A DNA stretch of 64,000 nucleotides, from positions 1,289,320 to 1,353,319 of the forward strand of contig NZ_RAPN01000001.1 of NCBI RefSeq assembly GCF_003610535.1, in the 5' to 3' direction. Shown here in pieces: positions 1 through 64,000 of the stretch. Under the pieces are notes generated by a model, which worked only from the letters and a program-made list of their open reading frames with translations, was not told where the DNA came from and ran no database searches. A program made the position numbers and the translations under genes. Every line of letters starts with the position of its first letter. Position 1 is the first letter of the stretch. Source of the DNA: Mangrovibacterium diazotrophicum. Its GTDB lineage: Bacteria; Bacteroidota; Bacteroidia; Bacteroidales; Prolixibacteraceae.

Positions 1-522
1 GATGAATCGAGCAAAGAGTTTGATCGCGGATTTACGGGAACAGTTGTTCTGGGCTGGGAAAAAGCGTCCGAGTCGATTCCTCCCTCAACGCGTCGAGTGA
101 TTTTCCGGATTGGTGTTGTGCTCGCAAAGGAATCACAAACGGTGAAGCAATTGCGACCTTTATTCAAAGCAGGGTTGGGCGGTAAAATCGGTTCGGGCCA
201 ACAGGCCTTTCCGTTTGTCCATATTGATGATTTGGTGTCGGCTTTCGAAACAGCCCTGACCGATGAGAACTACAGCGGCATTTACAACCTGGTCGCTCCA
301 AAGTCGATCAATAACGCCGAATTTACGAAGTGCTTTGCTCAAACGCTAAATCGCCCCGCACTTGCGCCCGCTCCAGCATTTGCCATTCGTCTGGTGTTTG
401 GGAAAGCTTCCGGACTACTGCTGGAAGGAGCGACTGTAAACCCCAAACGCCTGAAAGAAGCCGGCTTCACGTTCAGCTACCCGACGATTGAAAAAGCGCT
501 CGATCAAATTCTAAAAAACTAA
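1..522 (+). CDS. NAD(P)-dependent epimerase, TIGR01777/SDR39U1 family (5' truncated by window)
   Basis: The reading frame is open from base 1, so the gene starts upstream of the window; the GTG at 97 is internal. About 173 C-terminal residues are visible. The conserved core of the TIGR01777 family, an atypical short-chain dehydrogenase/epimerase group with a C-terminal DUF1731, is recognisable. It includes RIGVVLA, the GGKIGSGQQ stretch, the FPFVHIDDLV segment and a C-terminal part ending in the typical GFTFSYPTIEKAL. Substrate is unknown for most members, and the Rossmann NAD-binding half is outside the window. A hairpin at 526-545 follows the stop codon. Confidence 0.85.
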   Translation, partial: DESSKEFDRGFTGTVVLGWEKASESIPPSTRRVIFRIGVVLAKESQTVKQLRPLFKAGLGGKIGSGQQAFPFVHIDDLVSAFETALTDENYSGIYNLVAPKSINNAEFTKCFAQTLNRPALAPAPAFAIRLVFGKASGLLLEGATVNPKRLKEAGFTFSYPTIEKALDQILKN

Positions 523-545
523 AAAAGCCCTGCCTTGGCAGAGCT
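521..545 (-). terminator. Intrinsic terminator for the BFD/HD genes
   Basis: An inverted repeat at 526-534/537-545 (AGCCCTGCC / GGCAGAGCT, one mismatch) is followed on the minus strand by a run of six T. It lies 26 bp past the stop of the minus-strand [2Fe-2S] gene. It may also serve the plus-strand epimerase gene, but no T-tract follows on that strand. Confidence 0.65.
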
Positions 546-570
546 ATTCTATTGTAATACTTTCTTTTAC

Positions 571-780
571 TTAAAAATTCAACTTCCCCTGTTGATCCTG
601 GGGTTGCGTTGCCTGGTACTCTTCAATAATCTGATCAATCGTCATCAGGCATTTGCCGCAGCTGGTTCCGGCGCGCGTAGCATATTGGATGTCTGTTGCA
701 TCCAACGCTCCTTTTTTCAACTCATTAATGATTTCCTGCTCCGAAACCATATTACAAATACAAACCAAACGGTTACTCAT
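571..780 (-). CDS. BFD-like [2Fe-2S]-binding domain protein
   Basis: A 69-residue protein resembling bacterioferritin-associated ferredoxin and the BFD domains of nitrite reductases and oxidoreductases. The four expected cluster ligands are present as C7-x-C9 and C41-x2-C44 in the context VCICNMV...TSCGKCL. It is likely cytoplasmic, in iron-sulfur electron transfer or iron release. It starts 38 bp after the stop of the upstream HD-domain gene on the same strand, so co-transcription is plausible, and a terminator follows. Partner proteins cannot be identified from this window. Confidence 0.85.
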   Translation of the reverse strand: MSNRLVCICNMVSEQEIINELKKGALDATDIQYATRAGTSCGKCLMTIDQIIEEYQATQPQDQQGKLNF

Positions 781-818
781 GTTCCAATCTACTTTTTCTG
801 TTTTCGTTTCTTTCTTGC

Positions 819-1607
819 TTATTTCTCCGTCAGTCTGTTCTCGATATGCAGACGTATTTTCCGATAAGCGTCAATCACTTTATCACCCTTGGTCATGGTG
901 TCGTAAATCTTCTTAATCAGCTGCCTGTCGGTTACCCAAACGAAACTGGCTTTAAAATTAAGATCATAAACCAAAGACATCAGAAAAAGTTTAAAATCGG
1001 CTAACGATTGAAGGTCCTTTTTCAGAACCGGTTTTTCAGCAATCAGGCTTTTTAATACAGCATCGCTGGCCAATCCCATTTTGGGCAGGTTGTAGCTGAT
1101 GGTTGGCAGGCTGAATGTTCCGTCACGTTTCAGTAAGGAAACAGCCAGTTCCCAATTGTCCATTTTGTCGGCATCGCGAAGGATTTGAGCAAACAACATC
1201 ACCTTTTTTTCTTTCGATGAAAAGCTGAATTTGTTGTGACCGGCAATCACTTCCGTTATCAATTTGCGCTCTTCCTCTTCCATTTTGAGAAAGAACTCCT
1301 GCTCCGAAATCAGTTGAATACTCAATTCAGCATGATCCTCGGATGTCGTATCATCGAAGTGTTTGTATTTTTCAAATTGAACGAAACGACCAACATCGTG
1401 CAGCAAACCAATTAATTCAATGATATGCTGATCCTCGGGCTCCAGTTCCAGAGCTTTGGCCAGGTAAAGACAATTGGCTGCCACCCGCAACGAGTGGTCT
1501 CTCTTCATTTGTAAATTCTCAGAAACAGAGAAGTCGGAGGCTTTTATAAACTTCTTCGCCAGTTCCCCGAAAAACTCTTTCCCTTCATCAAGCTTAGTAT
1601 GACTCAT
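819..1607 (-). CDS. HD-domain phosphohydrolase family protein
   Basis: About 262 residues. Metal-binding residues of the HD superfamily are visible: H38 (DHSLRV), the H70-D71 pair (GLLHDVGRFVQFEKY) and a later Asp in RDADKMDNW. The family hydrolyses phosphomonoesters, nucleotides or cyclic nucleotides; the substrate here is unknown. No signal peptide is seen, so it is probably cytoplasmic. The frame is open to a TTG at 1622 and has another ATG at 1616. I prefer the ATG at 1607 because a -7-like box at 1630-1637 would start transcription near 1623. Confidence 0.8.
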   Translation of the reverse strand: MSHTKLDEGKEFFGELAKKFIKASDFSVSENLQMKRDHSLRVAANCLYLAKALELEPEDQHIIELIGLLHDVGRFVQFEKYKHFDDTTSEDHAELSIQLISEQEFFLKMEEEERKLITEVIAGHNKFSFSSKEKKVMLFAQILRDADKMDNWELAVSLLKRDGTFSLPTISYNLPKMGLASDAVLKSLIAEKPVLKKDLQSLADFKLFLMSLVYDLNFKASFVWVTDRQLIKKIYDTMTKGDKVIDAYRKIRLHIENRLTEK

Positions 1608-1629
1608 AAATAACATTCGCAATTGAAGG

Positions 1630-1637
1630 CAAAAATA
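1630..1637 (-). promoter_or_regulatory. Putative -7 box (TAnnTTTG) for the HD-domain gene
   Basis: The minus strand reads TATTTTTG, an exact match to the Bacteroidota -7 consensus TAnnTTTG. A clear -33 TTTG is not seen at the right spacing. A start near 1623 would give a very short leader before the ATG at 1607. Confidence 0.4.
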
Positions 1638-1749
1638 GATTATTTCGTTGGTTTATGACCGAAAGTGCAAACCATTTTATTAACAGTCACCCGCTTATTA
1701 ATGGTGCTGAAGTTTTTTAAAAATTATACGGGGGAAAAGAATGTTTTAC

Positions 1750-1757
1750 TATTTTTG
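1750..1757 (+). promoter_or_regulatory. Putative -7 box for tRNA-Arg
   Basis: TATTTTTG matches TAnnTTTG exactly and ends 10 bp before the mature tRNA 5' end, so transcription would start about 4 bases upstream of the tRNA. No convincing -33 TTTG was found. Confidence 0.55.
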
Positions 1758-1767
1758 CATCGCTTTC

Positions 1768-1839
1768 GGCCCCATAGTTCAATGGATAGAATATCAGATT
1801 CCGGTTCTGACGATATGAGTTCGAGTCTCGTTGGGGTCA
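1768..1839 (+). tRNA. tRNA-Arg, anticodon CCG
   Basis: A cloverleaf can be drawn by eye. The acceptor stem pairs GGCCCCA (1768-1774) with TGGGGTC (1832-1838), with one G-T pair. The anticodon stem pairs TCAGA (1794-1798) with TCTGA (1806-1810) around the loop TTCCGGT, giving anticodon CCG at 1801-1803, which reads the Arg codon CGG. The T arm carries GTTCGAGTC. A1839 is the discriminator and CCA is not encoded. A promoter box precedes the gene and a terminator follows directly. Confidence 0.95.
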
Positions 1840-1841
1840 CA

Positions 1842-1870
1842 AAAAGCCGCGGTTTCCGCGGCTTTTGTTG
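1842..1870. terminator. Bidirectional intrinsic terminator after tRNA-Arg
   Basis: A perfect 11-bp inverted repeat AAAAGCCGCGG / CCGCGGCTTTT (1842-1852/1856-1866) has a 3-nt loop and T-runs on both strands. On the minus strand it could also stop read-through from PUL1, whose last gene ends at 2027. Confidence 0.85.
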
Positions 1871-2026
1871 TTTTAAAGCGAATAAAAATCTTCTAAATAT
1901 TTCGCCAATTTAACCTTGCTATCAACTTCTGTATATCAAAAGAAGTTTCTTTTCAAAGTCGTTTGTATTTTTGAAAACTTACGATTTTGCTTCGATCAAT
2001 ACAAAGACAATTCGGAAGATATCTAG

Positions 2027-4300
2027 CTAATCAACAAATTCAAATATCGCTGTTTTCGTACTTTCTGAATTCAATCCAATCTCAACTCTGAATTCTCCGG
2101 CTTCCGCCTGGTACTCCAATTCCGAATTATAAAACATCAGATCGTCGACCGTAATTTTAAATCGAACAGTCTTTGTTTCACCCGGTTTCAGAAAAACCTT
2201 TTGAAAATGTTTTAACTCTTTTCGTGGTCGGGTAACCGAAGCCTCCAAATCCCGCAAGTAAAGTTGAACCGTTTCCTCGCCGGCCATTTCACCGGTGTTG
2301 GTCAGGTTAATCGTAGCCGTTAGCGTATCATTCTCTGCAAAAGCATTCTTGTCCAGCTGAATATCGCTCACATCAAACGAGGTATAACTTAAGCCAAATC
2401 CAAACGGATAAAGTGGCGTATTGGGAACGTCGAGGTAGCGACTCGTATATTTCACGCCTTCCCAAAACGGACGGCCAGTGGTTTTCATACTGTAGTACAC
2501 CGGCACCTGCCCCACTTTACGCGGAAACGACATGGTTAATTTTCCGGAAGGGTTGAAATCGCCGTAAAGAATGTCTGCCACGGCATTGCCGGTTTGCGAA
2601 CCTGCCGACCAACATTGCAGGATTGCGGCACAGTTTGCGTCTTCCCACTCCAGCGTGAGCGGCCGTCCGGTTAGCAAAACAAGCACCACCGGTTTTCCGG
2701 TTTCAACCAGCTTTTGCAACAGCTCTTTCTGCGAAGCCTGCAGGTTAATATCGGCCAAACTGGCTGCTTCACCGTTCATCACTGCAGATTCGCCCAAAAC
2801 GGCGACGACCACATCAGCAAACGTAGCTACTTCGATGGCCTCTTCAATCAGCTCCTCACTGCTTTGCTCATCCATCGGGTAACCAATCAGCTTTGCCAAC
2901 GCTTCGTCATCAGTTAAACGGGCGCCTTTGACATAGCTAACTGCTGTTCGCTTTCTCAGCCCTTCAAGCACCGTGATCACCTGCGAGGTATCACCATTCA
3001 ACACCCAGGTTCCCATGGTTGCCTTTTTCGAATCGGCCAATGGACCAACCACCGCGATCTTCTGCCCTTTCGTCAATGGCAAAACCGAACTTTCATTTTT
3101 CAGTAATACCGCAGACTTACGGGCTGCCTCCAGCGCGAGATTCATAAATTCCTCATTCTGTCCTTCCTCTGCGATGTTGTCTTTCAATCTCAAAAACGGA
3201 TCGTCAAACAAACCAAGCTGATATTTGGCTTCGAGAACGCGGCGGCAAGCCTGGTCGATTTCGTCCATGCTGACAGTGCCTTTTTCAAGCGAGTTTTTCA
3301 GTGTATTAACAAAGCCCTCGCTCACCATATCCATATCGATACCAGCGTCCAATGCCAATGCAGAGCAAGTTTCGAGATCGCCAATACCATGAGCTCCCAT
3401 CTCGCGGATAGCCGTATAGTCGGTGGCGATAAAACCATCGAAGCCCCAGTCTTTCCGCAGCACATCGTCAATCAGCCATTTGTTGGAAGTTGCCGGAACT
3501 CCGTTGATGTCGTTAAAGGCAGTCATCACAGAACCGACTCCCGCATCCACAGCTGCCCGGTACGGAGGCAGGTAATCCTGAAACATCTTGATTTCGCTCA
3601 TGTCCACCGTGTTGTAGTCGCGACCGCTTTCGCCAGCGCCGTAGAGCGCAAAATGTTTCACACAAGCCATCACCGCTCCGGGTTGAGCCATGTCTTCCCC
3701 CTGATAGCCTTTCACCATTGCCTTCGCGATTAACGAGCCCAGGTACGGATCCTCTCCGGCACCTTCAGCAACACGCCCCCAACGAGGATCACGTGACACG
3801 TCAACCATCGGCGAAAACACCCAGTCGATTCCGTCACTTGCCGCCTCTGTTGCTGCTGCGCGGGCGGTACGTTCAATCAATTCCGTATCCCAACTGCACG
3901 ACAGCGCCAGCGGAATAGGAAAAACCGTACGGTGCCCGTGGATGACATCCTGCGCAAAAATGATCGGAATCCCCAAGCGCGATTGTTCAACTGCCAGCTT
4001 CTGAATCTCCATCCGAGTTGACTTCGATTCGATATTGAAAAGACCGCCAACAAGTCCGTTCTTCACTTTCTCGCTCACACCGGAGTTGGCAGCAGCTCCG
4101 GTTTGGAGGCTGCCATCCCAGGCAAGGAGATTTAGTTGGCCTAGTTTTTCATCCAATGTCATCTTCGACATCAGAGCATCAATAAATAGTTTTCGCTCTA
4201 TCGATTTGTCAGCATTAACTCCTCCTGCCCAAAGGCAGATCGGGCAAAAAAAAGCCAATAAGATTAACGCTGACAATCGTTGACTACCAGTAAATTTCAT
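2027..4300 (-). CDS. Glycoside hydrolase family 3, BglX-like beta-glucosidase
   Basis: 757 residues with an N-terminal signal peptide (about residues 1-26), so it is periplasmic or exported. The GH3 N-terminal barrel is typical, with the CVKHFALYGAGESGRDYN segment around 213-230. The nucleophile is D294 in GFIATDYTAI. An alpha/beta sandwich domain and a C-terminal fibronectin III-like domain (about 670-755) follow. The family removes terminal beta-glucosyl residues, and some members act on xylosides. It is the last gene of the PUL1 series, 31 bp after the GH78-like gene. The exact linkage specificity cannot be read from the sequence. Confidence 0.93.
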   Translation of the reverse strand: MKFTGSQRLSALILLAFFCPICLWAGGVNADKSIERKLFIDALMSKMTLDEKLGQLNLLAWDGSLQTGAAANSGVSEKVKNGLVGGLFNIESKSTRMEIQKLAVEQSRLGIPIIFAQDVIHGHRTVFPIPLALSCSWDTELIERTARAAATEAASDGIDWVFSPMVDVSRDPRWGRVAEGAGEDPYLGSLIAKAMVKGYQGEDMAQPGAVMACVKHFALYGAGESGRDYNTVDMSEIKMFQDYLPPYRAAVDAGVGSVMTAFNDINGVPATSNKWLIDDVLRKDWGFDGFIATDYTAIREMGAHGIGDLETCSALALDAGIDMDMVSEGFVNTLKNSLEKGTVSMDEIDQACRRVLEAKYQLGLFDDPFLRLKDNIAEEGQNEEFMNLALEAARKSAVLLKNESSVLPLTKGQKIAVVGPLADSKKATMGTWVLNGDTSQVITVLEGLRKRTAVSYVKGARLTDDEALAKLIGYPMDEQSSEELIEEAIEVATFADVVVAVLGESAVMNGEAASLADINLQASQKELLQKLVETGKPVVLVLLTGRPLTLEWEDANCAAILQCWSAGSQTGNAVADILYGDFNPSGKLTMSFPRKVGQVPVYYSMKTTGRPFWEGVKYTSRYLDVPNTPLYPFGFGLSYTSFDVSDIQLDKNAFAENDTLTATINLTNTGEMAGEETVQLYLRDLEASVTRPRKELKHFQKVFLKPGETKTVRFKITVDDLMFYNSELEYQAEAGEFRVEIGLNSESTKTAIFEFVD

Positions 4301-4331
4301 GATCTGCTATTCGTTTAAAGTTCTTGCCTGT

Positions 4332-5975
4332 TTATTGCTGAAAGATTTCGGGGTATTTGCGGATAAAATAAACCGGCGTACAACTCCAGGCATGGCAATA
4401 ACTGTTGATCGGGAAAAAGTTGTACGGTGACAGAAAATCGTTGTTTGGATCATAAACTTCCCAGAATGTATCCGCGCCTTTCTCAACCATTCCGCCCCAA
4501 TAATTTACCAGCAACTCTTTGGCTTTGGCCTGCATGTTCGAATTAATTAGTGCCTGAATGAGATAGTGATACATGTAAGGGCCGCCCGGGGAAAGAGCTT
4601 CCGGCGTATTCATCACTGCCGTCAATACTTTCTGGCTTTGCTTCTCATTGAGCACGCCTCCGAGGATCATCCAAATTTGGGATGCGTACGAGATTTGCTG
4701 GTCGTCACCACAGGCAAACATCCCGGTCTTCGTGTTATACAAATTAGCCAGAGCGGCCTTTTTCATCTTTTTAATCAAAGCCGGAACTTCGGCGATTTCA
4801 TCCGTTTTGCCCAAAGCTTCAGCCAAGTCGAAAGTTTCGCTTAAAGCGAAAATCATTAATCCCTGGATGGCCGCATTTTTATTCAGCCCATCTTTCCAAT
4901 CGAAGAACAACCACCACTCTTTATTGGCCCGTTCATAGTCAACCAAACCGTCATCTCCCACATAGTTTTTAATGATATCCAACTGACGTTTGGCAACCGG
5001 CCACAATTCTTCAGCCGTGGCTTTATCATCAGTTGCAAGCAGGTAGTTTTTCAGGCTTACATTATACAGCAACGAATAGTCCATCAAACGTTGACCGGCT
5101 TGAGGATGTGGCTCCGGCTCTTCAAAAATAGTTCCCAAAACATAACCTTCGTCATCGCTTAACCCGGCCAAAATATAGAGACATCTTTTAGTCAGATTGT
5201 GATTTTCATAGGAGTAAACATTCGCAAGTGATTCCAAATACATATCGCCAACCCACAAGCGGCGATCGCGTTTGGGACCATCTTCGTAAACCGTCTGCAT
5301 ACATTCTTTCAGCGTCTTCAAACCGATTTCATCAATCTTTTTTACGATTGGAGAAGTCGAGGCGGCCAATGCCTCCGGCTGTTTAACTGCTGAGGTTAAT
5401 GCCTTAAACTGAATGTCGCTGATTCCAAAATCAAAATAAGGCGAGGCTCCCAACAATTCAATTTTGATGTAGCGGCAAGAAACCCGCCGAGTCAAGGTGT
5501 TGGTTGAAGGAACATTCATAATTGTCATTTGCTCGTCCTGCAACCAGGCGCGGCTGATTGCTCCCGGGAAAGGGTCAAAAGGTGTTGCTAACTCGGCCGG
5601 AACTTCGCTAAAAGTAAACCGGAACCGAACAGGCGAATCAGCTGCACCCCAAATTGTCTTCAAGTTAAACGTGAAATAGCCCGTGTAATGGTCGCCAAGA
5701 TCGACAACCACTTCTTTAATTTGCCGGATTGATTTGTTGTACAGCGAATCAATTGGTGCTATATTTTTCGCCTCCCAGCCTTGAAAAGCGTCCTCATTTT
5801 TGACTAACTCAACCAGAGTTGTTGGCTTAACAATCGTTTCCGTAAGTTTCGGTTTTAAAGCTTCAGCCTTTTCAACCCATTGTTTTCCGTTTGGGTAATA
5901 GTTTTGAGCCATTGCCCGACCGGATACGGCCAACAAAAGGACAAGGATAAAAATTTGGTAGTTTATTTTCTGCAT
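4332..5975 (-). CDS. GH78-like alpha-L-rhamnosidase (six-hairpin glycosidase)
   Basis: 547 residues with a signal peptide ending near AMAQ (about residue 23). An N-terminal beta-sandwich (about 60-195) precedes an (alpha/alpha)6 domain. The catalytic-region signature DGPKRDRRLWVGD, typical of GH78 and relatives, is present, as is a downstream TFWEVYD with the expected base Glu and a C-terminal YCHAWSCTPVYF. It is shorter than multi-domain GH78 enzymes (often 900 or more residues), lacking extra N-terminal domains. It lies between two GH3 genes with 31-32 bp gaps, so it belongs to the PUL1 operon. A related unsaturated-sugar or other six-hairpin activity is possible. Confidence 0.75.
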   Translation of the reverse strand: MQKINYQIFILVLLLAVSGRAMAQNYYPNGKQWVEKAEALKPKLTETIVKPTTLVELVKNEDAFQGWEAKNIAPIDSLYNKSIRQIKEVVVDLGDHYTGYFTFNLKTIWGAADSPVRFRFTFSEVPAELATPFDPFPGAISRAWLQDEQMTIMNVPSTNTLTRRVSCRYIKIELLGASPYFDFGISDIQFKALTSAVKQPEALAASTSPIVKKIDEIGLKTLKECMQTVYEDGPKRDRRLWVGDMYLESLANVYSYENHNLTKRCLYILAGLSDDEGYVLGTIFEEPEPHPQAGQRLMDYSLLYNVSLKNYLLATDDKATAEELWPVAKRQLDIIKNYVGDDGLVDYERANKEWWLFFDWKDGLNKNAAIQGLMIFALSETFDLAEALGKTDEIAEVPALIKKMKKAALANLYNTKTGMFACGDDQQISYASQIWMILGGVLNEKQSQKVLTAVMNTPEALSPGGPYMYHYLIQALINSNMQAKAKELLVNYWGGMVEKGADTFWEVYDPNNDFLSPYNFFPINSYCHAWSCTPVYFIRKYPEIFQQ

Positions 5976-6007
5976 GATGTAATATTTCTGAAGTTGATTA
6001 TTGGTGG

Positions 6008-8299
6008 TTAAAAGATAACTTGTTTACCGAGCTCGATCGCTGTTCTCAGCCGAATATCTTGGGACGAAGCGCCAATGAGGACGTCGTAAGTACCGGGCTC
6101 CGCGCTCCAGGCTTTCTGACCGGGATCATATTCTGCCAAATCTTGCGCTGTGACCTCAAATTTCAGGGTTTCGGATTCTCCGGGTTTTAATAAGGCGGTT
6201 TTCGCAAAATGTTTCAGCTGAATCATTCTCGAGTCTTTTGATTTCAGGTAAAGCTGAACCACTTCCTTCCCGTTGTTTACCCCGGTATTCGTTACGCTCA
6301 GCTCGATCTGGAATTTATGATCCGGGAGCGAATCCACCGAAAGATTGTTGTACGTAAAGTCGTTGTACGACAGACCGAAACCAAATTCGTAAGAAGTGGC
6401 AACATCTGCTCCCCGATAGTACCGGTAACCAACCGCAGTTCCTTCCGTGTAATCAGTTTGCTGCGGATTAGTTGACGGATCAGGAAAAAAGTTTGAAGAA
6501 GGAACATCACCGTACTTCACAGGGAAAGTCATCGTCAATTTACCGGATGGGGTCACGTCACCGGAAAGGATTTGGGCAATCGCCGTTCCGGCTTCCTGCC
6601 CGGGTTGCCAAGCCAGCACAATCGCATCTGCCTCATTTTTCCAGGAAGCGGTTTCAATCACTCCACCAATATTCAAAACAACGACCAGTTTCTTTCCTTG
6701 TGCATGGAAGGCTTTTGAAAGCTTACGGATCATTTGTTGCTCAATATCGGTGAGCTGAAAATCATCCGCCACTTTACGATCGGCAAATTCTCCTGAAGTT
6801 CGGGAAATAGTAAACAAAGCCAGATCGCATTCAGCTGCAAACTGCTTCAGTTCCGCTTCGCTCCAATTCTTTTCCTGCAACATGATATCGGGATCGAAAT
6901 ACGACTTCTTCTCCCCAATCCGCTCCTTCTCGGCTTGAACATGCTCGGCATAGGCTTTTTCAAACTCAGCCGGAATCCCGTAGCCAGACTTTTCAAGTCC
7001 TTGCTTTATCGAGACGGTGTACGCACTGTTCACATTTCCACTGCCGGTACCTCGTGAAATCGTCTCAAAACTAGCGATACCGAATGCTGCAATTTTAGAA
7101 ATCGCCTTACCCAGCGGAAGCGTATTCCGGTTGTTTTTAAGCAGCACCATCCCGTCGGTAGCTGCTTGTGCCGCAATTTTGGCGTGCGCCTTGAGATCAG
7201 GATTGTCGCTGTAATCATAGCCATTGAAACGGGGCGTTTGTTTGATAATATTGAGAATCCGATCAATATTCCGGTCTACAACGGCTTCATCCAAATCACC
7301 ATTCTGAACAGCTTCTGCAATCTGTTCAGCAATATATTTGCTTCCCGGCATTTGCAGGTCGTTCCCAGCCTTCACTTGTTGAATCCGGTCTCGTCCGGCA
7401 AACCAGTCAGTCATCACAAAGCCGGTGAAGCCCCAATCCTTTCGCAAGATCGAATCCAGCAAAACAGGATTCTCGGAACAATAAACACCTTTAATTTTGT
7501 TGTAAGCCGACATCACCGTCCAGGGATTCGATTTCTTAACCGCAATCTCAAAACCTTTGAGATAAATTTCATGCAATGTTTTCTCGTCGATTTCTGCATT
7601 GATCGACATGCGGTTTGTCTCGTTGTTGTTGGCCGCAAAGTGTTTAATTGAAGTTCCTACGCCAACCGACTGAACACCATTGACCATGGCTGCAGCCATC
7701 TCTCCTGACACAACCGGATCTTCTGAATAATATTCAAAATTACGCCCACCGAGTGGATTGCGGTGAATATTTAATGCCGGCCCCAATAAGATGTCGACTC
7801 CATATTCTTTGGCTTCCGTTCCCATGCAAACTCCAACCTGGCGAACCAAATTGGTATCCCAACTACAAGCCAGCAACGACTCGATCGGGAATGCCGTCGC
7901 ATAAAATGTTTTTGTGGTGTCAGGACGCATCGGATCGATACGCACACCTGCAGGACCATCAGCCAATACGATAGCCGGTATTCCCAAACGAGGAATAGCA
8001 AAGGTTGTTCCGGCAGCACCGGGCACTAATTTTTTGGTTTGTCCCACCACCGGCGGTTGCGAATCGAACAAGGTATCTGCACCACCAAAACCGGAGGGAT
8101 AACCACGGGGAAAGCCGGGATCGTCGCCTACCAGAAGTTGGGCTTTTTCCTCCAAGGTCATCGCCGCAATCACTTCCTGGTTGGTTGATTTTCCTAAACG
8201 AATGTTTTGGCCCGAAGGCGAACAACTAACGAGCATTGCTGCAATTCCCGCAAGCCCGATCGTTCTCAATGTGTTAAGCTTATTCGTTATTTGTTTCAT
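6008..8299 (-). CDS. Glycoside hydrolase family 3 lipoprotein, beta-glucosidase-like
   Basis: 763 residues with a lipoprotein signal (AMLVSC, C26), so it is predicted to be anchored in an envelope membrane. The GH3 barrel carries LADGPAGVR (about 112-120) and SIKHFAANNNETNR (about 217-230), with nucleophile D298 in GFVMTDWFAG. The C-terminal sandwich and a fibronectin III-like domain follow. It belongs to a different GH3 branch from the gene at 2027. The pair could divide the work between surface and periplasm or between linkages. It starts 39 bp after the GH5 stop codon. Confidence 0.93.
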   Translation of the reverse strand: MKQITNKLNTLRTIGLAGIAAMLVSCSPSGQNIRLGKSTNQEVIAAMTLEEKAQLLVGDDPGFPRGYPSGFGGADTLFDSQPPVVGQTKKLVPGAAGTTFAIPRLGIPAIVLADGPAGVRIDPMRPDTTKTFYATAFPIESLLACSWDTNLVRQVGVCMGTEAKEYGVDILLGPALNIHRNPLGGRNFEYYSEDPVVSGEMAAAMVNGVQSVGVGTSIKHFAANNNETNRMSINAEIDEKTLHEIYLKGFEIAVKKSNPWTVMSAYNKIKGVYCSENPVLLDSILRKDWGFTGFVMTDWFAGRDRIQQVKAGNDLQMPGSKYIAEQIAEAVQNGDLDEAVVDRNIDRILNIIKQTPRFNGYDYSDNPDLKAHAKIAAQAATDGMVLLKNNRNTLPLGKAISKIAAFGIASFETISRGTGSGNVNSAYTVSIKQGLEKSGYGIPAEFEKAYAEHVQAEKERIGEKKSYFDPDIMLQEKNWSEAELKQFAAECDLALFTISRTSGEFADRKVADDFQLTDIEQQMIRKLSKAFHAQGKKLVVVLNIGGVIETASWKNEADAIVLAWQPGQEAGTAIAQILSGDVTPSGKLTMTFPVKYGDVPSSNFFPDPSTNPQQTDYTEGTAVGYRYYRGADVATSYEFGFGLSYNDFTYNNLSVDSLPDHKFQIELSVTNTGVNNGKEVVQLYLKSKDSRMIQLKHFAKTALLKPGESETLKFEVTAQDLAEYDPGQKAWSAEPGTYDVLIGASSQDIRLRTAIELGKQVIF

Positions 8300-8338
8300 C
8301 TTGAATATTTATCTGGAGTATGATTTATTGGTTTGTAG

Positions 8339-10573
8339 TTACAAAACGACCAGCTTTTCCAGCAACTGTCCCATCTTTAAATAGTAGACTCCGGCATGTA
8401 GAAATGAAAGATCCACTGATCCGGTTCCGTTAACAAGCTGATCAAAAATCTTGACACCATTGGTGTTATAAATAGCTAATTCTGTTTCATCCAGGTTGTC
8501 TATGGTGTAGTTCAATGTGCGATCCTGGGATAAAGGATTGGGGAAAACGCTTGACGAACTTTTAATGTCGTTTACCGAAGTACTGATATCTTTCTTTCCC
8601 CAGTAATAAACTTCCCAACCGTCAATTCCGGTCCGGTTAGCATTAATCGGAATACTTCCCCCTTCCATTGAAACAAAGCCTCCTTTTCCAAGCAGGGCCA
8701 TTTTCCCGCTGGCTAAATCAATCCAATAAAACTTTTCGTTTTCACCGATTTCATCTTTGTCGCAGGTCATCGAACTGGTCCCGTTGTTCGAACTCACGTA
8801 TTTTCCGTTATTACCTTTCAAGGCAATCATCCCATCACCGGCATCAACAACCAAAAAATATTTGTCATCAGTCAAACTGGTCGAACTGCAGGTCATGGCC
8901 GAATTTCCGCTTTCGGAGCTGATGTATGTATAGTTATAAGCTTCAAAACTGATGTAATCACCAATACCGCGATAAGGAACACTCGTCGTATAGCTTCGGA
9001 TTGTATCGATTAAACCGGCATTTCTACGAAACTTGGAAGTCACAAACTTGTCCCATTTCTGTTTGATCAGTTCTTCGCTATCCCAGTTTAAGTCGGGAGT
9101 TGTATTGGTATTTCCGAGATACAATCCCCAGTTCAGGGTTGAAGTAATGTTTTTGTAAGTCCAGTTCGACCAGGCGCCGTTAAAACAGTTCATGCCGTTC
9201 ATCCATTTGCTCCACAAATCGAGGTTATTCCAGAAGTTGTACTCGCCCGCAAGAACCGGTGTGTTCCATTGCAATTGATGCCAGGCCATATCGCCCAAAG
9301 CCCAGTTGATAAATCCATTTTGGGAATCCCAGTTGTAGTAGTCGGTATTGTAATAATGTGCTTGATATAGCATATTCTCCCATCCGCGCTGGCTTGGCGA
9401 ATCAATCATATCGAAGTTATAAAAGGCCTGTACCGAAATAATATGATCGGCATCGATGGCACGAACGGCCTTGTATATGAGATCATACATATCGCTCGTT
9501 GTGAACGATGAGTTGCTACTCACAGGTTCGTTCATCAGATCGTACGCACAAACTGCAGGTTCACCTTTGAAATGGGTGGCAACTGCTTTCCACAAATCAA
9601 CCGTCATTTGCTGCGATTCCGGATCGTTCCACAATTCGTTGGTTGTCGCCTGTCCACTCGTGATATAGCCGTCCAAACCACCCGGAGCTCCGTGCAAATC
9701 GAGCATAACATAAATTTCCCGCTGGGAGCATTGCTCAACAACCCAATCCAACTGTTTAAACCCATTGGCTTTAATCGAGCCGTCGTTGTTCATCACTTCC
9801 ATCCAATAAAACGGAACACGAACCATATTCATTCCCATCGCTTTAATACTGTCCAGATCAACCGTCGTGATCCACTGATCCTGATAATAATCCCAAAGTT
9901 CATCGGCTTTATCTACTCCAAAGCGATCATAGGTTGCATTCCGTACCGTGAAATCGTCATTCATGTAGAGGTAAAACTCGGCAATAGACCAGGTACTTGT
10001 TGAATTCCCTTTCTGCAATATTTTGATGTAACGGGCTTCCAGCGCGCCAAGATAAACATCAACCACGCTGGTGGTGGCGGATCCGGTAGCTACTTCAGTC
10101 CAACTGGTACCATCCGTTGAGATCGAGATACGATAGTAGGATGGTGATTCTTCCGCTACTCCGCCAGACTTCAACGAAATTTTGTCAAAAACGATATTCT
10201 TTTGACAATCGATTGTGATGCCTTGACCAGCCGTAGCGACCTGCGCGGTGCCCGAATTCCATTTGGTTGACTCGTCGCCATCCAGTATGTAGGCTAAATT
10301 ATCACCGGAAACGGAGCTTGTGTTTGACGCTGTCCAGCTATCCCGGTTCAGCAACCCGTAGCCAAGTGGACCGATCCAATACTCCATGCTCAACCACGAG
10401 CCCAAGTTTGTTCCCCGCAGGGCAACCACATCTCCTTCTCCCGATTTATTTCGAACATAAGGGCCCGACGCTTTCAAAAAGTCTGACGAATCAAACTGTC
10501 CGTAACTTTTGTCAACAGCAGTAAAAAGGAGCAGGATTAGAATGGGAAGTAGAAAAATCGTTCTTGTTTTCAT
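8339..10573 (-). CDS. GH5 glucanase with inserted F5/8-type domain, fascin-like domain and T9SS sorting domain
   Basis: 744 residues with a signal peptide of about 25 residues. GH5 begins at LRGTNLGSWLSMEYW (about 52-66), resembling exo-beta-1,3-glucanase-type GH5. It is interrupted at about 77-206 by a discoidin/F5-8C-like carbohydrate-binding domain, then resumes at MGMNMVRVPFYW. The acid/base is E349 (DLMNEP) and the nucleophile E444 (VLAGEYNFW). A beta-trefoil fascin-like region (about 538-655) follows, with repeated YISSESGNSAMTC and YVSSNNGTSSMTC units. The C-terminus (about 665-744, FPNPLSQ..., ending YYLKMGQLLEKLVVL) is a type A T9SS signal, so the enzyme should be exported across the outer membrane. 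It is the first enzyme after susD in PUL1. Confidence 0.88.
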   Translation of the reverse strand: MKTRTIFLLPILILLLFTAVDKSYGQFDSSDFLKASGPYVRNKSGEGDVVALRGTNLGSWLSMEYWIGPLGYGLLNRDSWTASNTSSVSGDNLAYILDGDESTKWNSGTAQVATAGQGITIDCQKNIVFDKISLKSGGVAEESPSYYRISISTDGTSWTEVATGSATTSVVDVYLGALEARYIKILQKGNSTSTWSIAEFYLYMNDDFTVRNATYDRFGVDKADELWDYYQDQWITTVDLDSIKAMGMNMVRVPFYWMEVMNNDGSIKANGFKQLDWVVEQCSQREIYVMLDLHGAPGGLDGYITSGQATTNELWNDPESQQMTVDLWKAVATHFKGEPAVCAYDLMNEPVSSNSSFTTSDMYDLIYKAVRAIDADHIISVQAFYNFDMIDSPSQRGWENMLYQAHYYNTDYYNWDSQNGFINWALGDMAWHQLQWNTPVLAGEYNFWNNLDLWSKWMNGMNCFNGAWSNWTYKNITSTLNWGLYLGNTNTTPDLNWDSEELIKQKWDKFVTSKFRRNAGLIDTIRSYTTSVPYRGIGDYISFEAYNYTYISSESGNSAMTCSSTSLTDDKYFLVVDAGDGMIALKGNNGKYVSSNNGTSSMTCDKDEIGENEKFYWIDLASGKMALLGKGGFVSMEGGSIPINANRTGIDGWEVYYWGKKDISTSVNDIKSSSSVFPNPLSQDRTLNYTIDNLDETELAIYNTNGVKIFDQLVNGTGSVDLSFLHAGVYYLKMGQLLEKLVVL

Positions 10574-10680
10574 GATTCGTTCAGGTGTAAAGTGACCATT
10601 TTCAATGCCTCGGGCATGAATTCATATTGAATTTCTGAAAAGACGAGCTTTTCAAATTCGGGTACAGTAAGTTTTTAAGG

Positions 10681-10716
10681 AAAGCGATTATTGAGCCTTA
10701 GCCCAATAATCGCTTT
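10681..10716 (-). terminator. Hairpin between susD and GH5 in PUL1
   Basis: A perfect 13-bp inverted repeat AAAGCGATTATTG / CAATAATCGCTTT has a 10-nt loop and sits 11 bp after the susD stop. The T-tract is short on the minus strand (TTT), so this may be a 3'-end stabiliser or partial terminator rather than a full stop. Confidence 0.55.
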
Positions 10717-10727
10717 TAAAAATTGAA

Positions 10728-12239
10728 TTAATAACCAGGATTTTGCTCAATATTCGGATAGATATTGATTTCGCGTTCAGGTATTGGGAACAATAATCTG
10801 AAATCCTGAAAATTGTATGCTGTGCTTGCTAGTTCAACACCGGCTGGGTAATAGTAGTCTGTTGGGTTTGCTTTAATTTTTGCAAACTGAGCTGACATTA
10901 CTTCGGCAGCATTTCCCCAGCGCACCAAATCAGGCCAGCGTTTATTTTCGAAGGCCAACTCAACGCGACGTTCAGTCATGATGGCCTCGCGCATGGCTGT
11001 TTGGTCAGAAATTGACAAAGCACTCAAACCGGTACGCGAATGTGCATGAACCATATTCAGGTAGGTCAAAGCTCCCGAAACGTCACCCTGTTCGTTCTTT
11101 GCTTCGGCTATCATCAATAGCACCTCAGCGTAGCGGTAAACCGGCCAGTCATCGTCGGTTACCTGATGTTGAACAGCTCCGTGCACATATTTTTTCACAT
11201 AAGGAATATTGTCGTACCCTTCACCTGAATAGAACTGAATAGAAGCATCGAAACGCAGGTCTCCACTTTCATACGCAGCAATCATTTCAGGAGTCGGGGT
11301 ATTCCATCCACCGTAACCGTTTGTGTTCCCGTTCGGAAAGCCACTGATAACGCCGGGATTCGACAAAATCGGTAAAAAGTTGTAAGCAAACATACTGTTC
11401 GCACTAGCCGACAAATCGTCGCTGTACTGAACCTCGAAAATCATCTCCGAATTATTCTTGTTACTCGGATCAAAAATCGCGGCGTAATCAGACTGCAACG
11501 AGTAACCTGAAACGTTGCTCAGGGCAGTTTCTGCATTCGCCCACTCTTCCAGCACTAGATAAGCATTTCCAAGCAAAGTATAAGCGGCACCATTTGCCAC
11601 GTATCCTTTCTCCTGTTCTGAGAACGACGGGAGAATCTCTGCGGCTAATGTCGCATCTGCAATAATCTGAGTATATATCTCGGCAACAGTCGCACGCGTT
11701 TGCAACGTCTCTTCGTAACTGGTCGGGGGAGTCGTCACCAATGGTACGCCGCCAAAATATTGCACGAGGTCGAAATAGGCAAAAGCTCTCAGGAAGAGTG
11801 CCTGTCCCTTGTAGTTGTTCCTGGCATCATCCGAGATATCGGCATCATCAATATATTTCAAAATCTGGTTGGCACGACCGATAATGATAAAGTCGTTTTG
11901 ATATTTGTTAGAAACAGGACCGCCGTTCGAATCATCAATGAACTGATCCACATATTCGCGATCGGCATAACCTCTGTTCGATGTATTGTAAATAAAGCCG
12001 GTATTATCCGAGCGCATTTCACCCATCGACCAGGCACCGTAATCGGCTGCACCTGTTCCGTATAAGTTTCGCAGCGGAACATAGTTCCCCACAATAGCCA
12101 GCTGAAAATCAGCCTCAGTCTCATAAAAGTCGCCGGCGGAAATCACCGTTTCCGGGTAAAGCGTCAGGAAATCGTCTGAGCAGGAAGTCAGGCCCAAACA
12201 CACTCCCAATACCAGGTATATTAATTTCTTTGTATTCAT
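10728..12239 (-). CDS. susD: SusD/RagB-family nutrient-binding lipoprotein, PUL1
   Basis: 503 residues. The lipoprotein signal ends at LTSCSDD (C20), and the start of the mature protein, DDFLTLYPETVISAGDFYETEADF, is typical of SusD. A TPR-rich middle with ALFLRAFAYFDLVQYFGGVPLVT follows, and the C-terminus is NIEQNPGY, a family hallmark. The protein caps the SusC channel and captures oligosaccharide at the cell surface. It lies 21 bp downstream of susC. No separate SusE/SusF-like binding protein is encoded in this PUL. Confidence 0.96.
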   Translation of the reverse strand: MNTKKLIYLVLGVCLGLTSCSDDFLTLYPETVISAGDFYETEADFQLAIVGNYVPLRNLYGTGAADYGAWSMGEMRSDNTGFIYNTSNRGYADREYVDQFIDDSNGGPVSNKYQNDFIIIGRANQILKYIDDADISDDARNNYKGQALFLRAFAYFDLVQYFGGVPLVTTPPTSYEETLQTRATVAEIYTQIIADATLAAEILPSFSEQEKGYVANGAAYTLLGNAYLVLEEWANAETALSNVSGYSLQSDYAAIFDPSNKNNSEMIFEVQYSDDLSASANSMFAYNFLPILSNPGVISGFPNGNTNGYGGWNTPTPEMIAAYESGDLRFDASIQFYSGEGYDNIPYVKKYVHGAVQHQVTDDDWPVYRYAEVLLMIAEAKNEQGDVSGALTYLNMVHAHSRTGLSALSISDQTAMREAIMTERRVELAFENKRWPDLVRWGNAAEVMSAQFAKIKANPTDYYYPAGVELASTAYNFQDFRLLFPIPEREINIYPNIEQNPGY

Positions 12240-12260
12240 ATCAAGTCCGTTTAATTAGTT

Positions 12261-15200
12261 TTAGAAGTTTAGATTAAGACCAAAGGTGAAAGTTCTCGGA
12301 ACAGGGTAAGTCGTTGCATCAGCGCCCGAATTGATTCCACCCGCAGCCGAAACTTCGGGGTTGTTACCCGGGTATTTTGTAAACACAAAAGCCTGTTGAA
12401 TACTTCCGTAGACGCGCACACTTTTAATGTTATTGATACGCTTCAAGGGCAGGTTGTAACCTAAAGTGATGTTTTTGATGGTGAAGTAACTGGCATCGTA
12501 AAGCCATTGAGAACCGGCCCAGTCGCGTTCGTAACCGGTTGTTCCCGATTTTACTTTACCGTATTTACCATCTCCGGGATCATCAGCCGATCTCCAGCGA
12601 CGATCAACCGCTTTGTACACATTGAAGTTACCATCGAGGTTTGCCGCAAAACGATCCATCAGGTTAAAGATCTTATGCCCGTATGCGCCTTGGCAAACAA
12701 CTGCCAAATCGAAGTTTTTGTAATAGAATGTGTTGGTCAAACCATAAATCGCTTTGGGAGCGGCACTACCCAAAACTGTTTTATCACGGTCGTCGTTGTA
12801 TACCCATCCATCGCCATCCTGATCCTTAAACTTGATGGTACCAACTTCAGCTCCCTGGCGTCCGACTGCGTCAACTTCTTCCTGGGTATAGTACAATCCG
12901 TCCCATTCCAGACCATAAAGTTGTCCCAGCGGCTGTCCGACTTCAGTAATTGTATAGTCGCCATAAATCGTTGCATTGGTTGTCCCCAACTCAAGAGCTT
13001 CGTTTCGGTTAAAGGCGATATTGAAATCGGTGTCCCACTTAAACTTACCGGTTAAGTTTTTGGTGTTAATGGTGACCTCGTGTCCCCACAACTTGATTTT
13101 TCCAACGTTGGTCGTAAAACTGTAGAAGCCAGAGGATATTGGAATGTCTACCGTGTAGAGCAAGTTGTCTGTAATTCTTCTGAAGTAGTCGTAGGTCACC
13201 GAAATTCGATTATCGAACAATCCCAGGTCAAGACCGAAGTCAACCTCCGTTGTATTTTCCCAGCCCAAATCTTCATTATTTAAACCTGCGAGACTTTTCC
13301 CGTTAGTGATCACGCCGTTTACCGGATTGTTGGTATCCACGATATTGGAATACTGCGTGTAGTTACCGATGTTGTTGTTACCGGTTACACCCCAGCTACC
13401 TCTCAGTTTCAGGAAAGAAATTTGAGGAACTGCCGACATAAATCCTTCTTCGGAGGCCACCCAACCAAGCGAACCTGATGGGAAATCACCCCAGCGATTT
13501 TGAGATCCAAAACGAGAAGAACCATCACGACGATAAGCCAATGAAACCAGGTATCGATTTTTATAGTTGTAATTGATGCGGCTAATCAAGGAAGCCAAAG
13601 CCCAATCCTGGATATCAGTATTTCCGGTGATTGTCGTTGCTGCATTCAGGGTTTGCACACGATCATCCGGGAAGCCGGTTCCGTAAAGATATCCGCTCTC
13701 ACCATGGGCGCGCTGCGCTGTGTAACCAGCCAAAACTTCGAAGTTATGATCATTAATTTCCTTATTGTAGGTCAACGTATTTTCCCACAACCAGGAATAA
13801 CCGTACGAGTTGCTGTGCGTGGCATAAATACGGGAAGCGTCGTCCGGATTACCGGGGTTGAAAATACTACCAGCTGCTGCAGGGTAAAAGAAGTCGTTCA
13901 CATTGTTACCCAAATCAACACCAATCGATGACTTGTACTTTAAGCCGGTAATTGGCTCGTACTCTACAAAACCAGTTGCCAGCAAACCGATGTTTTTGGT
14001 TTTGTTCTTCACGATCTGCACCTGGTTGTACCAGTTTGGCCCGGGCGAAGTCCCGTAAGTTCCGGTTTCGCCAGTTGTGCCCGACCATGTTCCGGTATTC
14101 ACAGGAATCGTTCCGTCCTCATTAATATACGGCGCCAAGGGTGACGTTAAAATTGCCGACTGAACAATACTTGGTGAGTTGTACCAAATACCATCACTCT
14201 GAGGAGTATTGTTGGTTGTTACCGTATTGGAAACGTTCACCCCAACTTTTACTTTATCGTTGAATTTATATTCAGAGTTCACGCGCAACGAAAAGCGTTT
14301 GTAATCTGAGTTCAACAGGATACCTTCCTGATCGAAATAACCTGCTACAACAGAGGACTTAAATTTGTCTTTACTTGTACTGTAGCTAACCGAATAATTT
14401 TGAATAACTGCTGCACGAGTAACGGCATCAAACCAATCGGTTCCTTCACCGTATTGATCCGGATTTTGGTACATCTCCGGAACACTCCAGCCGTTTTCCT
14501 CGAAGATTTCCTTCTTAAACTTGGCAAACTCCCGGGCATTCATCATATCCGGACGCCCTTTTTCAGGCACCATCTGAACACCAGCATAGGCGCTCACGCT
14601 CATACTGGACTTACCAAACTTTGCCTGCTTTGTTGTGATCAGCACAACACCGTTTGCCGCGCGAGATCCATACAATGCTGTTGACGAAGCATCTTTCAAA
14701 ACAGAAATTGATTCAATTTCATCCGGGTTGATGTTGGCAATGTCGCCCGTCAACGGAAATCCATCAACGACGTAAAGCGGATCGTTTCCGGCGGAAATAG
14801 AAGCCTGACCGCGAATTCGAATTGACATTCCCTGTCCCGGAATACCGGTTGTTTGGTTGATTTGTACACCGGCTAACTTACCCTGCAATTTTTGAGTCAG
14901 CTGCGCTGTTGGAATACTTTCCAAATCTTCCGTTTCGATATTCTGAATCGCACCGGTAATATTTCGTTTGGATTGAGAACCGTATCCAATCGCAACAACT
15001 TCGTCCAAACCAACGGCGTCTTCCCGCATTACCACATTAATCTCAGGCGACTCCCCAACTGTAAATTCTTGGCTGCCCATACCGACGAATGAGAATAGCA
15101 AGACACTTTCGCTGGTCAATCCTCCGATTGTATAACGACCTTCAAAATCTGTAATCGTACCTGTTGTAGTCCCTTTCAAGACCACTGTCACTCCTGGCAG

Positions 15201-15644
15201 CGGGCTTCCGGCGGCATCAGTAACCAACCCAGTCACTTTTCCCGTTTGCTGCTGAACAGCTTGCCCGGAATTTTTACTGGTCGATGGCGTAATAATGATC
15301 AAATTTTTGTCGGTAATCGTGTATTTTACTTTTTGGTTGACGAAGACCTCCTCCAGGAGCGCTTCAATATTTGCCTGATCAACATTGACATTGACCTTTT
15401 CGTCAATATTCAGACGTTCATCCTGCAACAAAAACTTATATTGGGTTTGTTCTTCGACCTGCCGAAGCACTTCACGTATCGATACGTTTTTTAGGTTTAG
15501 TGAGAATTTTGATTGTTGTGAATAGACACTCGCAGACACCGTGAGCGAGAGCAATACAACAAAAACGAATGTTAGTTTCATAATTCGTAAAAGCATTTTG
15601 ACATGAGGACTCAATAAGGACCTCACAATCCAGTTTTTTTTCAT
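12261..15644 (-). CDS. susC: SusC/RagA-family TonB-dependent outer-membrane transporter with STN domain, PUL1
   Basis: 1127 residues. A long basic N-terminus precedes the signal peptide. An STN domain (about 45-125), a CarboxypepD-regulatory-like domain (about 137-215), the plug (about 222-330) and a 22-strand type barrel ending in LNLNF follow. The STN domain normally contacts a FecR anti-sigma factor, which fits the FecR and sigma genes directly upstream. It imports glycan oligomers with SusD. A predicted antisense RNA covers its leader (see 15658-15741). Confidence 0.96.
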   Translation of the reverse strand: MKKNWIVRSLLSPHVKMLLRIMKLTFVFVVLLSLTVSASVYSQQSKFSLNLKNVSIREVLRQVEEQTQYKFLLQDERLNIDEKVNVNVDQANIEALLEEVFVNQKVKYTITDKNLIIITPSTSKNSGQAVQQQTGKVTGLVTDAAGSPLPGVTVVLKGTTTGTITDFEGRYTIGGLTSESVLLFSFVGMGSQEFTVGESPEINVVMREDAVGLDEVVAIGYGSQSKRNITGAIQNIETEDLESIPTAQLTQKLQGKLAGVQINQTTGIPGQGMSIRIRGQASISAGNDPLYVVDGFPLTGDIANINPDEIESISVLKDASSTALYGSRAANGVVLITTKQAKFGKSSMSVSAYAGVQMVPEKGRPDMMNAREFAKFKKEIFEENGWSVPEMYQNPDQYGEGTDWFDAVTRAAVIQNYSVSYSTSKDKFKSSVVAGYFDQEGILLNSDYKRFSLRVNSEYKFNDKVKVGVNVSNTVTTNNTPQSDGIWYNSPSIVQSAILTSPLAPYINEDGTIPVNTGTWSGTTGETGTYGTSPGPNWYNQVQIVKNKTKNIGLLATGFVEYEPITGLKYKSSIGVDLGNNVNDFFYPAAAGSIFNPGNPDDASRIYATHSNSYGYSWLWENTLTYNKEINDHNFEVLAGYTAQRAHGESGYLYGTGFPDDRVQTLNAATTITGNTDIQDWALASLISRINYNYKNRYLVSLAYRRDGSSRFGSQNRWGDFPSGSLGWVASEEGFMSAVPQISFLKLRGSWGVTGNNNIGNYTQYSNIVDTNNPVNGVITNGKSLAGLNNEDLGWENTTEVDFGLDLGLFDNRISVTYDYFRRITDNLLYTVDIPISSGFYSFTTNVGKIKLWGHEVTINTKNLTGKFKWDTDFNIAFNRNEALELGTTNATIYGDYTITEVGQPLGQLYGLEWDGLYYTQEEVDAVGRQGAEVGTIKFKDQDGDGWVYNDDRDKTVLGSAAPKAIYGLTNTFYYKNFDLAVVCQGAYGHKIFNLMDRFAANLDGNFNVYKAVDRRWRSADDPGDGKYGKVKSGTTGYERDWAGSQWLYDASYFTIKNITLGYNLPLKRINNIKSVRVYGSIQQAFVFTKYPGNNPEVSAAGGINSGADATTYPVPRTFTFGLNLNF

Positions 15645-15657
15645 ACTTTTGGTTGTT

Positions 15658-15741
15658 ATTAGATTAGTAATTACCTACTGTTGGAGCAGTTAGGTGATAA
15701 TTCATTCAAACCGCCATGTGTTGGAGCACTCGGCGGTTTTT
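15658..15741 (+). ncRNA. Candidate antisense RNA over the susC leader, PUL1
   Basis: The plus strand carries TACTTTTG at 15644-15651, an exact TAnnTTTG box whose first base lies over the A of the susC start codon. A start about 7 nt downstream and the plus-strand terminator at 15708-15741 would give about 84 nt with two hairpins (15673-15695 and 15708-15739). Both contain GTTGGAGCA. No -33 element was found. The position resembles cis-antisense RNAs described at Bacteroides PULs (DonS type). This is a prediction only. Confidence 0.35.
15708..15741 (+). terminator. Plus-strand intrinsic terminator in the fecR-susC gap, PUL1
   Basis: The stem AAACCGCC (15708-15715) pairs with GGCGGTTT (15732-15739), has an inner GTG/CAC pairing, and runs into five T on the plus strand. 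The flanking genes are both on the minus strand, where no T-tract follows, so the orientation is antisense to the operon. Confidence 0.55.
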
Positions 15742-15744
15742 CCT

Positions 15745-16713
15745 TTAGTTTCGTTTGATTAAATAATGATTCCCTTCTTTTTTATAATTTAACTCACTTG
15801 CAAGTGATATTGCATCTAAGATTTCTTCGACATTTTCAACGTCGAATACACCAGAGTAGTGGATTTCCTGAGCAATGCTTTCCGGGTAAAATTCAATGTC
15901 TACATTGAATTTTCGCTCCAGTTTCCGGGCCAGCGATCCCATGTCTTCTTCGTGCAGGTACATTTTGTTACTCGTCCACGAACTATACTCTCCGGGATTA
16001 ACCTCGGCAAGTAAAAACTGCTTTTTCTTCTTTTGGAAAGTGGCCATTTGTCCGGGTTCGAGCTTTATCTCTTTCATCCCCGGTGAGTTGATCCCGATTG
16101 AGCCTTGCTGCAACACCGTTAGTACTTCAGGATCTTCCTTGTAAGCCGAAACATTGAATTTGGTTCCGTAAACCTTAATTTGAAAATCCTTGACGTCGAC
16201 AACGAATGGAACATCGCTATGTGTTACTTCAAAAAACCCTTCGCCCGTTAATTTTACTTCTCTCGAATCTTTGCCGAACGTATTGGAGTACGACAGCTGA
16301 GAAAGCGAGTTTAGCCAAACTTTAGTACTATCGGGCAGGTAAACAAGGGTGCGGTTTCCTAATTCAGTTTGAACTGCAATCACCGCATTTTGGGGAGTAT
16401 TGCCAAACTGAATCCAGGTGAATAGTCCGATCATCAATAGCACGCTTGCGGCTACGCTTATACCTGATGTCAGGAAGAATCGTTTCCGATCCCGCTTTTT
16501 CGCCTCAAGCTTCCGATTGAGTTCGGCAAAAGCACGTTTCTGATCTACTTTGTGATACCCCTGAAGATTCGAGGATTCGTTCCAGATGGCTTTTACTTTT
16601 TCAAAAAGAGCTTGATTTTCCGGCTGGGTCATTTCTTTCTGAAAAAGAGTTCTCTCTTCGTCAGAAGCGCTATCGGAAAGGATCGCGAGGAATAGTTCGT
16701 AAATGGCCTTCAT
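15745..16713 (-). CDS. FecR-family anti-sigma factor, PUL1
   Basis: 322 residues. A cytoplasmic N-terminal part (about 1-78) is followed by one membrane segment (about 80-104). The periplasmic FecR domain (GNRTLVYLPDSTKVWLNSLSQLSY, then VKLTGEGFFEV) and a C-terminal DUF4974-like domain follow. It should hold the cognate ECF sigma factor until the SusC STN domain signals. It lies 66 bp after the sigma gene and 100 bp before susC. Confidence 0.93.
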   Translation of the reverse strand: MKAIYELFLAILSDSASDEERTLFQKEMTQPENQALFEKVKAIWNESSNLQGYHKVDQKRAFAELNRKLEAKKRDRKRFFLTSGISVAASVLLMIGLFTWIQFGNTPQNAVIAVQTELGNRTLVYLPDSTKVWLNSLSQLSYSNTFGKDSREVKLTGEGFFEVTHSDVPFVVDVKDFQIKVYGTKFNVSAYKEDPEVLTVLQQGSIGINSPGMKEIKLEPGQMATFQKKKKQFLLAEVNPGEYSSWTSNKMYLHEEDMGSLARKLERKFNVDIEFYPESIAQEIHYSGVFDVENVEEILDAISLASELNYKKEGNHYLIKRN

Positions 16714-16779
16714 TTGGTTTGCTTTTACCTCTGAGACATTTGTAAAAGCAAAAGGTCTTACTCCGACTTCGTATTTTTT

Positions 16780-17334
16780 TCAAATAAATTCAGGGTAGGC
16801 TGTTTCCAGACACTCCTTAACGTATTTTAAAGCCTTACCAATCTGAGCTTTAACCGTCTTTATCGAAATGTGATTTTTTTCTGCAATTTTTTCCTGTTTC
16901 TCGTCGTCAAACCGACTTTCTTTGAAAATTTCCTTGCAGCGGGGAGGAAGCTTCTCGATACAATCAAATAAATACTGACGAAATTCTTCAGATTCTATTT
17001 CGGACAAATTAACCGATAAATCCTCTTCAGTTTTCGCCATTTTATAATAGTCTATTCTGACGCTGGCCGACTTAATTTTATTCAAACACCTGTTTTTTAC
17101 GGCTGTGTAGAGGTATGCTTTAATCGTAATTTTAACATTCAGTTGCTTTCGATTATTCCAAAGTTTCTCGAAAACATCCTGAACAACATCTTCTGCGACA
17201 TAGATATCCGCAACAAAACGAACCGCATAATTACACAAAGGCTGGTAGTAATGGGAAAAAAGATGCTCAAAGGCTCCAAAGTCTCCTCCTTTCATCTTCG
17301 TAACAAACAAATATTCGTCAAACTCTTGCGGCAT
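16780..17334 (-). CDS. RNA polymerase ECF-type sigma factor, PUL1
   Basis: 184 residues. Region 2 (FEHLFSHYYQPLCNYAVRFV, then AEDVVQDVFEKLWNNR) and region 4 (LPPRCKEIFKESRFDDEKQEKIAEKNHISIKTVKAQIGKALK) are both clear. It is the first gene of the sigma-FecR-SusCD series and probably drives transcription of PUL1 once released by the adjacent FecR protein. Confidence 0.95.
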   Translation of the reverse strand: MPQEFDEYLFVTKMKGGDFGAFEHLFSHYYQPLCNYAVRFVADIYVAEDVVQDVFEKLWNNRKQLNVKITIKAYLYTAVKNRCLNKIKSASVRIDYYKMAKTEEDLSVNLSEIESEEFRQYLFDCIEKLPPRCKEIFKESRFDDEKQEKIAEKNHISIKTVKAQIGKALKYVKECLETAYPEFI

Positions 17335-17510
17335 AAGGGAGCCTATTACTTCCGTTTAATTTGATTGTAATGATAACAATTTTCCATGGAACCTCTTCGA
17401 TTCGTTCACCGCGATTAATGAGAAATAGAGTATTTTCCATACTTATTCATTCCAGGTAGCCTCCTCGCGCAAATTTGATTTGCATCATAACCGATACTCC
17501 CACGATCCTT

Positions 17511-17541
17511 TTTATGCCCAACCAAAATGATTGGGCATAAA
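17511..17541. repeat. 11-bp inverted repeat in the divergent sigma/SRAP intergenic region
   Basis: TTTATGCCCAA (17511-17521) and TTGGGCATAAA (17531-17541) pair perfectly around a 9-nt loop. No T-tract follows on either strand, so a terminator is unlikely. It lies 61 bp upstream of the SRAP start and 177 bp upstream of the sigma start, and may be an operator or an RNA hairpin. Confidence 0.5.
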
Positions 17542-17602
17542 CATTCTAATAATCAGTCTGTTTTAATAACAAAGTCGTTAACCAAATCAAAAGCTGGAAG
17601 TG

Positions 17603-18370
17603 ATGTGTTATTCTATCCGGACAAAAATAAAGAATCAGTTGGGGCGATTTGCCACCAGGAAGAACTACCAAAAAGGAGAGGCACAACCGCTCAACTTACA
17701 GGTTTCGGATCTTTATTATGCTTCAGGTTTTCAACATCCTAAAGTATTGATCTACACAAATACGGAGCCTTTTATCCCGCTTGAATCGACCTGGGGCTTA
17801 TTACCCAGCTGGACCAAAGACATTTCGATTTGGAATAAAACGCTGAACGCGAGAGGCGAAAGTATTTTCGAAAAACCATCATTCCGGGAGTCTGCAAAAA
17901 ATAAGCGATGCCTGATTTATGTTGATGGATTTTACGAATATCATCATTTCAAAAACAAAACATACCCGTACTACATCTTCAAAAAGGACGAATCACCAAT
18001 GATATTCGCGGGACTTTGGAACGACTGGGCCAATAGTGAAACTGGAGAAATCATGAACACATTTTCGATTGTGACAACTACCGGAAATCCAATGATGTCG
18101 AAAATTCATAACAATCCGAAGTTAGAGGGGCCACGAATGCCAGTCATCCTGCCGGAAGAGTACGCAGACGAATGGCTTAAACCAATCAATTCGGACTCAG
18201 ACAAAAAAACCATCAAGTCGCTGATTGTGCCTTACAATCAAGATAAAATGAATTCGTATACGGTTGGTCCGCTTAGCGGCAAAAACGCTTTGGGAAATGT
18301 ACCGGAAGTAAACAAAAAGGTATTTTACCCTGAGCTGGAAGCTAACCAAGGAAATTTAAGTCTATTTTAA
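17603..18370 (+). CDS. SRAP-domain protein (HMCES/YedK family), abasic-site shielding
   Basis: 255 residues. I start at the ATG at 17603 rather than the GTG just before it, because the family needs Cys at position 2 (MCYSIR) to form the thiazolidine crosslink with abasic sites in single-stranded DNA. Other family residues are present: WGLLPSW, LNARGES, CLIYVDGFYEY with the conserved Glu, and the His in IHNNPKLEGPRMPVIL. It is a cytoplasmic, probably stand-alone genome-maintenance gene with no SOS box that I could recognise. Confidence 0.93.
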   Translation: MCYSIRTKIKNQLGRFATRKNYQKGEAQPLNLQVSDLYYASGFQHPKVLIYTNTEPFIPLESTWGLLPSWTKDISIWNKTLNARGESIFEKPSFRESAKNKRCLIYVDGFYEYHHFKNKTYPYYIFKKDESPMIFAGLWNDWANSETGEIMNTFSIVTTTGNPMMSKIHNNPKLEGPRMPVILPEEYADEWLKPINSDSDKKTIKSLIVPYNQDKMNSYTVGPLSGKNALGNVPEVNKKVFYPELEANQGNLSLF

Positions 18371-18867
18371 TCACCTTGTCCGCTCCAACTGTAGCATGGC
18401 ATGAGCTTATTCCCATTGGCTCTTGCTGAAACAAGAAAAGGCATCAAACACCTCCCTCCTATACCTGTTAATCAGCAATTTTACCAAACAAAAGCCCCCG
18501 CCATTTCGTAGTTCTGAGTACACAGTGAGGCTATGAAAAAAGATTATTTAAGTCCTCACTACAAGAGGATAATAAATAGCAAAAACGATGTCAATCTTCC
18601 GGAACAGCACCCGGAAGGCAAGGGAGAATTAAACTCTTCAAATCCTCAAACAGGGCATGCAATACAAGCACCCGCAATACAATCAAAAACTTCTAAAACG
18701 CAGGGTAAAGTGAGACTGAATTCGTTGAATTCGGCTCTACCTCTGCTTTCGCTCGCTGTTAAATTACGCTTCTTCACCTCAAGAACCAATGCACTAATCT
18801 TCGTTTCCGGAGATTCATTTTAACGACTTCAAAATCGTTATCACCTAATTAAAAAACATTTACAGTC
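18371..18867. other. 497-bp stretch without a supported gene
   Basis: It contains one 96-codon open frame (18533-18823, plus) without recognisable family features. Near its end is a 6-bp inverted repeat TAACGA/TCGTTA (18821-18826/18835-18840), 27 bp before the universal stress gene. No terminator for the SRAP gene and no clear promoter box were found. Decayed coding sequence or an unrecognised RNA cannot be excluded. Confidence 0.5.
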
Positions 18868-19758
18868 ATGAAAACAATTCTATTAATTACTGATTTTTCG
18901 GAACACGCCTTGTTTGCTTTAAAAGCAACCGCAAGCATCGCTCGGAAAATCAATGGCAAAATCAACCTGGTTCAGGTTTACCAACATCCTTCTTTGGGAG
19001 AGGAATACAGCTATCAATACACACGGGGATATTTCGAAGAAACCAATGCCAACGCAGAAAACGAGCTCAACGAGCTCGTTAAACAGAACTCGTTGGAAGA
19101 CATTCAAATTGACCGGAGTATTCTTTCCAACACAACGCTGGAGCAAGTTATCAAAACCGAGAAATTTAAAAATCCGGACTTAATTGTCATGGGAGCGAAT
19201 GGCCGAAGCGGCAATTTTAAGTCGTTTATCGGGGCAAGTGTTGAGAAAATAATTCGGCTATCAGACGCACCGGTACTCATTCTCAAAGATGAAATTGAAG
19301 ATTTCACCATCAACAAAATGGTTTTTGCGTCGGATTTTCTGGATGAGTCTTACCAGGCATTCGAAAAGATTAAATTTTTTGCCGACCGGTACAATTCTCA
19401 CATTTATTTGCTGAAAGTAATTACGCCCAAAGAATTTGAGACCAGTCCGAAAAGCCATAAAAAGCTGGTCCGGTTTGCCAAAACGTTCAAGCTGATGAAC
19501 TACAGCATAAACGTTTACAATGACTTCACGATAGAAGAAGGCATTCTGAATTTCAGTAATGAAAAAAGTGTAGATTTGATTGCCATGGAAACGCATGGCC
19601 GGACCGGCTTCGCTCATTTCATGCTTGGAAGTCTTGCCGAATCGGTCGTCAAACATGAAAGCAAACCAATTCTAAGTGTAAAAATTCAGAAATCAACTGC
19701 ACGAGCCCACTCAAAAGCCGCCCAGGAGTTAATTGATGAAATGTGGGGAGCTGAGTGA
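18868..19758 (+). CDS. Tandem-domain universal stress protein (UspA family)
   Basis: 296 residues with two Usp domains. The first (about 1-143) starts MKTILLITDFSEHALFAL and has the nucleotide-binding signature VMGANGRSGNFKSFIGASVEKI. The second (about 148-280) has AMETHGRTGFAHFMLGSLAESVVKH. Both G-x2-G-x9-G(S/A) type loops look intact, so ATP binding is likely. The protein is cytoplasmic and its role is general stress response. It appears monocistronic. Confidence 0.95.
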   Translation: MKTILLITDFSEHALFALKATASIARKINGKINLVQVYQHPSLGEEYSYQYTRGYFEETNANAENELNELVKQNSLEDIQIDRSILSNTTLEQVIKTEKFKNPDLIVMGANGRSGNFKSFIGASVEKIIRLSDAPVLILKDEIEDFTINKMVFASDFLDESYQAFEKIKFFADRYNSHIYLLKVITPKEFETSPKSHKKLVRFAKTFKLMNYSINVYNDFTIEEGILNFSNEKSVDLIAMETHGRTGFAHFMLGSLAESVVKHESKPILSVKIQKSTARAHSKAAQELIDEMWGAE

Positions 19759-19851
19759 TACTGACTCCGAATCAGTAACGGTATTCAATACCGTTCGATA
19801 CGCAGGCGGAACGAAAAAGGTCAAAGTGAGAAAAAGCCTTTGCAATTCAAC

Positions 19852-19883
19852 AAAAATGCCGGTCTGCAAAACGCAAACCGGCA
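19852..19883 (-). terminator. Intrinsic terminator after the TonB-dependent receptor
   Basis: The stem TGCCGGT (19857-19863) pairs with ACCGGCA (19877-19883), with further inner pairs. It is followed on the minus strand by five T (19852-19856) and lies 21 bp past the receptor stop codon. Confidence 0.8.
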
Positions 19884-19904
19884 TAAACTGAGATCGAATA
19901 ATAT

Positions 19905-22562
19905 CTAAAAACTATACCTGATTTCAAGTCCAAACATACGAGGTGGTCCCGCAATGTAGGTCGGAATGCCAAAATTACGTCCCGTATTTCCGGCATCGAT
20001 AATATATTTTTCATCCAATGCATTGGTCAAAAAGCCTTGAAACAACAGATTGGATTTTGGAAGTGAAACACCGCCACGGAAGTTTAACAAACCAAAACCA
20101 TCTTGCATTACATCGTCTCCGTTGTCTTCTTCAAAATAAACTTTCGATTTATAGTTGTAGGTTGGAGTGACAAAAACAGCTACTGATTGACTCAACGGCA
20201 CCGTACAGTTAAATCCGAATGAGAATGAGTGCGCTGGTGTTAAGCGGAACGTGTTACCAGCATACTCCTGCGCATTACCATCCGAATCAGTATCATCGAA
20301 ACGGGCATGAATATAGGCGTAATTGCCAAACAATTGCCAGATTCTATTGATTTGCCATTTCAATGATGTTTCAACCCCGTAAGCAGTTGCATTACCCGCA
20401 TCTTTAGTAACAAGCTGAAGGCTCTCATCAACCGTCTGTGTTTGGAAATTGCTGTAATCGTAATAGAATGCAGCGAAATCGTAGTACAAGTGTTGATTCT
20501 TACTCAGTCCCTTCAAGCCTGCTTCGTAGCTCCAAACTATTTCATCACTCAGTTTTTCGGGTTCGTAGGTGCTGGTATAAGTACCATCATTGGCTGGCAC
20601 CATTTCAAACTGAATTACATTAGGGCGACGGCCACGAGATAGATTAAAATAAGACTCCAACTGATCGGTGACTTTAAAGTTGAGAGCCAAACGACCAACC
20701 ATCGACGTGTAGTTGTCGCTCTCTGTTACTTTGTCCGTCGGCATATACAGATCGTTCAGCCCGGCACTGCGGGCAAAGCCCAGCGTACCGTTGTTACCAT
20801 CCGGATCGGTTGCTGCCGAGAAAGATGATTCGATATCTTCGAATGTCAAACGCAAACCTCCTGTCAGGCTGAACCAGTCAGTCAGTTTATAGGTACCATC
20901 CACGAAAAACTCGTAAGCCTGGTTCTTTCCGTAGTTCGTATAGCTCTCGGTATGCGACTCGGCCACATCGCTTGTCAACATACTGTATACTGAAGGATAA
21001 GCTGAAGCGATATAAGCCAGGTATTGGCTGTTGGTAATTAATCCGGCTAGCGAAGTTACATAGTTCGGCACACCATCTGTAACCAACGGGACTGACTGCA
21101 TCGTCATACCATCGGTAATGCCATAGCCGGCCAGAACCTGATTGATTGGTGTTAAAATCGATGCATTGACAGTTGGCGCAACCAAAGGCGACATCAAAAC
21201 AGCCAGGCTTTGTTCGTTTGTCATCAAAGGTACATTGCTGCGACCATTTTCATAAAAGTAACTCGCACCGCCAAACCCTTCGAAACGATCGCTTATTTTG
21301 AAGTTAACCCGAAATTCCTGGCTAAATTGTTTTCCAAACGCATCTTCCGCAAGTAACAGAGCAGGAGCAGCTGTACCGTCGGCATCGAAAAGCTCATACG
21401 AATCAAATTCGCGGTAGGCTGTCGTCGAAGTCAAGTTGAAATTATCCGAGTAGTTATGTTTGCTAATCAAAGTTGTTCCCCACACGGTGCGATCTACTCC
21501 CAAATCCTCGCCGGCTTCGAGGTCGGCAAAAGTCCAAGGGTCAGTATCTCCACCTGCCGGAGCATAGGTTCCACTTTTGAAAGCTGTTCCGGGAGGCGTA
21601 TCATGTTGATAATTGTAAATGAGGTCGAAGGTTGTTTTGTCGGACGGCATAAAGCGCAACGATGTGCGGAAGGCTTTGGTGTCCTTTCCGTTTAAATCGC
21701 CACCTGAAAGGTTCTCGATGTAACCATCCCTCTTTTTGTAGATCCCGGCCACGCGAACAAACAATTTATCTTTCACCAAAGGCGTGTTGAAGAATCCTTC
21801 GGCATGGGTGTAGTTGTAATCGCCATAACCTGCAGCAACCGACCCCGATGTATTGTTTTTCGCTTTATTTTGAATGAAATGTACGGCACCGATTTGTGCT
21901 CCGCGTCCAAACAAAGTACCTTGAGGGCCTTTCAATATTTCCACGCGTTCCATATCGTAGACTTCGACGACAGAACCGCGCGACTTACTGATGGAGACGC
22001 CATCCTGGAAAACCGACACACGAGGTTCGACGTTCGAACTACCATCGTCGCTGGTAATCCCACGGATCACAAATCCCGGATTGTTTGGGCTTTGCAACTG
22101 AACCTGCATACCCGGCACGTATTCCGATAAATCATCCAGCGTTGTAATCCCGTTGTTTTCCAAAAACTTGGCATCCAACGAGCTAATTGCAGTCGGAATA
22201 TCTTTGATCGACTGTTCACGTTTCTGTGCGGTTACAACAAGACCATCCAAATAAACGGCTTTTTCATTCAGCGAAAAGTCGTGGACAATTTCGGCACTAT
22301 TTACCACGATCTGCTGCGTTTCAGTTTCGAAACCAATAAAGGAGACAACAACTTGCTGGTTCCCATAAGGAAGTTCTGTGAATTCATATTTCCCTTTTGA
22401 ATCGCTGACAGCCCCCTTTTCCAAACCGGGGAAATAGACTGTTGCACCAATTAGCACATTCCCATTACTGTCGGCAATGGTTCCGTGCATGTGCGCTGTT
22501 TGCGCTAAAACTGAGAAGTAAGCTCCCAACACCAGGAGCGAGAGTGAAAATAGCTTTTTCAT
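19905..22562 (-). CDS. TonB-dependent receptor without SusD partner
   Basis: 885 residues from the ATG at 22562. The longer frame to 22640 is rejected because the signal peptide MKKLFSLSLLVLGAYFSVLAQ begins here and a -7-like box lies just upstream. A CarboxypepD-regulatory-like domain (about 25-110) is followed by a plug with the signature VEILKGPQGTLFGRGAQIGAVHFI and a barrel ending LEIRYSF. There is no STN domain and no adjacent SusD, FecR or sigma gene. This points to siderophore, cofactor or small-molecule uptake rather than glycan uptake; the ligand is unknown. It is divergent from the EEP gene. Confidence 0.93.
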   Translation of the reverse strand: MKKLFSLSLLVLGAYFSVLAQTAHMHGTIADSNGNVLIGATVYFPGLEKGAVSDSKGKYEFTELPYGNQQVVVSFIGFETETQQIVVNSAEIVHDFSLNEKAVYLDGLVVTAQKREQSIKDIPTAISSLDAKFLENNGITTLDDLSEYVPGMQVQLQSPNNPGFVIRGITSDDGSSNVEPRVSVFQDGVSISKSRGSVVEVYDMERVEILKGPQGTLFGRGAQIGAVHFIQNKAKNNTSGSVAAGYGDYNYTHAEGFFNTPLVKDKLFVRVAGIYKKRDGYIENLSGGDLNGKDTKAFRTSLRFMPSDKTTFDLIYNYQHDTPPGTAFKSGTYAPAGGDTDPWTFADLEAGEDLGVDRTVWGTTLISKHNYSDNFNLTSTTAYREFDSYELFDADGTAAPALLLAEDAFGKQFSQEFRVNFKISDRFEGFGGASYFYENGRSNVPLMTNEQSLAVLMSPLVAPTVNASILTPINQVLAGYGITDGMTMQSVPLVTDGVPNYVTSLAGLITNSQYLAYIASAYPSVYSMLTSDVAESHTESYTNYGKNQAYEFFVDGTYKLTDWFSLTGGLRLTFEDIESSFSAATDPDGNNGTLGFARSAGLNDLYMPTDKVTESDNYTSMVGRLALNFKVTDQLESYFNLSRGRRPNVIQFEMVPANDGTYTSTYEPEKLSDEIVWSYEAGLKGLSKNQHLYYDFAAFYYDYSNFQTQTVDESLQLVTKDAGNATAYGVETSLKWQINRIWQLFGNYAYIHARFDDTDSDGNAQEYAGNTFRLTPAHSFSFGFNCTVPLSQSVAVFVTPTYNYKSKVYFEEDNGDDVMQDGFGLLNFRGGVSLPKSNLLFQGFLTNALDEKYIIDAGNTGRNFGIPTYIAGPPRMFGLEIRYSF

Positions 22563-22585
22563 TGAGTTTTTTTTGGAAGTATCTC

Positions 22586-22593
22586 CAAAATTA
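22586..22593 (-). promoter_or_regulatory. Putative -7 box for the solo TonB receptor
   Basis: The minus strand reads TAATTTTG, matching TAnnTTTG. The expected start near 22579 leaves a leader of about 17 nt before the ATG at 22562. No -33 TTTG is seen at ideal spacing. Confidence 0.4.
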
Positions 22594-22738
22594 AGGTCAG
22601 ACCATTGAGTTCCTGTTGAAATAGGAATAATTAGAATCAAATAAATATTAAAAAATATGATGTAAAATTTAATCTTTTAATCCAGTCATCAACAGCTATA
22701 TTCGAATGAAATAACCAGCTGCTAAAAAAACCGACGTC

Positions 22739-23710
22739 ATGAGAATAATCAAGATCCTGCTTGTCGCCCTTTGTGCATTCGTTGTTATCCTGACCACTAT
22801 CTACTTTTGGGGCAAACAGTCTGCTCAAACGCCCAAAACCATCCTAACTCATGTATATAAAGAACACGAAATACGGGCTGACAGCACCATTTTCCTCATG
22901 ACCTATAATATTGGCTATTTATCGGGCATGACGAACAACATGCCTACAAAACCGGAAGAGAAACTTTTCTCCGATAATTTAAACTTATTAAAACAGAAAC
23001 TGAATGGGGAACTTCCCGACTTAATTTGTTTCCAGGAAATTGATTATGGTAGTCAACGTTCTTTTCGTGTAAACCAACACGATTCCATTGCCAATTTATT
23101 TTATCCATGGTCAGTCTGCGCCATCAATTGGAACAAACGTTTTGTGCCATTTCCCTACTGGCCCCCCAGCGTTTGGTTCGGGCAGGTTTTGTCGGGACAA
23201 TCGATTATGAGCAAGTGGGAACTAGAACATCCGCAACGAATGGAACTCCCGAAAGTTAAAAGTAAACCATTCTTCTACAACGACTTTTACCTTGATCGAT
23301 TATTGGTAACGAGTATGGTAAAACACCCGGTTCGTGATTTTATAATGATGAATCTGCATGCGGAAGCCTTCGATACGATTACCCGAAACCAACAACTGGA
23401 AATCGTCTATCAACACTTTAAAGCAGAAAGCTTGAAATACCCGGTAATTTTGGCCGGCGATTTCAATGCAACCCCGCAATCGGACGAGCCAGGCATTCAT
23501 CTCTTCCTAAATGATTCGACAATTGGCTGCGCCGTGACTCCTCAAGTGGGGAAGCCGGCAACCTATCCCTCCGAAAATCCGGAAGAACGAATTGACTACA
23601 TCTTTTTCAGTAAAAAAGATTTTATAGAGATTACAGGAAAAGTAGATACTTCGTATGGAACCATTTCAGATCATCTCCCGGTAACCACCCGACTGAAATA
23701 TTTGAGATAG
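22739..23710 (+). CDS. Membrane-anchored endonuclease/exonuclease/phosphatase (EEP) family protein
   Basis: 323 residues with an N-terminal hydrophobic anchor (about 4-24), so the catalytic domain is predicted to be outside the cytoplasm. EEP active-site blocks are intact: N57 (MTYNIGY), E100 (ICFQEIDYG), NLHAEAF, D241 and N243 (LAGDFNATP), and D311-H312 (SDHLPV). The superfamily includes phosphodiesterases, sphingomyelinase-like enzymes and nucleases; the substrate is not evident. It is convergent with the lysozyme gene, 13 bp apart. Confidence 0.88.
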   Translation: MRIIKILLVALCAFVVILTTIYFWGKQSAQTPKTILTHVYKEHEIRADSTIFLMTYNIGYLSGMTNNMPTKPEEKLFSDNLNLLKQKLNGELPDLICFQEIDYGSQRSFRVNQHDSIANLFYPWSVCAINWNKRFVPFPYWPPSVWFGQVLSGQSIMSKWELEHPQRMELPKVKSKPFFYNDFYLDRLLVTSMVKHPVRDFIMMNLHAEAFDTITRNQQLEIVYQHFKAESLKYPVILAGDFNATPQSDEPGIHLFLNDSTIGCAVTPQVGKPATYPSENPEERIDYIFFSKKDFIEITGKVDTSYGTISDHLPVTTRLKYLR

Positions 23711-23723
23711 TAATCGGATACAC

Positions 23724-24134
23724 TCAAATTCCCCTGATCATATCGCTCAATTTCAACGCTCTGCCTCCAACCTGTTTCGCCCAGGCACTATCCAACATCT
23801 CGACAGCAGCGGCTTGGTAATTCCGACTTTCCAGATAAGCCAGCGTATTTTTGAATTGCCGGAGTCTGCTGATTCCCATGTTAAAACACATGTCTGCCAG
23901 CACAATCTGGACAGTCTCCGGGGCCGACCGAAACCAATTGAAGTTATGAGCAAGCTCGTTAAGGACCATTTCAATATCGTTCTTCAGTAAGTACATTGCC
24001 TCATCCTCTGATATTCCGCGGTCTTCAATATTCCGGCCGACGCCAATGTTTAATTTACCGGCCGGGCAGGTATAAGGTTTCAGACGCAATCCCTCCTCTG
24101 CTTTCAACATTTCAATCAATTTGTCCTTCATCAT
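23724..24134 (-). CDS. GH24-type (T4-like) lysozyme
   Basis: 136 residues, the size of a lone phage lysozyme catalytic domain, without a signal peptide. The motif AEEGLRLKPYTCPAGKLNIGVGRN aligns with the T4 Glu-Asp-Thr triad. E14 matches the catalytic Glu, C23 replaces Asp (a substitution also seen in active phage relatives), and N29 replaces Thr, which is unusual. No holin, tail or other phage gene is nearby, so this may be a domesticated or remnant gene. Activity is uncertain. Confidence 0.82.
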   Translation of the reverse strand: MMKDKLIEMLKAEEGLRLKPYTCPAGKLNIGVGRNIEDRGISEDEAMYLLKNDIEMVLNELAHNFNWFRSAPETVQIVLADMCFNMGISRLRQFKNTLAYLESRNYQAAAVEMLDSAWAKQVGGRALKLSDMIRGI

Positions 24135-24235
24135 CGCAATTTCTTTTTGGTAATCAACTAATTGTTTAATCGAAAAGAATACGGGAAGATTGGTCGGAAG
24201 TTCCGGATCAAAATGAAATCAAGCCAGTGGATTTA

Positions 24236-25660
24236 CTATTCGCCTGAGCTTGTATCGTCTTCGGTAGGCAGAGCAGCTGTTACTCTCAGGTATTCAGTTT
24301 CCTGTAATTTGAAGTTTGTTTTGGCCTCCAACACTTCATTCGACGCCTTTGCCCATTCGGTTTGCGCAACCAGCAGATCGGATAATAATTCACGCCCAAC
24401 TTCGTAGTTGTCGTTGCTCACCCGCAAATTTTCGGCAGCCTGCTGCAAACCATCTTCCGATATTTGCACGCGCAAAGCGGCGTCTCTCAGGTTGAACTTG
24501 GCTTTCTCGATCTCCAGTCGCATCAAATCTGTATTTTTTGCCAGTTCCTGCTCGCGGATTTCCTTTTGCATTTTACTGGCTTTTACCATTTGGCGCCCTT
24601 CCCCCCAATTGACCAAGGGGATTTTCAACTGGGCCATCACATTGAAGGTTCCCTGGTTGATTTTGTCATCGTTAAACTCCACATTCCCCAGGTAGTCGTA
24701 ACCGGCGCTCACTCCCAAAGTTGGCATGTGGTCTGAACGCACATTGTCGATACGCTCTTCCTCTAATTCAACTTTCTTCTGCAACAAGCGATATTCCGGG
24801 CGAATGGTCACATCTTCATCACCCATTTCGACCAGCAAACTGTCATCGATCACAATCACCGAATCCGTTTGAATAGCCGTGTCAAAACTGAGTCCGGTTA
24901 CCCGGCAAAGCGACATCCGCGAAAGTTCGAAACCGCTTTGTGCCTTCTGCATGTCGAGACGGGCTCTGTCATATTTCACCTGTACCTTCAGCACTTCGTT
25001 TTTGTCGAGCAAACCAACCTCGTAGCTATCACTCACCCTTTTCAGTAAAGCTGTCAGCATATCCAGATTTTCACGGGCCAGTTGCACTTTCGACTGCACC
25101 GAAACATACAACCAATACGCTTGATCGGCCTCAACAACCGTTTTCATCCGTTGCAGCCCAATGTTCTCGGTTGCCATCTCGATCCCAATTTCAGCCATCC
25201 GGTTACCGGCACTGATCTTTCCTCCCGTATAAATCGGCTGTTCTATTTTTACACCGGCTAGGTAGGCACCTTGCAAACTAAGCTCCACCGGCAGAAAAGC
25301 GTACATGTTGAACAGGGGATTTCCGTCGGCCCCAATCACTGTTTGCCCCGATTCATCGACAACCACATTCGGTTGCAGCGTGCCACTTGCATCCGGCGAG
25401 TAGGTTGGCAAATACATTTCAGTTTCCAGATTATTGAACATGTAAACGCCGGTTGCCGACGCCGAGATCGACGGAAAGTAATTCGTTTTGGCAGCATTCT
25501 TTTCGTGCTCGGATTTTGCCAAAGTAGCCTCCGCGATCTTCAGATCTTCACTTTTAGCCAATGCCATCCGCCGTGCATCTTTCAGAGTCATGTATTGTTG
25601 CGCTTCAACGCTTGTTAAGCTCAACAGCAATATCATTGTATAAACTAACTTCTTCTTCAT
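24236..25660 (-). CDS. TolC-family outer-membrane efflux protein
   Basis: 474 residues with a signal peptide ending near VEAQ (about residue 20). The protein has the two long alpha-helical repeats of the outer-membrane efflux family (about 25-235 and 245-465), rich in AKSEHEKNAAKTNYFPSI- and ARENLDMLTALLKRVSDSYEVG-like helices. It forms the outer-membrane duct of the pump. It is the last gene of the adaptor-RND-TolC operon, 27 bp after the RND gene. Confidence 0.94.
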   Translation of the reverse strand: MKKKLVYTMILLLSLTSVEAQQYMTLKDARRMALAKSEDLKIAEATLAKSEHEKNAAKTNYFPSISASATGVYMFNNLETEMYLPTYSPDASGTLQPNVVVDESGQTVIGADGNPLFNMYAFLPVELSLQGAYLAGVKIEQPIYTGGKISAGNRMAEIGIEMATENIGLQRMKTVVEADQAYWLYVSVQSKVQLARENLDMLTALLKRVSDSYEVGLLDKNEVLKVQVKYDRARLDMQKAQSGFELSRMSLCRVTGLSFDTAIQTDSVIVIDDSLLVEMGDEDVTIRPEYRLLQKKVELEEERIDNVRSDHMPTLGVSAGYDYLGNVEFNDDKINQGTFNVMAQLKIPLVNWGEGRQMVKASKMQKEIREQELAKNTDLMRLEIEKAKFNLRDAALRVQISEDGLQQAAENLRVSNDNYEVGRELLSDLLVAQTEWAKASNEVLEAKTNFKLQETEYLRVTAALPTEDDTSSGE

Positions 25661-25687
25661 TTTTCCGATTCTTCAAATTCTCGTCAT

Positions 25688-28600
25688 CTACTCTTCCGAA
25701 CTCTCATCCGACAAAAAAGCTTTGTCGTTGTAAGTCATGATTTTTAAATACAATACCGGGATCGTCAGCAAAGCCATGATCATACTCCAGACCACGCCAA
25801 AAGCAATCACGCTGGCCAGTGGCGCCCAAAGTGAGGATCCGGACACAATCATCGGCACAACCCCAAAAGCCGCGGCCATTGCCGTCAGGAAAATCGGGCG
25901 CAACCGGCGTTTTGCCGATTCTACAGCTGCTGTTCGAATATCGTAACCTTCGGCCAGCAATTCATTGGTATGCTCAATCAGAATAATGGCATTTCGCACC
26001 ACAATTCCCGACAAGCTGATGATTCCCAGGAAAGCCGTGAAACCGAAATTGCTGTGGGTGATTGCCAAACCGGAAATGGCACCGAACAAACTCAAAGGGA
26101 TCGTCAGCATCACCATGCCCACCTCTTTGATGTTCCGGAATTGCAGCAAAAGAACAAGGAAGATCAGCACCAAGCTGATTCCAAGGGCAGTCACCATTCC
26201 GCCCATGACTTCCGCTTTATTCGCATATTCACCACCGTACTCTATCCGAAAACCTGCGGGTAAATCAATTTCGGCAATTTTAGGTTGAATGGCGGCCAAC
26301 AAGTCAGCAGGCAGAACATTGCCGGTAGTTTCACTGCCAACGGTCAGACAACGCATTCCGTTGCGATGTTTGATTCGGCCAGTTTGCCATTCGGGAACAA
26401 TGCTCGCAATTTGCCGCAACGGCACGCTTTCGCCGGTGACCGGCGACTCGATATAAATATTCTCAAGCGACTCGATATCCTGCCGCTTATCGGCTTCCAT
26501 ACGCAAAACAATGTTAATCGCATTATCGCCTTCGTACATTTCGGACACCGACGAACCACTCGTACTCAAATACATGAGCTTCGCAATGCTTTCGGTCGTA
26601 AATCCCAACCGCGAAGCCTGGCTGTTCAATTCAATGTTCACCCCAAAATAATCTTCCTTAAAATCGTCGTGAACGAAATTACTCCCCTCAGCATCGCGAA
26701 CAATATTCTTCACCTGGCTACCTATCGCTTTCAGGGTTTGCAGGTCATCACCAAAAATCCGCACTTCCACCGGCGATTCCAGCGGCTGTCCCTGTTGCAT
26801 CAACTTGACCTGAACTGTACCTTCCGGCACAAGGTCTTCGACCTCCGTTGAAAGTTCCTCGGCTAATTCTTCGGTGGTTTTATCGCTGGTCGTGTTGATT
26901 AGCATTTGGGCGTAATTGCTCACCGGAAATTCAGGCGAAAAATTGTAATACACCCGTGGTGCACTCATGCCCGAGAAAGTTGCGTACGAAACAACCCGTT
27001 TATCGTCTTTAATTTGATTTTCAATTTTCAAGATCGATTCCAGCGTCTTTTCGACCTTCGTTCCGGTTGGCATCCAAAGCTCCACTACAAACTGGTTGCG
27101 CTCGGCTGCCGGGAAAAATTTCTGTCCAACGAAAAATTTAAAAATGAAACCGGCCAGCACAATCGTGAGCAAACTGCCGCCAATTGTGAGAATCGCATGT
27201 CGTGCACATTTATCGATGAGGCGGCTGTAGCCGTCCTGCATCAGGTCGAGCAATGAGCGTCTTTTCTTTTGCTGCTGTTCCTGCCCGTGATCGTGCAGAC
27301 CTTTTTTAATAAACGCATAGCACAACATGGGGGTAAGCAACATCGCAACCACAAACGACGACGACAAAGCAACAGTAACCGTAATCGGAAGATCGTGGAT
27401 AAATTCGCCGATCGCTCCTGTCAGGATGATCATTGGCATGAATGCCGCGATGATTGTGACCGTAGCTGTCAAAATAGGAACGACAAGCTCGTATGCACTT
27501 TTCCAGGCTGCCGTCCATCGTTTTTCGCCCTGATCCAAAAGCTCAACGTAATTATCCGCAACAACGATCGCGTCGTCAACCACCATACCCAACACGACAA
27601 TCAAGGCAGCGAGCGACACCTGGTGCAACTCAATGCCAATGGCATTCAACACAGCAAATGTAACAGCCACCGTTATCGGAATAGCCGTTGCGGCAACCGC
27701 TGCAATCCGGAAAGGCAGCAACAAAATGATCACGATAATCACAGAAACAATGGCAATCAGAAACTCGCGCAAAAAGTGGCCAACATTCTGATTGACCAGC
27801 TCGGGTTGATTGGCCACCAGACTGATTTGCACATTCGAAGGAATCAGCTCCTTCACTTTCTCTATCGCCTGATCAACCTCTTCGCCGTACTGCACAATAT
27901 TGTTTCCTTCATTCATCTGCACTGCAACGATCAGCGCTTTCTGCCCGTTGACACGTAAGTTATTCTCCGGTTCTTCGTACTCGCGTTTTATCGTGGCAAT
28001 ATCGCTCAGGCGAATGACTGCTCCTGCATCTGAAGTACCGATAATCTGGTTGGCCAACTCTGTTTCGGTATTGTAATAACCAAGTGTGTGGATGGCGACA
28101 TTATCCTGATCCGTCTTGATCTCGCCACCCGAACTGATCTTATTTTGCGATTGAAGGATATTGACAACCTGTTGCAGGTTCACATGGTATTGCGACAGCT
28201 TATCGGGATTGAAATACACCGAAATCTGCTCCTTCTGCTCCCCGATTCGACGGAGCTTGGAGGTCGCCGGGATCGTCCGGATTTGGTCTTCCAGAAGCGT
28301 GGCATATTCTTTCAGCTGCGGATAAGTGGCTTCATCAGATTCCATACTGATCAACAAGGCTTCCGTATCGCCAAAATCCGAATTCACAATCGGACCTATC
28401 ACGCCATTGGGTAATTCGAGCACCCGAGCCACAATGAGTTGGTGCCGCAACTTGCTCCAAAAAATCTCCGGCTCTTTAATTCCATCGTTCAACCAAACAT
28501 GAATAACCACCTTGCCGTCGCTGGTCGTCGAATAGGTTTTTTCTTTTCTGACTTCCGGGAATTCGAACAAATACTCCTCCAGTTTGGTGGTTAGCTGCTT

Positions 28601-28780
28601 TTCAACCTGTACGGCTGAAGCGCCCGGATAATAGGCCACAACCAAGCCTAAAGGTGATGTGATTTTAGGATCCTCGCGCCGGGGCATGGTCAGCAGGGAG
28701 AAAATTCCAACCGCGAAGACCATCAGCAGCACGGTAATGGTAACCTGCCTGTATTTTAATGATGCTTTTACAAAATTCAT
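25688..28780 (-). CDS. RND efflux pump inner-membrane subunit (AcrB/MexB-like)
   Basis: 1030 residues, the normal length for RND permeases. Twelve membrane segments in two blocks are separated by large periplasmic loops. The proton-relay pair of Asp in TM4 is present (VVLGMVVDDAIVVADNY). The N-terminus MPRREDPKITSPLGLVVAYYPGASAVQVE is typical of Bacteroidota RND pumps. Substrates could be drugs, detergents or metabolites. It lies 6 bp after the adaptor gene, so the two are tightly coupled. Confidence 0.96.
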   Translation of the reverse strand: MNFVKASLKYRQVTITVLLMVFAVGIFSLLTMPRREDPKITSPLGLVVAYYPGASAVQVEKQLTTKLEEYLFEFPEVRKEKTYSTTSDGKVVIHVWLNDGIKEPEIFWSKLRHQLIVARVLELPNGVIGPIVNSDFGDTEALLISMESDEATYPQLKEYATLLEDQIRTIPATSKLRRIGEQKEQISVYFNPDKLSQYHVNLQQVVNILQSQNKISSGGEIKTDQDNVAIHTLGYYNTETELANQIIGTSDAGAVIRLSDIATIKREYEEPENNLRVNGQKALIVAVQMNEGNNIVQYGEEVDQAIEKVKELIPSNVQISLVANQPELVNQNVGHFLREFLIAIVSVIIVIILLLPFRIAAVAATAIPITVAVTFAVLNAIGIELHQVSLAALIVVLGMVVDDAIVVADNYVELLDQGEKRWTAAWKSAYELVVPILTATVTIIAAFMPMIILTGAIGEFIHDLPITVTVALSSSFVVAMLLTPMLCYAFIKKGLHDHGQEQQQKKRRSLLDLMQDGYSRLIDKCARHAILTIGGSLLTIVLAGFIFKFFVGQKFFPAAERNQFVVELWMPTGTKVEKTLESILKIENQIKDDKRVVSYATFSGMSAPRVYYNFSPEFPVSNYAQMLINTTSDKTTEELAEELSTEVEDLVPEGTVQVKLMQQGQPLESPVEVRIFGDDLQTLKAIGSQVKNIVRDAEGSNFVHDDFKEDYFGVNIELNSQASRLGFTTESIAKLMYLSTSGSSVSEMYEGDNAINIVLRMEADKRQDIESLENIYIESPVTGESVPLRQIASIVPEWQTGRIKHRNGMRCLTVGSETTGNVLPADLLAAIQPKIAEIDLPAGFRIEYGGEYANKAEVMGGMVTALGISLVLIFLVLLLQFRNIKEVGMVMLTIPLSLFGAISGLAITHSNFGFTAFLGIISLSGIVVRNAIILIEHTNELLAEGYDIRTAAVESAKRRLRPIFLTAMAAAFGVVPMIVSGSSLWAPLASVIAFGVVWSMIMALLTIPVLYLKIMTYNDKAFLSDESSEE

Positions 28781-28786
28781 TCAATA

Positions 28787-29821
28787 CTATTTTATCGCGA
28801 TTGAAGAACCACTGTTTAACTTTGATAAGCCTGTAGTCACCACCAAATCATGTGTTGACAGGCCACTGGTAATTTCAATTTCGTTTCCAATAATTTTCCC
28901 GACAGAGACCAGGCGTTTAAAAGCTTTCTGTTTCACGGTGTCGGCCACAAAAACGTAGGACGAATTATCGAGGTCTCTCAAAATGCTGCTGGCAGGAATT
29001 GCGATATGCTCGGACTCTTTTCCGGTTTCAATGCTGATCTCAGCTGTCATCCCGGGTCGAATCAGCAAATCCGGGTTATCCAGTTCTATTTTCACAGGGA
29101 ATGTGCGGGTAGCCGCATCTGCCAGTGTTCCGATCTCGATTACTTTGCCGGTGAAAGTTGAATCGACCGACGCCACATAAACAGCAGCGTCGCTCCCCAT
29201 CTCAATGTACCGTAATTCCATTTGAGGAACTGCGCCATTGACTTTTACTTTGCTGATATCGGAAACCGCAAAAAGCGGAAGTCCCTGGTCAATGATTTCC
29301 CCTTCTTCAACTTCTTTTTTCAACAGGATTCCGTCGATTGGCGAAAAAAGTTTTGAATCACGGAGATTCTTCGCCTGAAGCTGCTGTTGTGCTTTTGCCG
29401 CCCGCAAGGCCATCGTGATCTTCACCATATCACTTTCGGAAAGACTGTTTCGTTGGTACAACTCAGAAAGGCGGTCGTAGTCGTCTTGCGTTTGATCGAC
29501 CTTGGCATCGGCCATCACCTTGGCAATCTGGTAGCTTTCCGGGTCGATACTGGCCAGCATATCACCGGCATGCACATGATCTCCTTCTTCAAAAGCAATC
29601 CGGTTAATTTTCCCGGCGACCATAAAACCTAGCCGTACCGTTGTATTTCCTTCAATATTGCCACTGAAATTGATGTCCCGCGTCACCCCAACCGGCGATA
29701 CATGAAAAACCTCAACAACCTGGGAATTATCCTTTGCATCCTGATTCTTCCCTCCACTTTTACATCCGTAAAAAGCCAACACGGCAATTACCGGCAAGCA
29801 AAAAATTCCTTTCAAACTCAT
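28787..29821 (-). CDS. RND periplasmic adaptor (membrane fusion protein), lipoprotein
   Basis: 344 residues with lipobox Cys at C20 (AVLAFYGCKSGG). The order is typical of HlyD/AcrA adaptors: a barrel-sandwich half, a short alpha-hairpin (about 100-150), the second lipoyl half with LFSPIDGILLKKEVEEGEIIDQG, and a beta-barrel with RPGMTAEISIETG. It connects the RND subunit to TolC. It is the first gene of the pump operon, and the gap to the upstream regulator holds a Crp/Fnr-type palindrome. Confidence 0.95.
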   Translation of the reverse strand: MSLKGIFCLPVIAVLAFYGCKSGGKNQDAKDNSQVVEVFHVSPVGVTRDINFSGNIEGNTTVRLGFMVAGKINRIAFEEGDHVHAGDMLASIDPESYQIAKVMADAKVDQTQDDYDRLSELYQRNSLSESDMVKITMALRAAKAQQQLQAKNLRDSKLFSPIDGILLKKEVEEGEIIDQGLPLFAVSDISKVKVNGAVPQMELRYIEMGSDAAVYVASVDSTFTGKVIEIGTLADAATRTFPVKIELDNPDLLIRPGMTAEISIETGKESEHIAIPASSILRDLDNSSYVFVADTVKQKAFKRLVSVGKIIGNEIEITSGLSTHDLVVTTGLSKLNSGSSIAIK

Positions 29822-29912
29822 AATGTTTCTGATTTCAAAAAACAGTCAAACAGGCTTTATTTACCCCTCAAAAAGAGCTAAATAACAAGTTACCACTAAA
29901 TCTTTAATTATT

Positions 29913-29933
29913 GGATGTAAAATTGAAACATCC
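29913..29933. repeat. Short palindrome in the pump promoter region
   Basis: GGATGT (29928-29933 read on minus) and ACATCC (29913-29918 read on minus) form a 6-bp inverted repeat with a 9-nt spacer, 92 bp upstream of the adaptor start. It could be a second operator or a weak hairpin. Confidence 0.3.
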
Positions 29934-29947
29934 TTCAGACATTGGCC

Positions 29948-29961
29948 TTGACACAGATCAA
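29948..29961 (-). promoter_or_regulatory. Crp/Fnr-type operator (TTGATnnnnGTCAA) upstream of the efflux operon
   Basis: The minus strand reads TTGATCTGTGTCAA, a palindrome identical to the Fnr/Dnr half-site pattern TTGAT-N4-GTCAA. It lies 16 bp beyond the stop of a Crp/Fnr-family regulator gene and 126 bp upstream of the adaptor gene. The regulator is the obvious candidate to bind it. Confidence 0.55.
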
Positions 29962-29977
29962 GAAATGCGATCGGGAA

Positions 29978-30541
29978 CTATTTTTCCGTTCGGATCCGCG
30001 ATAAGGTCTCGGGGGTGATCCCCAGGTACGATGCAATTTGAACCAAAGGAACCCTTTGAAAGATCCCGGGATTGTTCTCCATCAGAACTTCGTACTTTTC
30101 CCGAGCCGTCTGAAACTTCAGGTTATTCGTGAATTGAGCTAATTCCTGCGTTATTTCGTAAAGGGTGTAGAAAGCAAATTTTGCCATCATGTGATCCTTG
30201 TTCAACAGTTCCTCCAACTCATCGTACGAAATCCAATACACTACCGAATCTTCCACCAACTCACAGTTGTTAGTCGTCTCCTTCATCGGCAGGAAACTGT
30301 CGATCGCCGTAATAAACGAGTTCTCAGGCGTGAACCAGGCTGTGATGTCTTTGCCGTTTTTCAGGTAGTAATAGCCGCGGGCGAGTCCTTTCTCTACAAA
30401 AAACAACTTTTTGCAAATTTCGCCTTGACGAAAAAGAAAGTCGCCTTTGCGATATTCTTCCCGATGAAAGAAAGTCATCAACTCTTCTTCCCGCTGTGCT
30501 GTTAATTTTGAAAATTTATTGATCCGCGAACTAATATTCAT
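29978..30541 (-). CDS. Crp/Fnr-family transcriptional regulator
   Basis: 187 residues from the ATG at 30541; the longer frame to 30874 runs into the neighbouring PKD gene and is rejected. The N-terminal cyclic-nucleotide-binding-like beta-roll is clear (YRKGDFLFRQGEICKKLFFVEKGLARGYY, then DITAWFTPENSFITAI). The C-terminal helix-turn-helix is short (VPLVQIASYLGITPETLSRIR). No Fe-S Cys cluster like that of Fnr is visible, so the signal is unknown. It lies upstream of the RND pump and probably controls it. Confidence 0.9.
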   Translation of the reverse strand: MNISSRINKFSKLTAQREEELMTFFHREEYRKGDFLFRQGEICKKLFFVEKGLARGYYYLKNGKDITAWFTPENSFITAIDSFLPMKETTNNCELVEDSVVYWISYDELEELLNKDHMMAKFAFYTLYEITQELAQFTNNLKFQTAREKYEVLMENNPGIFQRVPLVQIASYLGITPETLSRIRTEK

Positions 30542-30635
30542 ACCGATGATTTCCGGCCGATTTTCTCTGGTGTCGTCAAATATAGCAAGATTGAACGGGG
30601 ATTGTTCAAGCAACTGACAGAAGTTAAAATTTAAT

Positions 30636-31718
30636 TCATCTAACAGCAACGTCCCACAACTTTGCCATTCGCGATTTTCCGTCGGGGCCTTCCACCCAAA
30701 GTACCACCAGGTATTTTCCGGCTTCAGCATATTCGTGAACCGGATTTTGCTCCTGAGAAGTTTGCCCGTCGCCAAAATCCCAATGCCAGGAAGTAACTTT
30801 CCCATACGACTGATCGGTAAAAGCAACTCTCCGTTGATCGGAATCAAGAACTTTGAAAGTCCATTCCGTCTCAATCGGCTTACGGAACCGTGCGTCCAGC
30901 GGCATTAATTGAAAAGGCAAAGCATAGGAAGCATTGCCGTACATTGTATGTTCTTTGCTCAAATTCCAAAAACCATTGTTTGAATCGCTGTCCACATCGT
31001 CGTAGTCAATAACTGCCCAGCAAAGCCCGACCGAATGATTCTCTTTTAAAATTGATTCGACAGCCCGCGAAGGATCATTCCCTGCATAATCAAAAGGCGT
31101 GATCCAGAATTCAAGCGTCAGCTTTCCGGCCCCACCCGGTTCAAAATCGTATTTATAGGCTGCGTTGGCGTAAGGCAGTTCTTTAATCCACGGTTGGCTA
31201 CCCCAAACCAAGGTCCAATCCTTTCCCACCGCCGGCGTAAAAATGTGGTAGTTCTGTGCCTGCACGCCGTGAAATGAGAGGTAGCGATCCATTTCAGAAA
31301 GTGACTGATTGGGATGAAAGCGATCGATAAACGGGCCACCCGACTGATCACCGTCGACAATCAACTCAAAGGTATCGTTGTGCAAACCCGGCTTCGAAAA
31401 ATCCCAATAGTTGTCGTATGCCTCATAAAGAAAGTAAAGACGATTCATCCCTTTAACCCATCCAACGGTTACGCTTAACTCGAGGTTGTTCGGATCTCTC
31501 AGCTCGTGCTTGCGACTGTCATCCCAAACTTCATCCATCCCCACCCGAAAACTATCGGGAACAATTTCCCAATCCGAATCATCGCCATTTATCACCGGGA
31601 TTTTATCGGCCGGAAATTGAAAGATTTTAAACTGCCGGTTGTCCTGTGCCGTTGCAAATTGGATCAATGCAGAAAAAATAAAACAGGTTGACAGGGTTTG
31701 TATGAGAAGCTTTTTCAT
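30636..31718 (-). CDS. Secreted CBM9-like protein with C-terminal PKD domain
   Basis: 360 residues from the ATG at 31718, where the signal peptide MKKLLIQTLSTCFIFSALIQFATAQ begins; the frame to 31820 is rejected. The N-terminal two thirds (about 40-270) look like a CBM9/DOMON beta-sandwich (NDTFELIVDGDQSGG). The end is a PKD domain (WHWDFGDGQTSQEQNPVHEYAEAGKYLVVL). No catalytic motif is recognised. It may be a glycan-binding component of PUL2. A strong terminator separates it from the GH30 gene. Confidence 0.75.
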   Translation of the reverse strand: MKKLLIQTLSTCFIFSALIQFATAQDNRQFKIFQFPADKIPVINGDDSDWEIVPDSFRVGMDEVWDDSRKHELRDPNNLELSVTVGWVKGMNRLYFLYEAYDNYWDFSKPGLHNDTFELIVDGDQSGGPFIDRFHPNQSLSEMDRYLSFHGVQAQNYHIFTPAVGKDWTLVWGSQPWIKELPYANAAYKYDFEPGGAGKLTLEFWITPFDYAGNDPSRAVESILKENHSVGLCWAVIDYDDVDSDSNNGFWNLSKEHTMYGNASYALPFQLMPLDARFRKPIETEWTFKVLDSDQRRVAFTDQSYGKVTSWHWDFGDGQTSQEQNPVHEYAEAGKYLVVLWVEGPDGKSRMAKLWDVAVR

Positions 31719-31771
31719 CGGTGTAGTTTTTCGAGTTGAGTAGTGAACTGATTGGTGAAGATACACATTCT

Positions 31772-31826
31772 GAAAAAGAAAAACCCGTTTGCTTCCCGGG
31801 CTTTTCGCACCGGCCAACAAACGGGT
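31772..31826 (-). terminator. Intrinsic terminator after GH30
   Basis: The stem ACCCGTTTG (31783-31791) pairs with CAAACGGGT (31818-31826). It encloses a second small GC-rich stem and is followed on the minus strand by TTTTCTTTTTC. It lies between the GH30 stop and the CBM9-like/PKD gene. Confidence 0.8.
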
Positions 31827-31859
31827 CCTTTCAAATTAAACCTTGAAAAAATCAACCCA

Positions 31860-33332
31860 TCACAATACCAACGTTTGAATAGAATGCGCCGGGCTGTCAA
31901 TCTCGACTGCCTTTCCAGCGATCCAGAGATGATAAGGCGTATCCTTTTCGCTTGCATTCATCACTACGACTACCAGACTACCATCCGGATTTTCAAAAGC
32001 TGTGCTTTCCAGAAAATCGCGGCTAGCAGAACAGCTGATGCGTTTGGCACCCGGCTGAATAAACTTCGAAAAATGCCCGATGTAATAGTAGCTGTTTGTA
32101 TAAATCAACTCTCCGGTTTTGGTATCAGCATGAACAGGTGCAAAACAGAAATTGCCAACATGGTTCGGACCGCCGCGCTCGTCAAGCAAAATATTCCAAT
32201 CGGTCCAGGCAACAGTTCCCGCGTTAAAATCGTGAATCATCGAGTGTCCGTAACGCTCACCCAATGCCCAATTGCTTACCCGCTCCGGATTGAAGCTCTC
32301 GGCACAACCTTCTGTAAAAATCAGGTTCACATCCGGGAAAGACTCTTTAACCCGCTTCAAATTATCGAACTGCATACCTCCACCGGTCCAGGTTTCGTAC
32401 CAGTGAAACCCAACTCCCCAAACATATTGGGCAGCCTCGGGATCATTCAACATGGTTGAAGCCCGTTGGTATACAAGGTCGCGGTTATGATCCCAAACAA
32501 TCAGTTTCTTATCGGCCATCCTTGCGCTTTTCAATGTTGGCCCCAGGTAATTTTTCACGAAATCACGTTCCTCAGTGTCAGTATAAACACAGGATTCCCA
32601 GATCTGAACGGCCATCGGTTCATTCTGTACGGATAGTCCCCAGAATGGAATGCCTTCCGCAGCATAAGCATCCATAAACTTGATGTAATGATTGGCCCAG
32701 GCTTGCTTATACTGATCAAGCAAATGTCCTCCGTGCAAACGATCATTATTGTCCTTCATCCAAGCTGGTGGGCTCCACGGGCTGGCAAACAGGTTCAACG
32801 ATCCTCCGGCCGCTTCAATCGCCGCCTTGATAAACGGAATCCGGTACTCGCGATCATGCTCGATCGAAAAACTATTTAGCGTTGAATCGCCTTCGGTCAC
32901 ATAGTCGTAGCTGGCACTCGAAAAATCGCAACTGGCAATATTTGTACGACCAAAGTTGTAGCCGATGCCTTTATCCTTGTCGTAATATGACTCCAGGAAC
33001 GCTTGCTGTTTATCCGCTGGAAGTTTAGCAAATACTTCTGCCGAAGCATCCGTCAACGCACCGCCAATACCGACGAAAGTTTGAAACTGATGACTGGGAT
33101 CGACAAACACCGAAGGTTGGCGCTCCGTTGGCTGACCGAAATCCGCCAATCTCGTTTCTTTCACCATCGTCATCCGGTCTTCTGAATTTTCAGCTGTTTG
33201 GTAAACCCGAACCTTTTCCGGCACGCGTTCAATTTTCATGCTTTCAGCCTTTTGCTCCGGTTTCGGAGCCGGCGCCTGGCAAGCCACCAATGCCAGAAGT
33301 ATGCTCCACGAGATATTTCCTATTCTTTTCAT
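31860..33332 (-). CDS. Glycoside hydrolase family 30 lipoprotein
   Basis: 490 residues from the ATG at 33332; the longer frame is rejected because the lipoprotein signal ends at C18 (ALVACQA). A GH30 (beta/alpha)8 barrel with side beta-domain is present. The acid/base is E238 (LSVQNEP) and the nucleophile E341 (NLIFTEGCAES); FASPWSPPAWMKDN is also typical. Bacteroidota members act as beta-1,6-glucanases or glucosylceramidase-like beta-glucosidases, and the subfamily is not certain. It is the first enzyme of PUL2, 98 bp after susD with a terminator-like hairpin between. Confidence 0.92.
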   Translation of the reverse strand: MKRIGNISWSILLALVACQAPAPKPEQKAESMKIERVPEKVRVYQTAENSEDRMTMVKETRLADFGQPTERQPSVFVDPSHQFQTFVGIGGALTDASAEVFAKLPADKQQAFLESYYDKDKGIGYNFGRTNIASCDFSSASYDYVTEGDSTLNSFSIEHDREYRIPFIKAAIEAAGGSLNLFASPWSPPAWMKDNNDRLHGGHLLDQYKQAWANHYIKFMDAYAAEGIPFWGLSVQNEPMAVQIWESCVYTDTEERDFVKNYLGPTLKSARMADKKLIVWDHNRDLVYQRASTMLNDPEAAQYVWGVGFHWYETWTGGGMQFDNLKRVKESFPDVNLIFTEGCAESFNPERVSNWALGERYGHSMIHDFNAGTVAWTDWNILLDERGGPNHVGNFCFAPVHADTKTGELIYTNSYYYIGHFSKFIQPGAKRISCSASRDFLESTAFENPDGSLVVVVMNASEKDTPYHLWIAGKAVEIDSPAHSIQTLVL

Positions 33333-33359
33333 CGTTCCTGTTCGTTTTTGAATTGTTTT

Positions 33360-33395
33360 GAAAAAAGTACAGCCCTGCAAGTGCGAGGGCTGTAC
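33360..33395 (-). terminator. Terminator-like hairpin between susD and GH30, PUL2
   Basis: The 10-bp stem GTACAGCCCT (33367-33376) pairs perfectly with AGGGCTGTAC (33386-33395). It is followed on the minus strand by six T. It sits 35 bp past the susD stop codon. Confidence 0.8.
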
Positions 33396-33430
33396 GTCAA
33401 ATGCATCATGGATAAACCAAATCAACTGTA

Positions 33431-34957
33431 TTAGTAGCCTGGATTTTGGTCGTCCAGACTAATTTCATTGTTCGCAATAATTTCGTTTTGCGGAATCGGG
33501 AACAATTCGTGTTTGCCAGTTTTGAAACCGAGATCACCCAGTTCATCTGCGGCCAATCCCCAGCGAACCAAATCCCAGAAACGACTACCTTCAAATGCAA
33601 GCTCCAATTGACGCTCTTTTACGATTGCATCAAACATATCATCCGAAGCTGTATAATCTGACAACTCTGCACGGTCGCGCACCTTATTGATTTCGATTAA
33701 TGCTTTGCCATCGTCACCATCGAAGTGATAAGCTTCAGCAGCCATCAACAACACGTCGGCATAGCGAAGAATACGCCAGTTGGTTGAATAGTTCAGCTCG
33801 AGGATACCACCATCGGTTTCAGTTGCACGAGTCACATATTTCATCCGCATGTAGCCTTCGTAGTCGTGTGCATTCGGATCTTTAATCACACCGCCCGAAG
33901 CTTCAAAATCGGCGGCTGACATCACTGTTGCTGCACCGCGAACAACATCGTTCTCGGCTTCGAAAGCTTCACCTATTTTTGCAGATGGCATGTTGAAACC
34001 CCAGCCGTTGATAATTGGCAATGTAGAATTACTCAGGTCGAATAAATCCGAACGAGGGCCTTGCAATTGAACTTCAATGTTACTTTCGTTTCCACCACCC
34101 CATGGGAATGTTCCCCAGTCGTACAATTCTTGCGAAGTGTAGGAAATTTCGAACAGTGATTCAACCCCAAACTCGCTTTGCTTTGACCAAACATCGGCAA
34201 AATCAGGTTCCAGATCGTATTCACCACTGCTGATTACTGTGGCAAACTGGGCTGCTGCCTGGCTGTACTTTTCCTGATACAGGTAAGCTTTACCAAGGAA
34301 AGCCTGAGCTGTTCCTTTTGAGAAACGGTACTTATCAGCTGCGCTGTACTCGCTCTTCAACGGAAGAAGCGCGATTGCCTCAGTCAAATCGGTTTCAATT
34401 TGTGCGTAAATTTCCGCGGCTGTTGCTCTTGGTTTGTGATAGTCGGCTTCCGTTTCCGGGTTTACCGTCATCAATGGAACACCGCCAAACATGGTCACCA
34501 ATTCGAGATAGGTGTAGGCACGGATTGCTTTTGCTTCCGCAATAATGGCTTCCTTCACATCTGTGTCCGCTTCAACACGCTCGATGATTGTGTTTGCGCG
34601 GTTGATGGTGCGATACGAATTCTGATACAGCAATTCCAGTTTTACGTTGTCGGTTTCAATTTTGAAATCGTCGATATTCTGGTAACCGGTTTGGTCACCT
34701 TCCGAAGAACCTGCCATGCAGTCGTCGCCCGGTAAGTTTTTGATAAAAAACACGCTTGCCCAGCTACCATTCGAGAAGTTGTGCTGCATGCTGTTGTAGA
34801 CACCTACCAAGGCTGTCTTCACATCGTCGTCGGTCTTCAGGTAGGTTTCGCTCGTTAAGGCTCCTTTCGGGCTGACCTCCAAAAAGCTTTCGCTGCAGGA
34901 CGTTAACGCCAGAATTGAAAGTCCTGCTAAAATTTTATATCGGTTTAATAGTTTCAT
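33431..34957 (-). CDS. susD: SusD/RagB-family nutrient-binding lipoprotein, PUL2
   Basis: 508 residues. The lipoprotein signal ends LALTSCSES (C21), followed by FLEVSPKGALTSETYLKTDDDVKTAL. The TPR core includes AKAIRAYTYLELVTMFGGVPLMT, and the C-terminus is SLDDQNPGY. It is the surface partner of the SusC protein 17 bp upstream. No SusE/F-type protein follows; the CBM9-like/PKD protein may fill that role. Confidence 0.96.
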   Translation of the reverse strand: MKLLNRYKILAGLSILALTSCSESFLEVSPKGALTSETYLKTDDDVKTALVGVYNSMQHNFSNGSWASVFFIKNLPGDDCMAGSSEGDQTGYQNIDDFKIETDNVKLELLYQNSYRTINRANTIIERVEADTDVKEAIIAEAKAIRAYTYLELVTMFGGVPLMTVNPETEADYHKPRATAAEIYAQIETDLTEAIALLPLKSEYSAADKYRFSKGTAQAFLGKAYLYQEKYSQAAAQFATVISSGEYDLEPDFADVWSKQSEFGVESLFEISYTSQELYDWGTFPWGGGNESNIEVQLQGPRSDLFDLSNSTLPIINGWGFNMPSAKIGEAFEAENDVVRGAATVMSAADFEASGGVIKDPNAHDYEGYMRMKYVTRATETDGGILELNYSTNWRILRYADVLLMAAEAYHFDGDDGKALIEINKVRDRAELSDYTASDDMFDAIVKERQLELAFEGSRFWDLVRWGLAADELGDLGFKTGKHELFPIPQNEIIANNEISLDDQNPGY

Positions 34958-34974
34958 TTTTCAGTAATTTTCGA

Positions 34975-37900
34975 TTAAAAATTAAGTGAGAATCCAAATA
35001 AGACTTTGCCGGCGATCGGGTAAATACCGCGGTCAACGCCCTGGCGGTTGTCAGTCGAACTACCAGCTTCAGGATCCAATCCTTCGTACTTCGTGAAGGT
35101 GAAGTAGTCGTCCATTGAAACGAATACGCGGGCACGGTCAATTTTTGCCGCACTCAGCCATTCTTTCGGAAGTGTGTAGCCCAATTGGATTTGTTTGATA
35201 CGCAGGTACGAGCCATCAGAAACCATCAAATCGCTTCTGTACACATAGTCGCTGGTGTTATTTGCTGCCGGACGGCTGGCATTTGTTTTGTCGGCAGTCC
35301 AACGATCTTCAAACATAAACAGCGGTTTATTTGAGAACGGACGATCGGAACGGAACCAGCCCATGAACACGTCGTTGCCATGCGTTCCCTGCAGGAATAA
35401 ATTGAAGTCGAAGCCCTTGTAAGCACAGTTGAACGTTGCACCGTACAACAGGTCCGGATGCGGGTCGCCAATGTAAGTTTGGTCGGCAGCGGTGATTTCA
35501 TCATCATCATTGGTATCTACAATAATCGGATCGCCTGTTGTCGGATCAATTCCATTGGTCTTGTAACCTTTGAAATACCAAACCGGATAGCCTTCTTCAA
35601 ACCATGTTAAATTATAACCTCGCAGATTATCTCCTGAAACCGGAGCATCTACTTTCAAATAAGTTACTTCGTTGTCCAAAGTCGACAAGTTCAGGTTCAC
35701 GCTGTAATCGAAATCACCTGCACTACCTTTGTAGCCCAATTCGAAATCGAGACCTTTGTTGGTTACATCACCACCATTCACATAAGGCCAGTCGTTACCA
35801 ACCGATAATGGTCCTGAACCACTTACGATCAAGTCCTTCGTAACTTTCTTGTAATAGTCAACTGAGAAGTTCAATTTACCGGCAAAAGCGCGCAGGTCGA
35901 TACCGATGTCTAGCTGTTGCGTACGTTCCCAGCGTAGGTCAGTATTGACCAATTTATCAATTTCGGCGCCACTTTGGTAAACATCATCAGCTCCCGGATA
36001 CTGAATTCCAAACACCCAGAATTCTTTGTCCTCGTTACCCGGCAAGTTCGCTTTACTACCGTTTTCACCCCAGCTACCACGCAATTTCAGGTAGTCAACT
36101 GATGGGATGTTGTAGAAATTTTCTTCTGAAATTACCCAACCGGCAGAGAACGCAGGGAATACAGCAGCACGTTTGTTTGTTGGGAATACGCTGGCCGCAT
36201 CACGACGAACAGATGCTTCAACCAGGTAACGTGATTTGTAATCGTATGAAAGACGACCGAAATACGAGTTCATGGTTTGATCGACAAAACCACCACCGGT
36301 GCGGTCATTTTCGTTGCTTGTTGTATAGCCTTGGTAAGCAAAATCATCACCTTCGGTAATCATCGGGCCTGAGTGCAAGGTCCAGTCCGGAGCTTGATAT
36401 TCCTGGGCTGAATAGCCACCCAACAAAGTGAAGGAGTGATCGTTTACATCGAAACTGTACGATGCAAAGTTTTCCCACAACCAGGTGTACCATTTATTAA
36501 TGGTATCGTCCACTGTTGTTTGAGCATTCTGGTTTTCGCTTGAGAAATAGTACTTCGGCGCCCAGCTGTGCTGAACCTGGTAAGTCAAATCCAAACCAAT
36601 TCGCGAGGTGAATGAGAATCCTTTGAACGGTTTGATGGTGGCGTATGCTGTACCCAAAATTTTATCCTGATTGATGTAGTTGTGGTAAGTCTGCAACAAG
36701 GCGATCGGGTTGGCGATTTCACCAGTCACGTAGCTTGGCAAACCATAATAGTTCCCGTTCTCATCCTGCAAAACAGTGTTACCTGCATCCAGCAAGCTCT
36801 GAACATTACTTGGAGTGCCTGTGTAAGTTACCGGAGTCAGCGGATCGATCAGCAAGGTACTGTTTACCACACTGCGGTACTCGTCATCTTCACCTACATA
36901 TTTCTTTTTCGAGTGCGAGAAGCTGATGTTGTTTCCAACTTCCAGCCAGTCATTCATGTTGCTTTTCACATTAACACGTGCAGTGTAGCGATCGTATTTG
37001 GCTTTGCTGCCACCTACAATACCATCTTGTGTGAAATAAGATCCAGACAACATGTAGCTTGATTTTTCAGTTCCAGCCGAATAGCTGACGTGATGCTTTT
37101 GCATGGGTGCGCTTTCAAAAACTTCATCCATCCAGTCGGTATCAGTTCCATCGAGGGTAACAGTTCCCGCGCCGGATTCTTCCATCCACTGTTTGTACTG
37201 TTCAGCATTCATCAAGTCCATGTCGCTGCGCGAACTTTGAACACCGTATTGAAAGTCGTAGCTGATTTTTGCACGTTCGCCTTTTGCACCCGATTTGGTG
37301 GTAATGATGATTACCCCGTTGGCACCTTCAGTACCATAGATTGCTGCCGAAGCCGCATCTTTCAATACTTCCATCGATTCAATATCTGCCGGATCGATGT
37401 TGTTGATATCGCCGGTTTTCATACCGTCAACAATGAATAACGGGTTTGAATTACCATTGGAGTTGACACCGCGAATACGAATTTTGGTACCCGCACCCGG
37501 AGAACCGGAAGTCGATAAAACAGAAACACCGGCTGTACGACCTTGAATGGCCTGGTCCGCACGTGCTACCGGAACACTTTGTAAATCTTCTGCTTTGACG
37601 CTGGAGATTGCACCGGTAACCAAACTTTTCTTTTGAACACCGTACCCAACGGCCACAACTTCTTCAATGCCGATGGTTTCTTCAGCCAGAACAACATTGA
37701 CAACCGACTGGCCACCTACAGCAACTTCCTGTGCCTGCATGCCCACAAAAGACACCAACAAAACAGCATCAGGTGACACATTGGTCAGTGTGTATTTTCC
37801 GTCAAAGTCGGTGATTGTTCCGTTGTTTGTTCCTTTCACAACGACAGTAGCACCCGGGATCGGGTCGCCATTGGCCGAAGAGATCGTTCCCCGAACATCC

Positions 37901-38289
37901 CCCTGCTGCTGAACGCTTTGGGTTTCTTCGTTGAGGTTGGTTAAAATTATCTGGCGATCTTTAATTACATATTTAACAGTTGTTCCTTCGAACAACAGGT
38001 TCAAAACCTCATCAATTTTCTGATCATTTACCGTGATGCTAACTTTGCGATCAACATCAATCAAATCCTGGTTGTAGAGGAAGTAATAATCAGACAGGTT
38101 TTCGATTTCGTTTAAAACCTCAACTAAACTCGTGTTTTTCAAGCTCATGGTCATTCTCGACTGTTGAGAATAACCGGTTACGGCTGATACCTGAAAAATT
38201 CCAATTAGCAGAAACAGAACGGTTAGTCGCATAAAGAATAAGGTTTTTTTTAGGGCATACCAATCCCTAATTTTCTTAGATTTTTTCAT
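34975..38289 (-). CDS. susC: SusC/RagA-family TonB-dependent transporter with STN domain, PUL2
   Basis: 1104 residues. Order: basic N-terminus, signal peptide (about 15-43), STN domain (about 45-120), CarboxypepD-regulatory-like domain (about 130-208), plug (VDGMKTGDINNIDPADIESMEVLKDAASAAIYG) and barrel ending FGFSLNF. The STN domain suggests signalling through the FecR protein encoded just upstream. A predicted antisense RNA (38309-38377) covers its leader. Confidence 0.96.
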   Translation of the reverse strand: MKKSKKIRDWYALKKTLFFMRLTVLFLLIGIFQVSAVTGYSQQSRMTMSLKNTSLVEVLNEIENLSDYYFLYNQDLIDVDRKVSITVNDQKIDEVLNLLFEGTTVKYVIKDRQIILTNLNEETQSVQQQGDVRGTISSANGDPIPGATVVVKGTNNGTITDFDGKYTLTNVSPDAVLLVSFVGMQAQEVAVGGQSVVNVVLAEETIGIEEVVAVGYGVQKKSLVTGAISSVKAEDLQSVPVARADQAIQGRTAGVSVLSTSGSPGAGTKIRIRGVNSNGNSNPLFIVDGMKTGDINNIDPADIESMEVLKDAASAAIYGTEGANGVIIITTKSGAKGERAKISYDFQYGVQSSRSDMDLMNAEQYKQWMEESGAGTVTLDGTDTDWMDEVFESAPMQKHHVSYSAGTEKSSYMLSGSYFTQDGIVGGSKAKYDRYTARVNVKSNMNDWLEVGNNISFSHSKKKYVGEDDEYRSVVNSTLLIDPLTPVTYTGTPSNVQSLLDAGNTVLQDENGNYYGLPSYVTGEIANPIALLQTYHNYINQDKILGTAYATIKPFKGFSFTSRIGLDLTYQVQHSWAPKYYFSSENQNAQTTVDDTINKWYTWLWENFASYSFDVNDHSFTLLGGYSAQEYQAPDWTLHSGPMITEGDDFAYQGYTTSNENDRTGGGFVDQTMNSYFGRLSYDYKSRYLVEASVRRDAASVFPTNKRAAVFPAFSAGWVISEENFYNIPSVDYLKLRGSWGENGSKANLPGNEDKEFWVFGIQYPGADDVYQSGAEIDKLVNTDLRWERTQQLDIGIDLRAFAGKLNFSVDYYKKVTKDLIVSGSGPLSVGNDWPYVNGGDVTNKGLDFELGYKGSAGDFDYSVNLNLSTLDNEVTYLKVDAPVSGDNLRGYNLTWFEEGYPVWYFKGYKTNGIDPTTGDPIIVDTNDDDEITAADQTYIGDPHPDLLYGATFNCAYKGFDFNLFLQGTHGNDVFMGWFRSDRPFSNKPLFMFEDRWTADKTNASRPAANNTSDYVYRSDLMVSDGSYLRIKQIQLGYTLPKEWLSAAKIDRARVFVSMDDYFTFTKYEGLDPEAGSSTDNRQGVDRGIYPIAGKVLFGFSLNF

Positions 38290-38308
38290 AAATTTACGTT
38301 TGTAGAGT

Positions 38309-38377
38309 TGTTAAAAATACACTGTAACGATTCTTCGAGCAGATCAGGGGAGTGGTACCAGCACTTTCCTGATTTTT
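38309..38377 (+). ncRNA. Candidate antisense RNA over the susC leader, PUL2
   Basis: The plus-strand box TACGTTTG at 38295-38302 matches TAnnTTTG and starts 6 bp beyond the susC start codon (upstream of it in the gene's direction). A start near 38309 and the terminator at 38343-38377 give about 69 nt. TTTTC near 38271 is a poor -33 match. This is predicted from sequence only, by analogy with locus 1 and locus 3. Confidence 0.35.
38343..38377 (+). terminator. Plus-strand intrinsic terminator in the fecR-susC gap, PUL2
   Basis: ATCAGGGGAGTG (38343-38354) pairs with CACTTTCCTGAT (38362-38373), giving 12 pairs including two G-T, with a 7-nt loop. TTTTT follows on the plus strand. On the minus strand no T-tract follows, so it is oriented against the operon. 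Confidence 0.65.
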
Positions 38378-38389
38378 AGCTTTTTAAGA

Positions 38390-39409
38390 TCATTTCTTTT
38401 CGATTACTATTTTCATTTTTTCATAAATGCCATTTTGATTTTGTTTACGTTCTTCAATTTTATATTTCATTGGTGTTGTTAAGGCTATCATTTTCAGGAT
38501 CTCTCCCAATTGTTCGTCTTTAAAAGTTGCTCTGAAATTGTACGATTTCAGTTGGTCGTCGCGAATTTCGATATCCACATTGTACCAACGCGAGAGCTTG
38601 TTCATCACTTCTTCCAGCGACTCTCCTTTAAACTGAAGTAAACCCATCGTCCACGAAGTAAACTCCCCGGCATCGATCGTGCTGATCAGTGCTTTGTTTT
38701 GTTGTTTGTCGAACTGAAATCGTTCGTCCGGCTTCATCAGGTAAGTTGCCTGGTCTTGTTTGTCGAGGATCTGTACGCTTCCTTCTTTCAACACAACGCT
38801 TATATTTTCGGCTTCGGAATAGGCAGAAACATCGAACTGTGTGCCCAAGACTTCAACGGTTAAACCGCTTGTACGAACCCGAAACTTGTCGCCATGCTGG
38901 TGTTTTACATGAAAGAAGGCTTCACCATTTAGTTTAACTTCCCTGGCTTCAGCAAATTCAACCGGGTAAGTCAGCTCCGAGCCGCTGTTCAACCAACCGG
39001 TAGAACCATCGGGCAAAACAAAACTTGTTCGTGCACCCATCGGTGACACAATAGTTGCCATCGCCACTTCGCCCGGCTTTTGGTCATTCACAAACCAATA
39101 GATGGAAAAGAGAACGATTGGAATTAACAGGATGGCTGCAATACGTTGATAGTAGTTCAGCATCAGTTTTACAACCGTTTGCTTGACCGGGAAAATATGC
39201 TGATCGAAATGTTGCAGGATTTGCTTGACCTGCGGGGAATGGCTCGCGCCTTCGGGAATCCGTTGCCAGTTTTCGTGCAAAGTGTCATTCAATTCTGATT
39301 CCGGCCCCGATTCAAACAATTCGTTCACCCGCTTAAAATCGCTTCGGGAATAATCACCGCTCTCAAAATTCCGGAATGACTCTTCGTATTTTTGCTCTTT
39401 ATCTTTCAT
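38390..39409 (-). CDS. FecR-family anti-sigma factor, PUL2
   Basis: 339 residues. A cytoplasmic N-terminus precedes a membrane segment (about 88-107, IAAILLIPIVLFSIYWFV). The FecR domain (TSFVLPDGSTGWLNSGSELTYPVEF, VKLNGEAFFHV) and a C-terminal DUF4974-like region with LEEVMNKLSRWYNVDIEI follow. It is paired with the sigma gene 89 bp upstream and the STN-bearing SusC downstream. Confidence 0.93.
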   Translation of the reverse strand: MKDKEQKYEESFRNFESGDYSRSDFKRVNELFESGPESELNDTLHENWQRIPEGASHSPQVKQILQHFDQHIFPVKQTVVKLMLNYYQRIAAILLIPIVLFSIYWFVNDQKPGEVAMATIVSPMGARTSFVLPDGSTGWLNSGSELTYPVEFAEAREVKLNGEAFFHVKHQHGDKFRVRTSGLTVEVLGTQFDVSAYSEAENISVVLKEGSVQILDKQDQATYLMKPDERFQFDKQQNKALISTIDAGEFTSWTMGLLQFKGESLEEVMNKLSRWYNVDIEIRDDQLKSYNFRATFKDEQLGEILKMIALTTPMKYKIEERKQNQNGIYEKMKIVIEKK

Positions 39410-39498
39410 TTAATGCCCTCTGAAAATTTCTTTTTTCGCAGGTTATATCCTGAAAAATGAAAAACCCCTATTCGGCACCAATAAAATTTTGAAAAAAA

Positions 39499-40074
39499 TC
39501 AGGAGGGTAAAAAGAAAAACAATAATTCGAGACCTTCAGGCATTTCAACACTGAAACGACTCTTCAGGTACTTCATCGCTTCAGTAATCTGGTTTTCAAC
39601 TGTTTTTACAGAGATATCCAGTTCATCTGCGATTTCTTTCACGGGCTTGCCTTCTTTTTTGCGAGCGATAAATATTTGCCTTCTCCGCTCAGGCATTTCC
39701 GCAATAAAAAGCTCCAGCTTTTGAATAACCAACTGATAGCGGTCTTCAAATTCCGTCGAATTTTCATCCGCGTCAATCTCGTCAATCAACTGGTGCTTGT
39801 AAGACTCTTCTTTCGATTTCCTCAGAAAATTTTTCTTCACTGCATTAAAGGCAATGGTGAAGAGGTAGGCTTGGATCGAAGTGTTGATCTTTAGATTCTC
39901 GTGATTCTTCCAGACCTTCAGAAAAACTTCCTGAACAATCTCCTGCGCCTCGCTTTCATTCTTCAAATAAGAAAAAGCAAACGCATAGATCTTGTCTCCG
40001 TAGAACTGAAACAACTGCCTGAATGCACGAGGATCACCTTTTCGAAGTATCTCTGTGTTAAAAAGTTGATTCAA
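39499..40074 (-). CDS. RNA polymerase ECF-type sigma factor, PUL2
   Basis: 191 residues. Region 2 (FRQLFQFYGDKIYAFAFSYL, SEAQEIVQEVFLKVWKNHENL) and region 4 (MPERRRQIFIARKKEGKPVKEIADELDISVKTVENQITEAMKYLK) are intact. It is the first gene of the PUL2 regulatory and transport set and probably activates PUL2 when FecR releases it. Confidence 0.95.
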   Translation of the reverse strand: MNQLFNTEILRKGDPRAFRQLFQFYGDKIYAFAFSYLKNESEAQEIVQEVFLKVWKNHENLKINTSIQAYLFTIAFNAVKKNFLRKSKEESYKHQLIDEIDADENSTEFEDRYQLVIQKLELFIAEMPERRRQIFIARKKEGKPVKEIADELDISVKTVENQITEAMKYLKSRFSVEMPEGLELLFFFLPS

Positions 40075-40414
40075 TATTGTTGTTGGTTTAGGTTTTGCTA
40101 TTCAGCATACTACAAAGTAATAAAAATATTGCTAAGCATTTAAAATCTTAGGTTTCAAAACATATTCCCTGGCACAATATTCCTCTTGTCGAACTTGCTT
40201 GATTTCGAAAACAAAATACTCAGAAGTCTGATTTATTGTATTTTAGACGAACAAAAAAAATCCTGCCACCTTTTGCTTATGTTTAAAATCGCTATTTTGC
40301 AACAATTGGTGCACAAACAAAAGCATACCAGAAACGTTTATTTGATAAATTTTTTGACAACTTTGCACCCGACTTGAGGAAAAGTTGACGAAAGTATTAA
40401 CCAAAAGTGTATAC
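40075..40414. other. 340-bp divergent intergenic region
   Basis: It separates the divergent PUL2 sigma gene and the E1 dehydrogenase gene and is AT-rich. A 5-bp inverted repeat CTAAG/CTTAG lies near 40132-40152. TAnnTTTG-like boxes with one mismatch occur on both strands (CAACTTTG near 40360 on plus, TTACTTTG near 40111 on minus). No ORF or RNA with support was found; it presumably carries both promoters. Confidence 0.5.
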
Positions 40415-42838
40415 ATGTACCTTGAGAAATCCGAGCTATTGGAATCGACTGAAAATAAAACACAAAACGAAATCCTAAACGATTATTACCTGGTTTATTT
40501 AAGCCGTCAGTTGAGTGTTTTAGGGAGAAGAGAAGTTCATAACGGCCGTGCACACTTTGGAATTTTTGGCGACGGGAAAGAGCTTACGCAAATTGCTTAC
40601 GCCAAAGCATTCCGCAAGGGAGATTGGAGATCCGGTTACTACCGCGATCAAACTTTCATGCTGTACCTGGGATTACTTCAACCCGAAGAATTCTTCGCCA
40701 TGATTTATGGCGATACGGATTTGAACTTTAACCCATCTACCGGCGGTCGAAATTTCAACAACCATTTCAGCACGCGAAACATTAACGAACAAGGCGAGAT
40801 TAAAGACCTGATGAAGCAGTACAATTCGGCTTCTGATGTTTCTTCTACCGCCGGGCAAATGCCTCGTTTGCTGGGCTTGGCCCAGGCTTCGAAAATCGTT
40901 CGGAATAACCCCGAGCTGAAAGAAGTGCTCAATAATAACGTTGATGGTAACGAAGTGGCTTTCGGGTCTATTGGTGACGCCAGTACTTCCGAAGGTATGT
41001 TCTTCGAAACGATTAATGCTGCCGGAGTATTGCAAGTGCCGCTTGCAGTTGCTGTTTATGACGATGGCTTTGGCATCAGCGTTCCGAAGAAACTCCAAAC
41101 AACCAAGGAGAGCATTTCGGAAGTGCTGAAAGGTTTCCAAAAAGAAAAAGGAACAAACGGAATCGAAATTTACACCTGTAAAGGGTGGGATTACCCGAAT
41201 TTGGTTTCGACCTTCGAAAAAGGAATTGCAGCTTGCCGTAAAACGCAAACTCCTGCCCTTTTCCACGTTCAGGAAGTTACCCAGCCATTGGGACACTCCA
41301 CCTCGGGATCGCACGAGCGTTACAAGGGGAAAGAGCGTCTGGCATGGGAGAAGGAGTTCGACTGTGTAAGCCAATTCCGCAAATGGATTTTATCGTCGGG
41401 TAAAGCTGACGAAGCAGCCTTAAAAGAAGTTGAAAACCGGGCAGGTAAACGGGCACGTCAAGCCCGCGATATTGCCTGGAAACATTATACCGAAAGTTTC
41501 AAAACTGAGACCGACAGTCTGCACGAGATTGTTGTTGAACTGAAAGAACACAAGCAGAAACCGGTTGATCACTCGAGTGAATTTGAAGCAGTAACTACAA
41601 AATTATTCCCTACCCGACGTGCACTCTTCAGCTTTGCCAAACGCTTGAAATACGAGCTTCACGGCATGGAGGAAGTGAAAACAGAACGGGAAAAGCTGAT
41701 CAAATGGCTTGAGAAATTTGAAGCCCGCACAAAGGTGATGTACAACCGCCAGCTGCACCGCGAAGGTGTTGATTCAACCCTGAACGTTGAAGCAGTGCCG
41801 GTTCAGATTGACGAAGATGCACCAATGGTGAACGGTCACGATATTCTTGCTGAAAATTTCCATAAACTGTTTGCGAAATACCCCAACCTGGTAACTTTTG
41901 GTGAGGACACCGGATTTATGGGCGACGTGAACCAGGGGATGAAAGGCATGCAGGAAGCGTTTGGTGAACACCGTGTTTCCGACACCGGTATTCGTGAGAC
42001 TACCATTATTGGTCAGGGTGTAGGATTAGCCCTGCGCGGCTTCCGACCTATTGCCGAGATTCAGTACCTCGACTACCTGATGTACGGTTTGCCGACCTTA
42101 AGCGACGACTTGGCCAGCATGCAATATCGTACAATGGGAAAACAATCGGCTCCGCTGATCGTCCGCACCCGTGGTCACCAGTTGCAAGGAATCTGGCATG
42201 CCGGTTCGCCGATGCAAATGATCTTGGGATCGATGCGCGGTGTGTTCCTTTGTGTACCCCGCAACATGACGCAGGCAGCCGGAATGTACAACACGCTGCT
42301 GGAAGGTAATGACCCGGCATTGGTTATCGAGCCGCTGAAAGGCTACAATGTAAAAGAACATCTTCCATCTAATCTGGGTGAATATAAAGTTGCAATGGGT
42401 GTTCCTGAAGTTTTACACGAAGGAACAGACGTGACTCTGGTTACTTACGCATGGAATGCACACCACGCGGTAAAAGCCGCTCAATTGTTGATGGAACTAA
42501 AGAATATCTCTGTTGAAGTCATCGATGTACAAACACTGATGCCGTTTGATGTCAACCACCGGATTGTGGAGTCGATTAAGAAAACCAACAAGGTAATTTT
42601 TGTTGACGAGGACGTTCCCGGTGGTGCTTCAGCCTACATGCTGCAAAAAGTGATTGATGAGCAAAAAGCATTCAACTACCTGGACACTGCTCCGGTAACA
42701 TTGCCTGCGGCTGAACACCGCCCGGCATACGGTATCGATGGTGAATATTTCACCAAACCGACAGTTGAACGGATCTATGACGCCATCTACAACATGATGC
42801 GCGAAACAAATGTCAAAAAATATCCACCATTGGATTAA
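40415..42838 (+). CDS. Fused alpha/beta 2-oxoacid dehydrogenase E1 (thiamine pyrophosphate-dependent)
   Basis: About 807 residues from the ATG at 40415; the frame also reaches a TTG at 40385. The N-terminal half is an E1-alpha domain with the TPP motif GDASTSEGMFFETINAAG and the HxxFGIFGDGKEL context. The C-terminal half is E1-beta (VTFGEDTGFMGDVNQGMKGM, DTGIRETTIIGQGVGLALRGFRPIAEIQYLDY). It decarboxylates a 2-oxoacid, probably branched-chain or pyruvate-like, and passes the acyl group to an E2 not encoded here. It is cytoplasmic and appears monocistronic. A terminator follows 20 bp downstream. Confidence 0.92.
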   Translation: MYLEKSELLESTENKTQNEILNDYYLVYLSRQLSVLGRREVHNGRAHFGIFGDGKELTQIAYAKAFRKGDWRSGYYRDQTFMLYLGLLQPEEFFAMIYGDTDLNFNPSTGGRNFNNHFSTRNINEQGEIKDLMKQYNSASDVSSTAGQMPRLLGLAQASKIVRNNPELKEVLNNNVDGNEVAFGSIGDASTSEGMFFETINAAGVLQVPLAVAVYDDGFGISVPKKLQTTKESISEVLKGFQKEKGTNGIEIYTCKGWDYPNLVSTFEKGIAACRKTQTPALFHVQEVTQPLGHSTSGSHERYKGKERLAWEKEFDCVSQFRKWILSSGKADEAALKEVENRAGKRARQARDIAWKHYTESFKTETDSLHEIVVELKEHKQKPVDHSSEFEAVTTKLFPTRRALFSFAKRLKYELHGMEEVKTEREKLIKWLEKFEARTKVMYNRQLHREGVDSTLNVEAVPVQIDEDAPMVNGHDILAENFHKLFAKYPNLVTFGEDTGFMGDVNQGMKGMQEAFGEHRVSDTGIRETTIIGQGVGLALRGFRPIAEIQYLDYLMYGLPTLSDDLASMQYRTMGKQSAPLIVRTRGHQLQGIWHAGSPMQMILGSMRGVFLCVPRNMTQAAGMYNTLLEGNDPALVIEPLKGYNVKEHLPSNLGEYKVAMGVPEVLHEGTDVTLVTYAWNAHHAVKAAQLLMELKNISVEVIDVQTLMPFDVNHRIVESIKKTNKVIFVDEDVPGGASAYMLQKVIDEQKAFNYLDTAPVTLPAAEHRPAYGIDGEYFTKPTVERIYDAIYNMMRETNVKKYPPLD

Positions 42839-42858
42839 AAAATATTAGATTAAAAGAG

Positions 42859-42896
42859 AAAGGTCGAGCATAACTGTTCGACCTTTTTTATTGTTG
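42859..42896. terminator. Terminator, copy 1 of a 38-bp direct repeat
   Basis: AAAGGTCGA / TCGACCTTT stem with a 10-nt loop and T-run, 20 bp after the E1 stop. All 38 bases including the loop and the trailing ATTGTTG are identical to 49554-49591 in the same orientation. It lies in the convergent gap between E1 and CotH, so it could act in both directions. Confidence 0.85.
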
Positions 42897-42943
42897 CAAA
42901 TTCTGCAAGATACTGATACACGCCCCCAAAAGCACAGGTTTTA

Positions 42944-45900
42944 TTAATGTTCTACTATTAATTTCAGGTAACTAATCGTTTGACCACTGCTTAATCGGGC
43001 TAGGTAGATTCCGGAGGGCACATTTGCTGCGTTCCAATCAAAAAGATGTTGGCCTTTCGCCAAGGTTCCAGAAAACAACAATTCCTGCAATTGCCCCTGC
43101 ATATTGAAAATACACAAACTAACTTCCGTTTTCTCCGCACATCCGAATTCAATAGTCGTTTGCTGGTTAAATGGGTTCGGGTAGTTCTTCAATTCAAAGT
43201 TACTGATATCGTTTTTCTCGATGTCGTCAATTGCTGTGACGGTATTCGACACCCCAGGACTTCCTTTTTTTGACGCAGAGCTAAACCAGTTCTGTGCTAA
43301 TGAGTTGTCAGCTTCTGCATTTCTCAAAATTAAACTGTTCCCCTCACCATCGGGCTCCGTTGGCCAAGGGTATTCGGAGGCGTAGCAAACCTGATCAATC
43401 AATTCCTCTGTAGTGTTGTACAGTCGGATACATTCACCCGAACTACTAAATCCAAATCCCAGCGAACCTTGGTAGTTAGTCACATCCGGGTAAATCGCAT
43501 GGAAGTTTTCAGTATTTCGGCAAACCACAAGGTACTCGTATGGCCCCATAATCGTGTTCGCATTGAAATTGTATTCATTCGAATCGTCAGAATCTTTTAA
43601 AATCCAATTGGTCAGATTCACATAGTTGCTGCTGTTGTTGTAAAGTTCAACCCAATCGTCACTATCGTACTCGTCAGAAGCATGATACATTATTTCAGAG
43701 ATGACAATATTTTTCGAAGAAGCGTCTTCTTCAAAAACAGCCGTTATACTTTTGGCCTGATCCATGGACACAGTGATATTTGCATCTGTCGATTGGACAT
43801 CGCCTTCCCAACGTACAAATCGATATCCAACCGGGGCAATAGCGGTTAGTTCGATAGGAACATCTTTGAAATAAATTCCAGTCCATGGAAACTGCTGTAA
43901 CAGAATCGTGTTCAATTGTACAGTTGCCTCATCGCAACCCGAGATAGCAAGCTGAACGTTGAGGCTGTCGCTTAAGCTGAATTGCTCCAAAATAAACTCG
44001 CGCAAAATTGCCGGTCGTTCCAGTGCAAAGGTCTTCAGTCGCGAAATGTTGTGTTCCCATTGCTCCTCGTAGCCCCCCCAGCGCTCTGCATGCGTGCTGA
44101 TTTCGTCCTCGATGGCTGCCTCACATCCAGTAATTCGGCTGACTACCGAATCTGGCAAAAAGGTTGTATTCAGATGATCAGCAAACGTGTTGATAAAACG
44201 ATTCTTGAACCCCTGATTGTTCATTAAGGAACGTAGCAAAAATGTTGACCATGCCGGATTCGGCCAGTCGTCATTATCCGGATCCAATGCCAACGCTATC
44301 GAATTGGTATGTAGCTCATCATCGAAATACCAAATTCCAAAGGTCGCATCTACGTCGTACAAAATCCAGCGCCATTTCCCGGTTGAGCCCTGTTGTCGCC
44401 AAAATTTGATATTATTACCCGGCCAGTCGGTATTGTGTGCATATTGCTCCACCACGTTGTAACGAATAAAATTGTCGACGTCCATTTGTGTTGTAATGTA
44501 GTTGTAATTATCTGTTACCGAGAGATCATTCGAATCAATGAAGTTCAACATGGCAACATAATTCTCATTACTACCCTCCACAACCGTTCCATCGTATTCC
44601 AGCAAGTCTATTTCGTCTTTATCAATGCCATTGTTATCTGCGAGGAAATCTTCGTTTACTTTCTCGCGAATATTATAAATTCCCCAATAATCGCTGTTCA
44701 AATAAACGACACAAGGACGACCTGCCTGTGCGTCAAGCTTCATATCAAGACCAATACCGGTTAGGAAAAGGTCGCGAACAATGGTCCCCCAGCTTTGCAC
44801 CTCGCCGAAACTATCGGAACCTCCGCTCCGAAGAACCAGGTTGTCGAACTCCTCGAGCGCCTTATTGTCGAACAGTTTACCTTTGATATGTTTCGGTCCA
44901 TATTCCGAACGCGCATAAAGAGCAAGTGATTTTTGCTCGTATCCGCGTGAATAATTTCCAAACACTTTGAAACCAGCATCAAGTGCAAACCCTGTCTGCC
45001 CCGGCGTAAAATAAAATTCCGCATGAACCGGTTTTTCCCAGTCCATCCAAAAATTAGCCCCCTTATAAGGGAAGCTCGCCTGGGCATTGGGACCGGAGGT
45101 ATAAATGCCGGTATTGTAATCCCAAAGGTTTTCTGGTTGGGTTGAAAGAAAGACCACCGGCAAGGACTTATTGAAAGCAGGGAAATAGCTATTGGTCACC
45201 ACATCTCCTGCGAGATAGCCACCTTTGATTATACGAGCTTTTACAGTAACTGCCGTATCAACTTGCAATGGAGTATAATAAAAAAGCGACAGTTCATCTG
45301 GATCGGAACCGTCCGTGGTATAATAAACCGTATCTGTTGGGTTTGTCGCCGTAAGTTCCAGTGCGAAGGTGTGATCGTACAAGCCACCGGCAACAGAAAA
45401 TACAGGAAGTAAGTTTTCATCTTTTAACAAGCCTTCGCTGGTGTTGGCAAGCCATGGTGTCGCCTGCTTAAAGTACCAAAGCTTCGTATCGTCACCCTCC
45501 CGGTAGCCGTATGTAATGTCGTTACCGAGAGACGGAATAAGCATGTTGCTAACAATTTCTCCGCCCGCGTTAAACAGGAAAAGGCTGTCGCCATCGGCAC
45601 TGAGCTTAAAATCAGTATGCCCCGTTCGGTTATACAGGGCTAAAATTTCGGGTGCTTGGTTGATGCTGAAATCGGAACTGCGCACCGATAAAAACGGGAT
45701 CGCCGTTAAGTCGCTCGAACTCGCGTAATTGTTATGTACTTCGATGGCTAGCAGGTTGGTCCCTTCGTGCAAGAGCGAGGCAAAACTTTCAATATTGAAT
45801 GAATCGGGTGCCAGGCCCTGGTACATGAGTGCTTCTTTATCAATCGTTGCATAAGCGGAGTAGGCAGGAGTATCGCCTGCAGTTCCTAAGTTCGATCGGG

Positions 45901-46483
45901 CAATTTCGGTCCCGTTGAGGTAGGCCACAAAACCATCGTCATAGTCAAGGTGAAGCAGCAACTGTTCAATGGCCGATAGATCTTCTATCGAAAACTCTTT
46001 TCGAAGATAAATGCTAATGGCTCCGCTGACAATGGTGCTGTCGTCGTTGTCGCCGTAGCCAAAGCCGCTTTTCCCGCTTTGCCAGTCCGAGTCGTCAAAA
46101 TCGGGCTGGTTCCAGTTGGTGACTTCCGCTTGCGGAACCAGGTAGTTCCAATAATCCCCCTGGTTGATGATGGTTGTCCAAAAGGAAGGCGCAACTGGCC
46201 GGTCTTTTCCTGAGGCAAACAGCAGAGAATACGCTCCGGGTTGAAGCGTATAAGTCGGAAACTGCCAGCGTTCGTCTCCGTCTTCGTCGTCACTGATAGA
46301 ATAGTCGCCCAAATTGATGGCTGAAGCCGAAGTATTCCGGATTTCAATCCAGTCTGAATAATCACCGTCCTCGTCAGCAAGGGATTTGGTGTTTGCCGAT
46401 TGAACCTCGTTTATTTTAACGGTTTGGGCATCCAGGTTTAGCCCGATGGTAAACAGCAAGATACACAGTAATAAGTATTTCAT
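42944..46483 (-). CDS. CotH-family secretory kinase with lamin-tail domains and T9SS sorting domain
   Basis: 1179 residues with a signal peptide (about 1-19). In order: lamin-tail domain (about 22-110), a beta-sandwich region (about 120-260), a chitobiase-type C-terminal fold (about 370-430, YYTTDGSDPDE), a CotH kinase domain (about 440-800), an InlB-type repeat (FVRWEGDVQSTDANITV), a second lamin-tail domain (about 925-1050) and a T9SS sorting domain (about 1095-1179, NYPNPFNQQTTIEF). In CotH the segment WRWILYDVDATFGIW carries the metal-binding Asp. CotH proteins phosphorylate extracellular or spore proteins. It is the last gene of the five-gene operon, 24 bp after DUF4956. Confidence 0.88.
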   Translation of the reverse strand: MKYLLLCILLFTIGLNLDAQTVKINEVQSANTKSLADEDGDYSDWIEIRNTSASAINLGDYSISDDEDGDERWQFPTYTLQPGAYSLLFASGKDRPVAPSFWTTIINQGDYWNYLVPQAEVTNWNQPDFDDSDWQSGKSGFGYGDNDDSTIVSGAISIYLRKEFSIEDLSAIEQLLLHLDYDDGFVAYLNGTEIARSNLGTAGDTPAYSAYATIDKEALMYQGLAPDSFNIESFASLLHEGTNLLAIEVHNNYASSSDLTAIPFLSVRSSDFSINQAPEILALYNRTGHTDFKLSADGDSLFLFNAGGEIVSNMLIPSLGNDITYGYREGDDTKLWYFKQATPWLANTSEGLLKDENLLPVFSVAGGLYDHTFALELTATNPTDTVYYTTDGSDPDELSLFYYTPLQVDTAVTVKARIIKGGYLAGDVVTNSYFPAFNKSLPVVFLSTQPENLWDYNTGIYTSGPNAQASFPYKGANFWMDWEKPVHAEFYFTPGQTGFALDAGFKVFGNYSRGYEQKSLALYARSEYGPKHIKGKLFDNKALEEFDNLVLRSGGSDSFGEVQSWGTIVRDLFLTGIGLDMKLDAQAGRPCVVYLNSDYWGIYNIREKVNEDFLADNNGIDKDEIDLLEYDGTVVEGSNENYVAMLNFIDSNDLSVTDNYNYITTQMDVDNFIRYNVVEQYAHNTDWPGNNIKFWRQQGSTGKWRWILYDVDATFGIWYFDDELHTNSIALALDPDNDDWPNPAWSTFLLRSLMNNQGFKNRFINTFADHLNTTFLPDSVVSRITGCEAAIEDEISTHAERWGGYEEQWEHNISRLKTFALERPAILREFILEQFSLSDSLNVQLAISGCDEATVQLNTILLQQFPWTGIYFKDVPIELTAIAPVGYRFVRWEGDVQSTDANITVSMDQAKSITAVFEEDASSKNIVISEIMYHASDEYDSDDWVELYNNSSNYVNLTNWILKDSDDSNEYNFNANTIMGPYEYLVVCRNTENFHAIYPDVTNYQGSLGFGFSSSGECIRLYNTTEELIDQVCYASEYPWPTEPDGEGNSLILRNAEADNSLAQNWFSSASKKGSPGVSNTVTAIDDIEKNDISNFELKNYPNPFNQQTTIEFGCAEKTEVSLCIFNMQGQLQELLFSGTLAKGQHLFDWNAANVPSGIYLARLSSGQTISYLKLIVEH

Positions 46484-46507
46484 TTTTGGGGTGGTTAAGC
46501 AGAAAAG

Positions 46508-47179
46508 TTATTCGTCGTCTCCTTCATCTCCGGATTCCTCAGCATTGAAAATCCGGTTTTTCTCGTAGTAGTAAATCACCACGCGGGCGGTATCCCGCAA
46601 GAAGTTGATGGAACTCACTTCAACCCGGTGAATATTAATCCCGGTCCGTTTTCGAAGGTCTTCCAGTAATTCGTCACGGCGGTTTTCGTTTATTAGCTCA
46701 ATCCGCTCGTACAAAACTTTCTTTGATGATTCGTGTGATAAACGAAAGGCGTATTCGAGTACAAACAGAAGCCCAATGACCAGTAAATTAGCCAGGATAA
46801 CATCTACATAGGGCAAATACTCGCCTGAAATAGAGTTCAAAACTGCAATGCCAATAATGATAAACAAATAGGTCATCTCCTTAATTTGCAACTGATTTGT
46901 TCGGTAGCGAAGAATACCGAATAGTGCAAAAAGTCCAAACGCGAAACCGAGTTTCAACTCAACCCCCGATAGCAGATAAGCCAGCAGGAAAATCATGGTA
47001 TTGATAAGGAAATAGGTGAAAAGGTAGTCTTTTCGCTTCGTCTTCCGATAGTAAATCAGACGAACTATAACAAAAGTAACCAGCAGGTTGAAAGAGTAAC
47101 GCAACAGCAGATCAAAAAATCCGCTTGATTCAAAAAACAAAGTTGACAGTAAAGGCATTCCCTGAGTAGAGTTTATCAT
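46508..47179 (-). CDS. DUF4956 multi-pass membrane protein
   Basis: 223 residues with four to five membrane segments in the first 150 residues (LLLRYSFNLLVTFVIVRLIYY, YLFTYFLINTMIFLLAYLL, FGLFALFGILRYR, YLFIIIGIAVLNSI, VILANLLVIGLLFVLEYAF). A cytoplasmic C-terminal ferredoxin-like region follows (LLEDLRKRTGINIHRVEVSSINFLRDTARVVIYY). It matches the DUF4956 family, which is repeatedly found beside VTC-domain and CotH genes. Its start overlaps the VTC stop by four bases, indicating translational coupling. Function is unknown. Confidence 0.85.
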   Translation of the reverse strand: MINSTQGMPLLSTLFFESSGFFDLLLRYSFNLLVTFVIVRLIYYRKTKRKDYLFTYFLINTMIFLLAYLLSGVELKLGFAFGLFALFGILRYRTNQLQIKEMTYLFIIIGIAVLNSISGEYLPYVDVILANLLVIGLLFVLEYAFRLSHESSKKVLYERIELINENRRDELLEDLRKRTGINIHRVEVSSINFLRDTARVVIYYYEKNRIFNAEESGDEGDDE

Positions 47180-47943
47180 AGGTACTGGGGGTTTAATTCA
47201 CGAATTAATTCTTTAAAGTTGTTTGTTTTTACACATGGATGTAACAGCGCCACACCAACACAATATTTGCTGAAAGCTTGCGGACGGATTCGCTCATTGC
47301 GCATTAGCCTTGCGAAAACGGTTTGCTGATTTTGGTTATCATTTTTCGTTTCGGCAATCGCCAATTCGGGCAACGAAACTTCACTACCGCCAAAACAAAA
47401 TTTCAAATCGTAGTCAATGGTTATCCGTTCTTGTTTACGTAGGTTAACCAAGCTGATACGTCTGTATGTCGTGTAAAGCGTTGACCTCAACACTTTAAGA
47501 TCTACGGATGTATGGCTGGAAATAAATCCCTCTCCTTGTTCCAACATTCCGAGTTCAGGATTAAGCATTTTTCGTTTTTTGGTTGTCAGTTTTTTGTTGT
47601 TTTTCAATTTGACTTCCAGAAAGCTCAACCCAGTATCTGTGTATGTTCGGGTTCTGATTTTGCAGCGATTGGCCGCACCGTTGTGGTGAGCGTTGTAAAA
47701 GGTCCATTCAGCTGTATCAAAATATTGAGATTCGTATGCACTGACCCGCGTGCCGTAAAAATCAACAACGGCATAACGATGGTCAATAAGCTCGAGAATT
47801 CGATCGAGTCGCTTAAGGGGAAACACATATTTGGTATCAAAGCGAATCATTTGCGTCTCCGGGTCGAGATTCTCAAAAGGGATCGACCGCATGGATTGTG
47901 TCCTTGCTCCAAGACCGGAAGGGATATCAGTTAGTATTTCCAT
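47176..47943 (-). CDS. VTC-domain protein (polyphosphate polymerase-like)
   Basis: 255 residues, cytoplasmic. The triphosphate-tunnel fold signature of VTC domains is visible: RFDTKYVFPL, YESQYFDT, the basic strand NRCKIRTRTY, and FLEVKLKNNKKLTTKKRK with the acidic E and K. Eukaryotic VTC4 makes polyphosphate from ATP. The bacterial members next to CotH and DUF4956 have no settled function. It overlaps DUF4956 by four bases and starts 4 bp after the DUF2490 gene stop. Confidence 0.88.
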   Translation of the reverse strand: MEILTDIPSGLGARTQSMRSIPFENLDPETQMIRFDTKYVFPLKRLDRILELIDHRYAVVDFYGTRVSAYESQYFDTAEWTFYNAHHNGAANRCKIRTRTYTDTGLSFLEVKLKNNKKLTTKKRKMLNPELGMLEQGEGFISSHTSVDLKVLRSTLYTTYRRISLVNLRKQERITIDYDLKFCFGGSEVSLPELAIAETKNDNQNQQTVFARLMRNERIRPQAFSKYCVGVALLHPCVKTNNFKELIRELNPQYL

Positions 47944-47947
47944 CCGT

Positions 47948-48664
47948 CTATTTCTTTTTACGATCTAATTTGAACTTGTAGTCTAAAGACACAATATAGC
48001 TGTTCTGTGGGCTCGCAACATTTTTCCGACGATTCAGAAGGTAGCTAATTCCAATAGCATTGTGCTTGTTGATTTTATAGTCCAATCCGGCGGTGTAACG
48101 TTCGTGTTCAATCTGCCGGGTTGAATAGCTATTAATCCGCCAGGCCATTTCGTAACTAAGCCAGGGTTCCAATGGCATACCTTTAATATTGTAGCTAGCT
48201 TTTACCCGATTGCGGAAGAAACTGTCTGGTATTTGACCTTTCTCTGAACTTTCATAGTTGCTGTATTCTGCCTGCACGCGACCGCGATAACTTAGTGTAA
48301 ACCGATCCAAGTCAGTCTTTAGTTGCGATTCGACTCCTAAGCGATGAGAATTACTCGTCCGTTTCATTCCGTTTTCGTAAGAGTAACGGTACAGTAATCC
48401 CGCTTTGAAAAATTTCCGAGACCAGGAAACTTCAGCTCCTCCAAACCATTTGTCCCATTGGTTCAGATTATCCTTCTGACGGTATCCTGCTTCAAGCTCA
48501 ACGTCCCAGCGCTTGGTCAACGCTTTTTCAAGGGCCAAACCTGTCCACACACCAAAATCCTTTTGTTGCGCAGAAAGTGGTAACCCGGCAAGGATAAATA
48601 GCAGAGTCAGTAGTTGATAATACATTGCTTTGGCGTTTTTTACCAATCTCCCTCTACTACTCAT
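47948..48664 (-). CDS. DUF2490-family outer-membrane beta-barrel protein
   Basis: Up to 238 residues. The frame starts at 48664, overlapping the upstream lipoprotein gene by 8 bp; an alternative ATG at 48625 begins right at the signal peptide MYYQLLTLLFILAGLPLSAQ. The rest is alternating amphipathic strands with conserved tryptophans and arginines (KRWDVELEAGYRQKDNLNQWDKWFGGAEVSW), ending in a strand with FKLDRKKK. It is probably an outer-membrane barrel. Its place in the operon suggests an envelope partner for the CotH/VTC system. Confidence 0.75.
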   Translation of the reverse strand: MSSRGRLVKNAKAMYYQLLTLLFILAGLPLSAQQKDFGVWTGLALEKALTKRWDVELEAGYRQKDNLNQWDKWFGGAEVSWSRKFFKAGLLYRYSYENGMKRTSNSHRLGVESQLKTDLDRFTLSYRGRVQAEYSNYESSEKGQIPDSFFRNRVKASYNIKGMPLEPWLSYEMAWRINSYSTRQIEHERYTAGLDYKINKHNAIGISYLLNRRKNVASPQNSYIVSLDYKFKLDRKKK

Positions 48665-49067
48665 AAATTACAAGGTCGTCAGCAATAACAGTTGAATTAT
48701 TGTCAGAAATGTTAATGGTTTGTTGGATCACAATCTTACCCGAAGCTGATATTCGTTCCGGGTCATTGGACAGCACATATAAGGTGTAAGTTCCTTTGTT
48801 CAGATATTGAAACCGATACCAGCCATTGTAGCTGGTTTCTGTCTTGTCTGAGTGAATGCTGTCATTACCGTAAATGATAAACACATCGACATCGGGAGCA
48901 TAATATTCGCCCAGCTTTATGCTGAAGTCGCTGTTGTAGTTTAAGGCGTAAACACGGCCCTCAATTGTTCCGGTTCCCCCTTCTCCCTCTTCCTTTTCAC
49001 ATGAAGTAAATAATACCACCACAAAGAGAAACAAAGCTATTCCTCTCAATGCACTTGTAATTTTCAT
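48657..49067 (-). CDS. Small lipoprotein with carboxypeptidase-regulatory-like domain
   Basis: 136 residues from the ATG at 49067; the longer frame to 49181 lacks a signal and is rejected. The lipobox is LFTSCEKEE (about C22), followed by an acidic, glycine-rich linker and one beta-sandwich domain (GTIEGRVYALNYNSDF..., YNGWYRFQYLNKGTYTLYVLSND) like CarboxypepD_reg or SpaA-type folds. It is the first gene of the CotH/VTC operon and probably anchored in the outer membrane. No enzymatic motif was seen. Confidence 0.7.
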   Translation of the reverse strand: MKITSALRGIALFLFVVVLFTSCEKEEGEGGTGTIEGRVYALNYNSDFSIKLGEYYAPDVDVFIIYGNDSIHSDKTETSYNGWYRFQYLNKGTYTLYVLSNDPERISASGKIVIQQTINISDNNSTVIADDLVIYE

Positions 49068-49553
49068 AACTAAACCGTGTGTATAAAATTTCCGACTCTT
49101 TATCAATACAAAGCACCCAAAATGCCCATCGCAAAAAACAAACGACGAAAATATGTAAATTATTTTGTCCTCAAGTATCAACGATTATTCACCTACCCTA
49201 AACACTCGTTATCAGCTCAAACCTCAACACCAAACAAGGTCACTATTTTTCAATGCATTAACATCAAAATCATTTCACAGATCAACCAAATAAGAATCAA
49301 AATTGCCCCCGTCAAAAAAACGACCTTGGAACGAATCGATTCGGGCAAACAACTTGTCACCTACCAAATTCAACGCAAGACTAGTCTCCTGACAACTAAA
49401 AACACGAGAAAAAATCAAAAATCTAATGACTTCTGATTCGAAGTTAAATATTCTATTTACATAAAATACACCTATCAAAAAATCAAGAATCCTAAACGAG
49501 CGAGATTTGTCAATCTAAACCATATCGTTAAACTAATGGGTAAATACAATAAA
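49068..49553. other. 486-bp AT-rich intergenic region
   Basis: It lies between the start of the CotH/VTC operon and terminator copy 2. No supported ORF was found; the 119-codon frame at 49077-49436 (plus) has low-complexity composition and no family features. A poor promoter candidate for the operon is TATTTTCG at 49146-49153 with CTTG at 49172-49175 (minus), each with one mismatch. The region is noticeably richer in A+T than its neighbours. Confidence 0.5.
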
Positions 49554-49591
49554 AAAGGTCGAGCATAACTGTTCGACCTTTTTTATTGTTG
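49554..49591. terminator. Terminator, copy 2 of a 38-bp direct repeat
   Basis: Identical in all 38 bases to 42859-42896. It lies 11 bp past the PfkB kinase stop codon (49603) and, with six T on the minus strand, should end the PUL3 enzyme operon. Confidence 0.85.
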
Positions 49592-49602
49592 ATTAACTTC
49601 TA

Positions 49603-50478
49603 TCAAATATATTCAACCCGATCATATTCAGGCATGGCGCCATTTTGCGTGCATACAAAAGCGGAAAGATTGACCGCCATTTGATGGACGTCATTTAACG
49701 GTTTTCCTTTGAGCATACCGACCACCATGGCGGCAGTGAATGAATCGCCCGCTCCCACGGTGTCAGCAACTTTTACTTTTGGGGTTTCCCGAAAACTGGT
49801 TTCACCTTTCGTGATCAGGTAGCTGCCATTCGTGCCGCAAGTCAATGCAACCATTTTCAATTGAAAACGATGAAGTAGTTCCTCACAATTTTCCTGATCA
49901 TCGCCTTGCAAGCCAAACATCCGGGCAACGATCTTGATCTCGTCATCGTTTATCTTCAGAACATTGCACATTTTCAAAGAATCAACCAGCAAGTCTTGCG
50001 AATAAAACTGTTGGCGCAAGTTGATATCAAAGATTTTCAGAGCAGAATCAGGTACAGCGTTTACATAGCTGCGAATGGTCGCTTTTGAAACGTCGCCCCG
50101 CTGTGCTAAGGAGCCGAAACAAACAGCTGTCGTCTGCTTTGCGATCTCCTCGTAGTCTGACTTCATCCCAATAAAATCCCATGCCACCGGCTGGCAAATT
50201 TCGTATTGCGGAATACCGTCACCACTCAAGGTGACTTTCACCGTCCCCGTAGGATAATCTACTCGTTGGATGTCATAAATCAATCCAACACCATCCAGTT
50301 TTGCTATTATTTCATCCCCAAGCTCATCTTTCCCAATGGCGCTAATCGCCAAGCTTTCGAGCCCGAGCTTCGATGCATGAAAAGCAAAATTGCAGGGTGC
50401 GCCCCCCATTTGTTTGTGGTCGGGGAAAACATCCCACAACAACTCACCAATTCCGACTACTAATGATTTTTTATCCAT
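49603..50478 (-). CDS. PfkB-family sugar kinase, probable fructokinase
   Basis: 291 residues, cytoplasmic. The N-terminal GGAPCNFAFHASKLG sugar-binding region and the C-terminal PfkB signature DTVGAGDSF with catalytic D245 are present. Linkage to GH32, GH36 and a sugar porter suggests it phosphorylates fructose released from oligosaccharides. It starts 4 bp after the sugar porter stop and is followed by a terminator, so it closes the PUL3 operon. Confidence 0.92.
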   Translation of the reverse strand: MDKKSLVVGIGELLWDVFPDHKQMGGAPCNFAFHASKLGLESLAISAIGKDELGDEIIAKLDGVGLIYDIQRVDYPTGTVKVTLSGDGIPQYEICQPVAWDFIGMKSDYEEIAKQTTAVCFGSLAQRGDVSKATIRSYVNAVPDSALKIFDINLRQQFYSQDLLVDSLKMCNVLKINDDEIKIVARMFGLQGDDQENCEELLHRFQLKMVALTCGTNGSYLITKGETSFRETPKVKVADTVGAGDSFTAAMVVGMLKGKPLNDVHQMAVNLSAFVCTQNGAMPEYDRVEYI

Positions 50479-50482
50479 AATT

Positions 50483-51841
50483 TTAGATCAATCCAAGTTC
50501 TTTTTCAATTTGTTCCAACGATTTTCCTTTGGTTTCGGGAATCCAGAATTTCACAAAAACAAAAGCGATAACACTGAATATTCCGAAGATACCAAACAAG
50601 TAGCTCAATCCCAATCCTCCTTGAATGACCGGGGCAAAATAGACCGTCAGGAAGGTACATAGCCAACTGATGGCAGTTGAGAACGACATAGCCACGCCCT
50701 TAATGCGGTTTGGGTAAATCTCCGAAATGATTACCCACATCACGGGGGCAAACGAGGCCGCGAAGAAGGAAATATAAACCAGCAAGGCCACCAAAACACC
50801 AACACCGAATTGCTCGGGTTTCGCAAATTCCCCGGTCAGGTAAGCCAGAGAGACAATCATACCAACGGCTCCCCACAACAAAAGTGTTTTACGTCCTTTC
50901 TTATCAACCAACCACAACGCAATAATTGTCATCAGAAAGTTGACCAATCCCACGACCATCGACATCATCATTGAATCGTCCTTCGCTGCGCCGGCTGCCT
51001 TAAACATTTCCGGAGCAAACATGATTACTGCGTTGATCCCTGTAATTTGTTGCAGCGCTGCGATGGCAGTACCAATGGCTACAATCTTCCCGGTCTTGCC
51101 TTTAAACAGCTCCGAAACCTTCATTTTCTCTTTCGACTTTTCTTCGGAGATTACTTTTTCCATTTGGCCAAGCTCTGTTCGAATCAGTTCCTCGCCACCA
51201 ATTTTCAGCATCACTGCTTGGGCTTCAGCCTTTCGATCTTTGGCTACCAACCAACGCGGACTTTCCGGGAATGAGATCAAAATGAAGATCAAATACAGGA
51301 GTCCGAACAAAGCCGGAACCGCCAACATGTAGCGCCAGCTGTTATCCCCCAGCCCAATGAGCAGGTAGTCGAAAATATACGCCAATACAATTCCGATAGT
51401 GATCGCAAACTGGTTCATCGAAACCAGTCGGCCACGGCTCTGTGCAGGCGAAATTTCGGAGATGTACATCGGCCCAACTACAGAAGTGGCACCAACTGCC
51501 AGTCCCGAAAGGACACGAAAGACAATCAGAATCGCCGAAGACTCAGCAAATGCGCAGCCCAAAGCAGAAATAATATAAAGTACAGCTGTTGCCAGCATCA
51601 CCTTCTTCCGACCATATTTTTCGGTGAAACTACCGGTGAAAAGTGCGCCAATCAGACAGCCGAAGGTTAGCAAGGCCGCCACAGTTCCAAGTCCGCTGTC
51701 GGTTAGCGAAAATTCCCCTTTCAACATATCGACAGCGCCGGAAATTCCGGCCATATTTAGTCCAAACAACAATCCACCGTTGATGGCCACAAAAGTGATC
51801 CAATACAAATATCCCGTATGGATTTGATTTTTCGTTTTCAT
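50483..51841 (-). CDS. MFS sugar porter
   Basis: 452 residues with about 12 membrane segments. Sugar-porter hallmarks are present: KYGRKKVMLA after TM2, RVLSGLAVGATSVVGPMYISEISP, PESPRWL, WLVDKKGRKTLLLWG and PETKGKSLEQIEKEL at the end. It probably imports fructose, sucrose or another hexose-containing sugar across the inner membrane after outer-membrane passage and cleavage. It lies between GH36 (22 bp gap) and the kinase (4 bp gap). Confidence 0.94.
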   Translation of the reverse strand: MKTKNQIHTGYLYWITFVAINGGLLFGLNMAGISGAVDMLKGEFSLTDSGLGTVAALLTFGCLIGALFTGSFTEKYGRKKVMLATAVLYIISALGCAFAESSAILIVFRVLSGLAVGATSVVGPMYISEISPAQSRGRLVSMNQFAITIGIVLAYIFDYLLIGLGDNSWRYMLAVPALFGLLYLIFILISFPESPRWLVAKDRKAEAQAVMLKIGGEELIRTELGQMEKVISEEKSKEKMKVSELFKGKTGKIVAIGTAIAALQQITGINAVIMFAPEMFKAAGAAKDDSMMMSMVVGLVNFLMTIIALWLVDKKGRKTLLLWGAVGMIVSLAYLTGEFAKPEQFGVGVLVALLVYISFFAASFAPVMWVIISEIYPNRIKGVAMSFSTAISWLCTFLTVYFAPVIQGGLGLSYLFGIFGIFSVIAFVFVKFWIPETKGKSLEQIEKELGLI

Positions 51842-51863
51842 CTCTTTAAGTATTAGCTTTTAA

Positions 51864-54089
51864 TTATTCTTTATCGATCTCTTTCAGCAAGATGACAGCA
51901 CTATCATACTGATCAGCAATCTTCAGCTCCAAACCGACATTCATCAGGTAATCTGCCTTGAAAGTTTCTCCATCTCCCCAAAAACGGGATCGACCGTTTG
52001 TATTGATCTCCTGAATCTGGTACGATTTTTCTGGATCCAGCCCGTTTAATTTCACCGTTGGATAAACTCCACGCAAGTGAGATTCCAGGCTGAAAGCAAA
52101 CAGTACCGCCGACGTTTGATCCTTCGACACATACATTTGCGATGCCCATCCGCCCTCATCGTAGGGTGATTTTATGCGATACAAATCTCCATTAGTGACC
52201 AATGGCCTGACAAACTGTTTGTAGTTTTTGATGGCTTCCTCGGCAAACACACGATCATTCCCCTGGATGTGTTTAGGCTGAAGCTCCATTCCCAAGCGCC
52301 CGGTCATGGCCACATCGAAGCGAAACTTCAACGGGGTCATCCGCTGGGTTTGGTGGTTGGGGCTGGTTGAAACATGAGACGCAGCTCCTACCGGCGGATA
52401 AATCAGGTTGGTTCCGTACTGAATAAAAATTCGTGATAGCGGGTCGGTATTGTCTGACGTCCAGTATTCATTGTGGTACTGCAGTGCACCGTAATCCAAA
52501 CGACCGCCTCCGGAAGCACAATCCTGAATCACAAAATCCGGATATTTGGCACGAATCCTTTTGTAAACCGTGTACAATCCTTCCGTGTATGAAACCCAGA
52601 AATGCGTTTGCTCCGAAGCTGGCAGAAAAGTTGAACCAGCCTGTTCTACGTGCCGGTTTGCGTCCCATTTAATGTATTCAATTCCGGGATGGGTTGTCAA
52701 CAAACTGTCGAACACGTTGTACACAAAATCCTGCACCTTCGGATTGGACAAGTCCAGCAACAACTGGTTTCGCCAGGTTATTTTCTCGCGACCGGGACTC
52801 TGCACAATCCTCTCCGGGTGATTCTCAGCCAGTTCACTTTCCGGGTTAACCATTTCCGGTTCAATCCACAATCCAAATTTCAATCCTTTCGAATGCGCAT
52901 AGTCAATCAGATAATCCAAACCACGCGGCAATTTCTTTTTATTAGTCTGCCAATCGCCCAAACCGGCATCGTCATTGTTTCGCGGATATTTGTTTCCAAA
53001 CCAACCATCGTCCAGCACAAAGGTTTCAATCCCCATTTCTGCAGCATCATCCATCATGCCGGTCAGTGTGTTTTCATTGAAGGTGAAATATGCCCCTTCC
53101 CAACTATTCAAAACGATGTCGTGGATTTTATTTCCGCCAACCATTCCGTACTGACGCCCCCAATCATGCAAGTTTCGGGAAACCTGACCGCGTCCTTCGC
53201 TGCTGAAGGTGTAAATCATTTCGGGCGTTGTGAAGTTCTCACCCGGGTTCAGCGTCCACGCCGAAAGAAACGGATTGATTCCGCTAACCACATTCAGCGT
53301 TTTCCATTCGTCCACCTGAAAAGCCAAGCGGTAGTTACCCGACCAGGCCAATGCGCCTCCGTAGCAATCGCCCGCATTCTCCAATGCCGGATGATTCAGA
53401 CTTAAAATGAAAGACGGATTTTCGGTCTGCGTGGTGCGTACTCCTTTTTTACACTCGATAACCTTTATGCCATTCTCCACCTTTTCCTCAACAAGTCCCA
53501 TTTCGCCAGCCCAGGCACCACAAAAGTGAGTCAGGTAATAACTTTCAGCTTTCAAGGGTAAAAACGACGATGCAAAACTGGTCAGCTTTACGGCTCCTTC
53601 TTCGTCATTGGAGATGACAGTCCATTGGGTAATCACATCCTCGTTCGAAAAAGCTTTCGTGTGCAATTCCACCTTGAAATCAAAAACCCGATCCTTGAGG
53701 TGAATTACCGTTTCGCTTACATCCGGCGTCGAACCGATCTGTTCAACCGACTGAAAAGCCAATTCAGTGTTTAAACTTCCATCTGCATGAATGACAGCCA
53801 AAGCAGGTTCGTTAATGTTTCCCAAACCGAAAGTCGGATAGGCCTCGTAAGAAAAATCGCGGTTGGTATCCGGTTTCGAATAGGCTTTGTGCTGCTTGAA
53901 ATCATCTGTCGAATCAACCAACTTCCCGTAATATTGGAAGACCAGCCGGTTGCTCTGATCGACAGTATAAACCAACGACGTCGATTTTGTTTTGATTTCA
54001 ATAACAGACGTGTTTTGTCCGAACGCCGGAACACTGATTAGCAAAATTGCTCCAAGGCAAAAAAAGAGGTTCTTTAAATAGTTATTCAT
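51864..54089 (-). CDS. GH36 alpha-galactosidase
   Basis: 741 residues with a signal peptide (about 1-24), so it is periplasmic or exported. The N-terminal beta-supersandwich, the barrel and the C-terminal beta-sandwich are complete. The nucleophile is D476 (YIKWDANRH). The CASGGGRLD motif (525-532) and acid/base D546 (WTSDNTD) are present, and the 70-residue spacing of the two Asp agrees with GH36. It would remove alpha-1,6-galactose from raffinose-family sugars or galactosides. It lies 57 bp after the GH32 gene. Confidence 0.94.
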   Translation of the reverse strand: MNNYLKNLFFCLGAILLISVPAFGQNTSVIEIKTKSTSLVYTVDQSNRLVFQYYGKLVDSTDDFKQHKAYSKPDTNRDFSYEAYPTFGLGNINEPALAVIHADGSLNTELAFQSVEQIGSTPDVSETVIHLKDRVFDFKVELHTKAFSNEDVITQWTVISNDEEGAVKLTSFASSFLPLKAESYYLTHFCGAWAGEMGLVEEKVENGIKVIECKKGVRTTQTENPSFILSLNHPALENAGDCYGGALAWSGNYRLAFQVDEWKTLNVVSGINPFLSAWTLNPGENFTTPEMIYTFSSEGRGQVSRNLHDWGRQYGMVGGNKIHDIVLNSWEGAYFTFNENTLTGMMDDAAEMGIETFVLDDGWFGNKYPRNNDDAGLGDWQTNKKKLPRGLDYLIDYAHSKGLKFGLWIEPEMVNPESELAENHPERIVQSPGREKITWRNQLLLDLSNPKVQDFVYNVFDSLLTTHPGIEYIKWDANRHVEQAGSTFLPASEQTHFWVSYTEGLYTVYKRIRAKYPDFVIQDCASGGGRLDYGALQYHNEYWTSDNTDPLSRIFIQYGTNLIYPPVGAASHVSTSPNHQTQRMTPLKFRFDVAMTGRLGMELQPKHIQGNDRVFAEEAIKNYKQFVRPLVTNGDLYRIKSPYDEGGWASQMYVSKDQTSAVLFAFSLESHLRGVYPTVKLNGLDPEKSYQIQEINTNGRSRFWGDGETFKADYLMNVGLELKIADQYDSAVILLKEIDKE

Positions 54090-54146
54090 TATCTATAGGT
54101 TTAGTTGAATTGGCTTTTTAACGAACAAGGTTCATAAACCACCGGA

Positions 54147-55724
54147 TTACCAAATTGAATCAAGCGCTACAATCTCAGCACGATTCAATGTGACAGGGTT
54201 TCCTTTTGAAAAAATTTGAAGTTTACTGTACGGTTTCGAATTGAAGAAGATCTCCGTCATCACCAAGTCACCGCCATCAACAAAGATTTCCGCTGACGCA
54301 GCGTCAATAAACAATTCGAGTTTTACAGATGTGCCGATATCGTACGGAGCTGAAGCAACTCCCGTAAACTTATCCGAGAAGCTCATGTCGCCCGATTTTG
54401 TGCGATCGAATTGAAATTGTTTCGTCGACGTAGAATAGCTTAGTTTCACTTGTTCGCCCAAATCATTTTCCAACACCAGTCCAAACGACTCCGGATGCGC
54501 TTCTCCCAAATCGAATTCAAATGATAAACGACTTTGATTTAGATTAATCCCGTGTAAATCGAGTTCCTTTTCACCATCAATTTTCAAGGCTTCACTCTCG
54601 ACAACCATAGTACGATCTTCAATTTTACCCAATTCTTTTACCGGTACTGACTTCACAATGTACTGGCCATTCTTTTGAATCAGCGACAAAGCTCTGGGGA
54701 CTGTCATGGCGCTGCGCCATTTCTCGGTTGGAACAACCTGAGCGTATTCCCAATTGCTCATCCACCCCAGGAAAATTCGGCGCCCGTCTTCTTTGGGCAC
54801 ATCCGACCAGGTGACGCCGGCATAATTATCGCGGCCCCAATCAATCCAACTCGTTTCTTTGGAATCGGCCATAAATTGATGCCCGTCAAACTGCCCCAGA
54901 AAATATTGTGTTCCGGAGCCTCCGTTTGGCCCTCCCGGATTGATATTGACAATCAGCACCCACTTGGTTTCGTCGGTTCCCTCAACCTGGAGTGGAAACA
55001 GATCGGGGCATTCCCACACACCACCATGAGCTCCGGCATCAATACCAAAACTGCTTTCGTAGGTCCATTCCTTCAAATCAACTGACGAATAAATTTGCAC
55101 ATGGTCGTGTGCCGAAAGCACCAGGTTCCATTTCTGTATTTCGTCGTTCCAGATCACGTTGGGGTCACGAAAATCCCGATTCCCGTCATTGGGGATCACC
55201 GGGTTTCCTTCGTATTTCGTCCAGCTCCTACCTTTGTCCAAACTGTAGGCAATACCTTGCGACTCCACATCAACCCCACCCGCTTTGGCGATTTCGGGAT
55301 TGTGATACGTGTAAATCGCCACCAACGGCGGATTTTCTGCAGAACCAAATCCGGTCGTATTCTTCCAGTCAACAACTGCACTTCCTGAGAAAATATATCC
55401 TAAACTATCTGGGAAAAGGGCGATGGGCATGTGCTGCCAATGTACCAAATCGGTACTTATGGCATGTCCCCAGTGCATGGGGCCCCAAACGGTACTATCG
55501 GGATAATATTGATAAAACAAGTGGTACTCACCCTCATAAAAAACCATTCCGTTCGGATCGTTCATCCAGGCCGAATCCGGAGAAAAGTGAAATTGCGGTC
55601 GATATTCCTCGGAATAGGTTTTCATTAGATCTCCTGTTTCTACAGTCTTTTTAGTGCCGGAAGAACATGCCGCGGCTAAAAAAAGGAATACGCTCAACAG
55701 GTAATATAAGTGTCTATTATTCAT
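54147..55724 (-). CDS. GH32 beta-fructosidase lipoprotein (catalytically complete)
   Basis: 525 residues with lipobox C20 (LAAACSS). A five-bladed propeller is followed by a C-terminal beta-sandwich. All three acidic residues are present: nucleophile D55 (WMNDPNG), transition-state stabiliser D187 (FRDPN) and acid/base E238 (WECPDLF). It would hydrolyse beta-fructosyl bonds in sucrose, raffinose, inulin or levan; endo or exo action cannot be told. It follows the inactive paralogue by 44 bp. Confidence 0.95.
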   Translation of the reverse strand: MNNRHLYYLLSVFLFLAAACSSGTKKTVETGDLMKTYSEEYRPQFHFSPDSAWMNDPNGMVFYEGEYHLFYQYYPDSTVWGPMHWGHAISTDLVHWQHMPIALFPDSLGYIFSGSAVVDWKNTTGFGSAENPPLVAIYTYHNPEIAKAGGVDVESQGIAYSLDKGRSWTKYEGNPVIPNDGNRDFRDPNVIWNDEIQKWNLVLSAHDHVQIYSSVDLKEWTYESSFGIDAGAHGGVWECPDLFPLQVEGTDETKWVLIVNINPGGPNGGSGTQYFLGQFDGHQFMADSKETSWIDWGRDNYAGVTWSDVPKEDGRRIFLGWMSNWEYAQVVPTEKWRSAMTVPRALSLIQKNGQYIVKSVPVKELGKIEDRTMVVESEALKIDGEKELDLHGINLNQSRLSFEFDLGEAHPESFGLVLENDLGEQVKLSYSTSTKQFQFDRTKSGDMSFSDKFTGVASAPYDIGTSVKLELFIDAASAEIFVDGGDLVMTEIFFNSKPYSKLQIFSKGNPVTLNRAEIVALDSIW

Positions 55725-55768
55725 TTGTTTTTGATTTAGTGGTTCATCTTCATTCTGTAAAGTCGACG

Positions 55769-57241
55769 CTAAAACCGGCTTATCGTGCCTCCTTTTAACG
55801 TGATGGCTCCTTTCTCTGCAAAAAGCTCAACCTGTTGCCATTCCCCTTTAAAGTTAAACTTTCTGGATAAGCTAATCAGCCCGTTCATGGCAAATAATTC
55901 AGCCGAATTGTGGTCAATAATGAGCGTGAGATCCATTGTTGGTTCATTTGTCACGTAAGGCGCATAGTTGAAGCCATCCCAGGTATCTGGGAAATTTTGC
56001 TGAATCGTAGGATTTGCAATGAAAAAGTATCGCCGCTCAGCCTGATAGCCCAACATCAACTCTTGCCCGTTTTCGTTTTTCAGTTTAACACCAAATGATT
56101 CGGCCATTCCCAAATACAAACGGTCGTTTACATCGAATGTCAGATCTATCTTGACTGGCAAATCAATCTTCTTCGCAATTTGTACACTCTCGTTCAGCGC
56201 TGCTTCGTCAACCGTCTTGCTTTCTGTTTTCGAAGGAATAACCGGCTTCGAGATCAAATAGTAATCGTGGAATTCTTCCATTAGCGTCAACTCACGGGTT
56301 ATGGAAAACACACCGGATTCATCGGTATCAATGTTGAATTTTGAGTAGATTGAATTGTAAATACGACCAAGCAGAACAGGTGCTTTATTGCTTGCCGCAT
56401 AATCCGATAAAACGATTGCCTGGTAAAGGTCGCTGCCATGATCGACCCACTTTGGTTTGTTGTGCGAGGCCTGGTAAACGTAGCCATCAAAGTCACCAAC
56501 AAAATACTGCACGCCACTCCCCTCGTTGGGTGAGCCGCTATCGGCACTGATAAACAGTACCCATTTCAGTTCGTGGGTTCCGGCCATTTCCATCGGAAAG
56601 AAGTCGACTGCGGTCCAATTGCCGTGCTTCAGATAGACATCGTCACCAAAGCGACTTTGGTACTCCCAATCCCGGAGGTTATCCGATGAGTAAAAACGCA
56701 CTTCATAACCCGACAATACCAGCATCGTCCATCGTTGCAAATCATCATTCCAGAACACTTTCAAACTTTGGATCGGCTCATAATAATCCGGCAACAGAAT
56801 CGGTCCTTCAGTATCCTTCAGCCAACTTGCACCATTGTCTTCACTGTGCAACAATTCAAGTTCACCAAACTGATCATCCGAAACGGAGATCGCAATTATC
56901 GCCGCACCATCGGTACTGAATTCAGTTGATTGATTCCAATCCACGACAACACTTTTTACTTGCTGCGCTGAAAGCTGATCCGACTCAAAATTCATCGGAA
57001 CATTGTTCCACTGGATTAAATCCAAGCTTTGAGCTTGTCCCCATTTTTCTACTCCATTTTCCGATTTATAGCTGTAAAACAAATGGTAGTTACCATCCTC
57101 GTAAAGAAGTGTAATCGGATTTTGAAGCAGGGAATCGTTCAATCGAAAGTGTAACGAAGCTGAATCGTGTTGTCGTTTCTCAGTCGAACATCCCCAAAGG
57201 ATTCCCAGAATCAACAGTAAAAATGTGGTCTGACGTATCAT
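55769..57241 (-). CDS. GH32-like lipoprotein lacking all three catalytic residues (pseudoenzyme)
   Basis: 490 residues with lipobox C18 (ILWGCST). The fold and spacing align along the full length with the neighbouring GH32, but each active-site motif is altered. WMNDPNG is LLQNPIT (D to N41), FRDPN is IQSLK (D to S159) and WECPDLF is WTAVDFF (E to T210). The structural frame (GNYHLFY, DNGASW, GSGVQYFVGDFDG) is kept and the ORF is intact, so it is not a decayed gene. I infer a surface sugar-binding role, since the PUL has no SusE/F-like protein. It lies 80 bp after susD. Confidence 0.85.
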   Translation of the reverse strand: MIRQTTFLLLILGILWGCSTEKRQHDSASLHFRLNDSLLQNPITLLYEDGNYHLFYSYKSENGVEKWGQAQSLDLIQWNNVPMNFESDQLSAQQVKSVVVDWNQSTEFSTDGAAIIAISVSDDQFGELELLHSEDNGASWLKDTEGPILLPDYYEPIQSLKVFWNDDLQRWTMLVLSGYEVRFYSSDNLRDWEYQSRFGDDVYLKHGNWTAVDFFPMEMAGTHELKWVLFISADSGSPNEGSGVQYFVGDFDGYVYQASHNKPKWVDHGSDLYQAIVLSDYAASNKAPVLLGRIYNSIYSKFNIDTDESGVFSITRELTLMEEFHDYYLISKPVIPSKTESKTVDEAALNESVQIAKKIDLPVKIDLTFDVNDRLYLGMAESFGVKLKNENGQELMLGYQAERRYFFIANPTIQQNFPDTWDGFNYAPYVTNEPTMDLTLIIDHNSAELFAMNGLISLSRKFNFKGEWQQVELFAEKGAITLKGGTISRF

Positions 57242-57277
57242 GGTGTTAGTTTCGTCTTATTCGTAAATAGGGAGAAA

Positions 57278-57311
57278 ATTCATGGAGAGCGAACACTCCC
57301 CCTCCATGAAT
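57278..57311 (-). terminator. Terminator-like hairpin between susD and the GH32-like gene, PUL3
   Basis: The 10-bp stem ATTCATGGAG (57278-57287) pairs perfectly with CTCCATGAAT (57302-57311). It is followed on the minus strand by TTTTCTCCC and lies 10 bp past the susD stop. Confidence 0.65.
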
Positions 57312-57321
57312 CAATTACTCT

Positions 57322-59064
57322 TTAATATCCTGTATTTTGCTCGTACAAACCTTTTGTGAAGTCGATTTCACGCTGCGGAATCGGGAAATATTCATCCCTT
57401 CCGGCTGTAAATTCAGCATTGTTCAAAAAGTCGCGGCGAGTCTTTTCTTTGGTCAAATAAGCGTTCAGAGTCGGCTCAGCAATTCCCCAACGAACCAGGT
57501 CAAAGAAACGCGGGCTTTCCAGAGCGAACTCCAGACGGCGTTCCCAGCGCAATGCCGTGCGGGCATTTGCCTGTGTCCAGCTCAGGTTCGAACCGTCATA
57601 TTCCGCAATCAGGTAATTGGAAGGTGCCGAACCATCGGCAAAGCGTGTTCTACCTGTACTTTCAGAAGCACGGGTGCGGATTTCATTAATCAGCGGACGA
57701 GCCATATCCTGCTGTCCCATTTCAATGTAAGCTTCAGCCTGCATCAGCAACACGTCGGCGTAACGAATGATATCGATGTTTTTGGAAACGCCCATGAACG
57801 GACCTTGCTTTTTGTAGCATGAGCAATCGGCAGCCTGCTGTTCTTTCATACTTTGAAAATACCCGTAAACCCCCGGATCGCGCACCCAGCTGTTACTAAA
57901 AATATAAGCATCTTCATTGCGGTATTTGTACGGGTGTCCGTCGATTCCAACCGAGTGGTCGATACGCGGGTCAACAGTAACACCAGTTGGTGTAATATCT
58001 GTAGCGCTCAACGCAACATCGTTAAATGTGTCGAATTTAGGCAGGCCGTTCGCATCGGTTGCAAATGCGTTCACCAGGTTTTGACTAGGCTGATGGAATC
58101 CGCAACATCCGTACTGCGGAGCTCCGTGCGGGTAGTTCAATCCATTCTCGAAGTTCAGACGACCGGATGTCGTTCCATCACTGATAGAAAACTGGATCGC
58201 AAAAATCGATTCGGGTCCATTGTCGTAACCATCGAGGAAGTTCTCGCCAAAATCAGGCTGTAAGCTGTATTTTCCCGACTCGATAACCATTTGGCACAGG
58301 TCAACTACTTCCTGCAAACGCGTTTGACTGATGTTTGTAACCTGGTTGTTTTCATCCTGCTCGTAAGCTTGGTACAACCTCAGTTTAGCCAGATAAGCCG
58401 CAGCTGCATATTTGTTGGCACGCCCAATTTCGGGTTGAGTTGCCGGTAGATTATCTAAAGCGAATTCGAAATCTTCAGCAATCTTGTCCCATAATTCGTC
58501 ATTGGTGAATTCGCGGTTCGATGTCTGAAGAATCTCTTCATTGCTCATCGTTTCGTTGATGTAAGGAACATATTTGAACAGAACTTTCAGCATAAAGTGT
58601 GAATGACCTCTCAGGAAACGAGCTTCTGCAATTCTGGTCTGACGCAAATCGAACTCTTCGTCAGTCAACTCATTCAGCGAACGCAAAGCCGAGTTCGCAC
58701 GCGAAATAGCGCGATAGTAGTTTTCCCAGGTGTAAGGCAGACCAGCCAGCCAGCTTTGAAAAGGCTGGGTCAAATTATATTGCTCGTAAAAGTTGAATGG
58801 CTCAACGTCCGAAACTCCACCTCCGCCTTTGTAAGCATCGTCCGAGCGCACACTACCGTAGACCCACATGCTGGCAATCGGTCCAATCATATCGTCGTTT
58901 CCAATTCCGGCATACGCTGCGGTAACCAAACCTTCGGCCCCCTCAACAGTCGGGCTCCCCGCCGTAATGTACCCCTGCGGTTCGGTTTCCAGATAATCCT
59001 TGCATGAAACAGCCAAAAGGCTCATCAGCGCGATTACGTATATTTTGATGTTTTTCATATTCAT
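57322..59064 (-). CDS. susD: SusD/RagB-family nutrient-binding lipoprotein, PUL3
   Basis: 580 residues. The lipoprotein signal ends LLAVSCKDY (C21), followed by LETEPQGYITAGSPTVEGAEGLVTAAY. The TPR core includes EARFLRGHSHFMLKVLFKYVPYI, and the C-terminus is GLYEQNTGY. It is longer than the two other SusD proteins here. It is the surface partner of the SusC protein 21 bp upstream. Confidence 0.96.
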   Translation of the reverse strand: MNMKNIKIYVIALMSLLAVSCKDYLETEPQGYITAGSPTVEGAEGLVTAAYAGIGNDDMIGPIASMWVYGSVRSDDAYKGGGGVSDVEPFNFYEQYNLTQPFQSWLAGLPYTWENYYRAISRANSALRSLNELTDEEFDLRQTRIAEARFLRGHSHFMLKVLFKYVPYINETMSNEEILQTSNREFTNDELWDKIAEDFEFALDNLPATQPEIGRANKYAAAAYLAKLRLYQAYEQDENNQVTNISQTRLQEVVDLCQMVIESGKYSLQPDFGENFLDGYDNGPESIFAIQFSISDGTTSGRLNFENGLNYPHGAPQYGCCGFHQPSQNLVNAFATDANGLPKFDTFNDVALSATDITPTGVTVDPRIDHSVGIDGHPYKYRNEDAYIFSNSWVRDPGVYGYFQSMKEQQAADCSCYKKQGPFMGVSKNIDIIRYADVLLMQAEAYIEMGQQDMARPLINEIRTRASESTGRTRFADGSAPSNYLIAEYDGSNLSWTQANARTALRWERRLEFALESPRFFDLVRWGIAEPTLNAYLTKEKTRRDFLNNAEFTAGRDEYFPIPQREIDFTKGLYEQNTGY

Positions 59065-59085
59065 GATTTCTTAAGTTTAGTTTGA

Positions 59086-62000
59086 TTAGAATGCTACGTT
59101 TACACCAACTGAAAAAGTTCTTGGAATCGGAATGACATTCACATCAGTCCGCTCGGGATCCGGTCCCTGGAACTCTTTACTCTTGATCCAGAACAGGTTC
59201 TCAGCCATCACATAAAAGCGCAGTTTATCCATGCCGATTCTTTCCAATGTATTGTTGGGAAGCGTGTAGCCCAACTGAACGTTGCGCAGTTTGAAATAAG
59301 ATGCATTGACGTTTAAGTAGCTTGATGTACGCGTTTCGTTGTTGCTGTCCGACAAAGTCAGACCGGGAACACTGGAGTCGGGATTTTGTGGTGTCCAGGC
59401 TCTGAAAACACCAGGCCCAACATTGTCGCGACCACGAATAAAATCGTTGTAGAAAGTGTAAGGATCGTATCCCGTTTTCCCTGCAACACCTGACCCGAAG
59501 ATTGACAAATCGAAGTTTTTGTAATTCAGGTCAACACGAAGGCTGTACTCCAATTTTGGCAGCAATGTTCCCAGAAATTTCTGGTCGAGCGAGTTGATTT
59601 CACCGTCGTTATTCAGATCTGCCCAACGAATACGTCCGGGAGCTGCACCAACCTGGTTCGCATGATCATCAACTTCGGCCTGACTTTTAAAGATACCGTC
59701 AGCAACATAACCGAAGATTGAAAGTTCTGAATGTCCAACAACTGTTTGCTCCGAGTTACCGGGGTAGGCTGTCCGAACTTCTTCCGGCAGTTCTGTAATC
59801 TTATCAGCAAAATGGCTGGCGCTACCTGCCACTTCGTAAGTAAAATCTTTATTCACTTCCTTGCGATAGCTCAGCGCAAATTCCCAACCGCTGTTTTTCT
59901 TGGTGGCACCATTCAGGAACTGCAATTGTCCTTCACCTAAAGCGGAAGCTACCGGAGGTTGAATCAAAATATCGGTTGTTTTGCGGGTGTACCAGTCGAA
60001 GGAACCAACCAGTTTGCTGTCGAAGAATCCAAAATCAAGACCAAGGTTCAATTCATCCGTTGTTTCCCATCGCAAAGCCGGGTTAGCAGCCTGTACCGAA
60101 ACGAAACCGGATGGTAAGTTACCGGTATCCTGACCATTCAAAGCATAAGCTGAGCCAATATTCCAGTAATCGTCGAAGAAATCGTTGTGGAATACACCGT
60201 CGACCTGACTGGCAACAGCGCCGTAACGCGGTTCAAACAAACCTAAACTGGCAAAATCACCAACATCCTGGTTACCCACACGTCCGACACCGGCACGGAA
60301 TTTCAAATTGGTGAGATTTTCCATCCCTTTCATAAATTCCTCTTCGCTCAGGCGCCAGCCAAAAGTTGCTGCCGGGAAGAAACCGTAGCGGTTGTCCTTA
60401 CCGAAGCGGGAAGAACCGTCGCGCCTCAAGGTGAACGAAGCCAAGAATCGTTGATCGTAGTTGTAGTCAATTTTACCGAATTGAGACAGGAGGCGGCTCC
60501 CGGTTGCTGTACCAAAACTGTTACCATTGCTGGTACCGGCACTCAATACAAAGAACTCTTCGGTTTGTGTCGAGAAGCCTTCTTTATAGCCGGTGAAATC
60601 TTTGAAATTATCGCTTACCGATTCAACGCCTAGAAGGAATCCGAATTTGCTTTTTCCAAGTTCCAAATCGTAATGCGCCGTGTTCGACCAGGTAACACTG
60701 GTGAAATCACTGTTGTAAATCGTCAGGCTATTTACCGAACGGGCAATGAAACCGTTCGTGAATGCCGGCTCAATATCTTTGTCCTCCACCATTGAATAAT
60801 CCAGTCCCAAAGTTGTGCGTAGCACCAGGTTCTTAACCGGTTTTGCTTCAGCAAAAACGCTTCCGAACAAGTATTTACGGTTTGTGTTGTCCCAACGGTT
60901 GATATACTGCATCATCACCGGGTTATTTCGGTCTGAATAACCGGAACCAAGCGGGCCACCGTATTCTCCAGTTTTGGTGTACAACGGAATTGTTGGCGCC
61001 AATGTGATGGCCAAGCCCGGAGTCGGAGCGCTTCCCAAGTCGGGCGTTTCAAGCGTTTCATTTGATGATACAACCTGAGCGTTGATGCCAAACTTCAATT
61101 TATCGTCCAGCAAACTGGTTTGTCCGTTAATGCGGGCTGTGATACGATCGTAGTTGGTGTATTTCAACATCCCTGTATTTTTAATGTATCCCACATTCAT
61201 CAATACCGACGATTTATCGGTACCGCCCGAAACAGTTAAGTCGTTGCTGATTACATAGCCGGTCTCGTAGGTAACGTCCTGCCAGTCGGTATCGCCAACC
61301 GGAACGTTTGTATCGCCGCCCACATAGGGCTGAGGAGTGACACTATTCAGCACCGGATTGTTATAATCGCCATTCCAGTCGAAATCGTAAATTTCGCCGT
61401 AACCGCTCGCTGGGTCCACACCGTCATTTACAGATGCCTGCCAAAGCGCGCGACCACGATCAACTGCATTCAGCATTTTGAAACGCTGCGATTTTTCGCT
61501 TTGCATGGAAAAGTTGGAATTGAATTCAACTTTGACTTTCCCTTTCTTCTCAGAGCCATTCTTGGTGGTGACAATAACGACACCGTTTGATGCACGCGCA
61601 CCATAAATAGAAGAGGCTGACGCATCTTTCAGTACCTGAACCGACACGATAGATCCGGCGCTCAGCCCTTGAAATACTTCCGGGCGTTTTGTTGGAACGC
61701 CGTCAATAATATACAGCGGGTTGTTGTCGCCCAGCGTGTTTACACCACGAATCAGGATGCGGCTGTTTGTAGCATTCGGCGAACCATTTTTTTCGATGTA
61801 CAAACCCGGGACACGACCTTGCAGTGCCTGCATGGGGTTACCCGAGCTCAAACTCACATTCTCGATCGACTGCAATTCGATCACCTCGATCGCACCTGTC
61901 AAATCTGCTTTGCGCTGAATTTGGTAACCAACCGCTACCACTTCGGCCAAACCTATCGTTTCTTCTTTCAGTACAGCATTGACTACCGAAGCGCCGGCAA

Positions 62001-62568
62001 CCACAATCTCCTGCGACTGCATCCCAACGAACGAGAACACCAACACATCGGAGTTTCCGACATTGCCCAGCGAGTAATTTCCATCGAAATCGGTGATCGT
62101 ACCATTTGTCGTTCCTTTTACCACAACAGTCACACCAGGCAGCGGCGCACCAGTTTCGTCGGTCACTTTCCCGGATACCTTTTCCTGCTGCTGCAACTGG
62201 ATCTGGTCGGCTTTGCCAACCTCGGTTACTGCAATGTATCGGTCAATGATTTTGTAAGTATATCCGGTATCCCGGAACAGGTCTTCCAGAATCTCTTCGA
62301 TGTTCTGATCGCTATAATTGACACTGACGACCTTATCCAGAATTTTCTGATCGGCTTTCAACACAAAATGATAGCCTGACACTGTTTCAATTTGTTCAAT
62401 AACGTCTTTTAGGGAAGAATTCATGCTCAGGGAAATCTTAGCGGTTTGCCCGAAAGAAGTCGCATACAATTGCATGCTAAGCAGAAAAACGAAGAAGGCT
62501 GTTAGCTTCATAATTCGCATAATTTGTTTAAGAACCGCATAAGGCGGAACTAATTCCGTTTTTTTCAT
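59086..62568 (-). CDS. susC: SusC/RagA-family TonB-dependent transporter with STN domain, PUL3
   Basis: 1160 residues. A basic N-terminus and signal peptide (about 17-41) are followed by the STN domain (about 45-120), CarboxypepD-regulatory-like domain (about 130-208), plug (RILIRGVNTLGDNNPLYIIDGVPT, VLKDASASSIYGARASNG) and barrel ending SVGVNVAF. Together with SusD it would import fructosyl/galactosyl oligosaccharides. A predicted antisense RNA (62582-62700) covers its leader. Confidence 0.96.
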   Translation of the reverse strand: MKKTELVPPYAVLKQIMRIMKLTAFFVFLLSMQLYATSFGQTAKISLSMNSSLKDVIEQIETVSGYHFVLKADQKILDKVVSVNYSDQNIEEILEDLFRDTGYTYKIIDRYIAVTEVGKADQIQLQQQEKVSGKVTDETGAPLPGVTVVVKGTTNGTITDFDGNYSLGNVGNSDVLVFSFVGMQSQEIVVAGASVVNAVLKEETIGLAEVVAVGYQIQRKADLTGAIEVIELQSIENVSLSSGNPMQALQGRVPGLYIEKNGSPNATNSRILIRGVNTLGDNNPLYIIDGVPTKRPEVFQGLSAGSIVSVQVLKDASASSIYGARASNGVVIVTTKNGSEKKGKVKVEFNSNFSMQSEKSQRFKMLNAVDRGRALWQASVNDGVDPASGYGEIYDFDWNGDYNNPVLNSVTPQPYVGGDTNVPVGDTDWQDVTYETGYVISNDLTVSGGTDKSSVLMNVGYIKNTGMLKYTNYDRITARINGQTSLLDDKLKFGINAQVVSSNETLETPDLGSAPTPGLAITLAPTIPLYTKTGEYGGPLGSGYSDRNNPVMMQYINRWDNTNRKYLFGSVFAEAKPVKNLVLRTTLGLDYSMVEDKDIEPAFTNGFIARSVNSLTIYNSDFTSVTWSNTAHYDLELGKSKFGFLLGVESVSDNFKDFTGYKEGFSTQTEEFFVLSAGTSNGNSFGTATGSRLLSQFGKIDYNYDQRFLASFTLRRDGSSRFGKDNRYGFFPAATFGWRLSEEEFMKGMENLTNLKFRAGVGRVGNQDVGDFASLGLFEPRYGAVASQVDGVFHNDFFDDYWNIGSAYALNGQDTGNLPSGFVSVQAANPALRWETTDELNLGLDFGFFDSKLVGSFDWYTRKTTDILIQPPVASALGEGQLQFLNGATKKNSGWEFALSYRKEVNKDFTYEVAGSASHFADKITELPEEVRTAYPGNSEQTVVGHSELSIFGYVADGIFKSQAEVDDHANQVGAAPGRIRWADLNNDGEINSLDQKFLGTLLPKLEYSLRVDLNYKNFDLSIFGSGVAGKTGYDPYTFYNDFIRGRDNVGPGVFRAWTPQNPDSSVPGLTLSDSNNETRTSSYLNVNASYFKLRNVQLGYTLPNNTLERIGMDKLRFYVMAENLFWIKSKEFQGPDPERTDVNVIPIPRTFSVGVNVAF

Positions 62569-62581
62569 AAATTTGAAATGT

Positions 62582-62700
62582 TTGAGTAAATACTGGCCTT
62601 TTACCGAAGGCTTGATTGCTTGATGTATAGTTTGATGCTGGTAACATCGAACTGTACCTGCAGACCGGTGATACTAACCCTATTTCCGGTCTGTGTTTTT
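62582..62700 (+). ncRNA. Candidate antisense RNA over the susC leader, PUL3
   Basis: The plus-strand box TAAATTTG at 62568-62575 matches TAnnTTTG. Its first base lies over the A of the susC start codon, the same position as in PUL1. A start near 62582 and the terminator at 62661-62700 would give about 119 nt with small extra hairpins (GCCTT/AAGGC near 62596-62611). No -33 element was seen. Prediction only. Confidence 0.33.
62661..62700 (+). terminator. Plus-strand intrinsic terminator in the fecR-susC gap, PUL3
   Basis: The perfect 8-bp stem CAGACCGG (62661-62668) / CCGGTCTG (62686-62693) is followed by TGTTTTT on the plus strand. No T-tract follows on the minus strand, which is the coding strand of the operon. 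Confidence 0.55.
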
Positions 62701-62759
62701 CATTAGGTTTTCATCGTACGTTTTTTTCGTTTAGGTTAAGACTATCGGTTCGTTCTTGT

Positions 62760-63743
62760 TTAATTCCAATAAATTAAAGTCGGTTTTCCGGCACGGGGCT
62801 CAATCCGGTAATTAAGAGAAGAAGTCATTTTGAATACTTCCAGGATCTGGTCAATCGGCTTATTTTTCATGATTGTTCCGAAGTACAGTTCGTCGGCCAA
62901 TTTGGGGTCTTCAATCTGAATTTCAACATTGTACCAACGTTCCATTTTTTTAGCAATATCACTTAGCTTTTCATCGCGGAAGGTAATCAGGCCTTTTTGC
63001 CAGGAGGTATATAAATCGGTGTTGACATTTTTCACCACAAGTTCTTTGGAAACGCCATCGAAGTTTACATTCTCGCCGGGAACGAGACGGGTAAATTCTT
63101 TCCCGGTTTTGCTCAAAACCCCCAGGCTTCCCTCAACCAAAGTTGTATTCACTTCTCGTTCATCATCGTACGCCTGAACATTAAACGAAGTTCCATACAC
63201 CTTAAAATCAAGTGATTTTGTTTTCACAACAAAGGGATGTTCCGGATCTTTTGCGATGTTGAAAAACGCCTCTCCTTCCATTTCAACAGTGCGTTCCCCT
63301 TCGTTGAAATTTCCGGCATAAGCGAAATGCGTTCCCGAGTTTAGCTGCACGGTTGTTCCATCAGGTAAGGTGAGGTTCGACATTTGTCCCAGCGGAACAT
63401 CGATCGCCATATTGGATGCATAAACCAATTCAGCGCTCTTTCCAAACTTCAAATTGCTTTGCACAAACATGCCCAGCGCAAAAAATAAAACAATAACAGC
63501 CGCGTAGCGTGCATAGGTGTATAGTCGGCGAAGATTGTCGGTTTTGCGAATCCGGCGGGTAATCTCTTCTTTCCAAACCCGCTGCGCATCGTCAGCCGAT
63601 GTTGCCGTTAGTGCATAAGCTTTTTTAAGGCTGATGAACTCCGCTTTGTTTTCAGGTGAAATTTCGATCCATTGGAAGATTTCTTGTACTTCCGCTTCGG
63701 AAGCTTGGCCTGACAGGTATTTTATGATTTGTTGGTGATCCAT
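62760..63743 (-). CDS. FecR-family anti-sigma factor, PUL3
   Basis: 327 residues. The N-terminal cytoplasmic part starts MDHQQIIKYLSGQASEAEVQEIFQWIE. One membrane segment (about 82-98, YAAVIVLFFALGMFVQS) is followed by the FecR domain (MSNLTLPDGTTVQLNSGTHFAYAGNF, VEMEGEAFFNI) and a DUF4974-like end (LSDIAKKMERWYNVEIQI). It lies 191 bp before susC and 76 bp after the sigma gene. Confidence 0.93.
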   Translation of the reverse strand: MDHQQIIKYLSGQASEAEVQEIFQWIEISPENKAEFISLKKAYALTATSADDAQRVWKEEITRRIRKTDNLRRLYTYARYAAVIVLFFALGMFVQSNLKFGKSAELVYASNMAIDVPLGQMSNLTLPDGTTVQLNSGTHFAYAGNFNEGERTVEMEGEAFFNIAKDPEHPFVVKTKSLDFKVYGTSFNVQAYDDEREVNTTLVEGSLGVLSKTGKEFTRLVPGENVNFDGVSKELVVKNVNTDLYTSWQKGLITFRDEKLSDIAKKMERWYNVEIQIEDPKLADELYFGTIMKNKPIDQILEVFKMTSSLNYRIEPRAGKPTLIYWN

Positions 63744-63819
63744 TTTTGTCGCTTTGTACTTTTAGTACACGCACATTCGGATACACCCTATATCGAAAAG
63801 AAAAAAATCTGAAAATTTT

Positions 63820-64000
63820 TCAATACATGTAATGTATGATCATTTCAACAAGCACAGCAGGCAGGTATTCAGACAGTTTTAAGCTGAGGGTTTTCAAGGC
63901 TCGAGTGATATTTGCTTCTACAGATTTAATGGAGATTTCCAGTTCATCGGCTATTTCCTTGTTCTTTTTCCCCTCAAAACGACTCAGCATAAACACCTGT
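63820..64000 (-). CDS. RNA polymerase ECF-type sigma factor, PUL3 (partial, C-terminal end only)
   Basis: The last 60 codons are visible, running off the window. They read VFMLSRFEGKKNKEIADELEISIKSVEANITRALKTLSLKLSEY and on to a stop at 63820. This is sigma region 4 with its helix-turn-helix. Position just upstream of fecR matches the two complete sigma genes in the window. Confidence 0.85.
   Translation of the reverse strand, partial: QVFMLSRFEGKKNKEIADELEISIKSVEANITRALKTLSLKLSEYLPAVLVEMIIHYMY

Follow-up and report, generated by a model that had tools for sequence, protein, structure and literature searches.

In the passages of the DonS literature available to us, the DonS family consists of cis-antisense RNAs of 78–128 nt in the PULs of B. 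fragilis (PMC7366714). DonS-like RNAs of B. thetaiotaomicron were put at 10 and later at 32 (PMC7366714, PMC10994844, PMC11697453). DonS is described as a repressor of its PUL whose mechanism is unknown (PMC11697453). Some antisense-PUL pairs of B. thetaiotaomicron are positively correlated (PMC10994844), which leaves repression by any given antisense RNA uncertain. The FopS RNAs of B. thetaiotaomicron pair with transcripts for SusC-like transporters close to the start codon and thereby repress their translation, and the available passages give them sigma-ABfr promoters and a terminator hairpin (PMC11697453). ColE1 RNA I kisses RNA II through three stem-loops (PMC8683028). We recognised no report of a susC antisense RNA outside Bacteroides among titles and the starts of abstracts. 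A flavobacterial transcriptome paper (PMC9723704) treats antisense RNAs in general and has the 2016 DonS paper in its references; its available passages hold no susC case.

We analysed a stretch of 64,000 nucleotides (the window) from a 5.8-Mb genome of the Bacteroidota, family Prolixibacteraceae. On the minus strand, PUL1 of this window begins with genes for an ECF sigma factor and a FecR anti-sigma factor; those for SusC, SusD and four glycoside hydrolases follow:

16780–17334, minus strand: ECF sigma factor (TIGR02985)
15745–16713, minus strand: fecR-type anti-sigma factor (PF04773, PF16344)
12261–15644, minus strand: susC (TIGR04056), with an N-terminal extension of about 135 aa ahead of the TIGR04056 match
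10728–12239, minus strand: susD (PF07980, PF14322)
2027–10573, minus strand: four glycoside hydrolase genes (GH5, GH3, GH78, GH3; Pfam)

We take the N-terminal extension of SusC to be STN-like. The FecR_C Pfam model matches N-terminal parts of SusC-size frames of this genome near the cut-off (for example C1:1327261-1327467), hinting that the extension is related to FecR_C. The long open reading frame at 25688–28780 encodes an RND permease and does not add a fourth susC to the window. At gathering scores, Rfam matches a single element of the window, a tRNA gene (1768–1839, plus strand).

The fecR-susC gap of PUL1 is 100 bases long and is filled by a predicted antisense unit:

15644–15651, plus strand: TAnnTTTG (TACTTTTG), the −7 box of the predicted antisense promoter, read from the sequence
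15655–15659, plus strand: predicted antisense RNA start, placed 4–8 nt downstream of the box
15670–15698, plus strand: 5' hairpin of the predicted antisense RNA (fold)
15679–15688, plus strand: apical 10-mer TGTTGGAGCA, first exact copy, in the 5' hairpin
15708–15739, plus strand: terminator hairpin with arms AAACCGCC...GGCGGTTT (fold)
15719–15728, plus strand: apical 10-mer TGTTGGAGCA, second exact copy, in the terminator hairpin
15737–15741, plus strand: T tract closing the terminator stem; of the five T, three are counted in the stem, and CC follows

An earlier note on this DNA had proposed a plus-strand terminator in the gap, an exact TAnnTTTG over the susC start codon 57 bp before it, and an RNA of about 84 nt. 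All of this held up. The hairpin and its T run are present, the box is exact and shares one base with the start codon (the complement of the A in ATG), the distance from box to terminator stem is 57 bases, and box and terminator together predict an RNA of about 83–89 nt, a length derived from sequence alone. The note had overlooked the 5' hairpin, whose apex is identical to that of the terminator hairpin over 10 bases, 40 bases apart. Both hairpins fold better than any of 200 shuffles: the terminator stretch (15706–15741) at −17.1 kcal/mol (shuffle mean −7.3, z −4.4) and the 5' stretch (15668–15703) at −12.5 kcal/mol (z −4.0). The predicted RNA region as a whole (15657–15745) has a fold z of −3.8. 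Taken alone, the PUL1 site is nevertheless unconvincing, because TAnnTTTG is not enriched window-wide (55 found, 49.7 expected) and a simple terminator scan did not report the terminator hairpin. By energy the stem of this hairpin favours neither strand (−16.5 antisense, −16.7 sense), and the T run is a short one. No Rfam family matches the gap, even at E values up to 5. What convinces is recurrence.

Box and hairpin occur at all three fecR-susC PULs of the window, as the earlier note had stated:

38295–38302, plus strand: PUL2 antisense box TACGTTTG, exact, 7 nt off the start codon
38342–38374, plus strand: PUL2 antisense terminator hairpin with a 7-nt loop (GUACCAG) and a T run to 38377 (fold)
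62568–62575, plus strand: PUL3 antisense box TAAATTTG, read from the sequence
62625–62657, plus strand: PUL3 middle hairpin with a 7-nt loop (CUGGUAA) (fold)
62660–62694, plus strand: PUL3 antisense terminator hairpin, T run at 62696–62700 (fold)

The fold z is −5.2 for the PUL2 stretch 38305–38385 and −7.8 for the PUL3 stretch 62582–62704. The ECF-sigma setting claimed for all three was found for PUL1 and PUL2; for PUL3, no ECF sigma gene lies inside the window.

We then scored the start context of susC in 86 fecR-susC pairs (out of 96 loci) from four genomes of the genus. Forty-six pairs came from the host genome; Mangrovibacterium lignilyticum and Sunxiuqinia sp. SZUA-417 are among its genus-mates. 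Controls were 263 mechanically called genes from a 400-kb sample of the host genome. Seen from the sense strand the box reads CAAANNT-ATG, with five fixed positions. It was exact in 60 of the 86 pairs versus none of the 263 controls; 56 of these boxes stood at the first ATG and four at a later in-frame ATG, an option denied to the controls. Four of the five positions were present in 19 more pairs versus 13 controls. An exact box anywhere from −25 to +3 was found in 65/86 pairs versus 3/263 controls. The conserved positions of the start context are the fixed ones of TAnnTTTG, while both n vary. The caution that A-rich start-codon contexts can create the box by chance is therefore not borne out by the 263 controls, nor by the 11 control genes that begin Met-Lys-Lys, none of which exceeds three of the five fixed positions.

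In the host genome at least four box positions were found in 41 of the 46 fecR-susC pairs and in none of the 18 susC genes without an upstream fecR (exact, 0/18). These 18 were drawn from 40 retrieved sequences among 56 SusC matches; one locus, L252, was left out, its leader being the same as that of the fecR-linked L020. At one susC with no fecR nearby, L264, we noted a three-of-five box (CTTAGATTTATG) and, by eye, a seemingly decayed hairpin; these may be relics of a unit whose fecR was lost.

TAnnTTTG occurs at 2.29 per kb upstream of control genes in the sense direction, at 0.92 in the antisense direction and at 0.27–0.34 in coding sequence, and by these densities it behaves as a promoter box would in this genome. 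A −33 box was sought for the antisense promoters and none was found. The bases after the susC start are also unusual: eight A at +4 to +11 were present in 47/86 genus susC genes versus 0/263 controls. Both this A run and a preference for AAA agree with a T tract directly ahead of the antisense box, and codons 2–4 look as if selection acted on the DNA, beyond the protein alone. Lysine codons 2–3 are AAA in 146 cases and AAG in 5 in genus susC, versus 88 and 35 in controls.

Hairpins could be compared between strands in 82 of the 86 gaps, four being dropped for gap length. A box with at least four positions and a hairpin occurred together in 78 gaps; two gaps had neither, one the box only and one the hairpin only (Fisher p 0.003). 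In the host genome, an antisense hairpin of −12 kcal/mol or lower was found in 42 of 45 gaps versus 21 of 120 control upstream stretches (100 nt each, sampled from the 263). Outside the measured 82, the leaders of two broken genes (L032, L060) carry the hairpin by eye. L060 is a fecR-susC leader with an exact box and a hairpin seen by eye, in front of a susC frame that is broken soon after its start. Predicted antisense RNAs have a median length of 81, and 51/79 fall within the published 78–128 nt.

The layout occurs in relatives too. The orthologue in Sunxiuqinia SZUA-417 (L146, SusC 92% identical) retains the box and the two hairpins with their two apices, and Draconibacterium mangrovi (L147, 66%) retains the box and one strong hairpin with a different loop; the loss in operon-keeping relatives that the earlier note proposed to look for was thus not seen in these two. 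Among 91 fecR-linked SusC-type genes from the order, class, phylum and named genomes (L146 lies on the contig already counted as L032), the box was exact in 29, had four of five positions in 20 and fewer in 42. Many of these 42 are receptors that follow fecR almost without a gap. Without an upstream fecR, 1/18 genes of the wider set had an exact box and 3/18 four of five positions. Box and hairpin were found together in 6/6 gaps of Draconibacterium mangrovi, 4/5 of Dyadobacter soli, 2/5 of a Parabacteroides, 1/6 of Chitinophaga alhagiae and 0/3 of Bacteroides luti. Over these five genomes, the 25 measured gaps comprise 13 with both, 5 with the hairpin only, 1 with the box only and 6 with neither. 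A set from the genus Bacteroides, to which B. luti belongs, gave 17 measurable gaps, 7 with both, 4 with the hairpin only, 3 with the box only and 3 with neither; nine further rows had gaps too short or too long, and the B. luti rows are also in the five-genome count. Box and hairpin are less regular in Draconibacterium, Parabacteroides, Chitinophaga, Dyadobacter and Bacteroides than in the host's own genus, and on these counts the antisense layout is not universal in the phylum. The recurring layout is nonetheless real and widespread, since it precedes nearly every fecR-linked susC that we checked in this genome and is also found in distant relatives.

Would the RNA itself matter, or just its promoter? 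At least two hairpins below −4 kcal/mol were present in 110 of 129 leaders. Stems of paralogous leaders look very unlike, yet in some leaders unlike stems carry equal apices: PUL1 and its orthologue, L008/L050/L081 (CTGGTAA), L014, L029 (TTGGTAG), L092, L065, L062 and L149/L159 (CTGCGAA). Unclustered, 14/110 leaders had shared apices versus 1.8 in permuted sets, and none of 2000 permutations gave as many. Eight of 60 leader clusters share at least six apical bases, one of them (L072) from a gap that is not of the antisense type. With complete linkage and one random leader per cluster, a mean of 6.7 shared at least six apical bases versus 0.8 permuted. A coarser single linkage with alphabetical representatives, which merged unlike leaders, left 3/56 sharing at least six (138 of 5000 permutations gave as many) and 1/56 sharing at least seven (897 of 5000). 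TTGGTAG was found in 6, and YTGGTA in 13, of the 175 strong hairpins of the survey. From the sequence, the twin equal apices are a hint of loop-loop contact.

Two further ideas about the loops found no support. Loop 'barcodes' specific to each PUL do not exceed chance, with 40 distinct 7-mers in 42 terminators of the host genome against a column-shuffle mean of 41.1. Nor do the loops look like a conserved protein or trans-target site: between related leaders their rate of change is much the same as that of the sequence around them (60/304 sites in loops, 159/1565 in stems, 483/2785 elsewhere). That loops change more than stems is expected if both strands change together.

Loops that change at the pace of the surrounding sequence would also suit a model in which the start-codon promoter acts by transcription interference only, through collision or occlusion, and the RNA is inert. 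The position of the box at the start codon, the most constant feature of all, speaks for this model as well. We consider it unlikely: an inert RNA sits poorly with stems that are better conserved than the sequence around them and with the two or more hairpins of most leaders, and interference gives no reason for equal apices in twin hairpins.

The conserved features may alternatively serve the sense strand, the start context as a translation signal of susC and the hairpin as an mRNA processing or attenuation element. Control start regions are indeed also A-rich, the sense strand folds too (−12 kcal/mol or lower in 27/45 host-genome gaps versus 27/120 control stretches), and many gaps hold a short sense leader ORF, though PUL1 does not. 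A start context with C at −7, T at −1 and no fixed base at −2 or −3 is not, however, a general one, given 0/263 exact controls, and the strand comparison points the other way. In 75/82 gaps the antisense fold of the best hairpin is the more stable one, in 7/82 the sense fold. G.U pairs make up 166 of 1127 pairs in the antisense fold versus 37 of 968 in the sense fold, and a T tract (at least five T in the first eight bases beyond the stem) follows the hairpin in 50/82 gaps on the antisense side versus 2/82 on the sense side. When related leaders were compared (21 pairs, each counted in both directions), one-sided stem changes yielded 26 antisense wobbles, 8 sense wobbles, 19 Watson-Crick pairs and 32 broken pairs; two-sided changes yielded 17 Watson-Crick pairs, 6 antisense wobbles, 2 sense wobbles and 9 broken pairs. 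The broken pairs, and the seven hairpins with the better sense fold, speak against the antisense reading. In L146, the orthologue of PUL1, a stem pair read by eye is G.U on the antisense strand but A.C on the sense strand. One element without the other occurs in just 2/82 gaps. A sense-strand role is on this evidence quite improbable. Action in trans on other mRNAs through the apical loops, in the manner of FopS, is slightly less probable still: FopS does repress SusC-like transporters in B. thetaiotaomicron in the passages cited (PMC11697453) and repeated apices resemble repeated seeds, but the apical 7-mers differ among PULs at about the column-shuffle level and drift between relatives, and the PUL1 gap has no Rfam match.

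The leader ORFs deserve a description of their own. Very short sense ORFs lie between the fecR stop and the antisense terminator, for example in L024, L058, L190, L323 and PUL3 (62703–62714, minus strand). They often have the form (A-run)-TTGCCTATG with a stop at once or after 1–3 codons; PUL1 has none. GCYTATG was found in 38 of 145 gaps (1.4 expected), three matches beginning inside fecR. For 127 ATG in 85 leader segments, a stop falls within four codons in frame in 53 cases and in the other frames in 35 and 22; shuffled segments gave 22–24 per frame and at most 33 in frame. Immediate stops numbered 10, versus 5.2 in shuffled segments (maximum 10). The ORF is perhaps a start-stop leader ORF. 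Five Dyadobacter leaders (L157, L158, L161, L165, L177) have a longer ORF whose peptide contains PPT, PPS or PPP, right before the stop in four of the five (MKFTSKPPT, MRRSRKPPT, MMKILLKPPS, MIRYANPPP) and inside a 14-residue peptide in L157. We take these to resemble polyproline stall peptides.

Taken together, these results suggest, with a probability of about 80%, that the fecR-susC gap is a DonS-type cis-antisense gene whose RNA represses its own PUL; from sequence features we infer transcription, repression and kissing. A housekeeping-type (sigma-ABfr-like) promoter with its −7 box across the susC start codon would fire away from susC and yield an RNA of about 83–89 nt that stops at the terminator just before fecR. 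With the terminator so located, the sigma and anti-sigma genes would escape the antisense RNA. Complementary to the susC leader, the RNA would hold susC down while the inducing glycan is lacking or running out. It would do so through base pairing with the leader, begun by loop-loop contact of the hairpins and leading to a duplex that decays or blocks translation, or else through promoter and polymerase interference. The two transcripts would most likely form a sugar-gated pair: with no inducer, the antisense promoter would be active and its RNA would pair with the susC leader; once inducer is present, transcription driven by the ECF factor would cross the antisense promoter and silence it. As the antisense unit fills the 100-base gap of PUL1, the sense susC promoter is expected inside fecR or ahead of it; otherwise the two genes would share a transcript. 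More tentatively, and with the odds somewhat against it, the fecR-linked SusC genes of Bacteroidales, Chitinophagales and Cytophagales may share an ancient antisense module, with a box at the start codon and lysine codons, a terminator ahead of fecR and apical loops particular to each PUL, in some cases twinned, that kiss the cognate leader like ColE1 RNA I.

The scattered antisense RNAs of Bacteroides PULs thereby become a rule that can be tested on sequence: where fecR precedes an N-terminally extended susC at a gap of about 75–200 bases, an antisense unit is expected in the gap. If the rule is true, many ECF-controlled glycan systems of the phylum would have a second, RNA-based brake of simple design, a promoter at the start codon and a terminator that spares fecR. 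One genome would offer about 45 natural paralogous sense-antisense pairs, useful for studies of specificity; were the module ancient, each cell would run about 45 antisense circuits in parallel, each for its own nutrient system.

How does the unit compare with the known systems? Like FopS and GibS of B. thetaiotaomicron, which work with RbpB, the predicted RNAs would be small RNAs controlling PULs. Unlike the PUL1 unit, FopS and GibS act in trans through a single-stranded 5' seed, and 9/14 are intergenic, in the passages available (PMC11697453). Like ColE1 RNA I (RF00106), the PUL1 unit would be a cis-antisense RNA of about 100 nt with successive hairpins and a terminator at its end, and the UUGGUAG apex occurs in two of the three hairpins of RNA I (L234:645-749, alignment read by eye). 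Unlike RNA I, its presumed target is a chromosomal mRNA leader instead of a replication primer, units of this kind often have one or two strong hairpins, and the PUL1 gap does not match RF00106; the resemblance is one of form, drawn by analogy. The comparison with DonS made in the earlier note agrees with the published passages. Like DonS, the PUL1 unit lies opposite the 5' end of the susC homologue of its PUL and has its own box and terminator, with a size predicted from its letters of 83–89 nt versus 78–128 nt; part of the Bacteroides set (7/17 gaps) shows this architecture as well. Unlike DonS, it belongs to another lineage, is near-universal in one genome and carries twin equal apices in a minority of its members. 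The assignment to the class rests on position, size and architecture as published in those passages. The class, DonS-type cis-antisense RNA, is thus already known, and the members described here are new.
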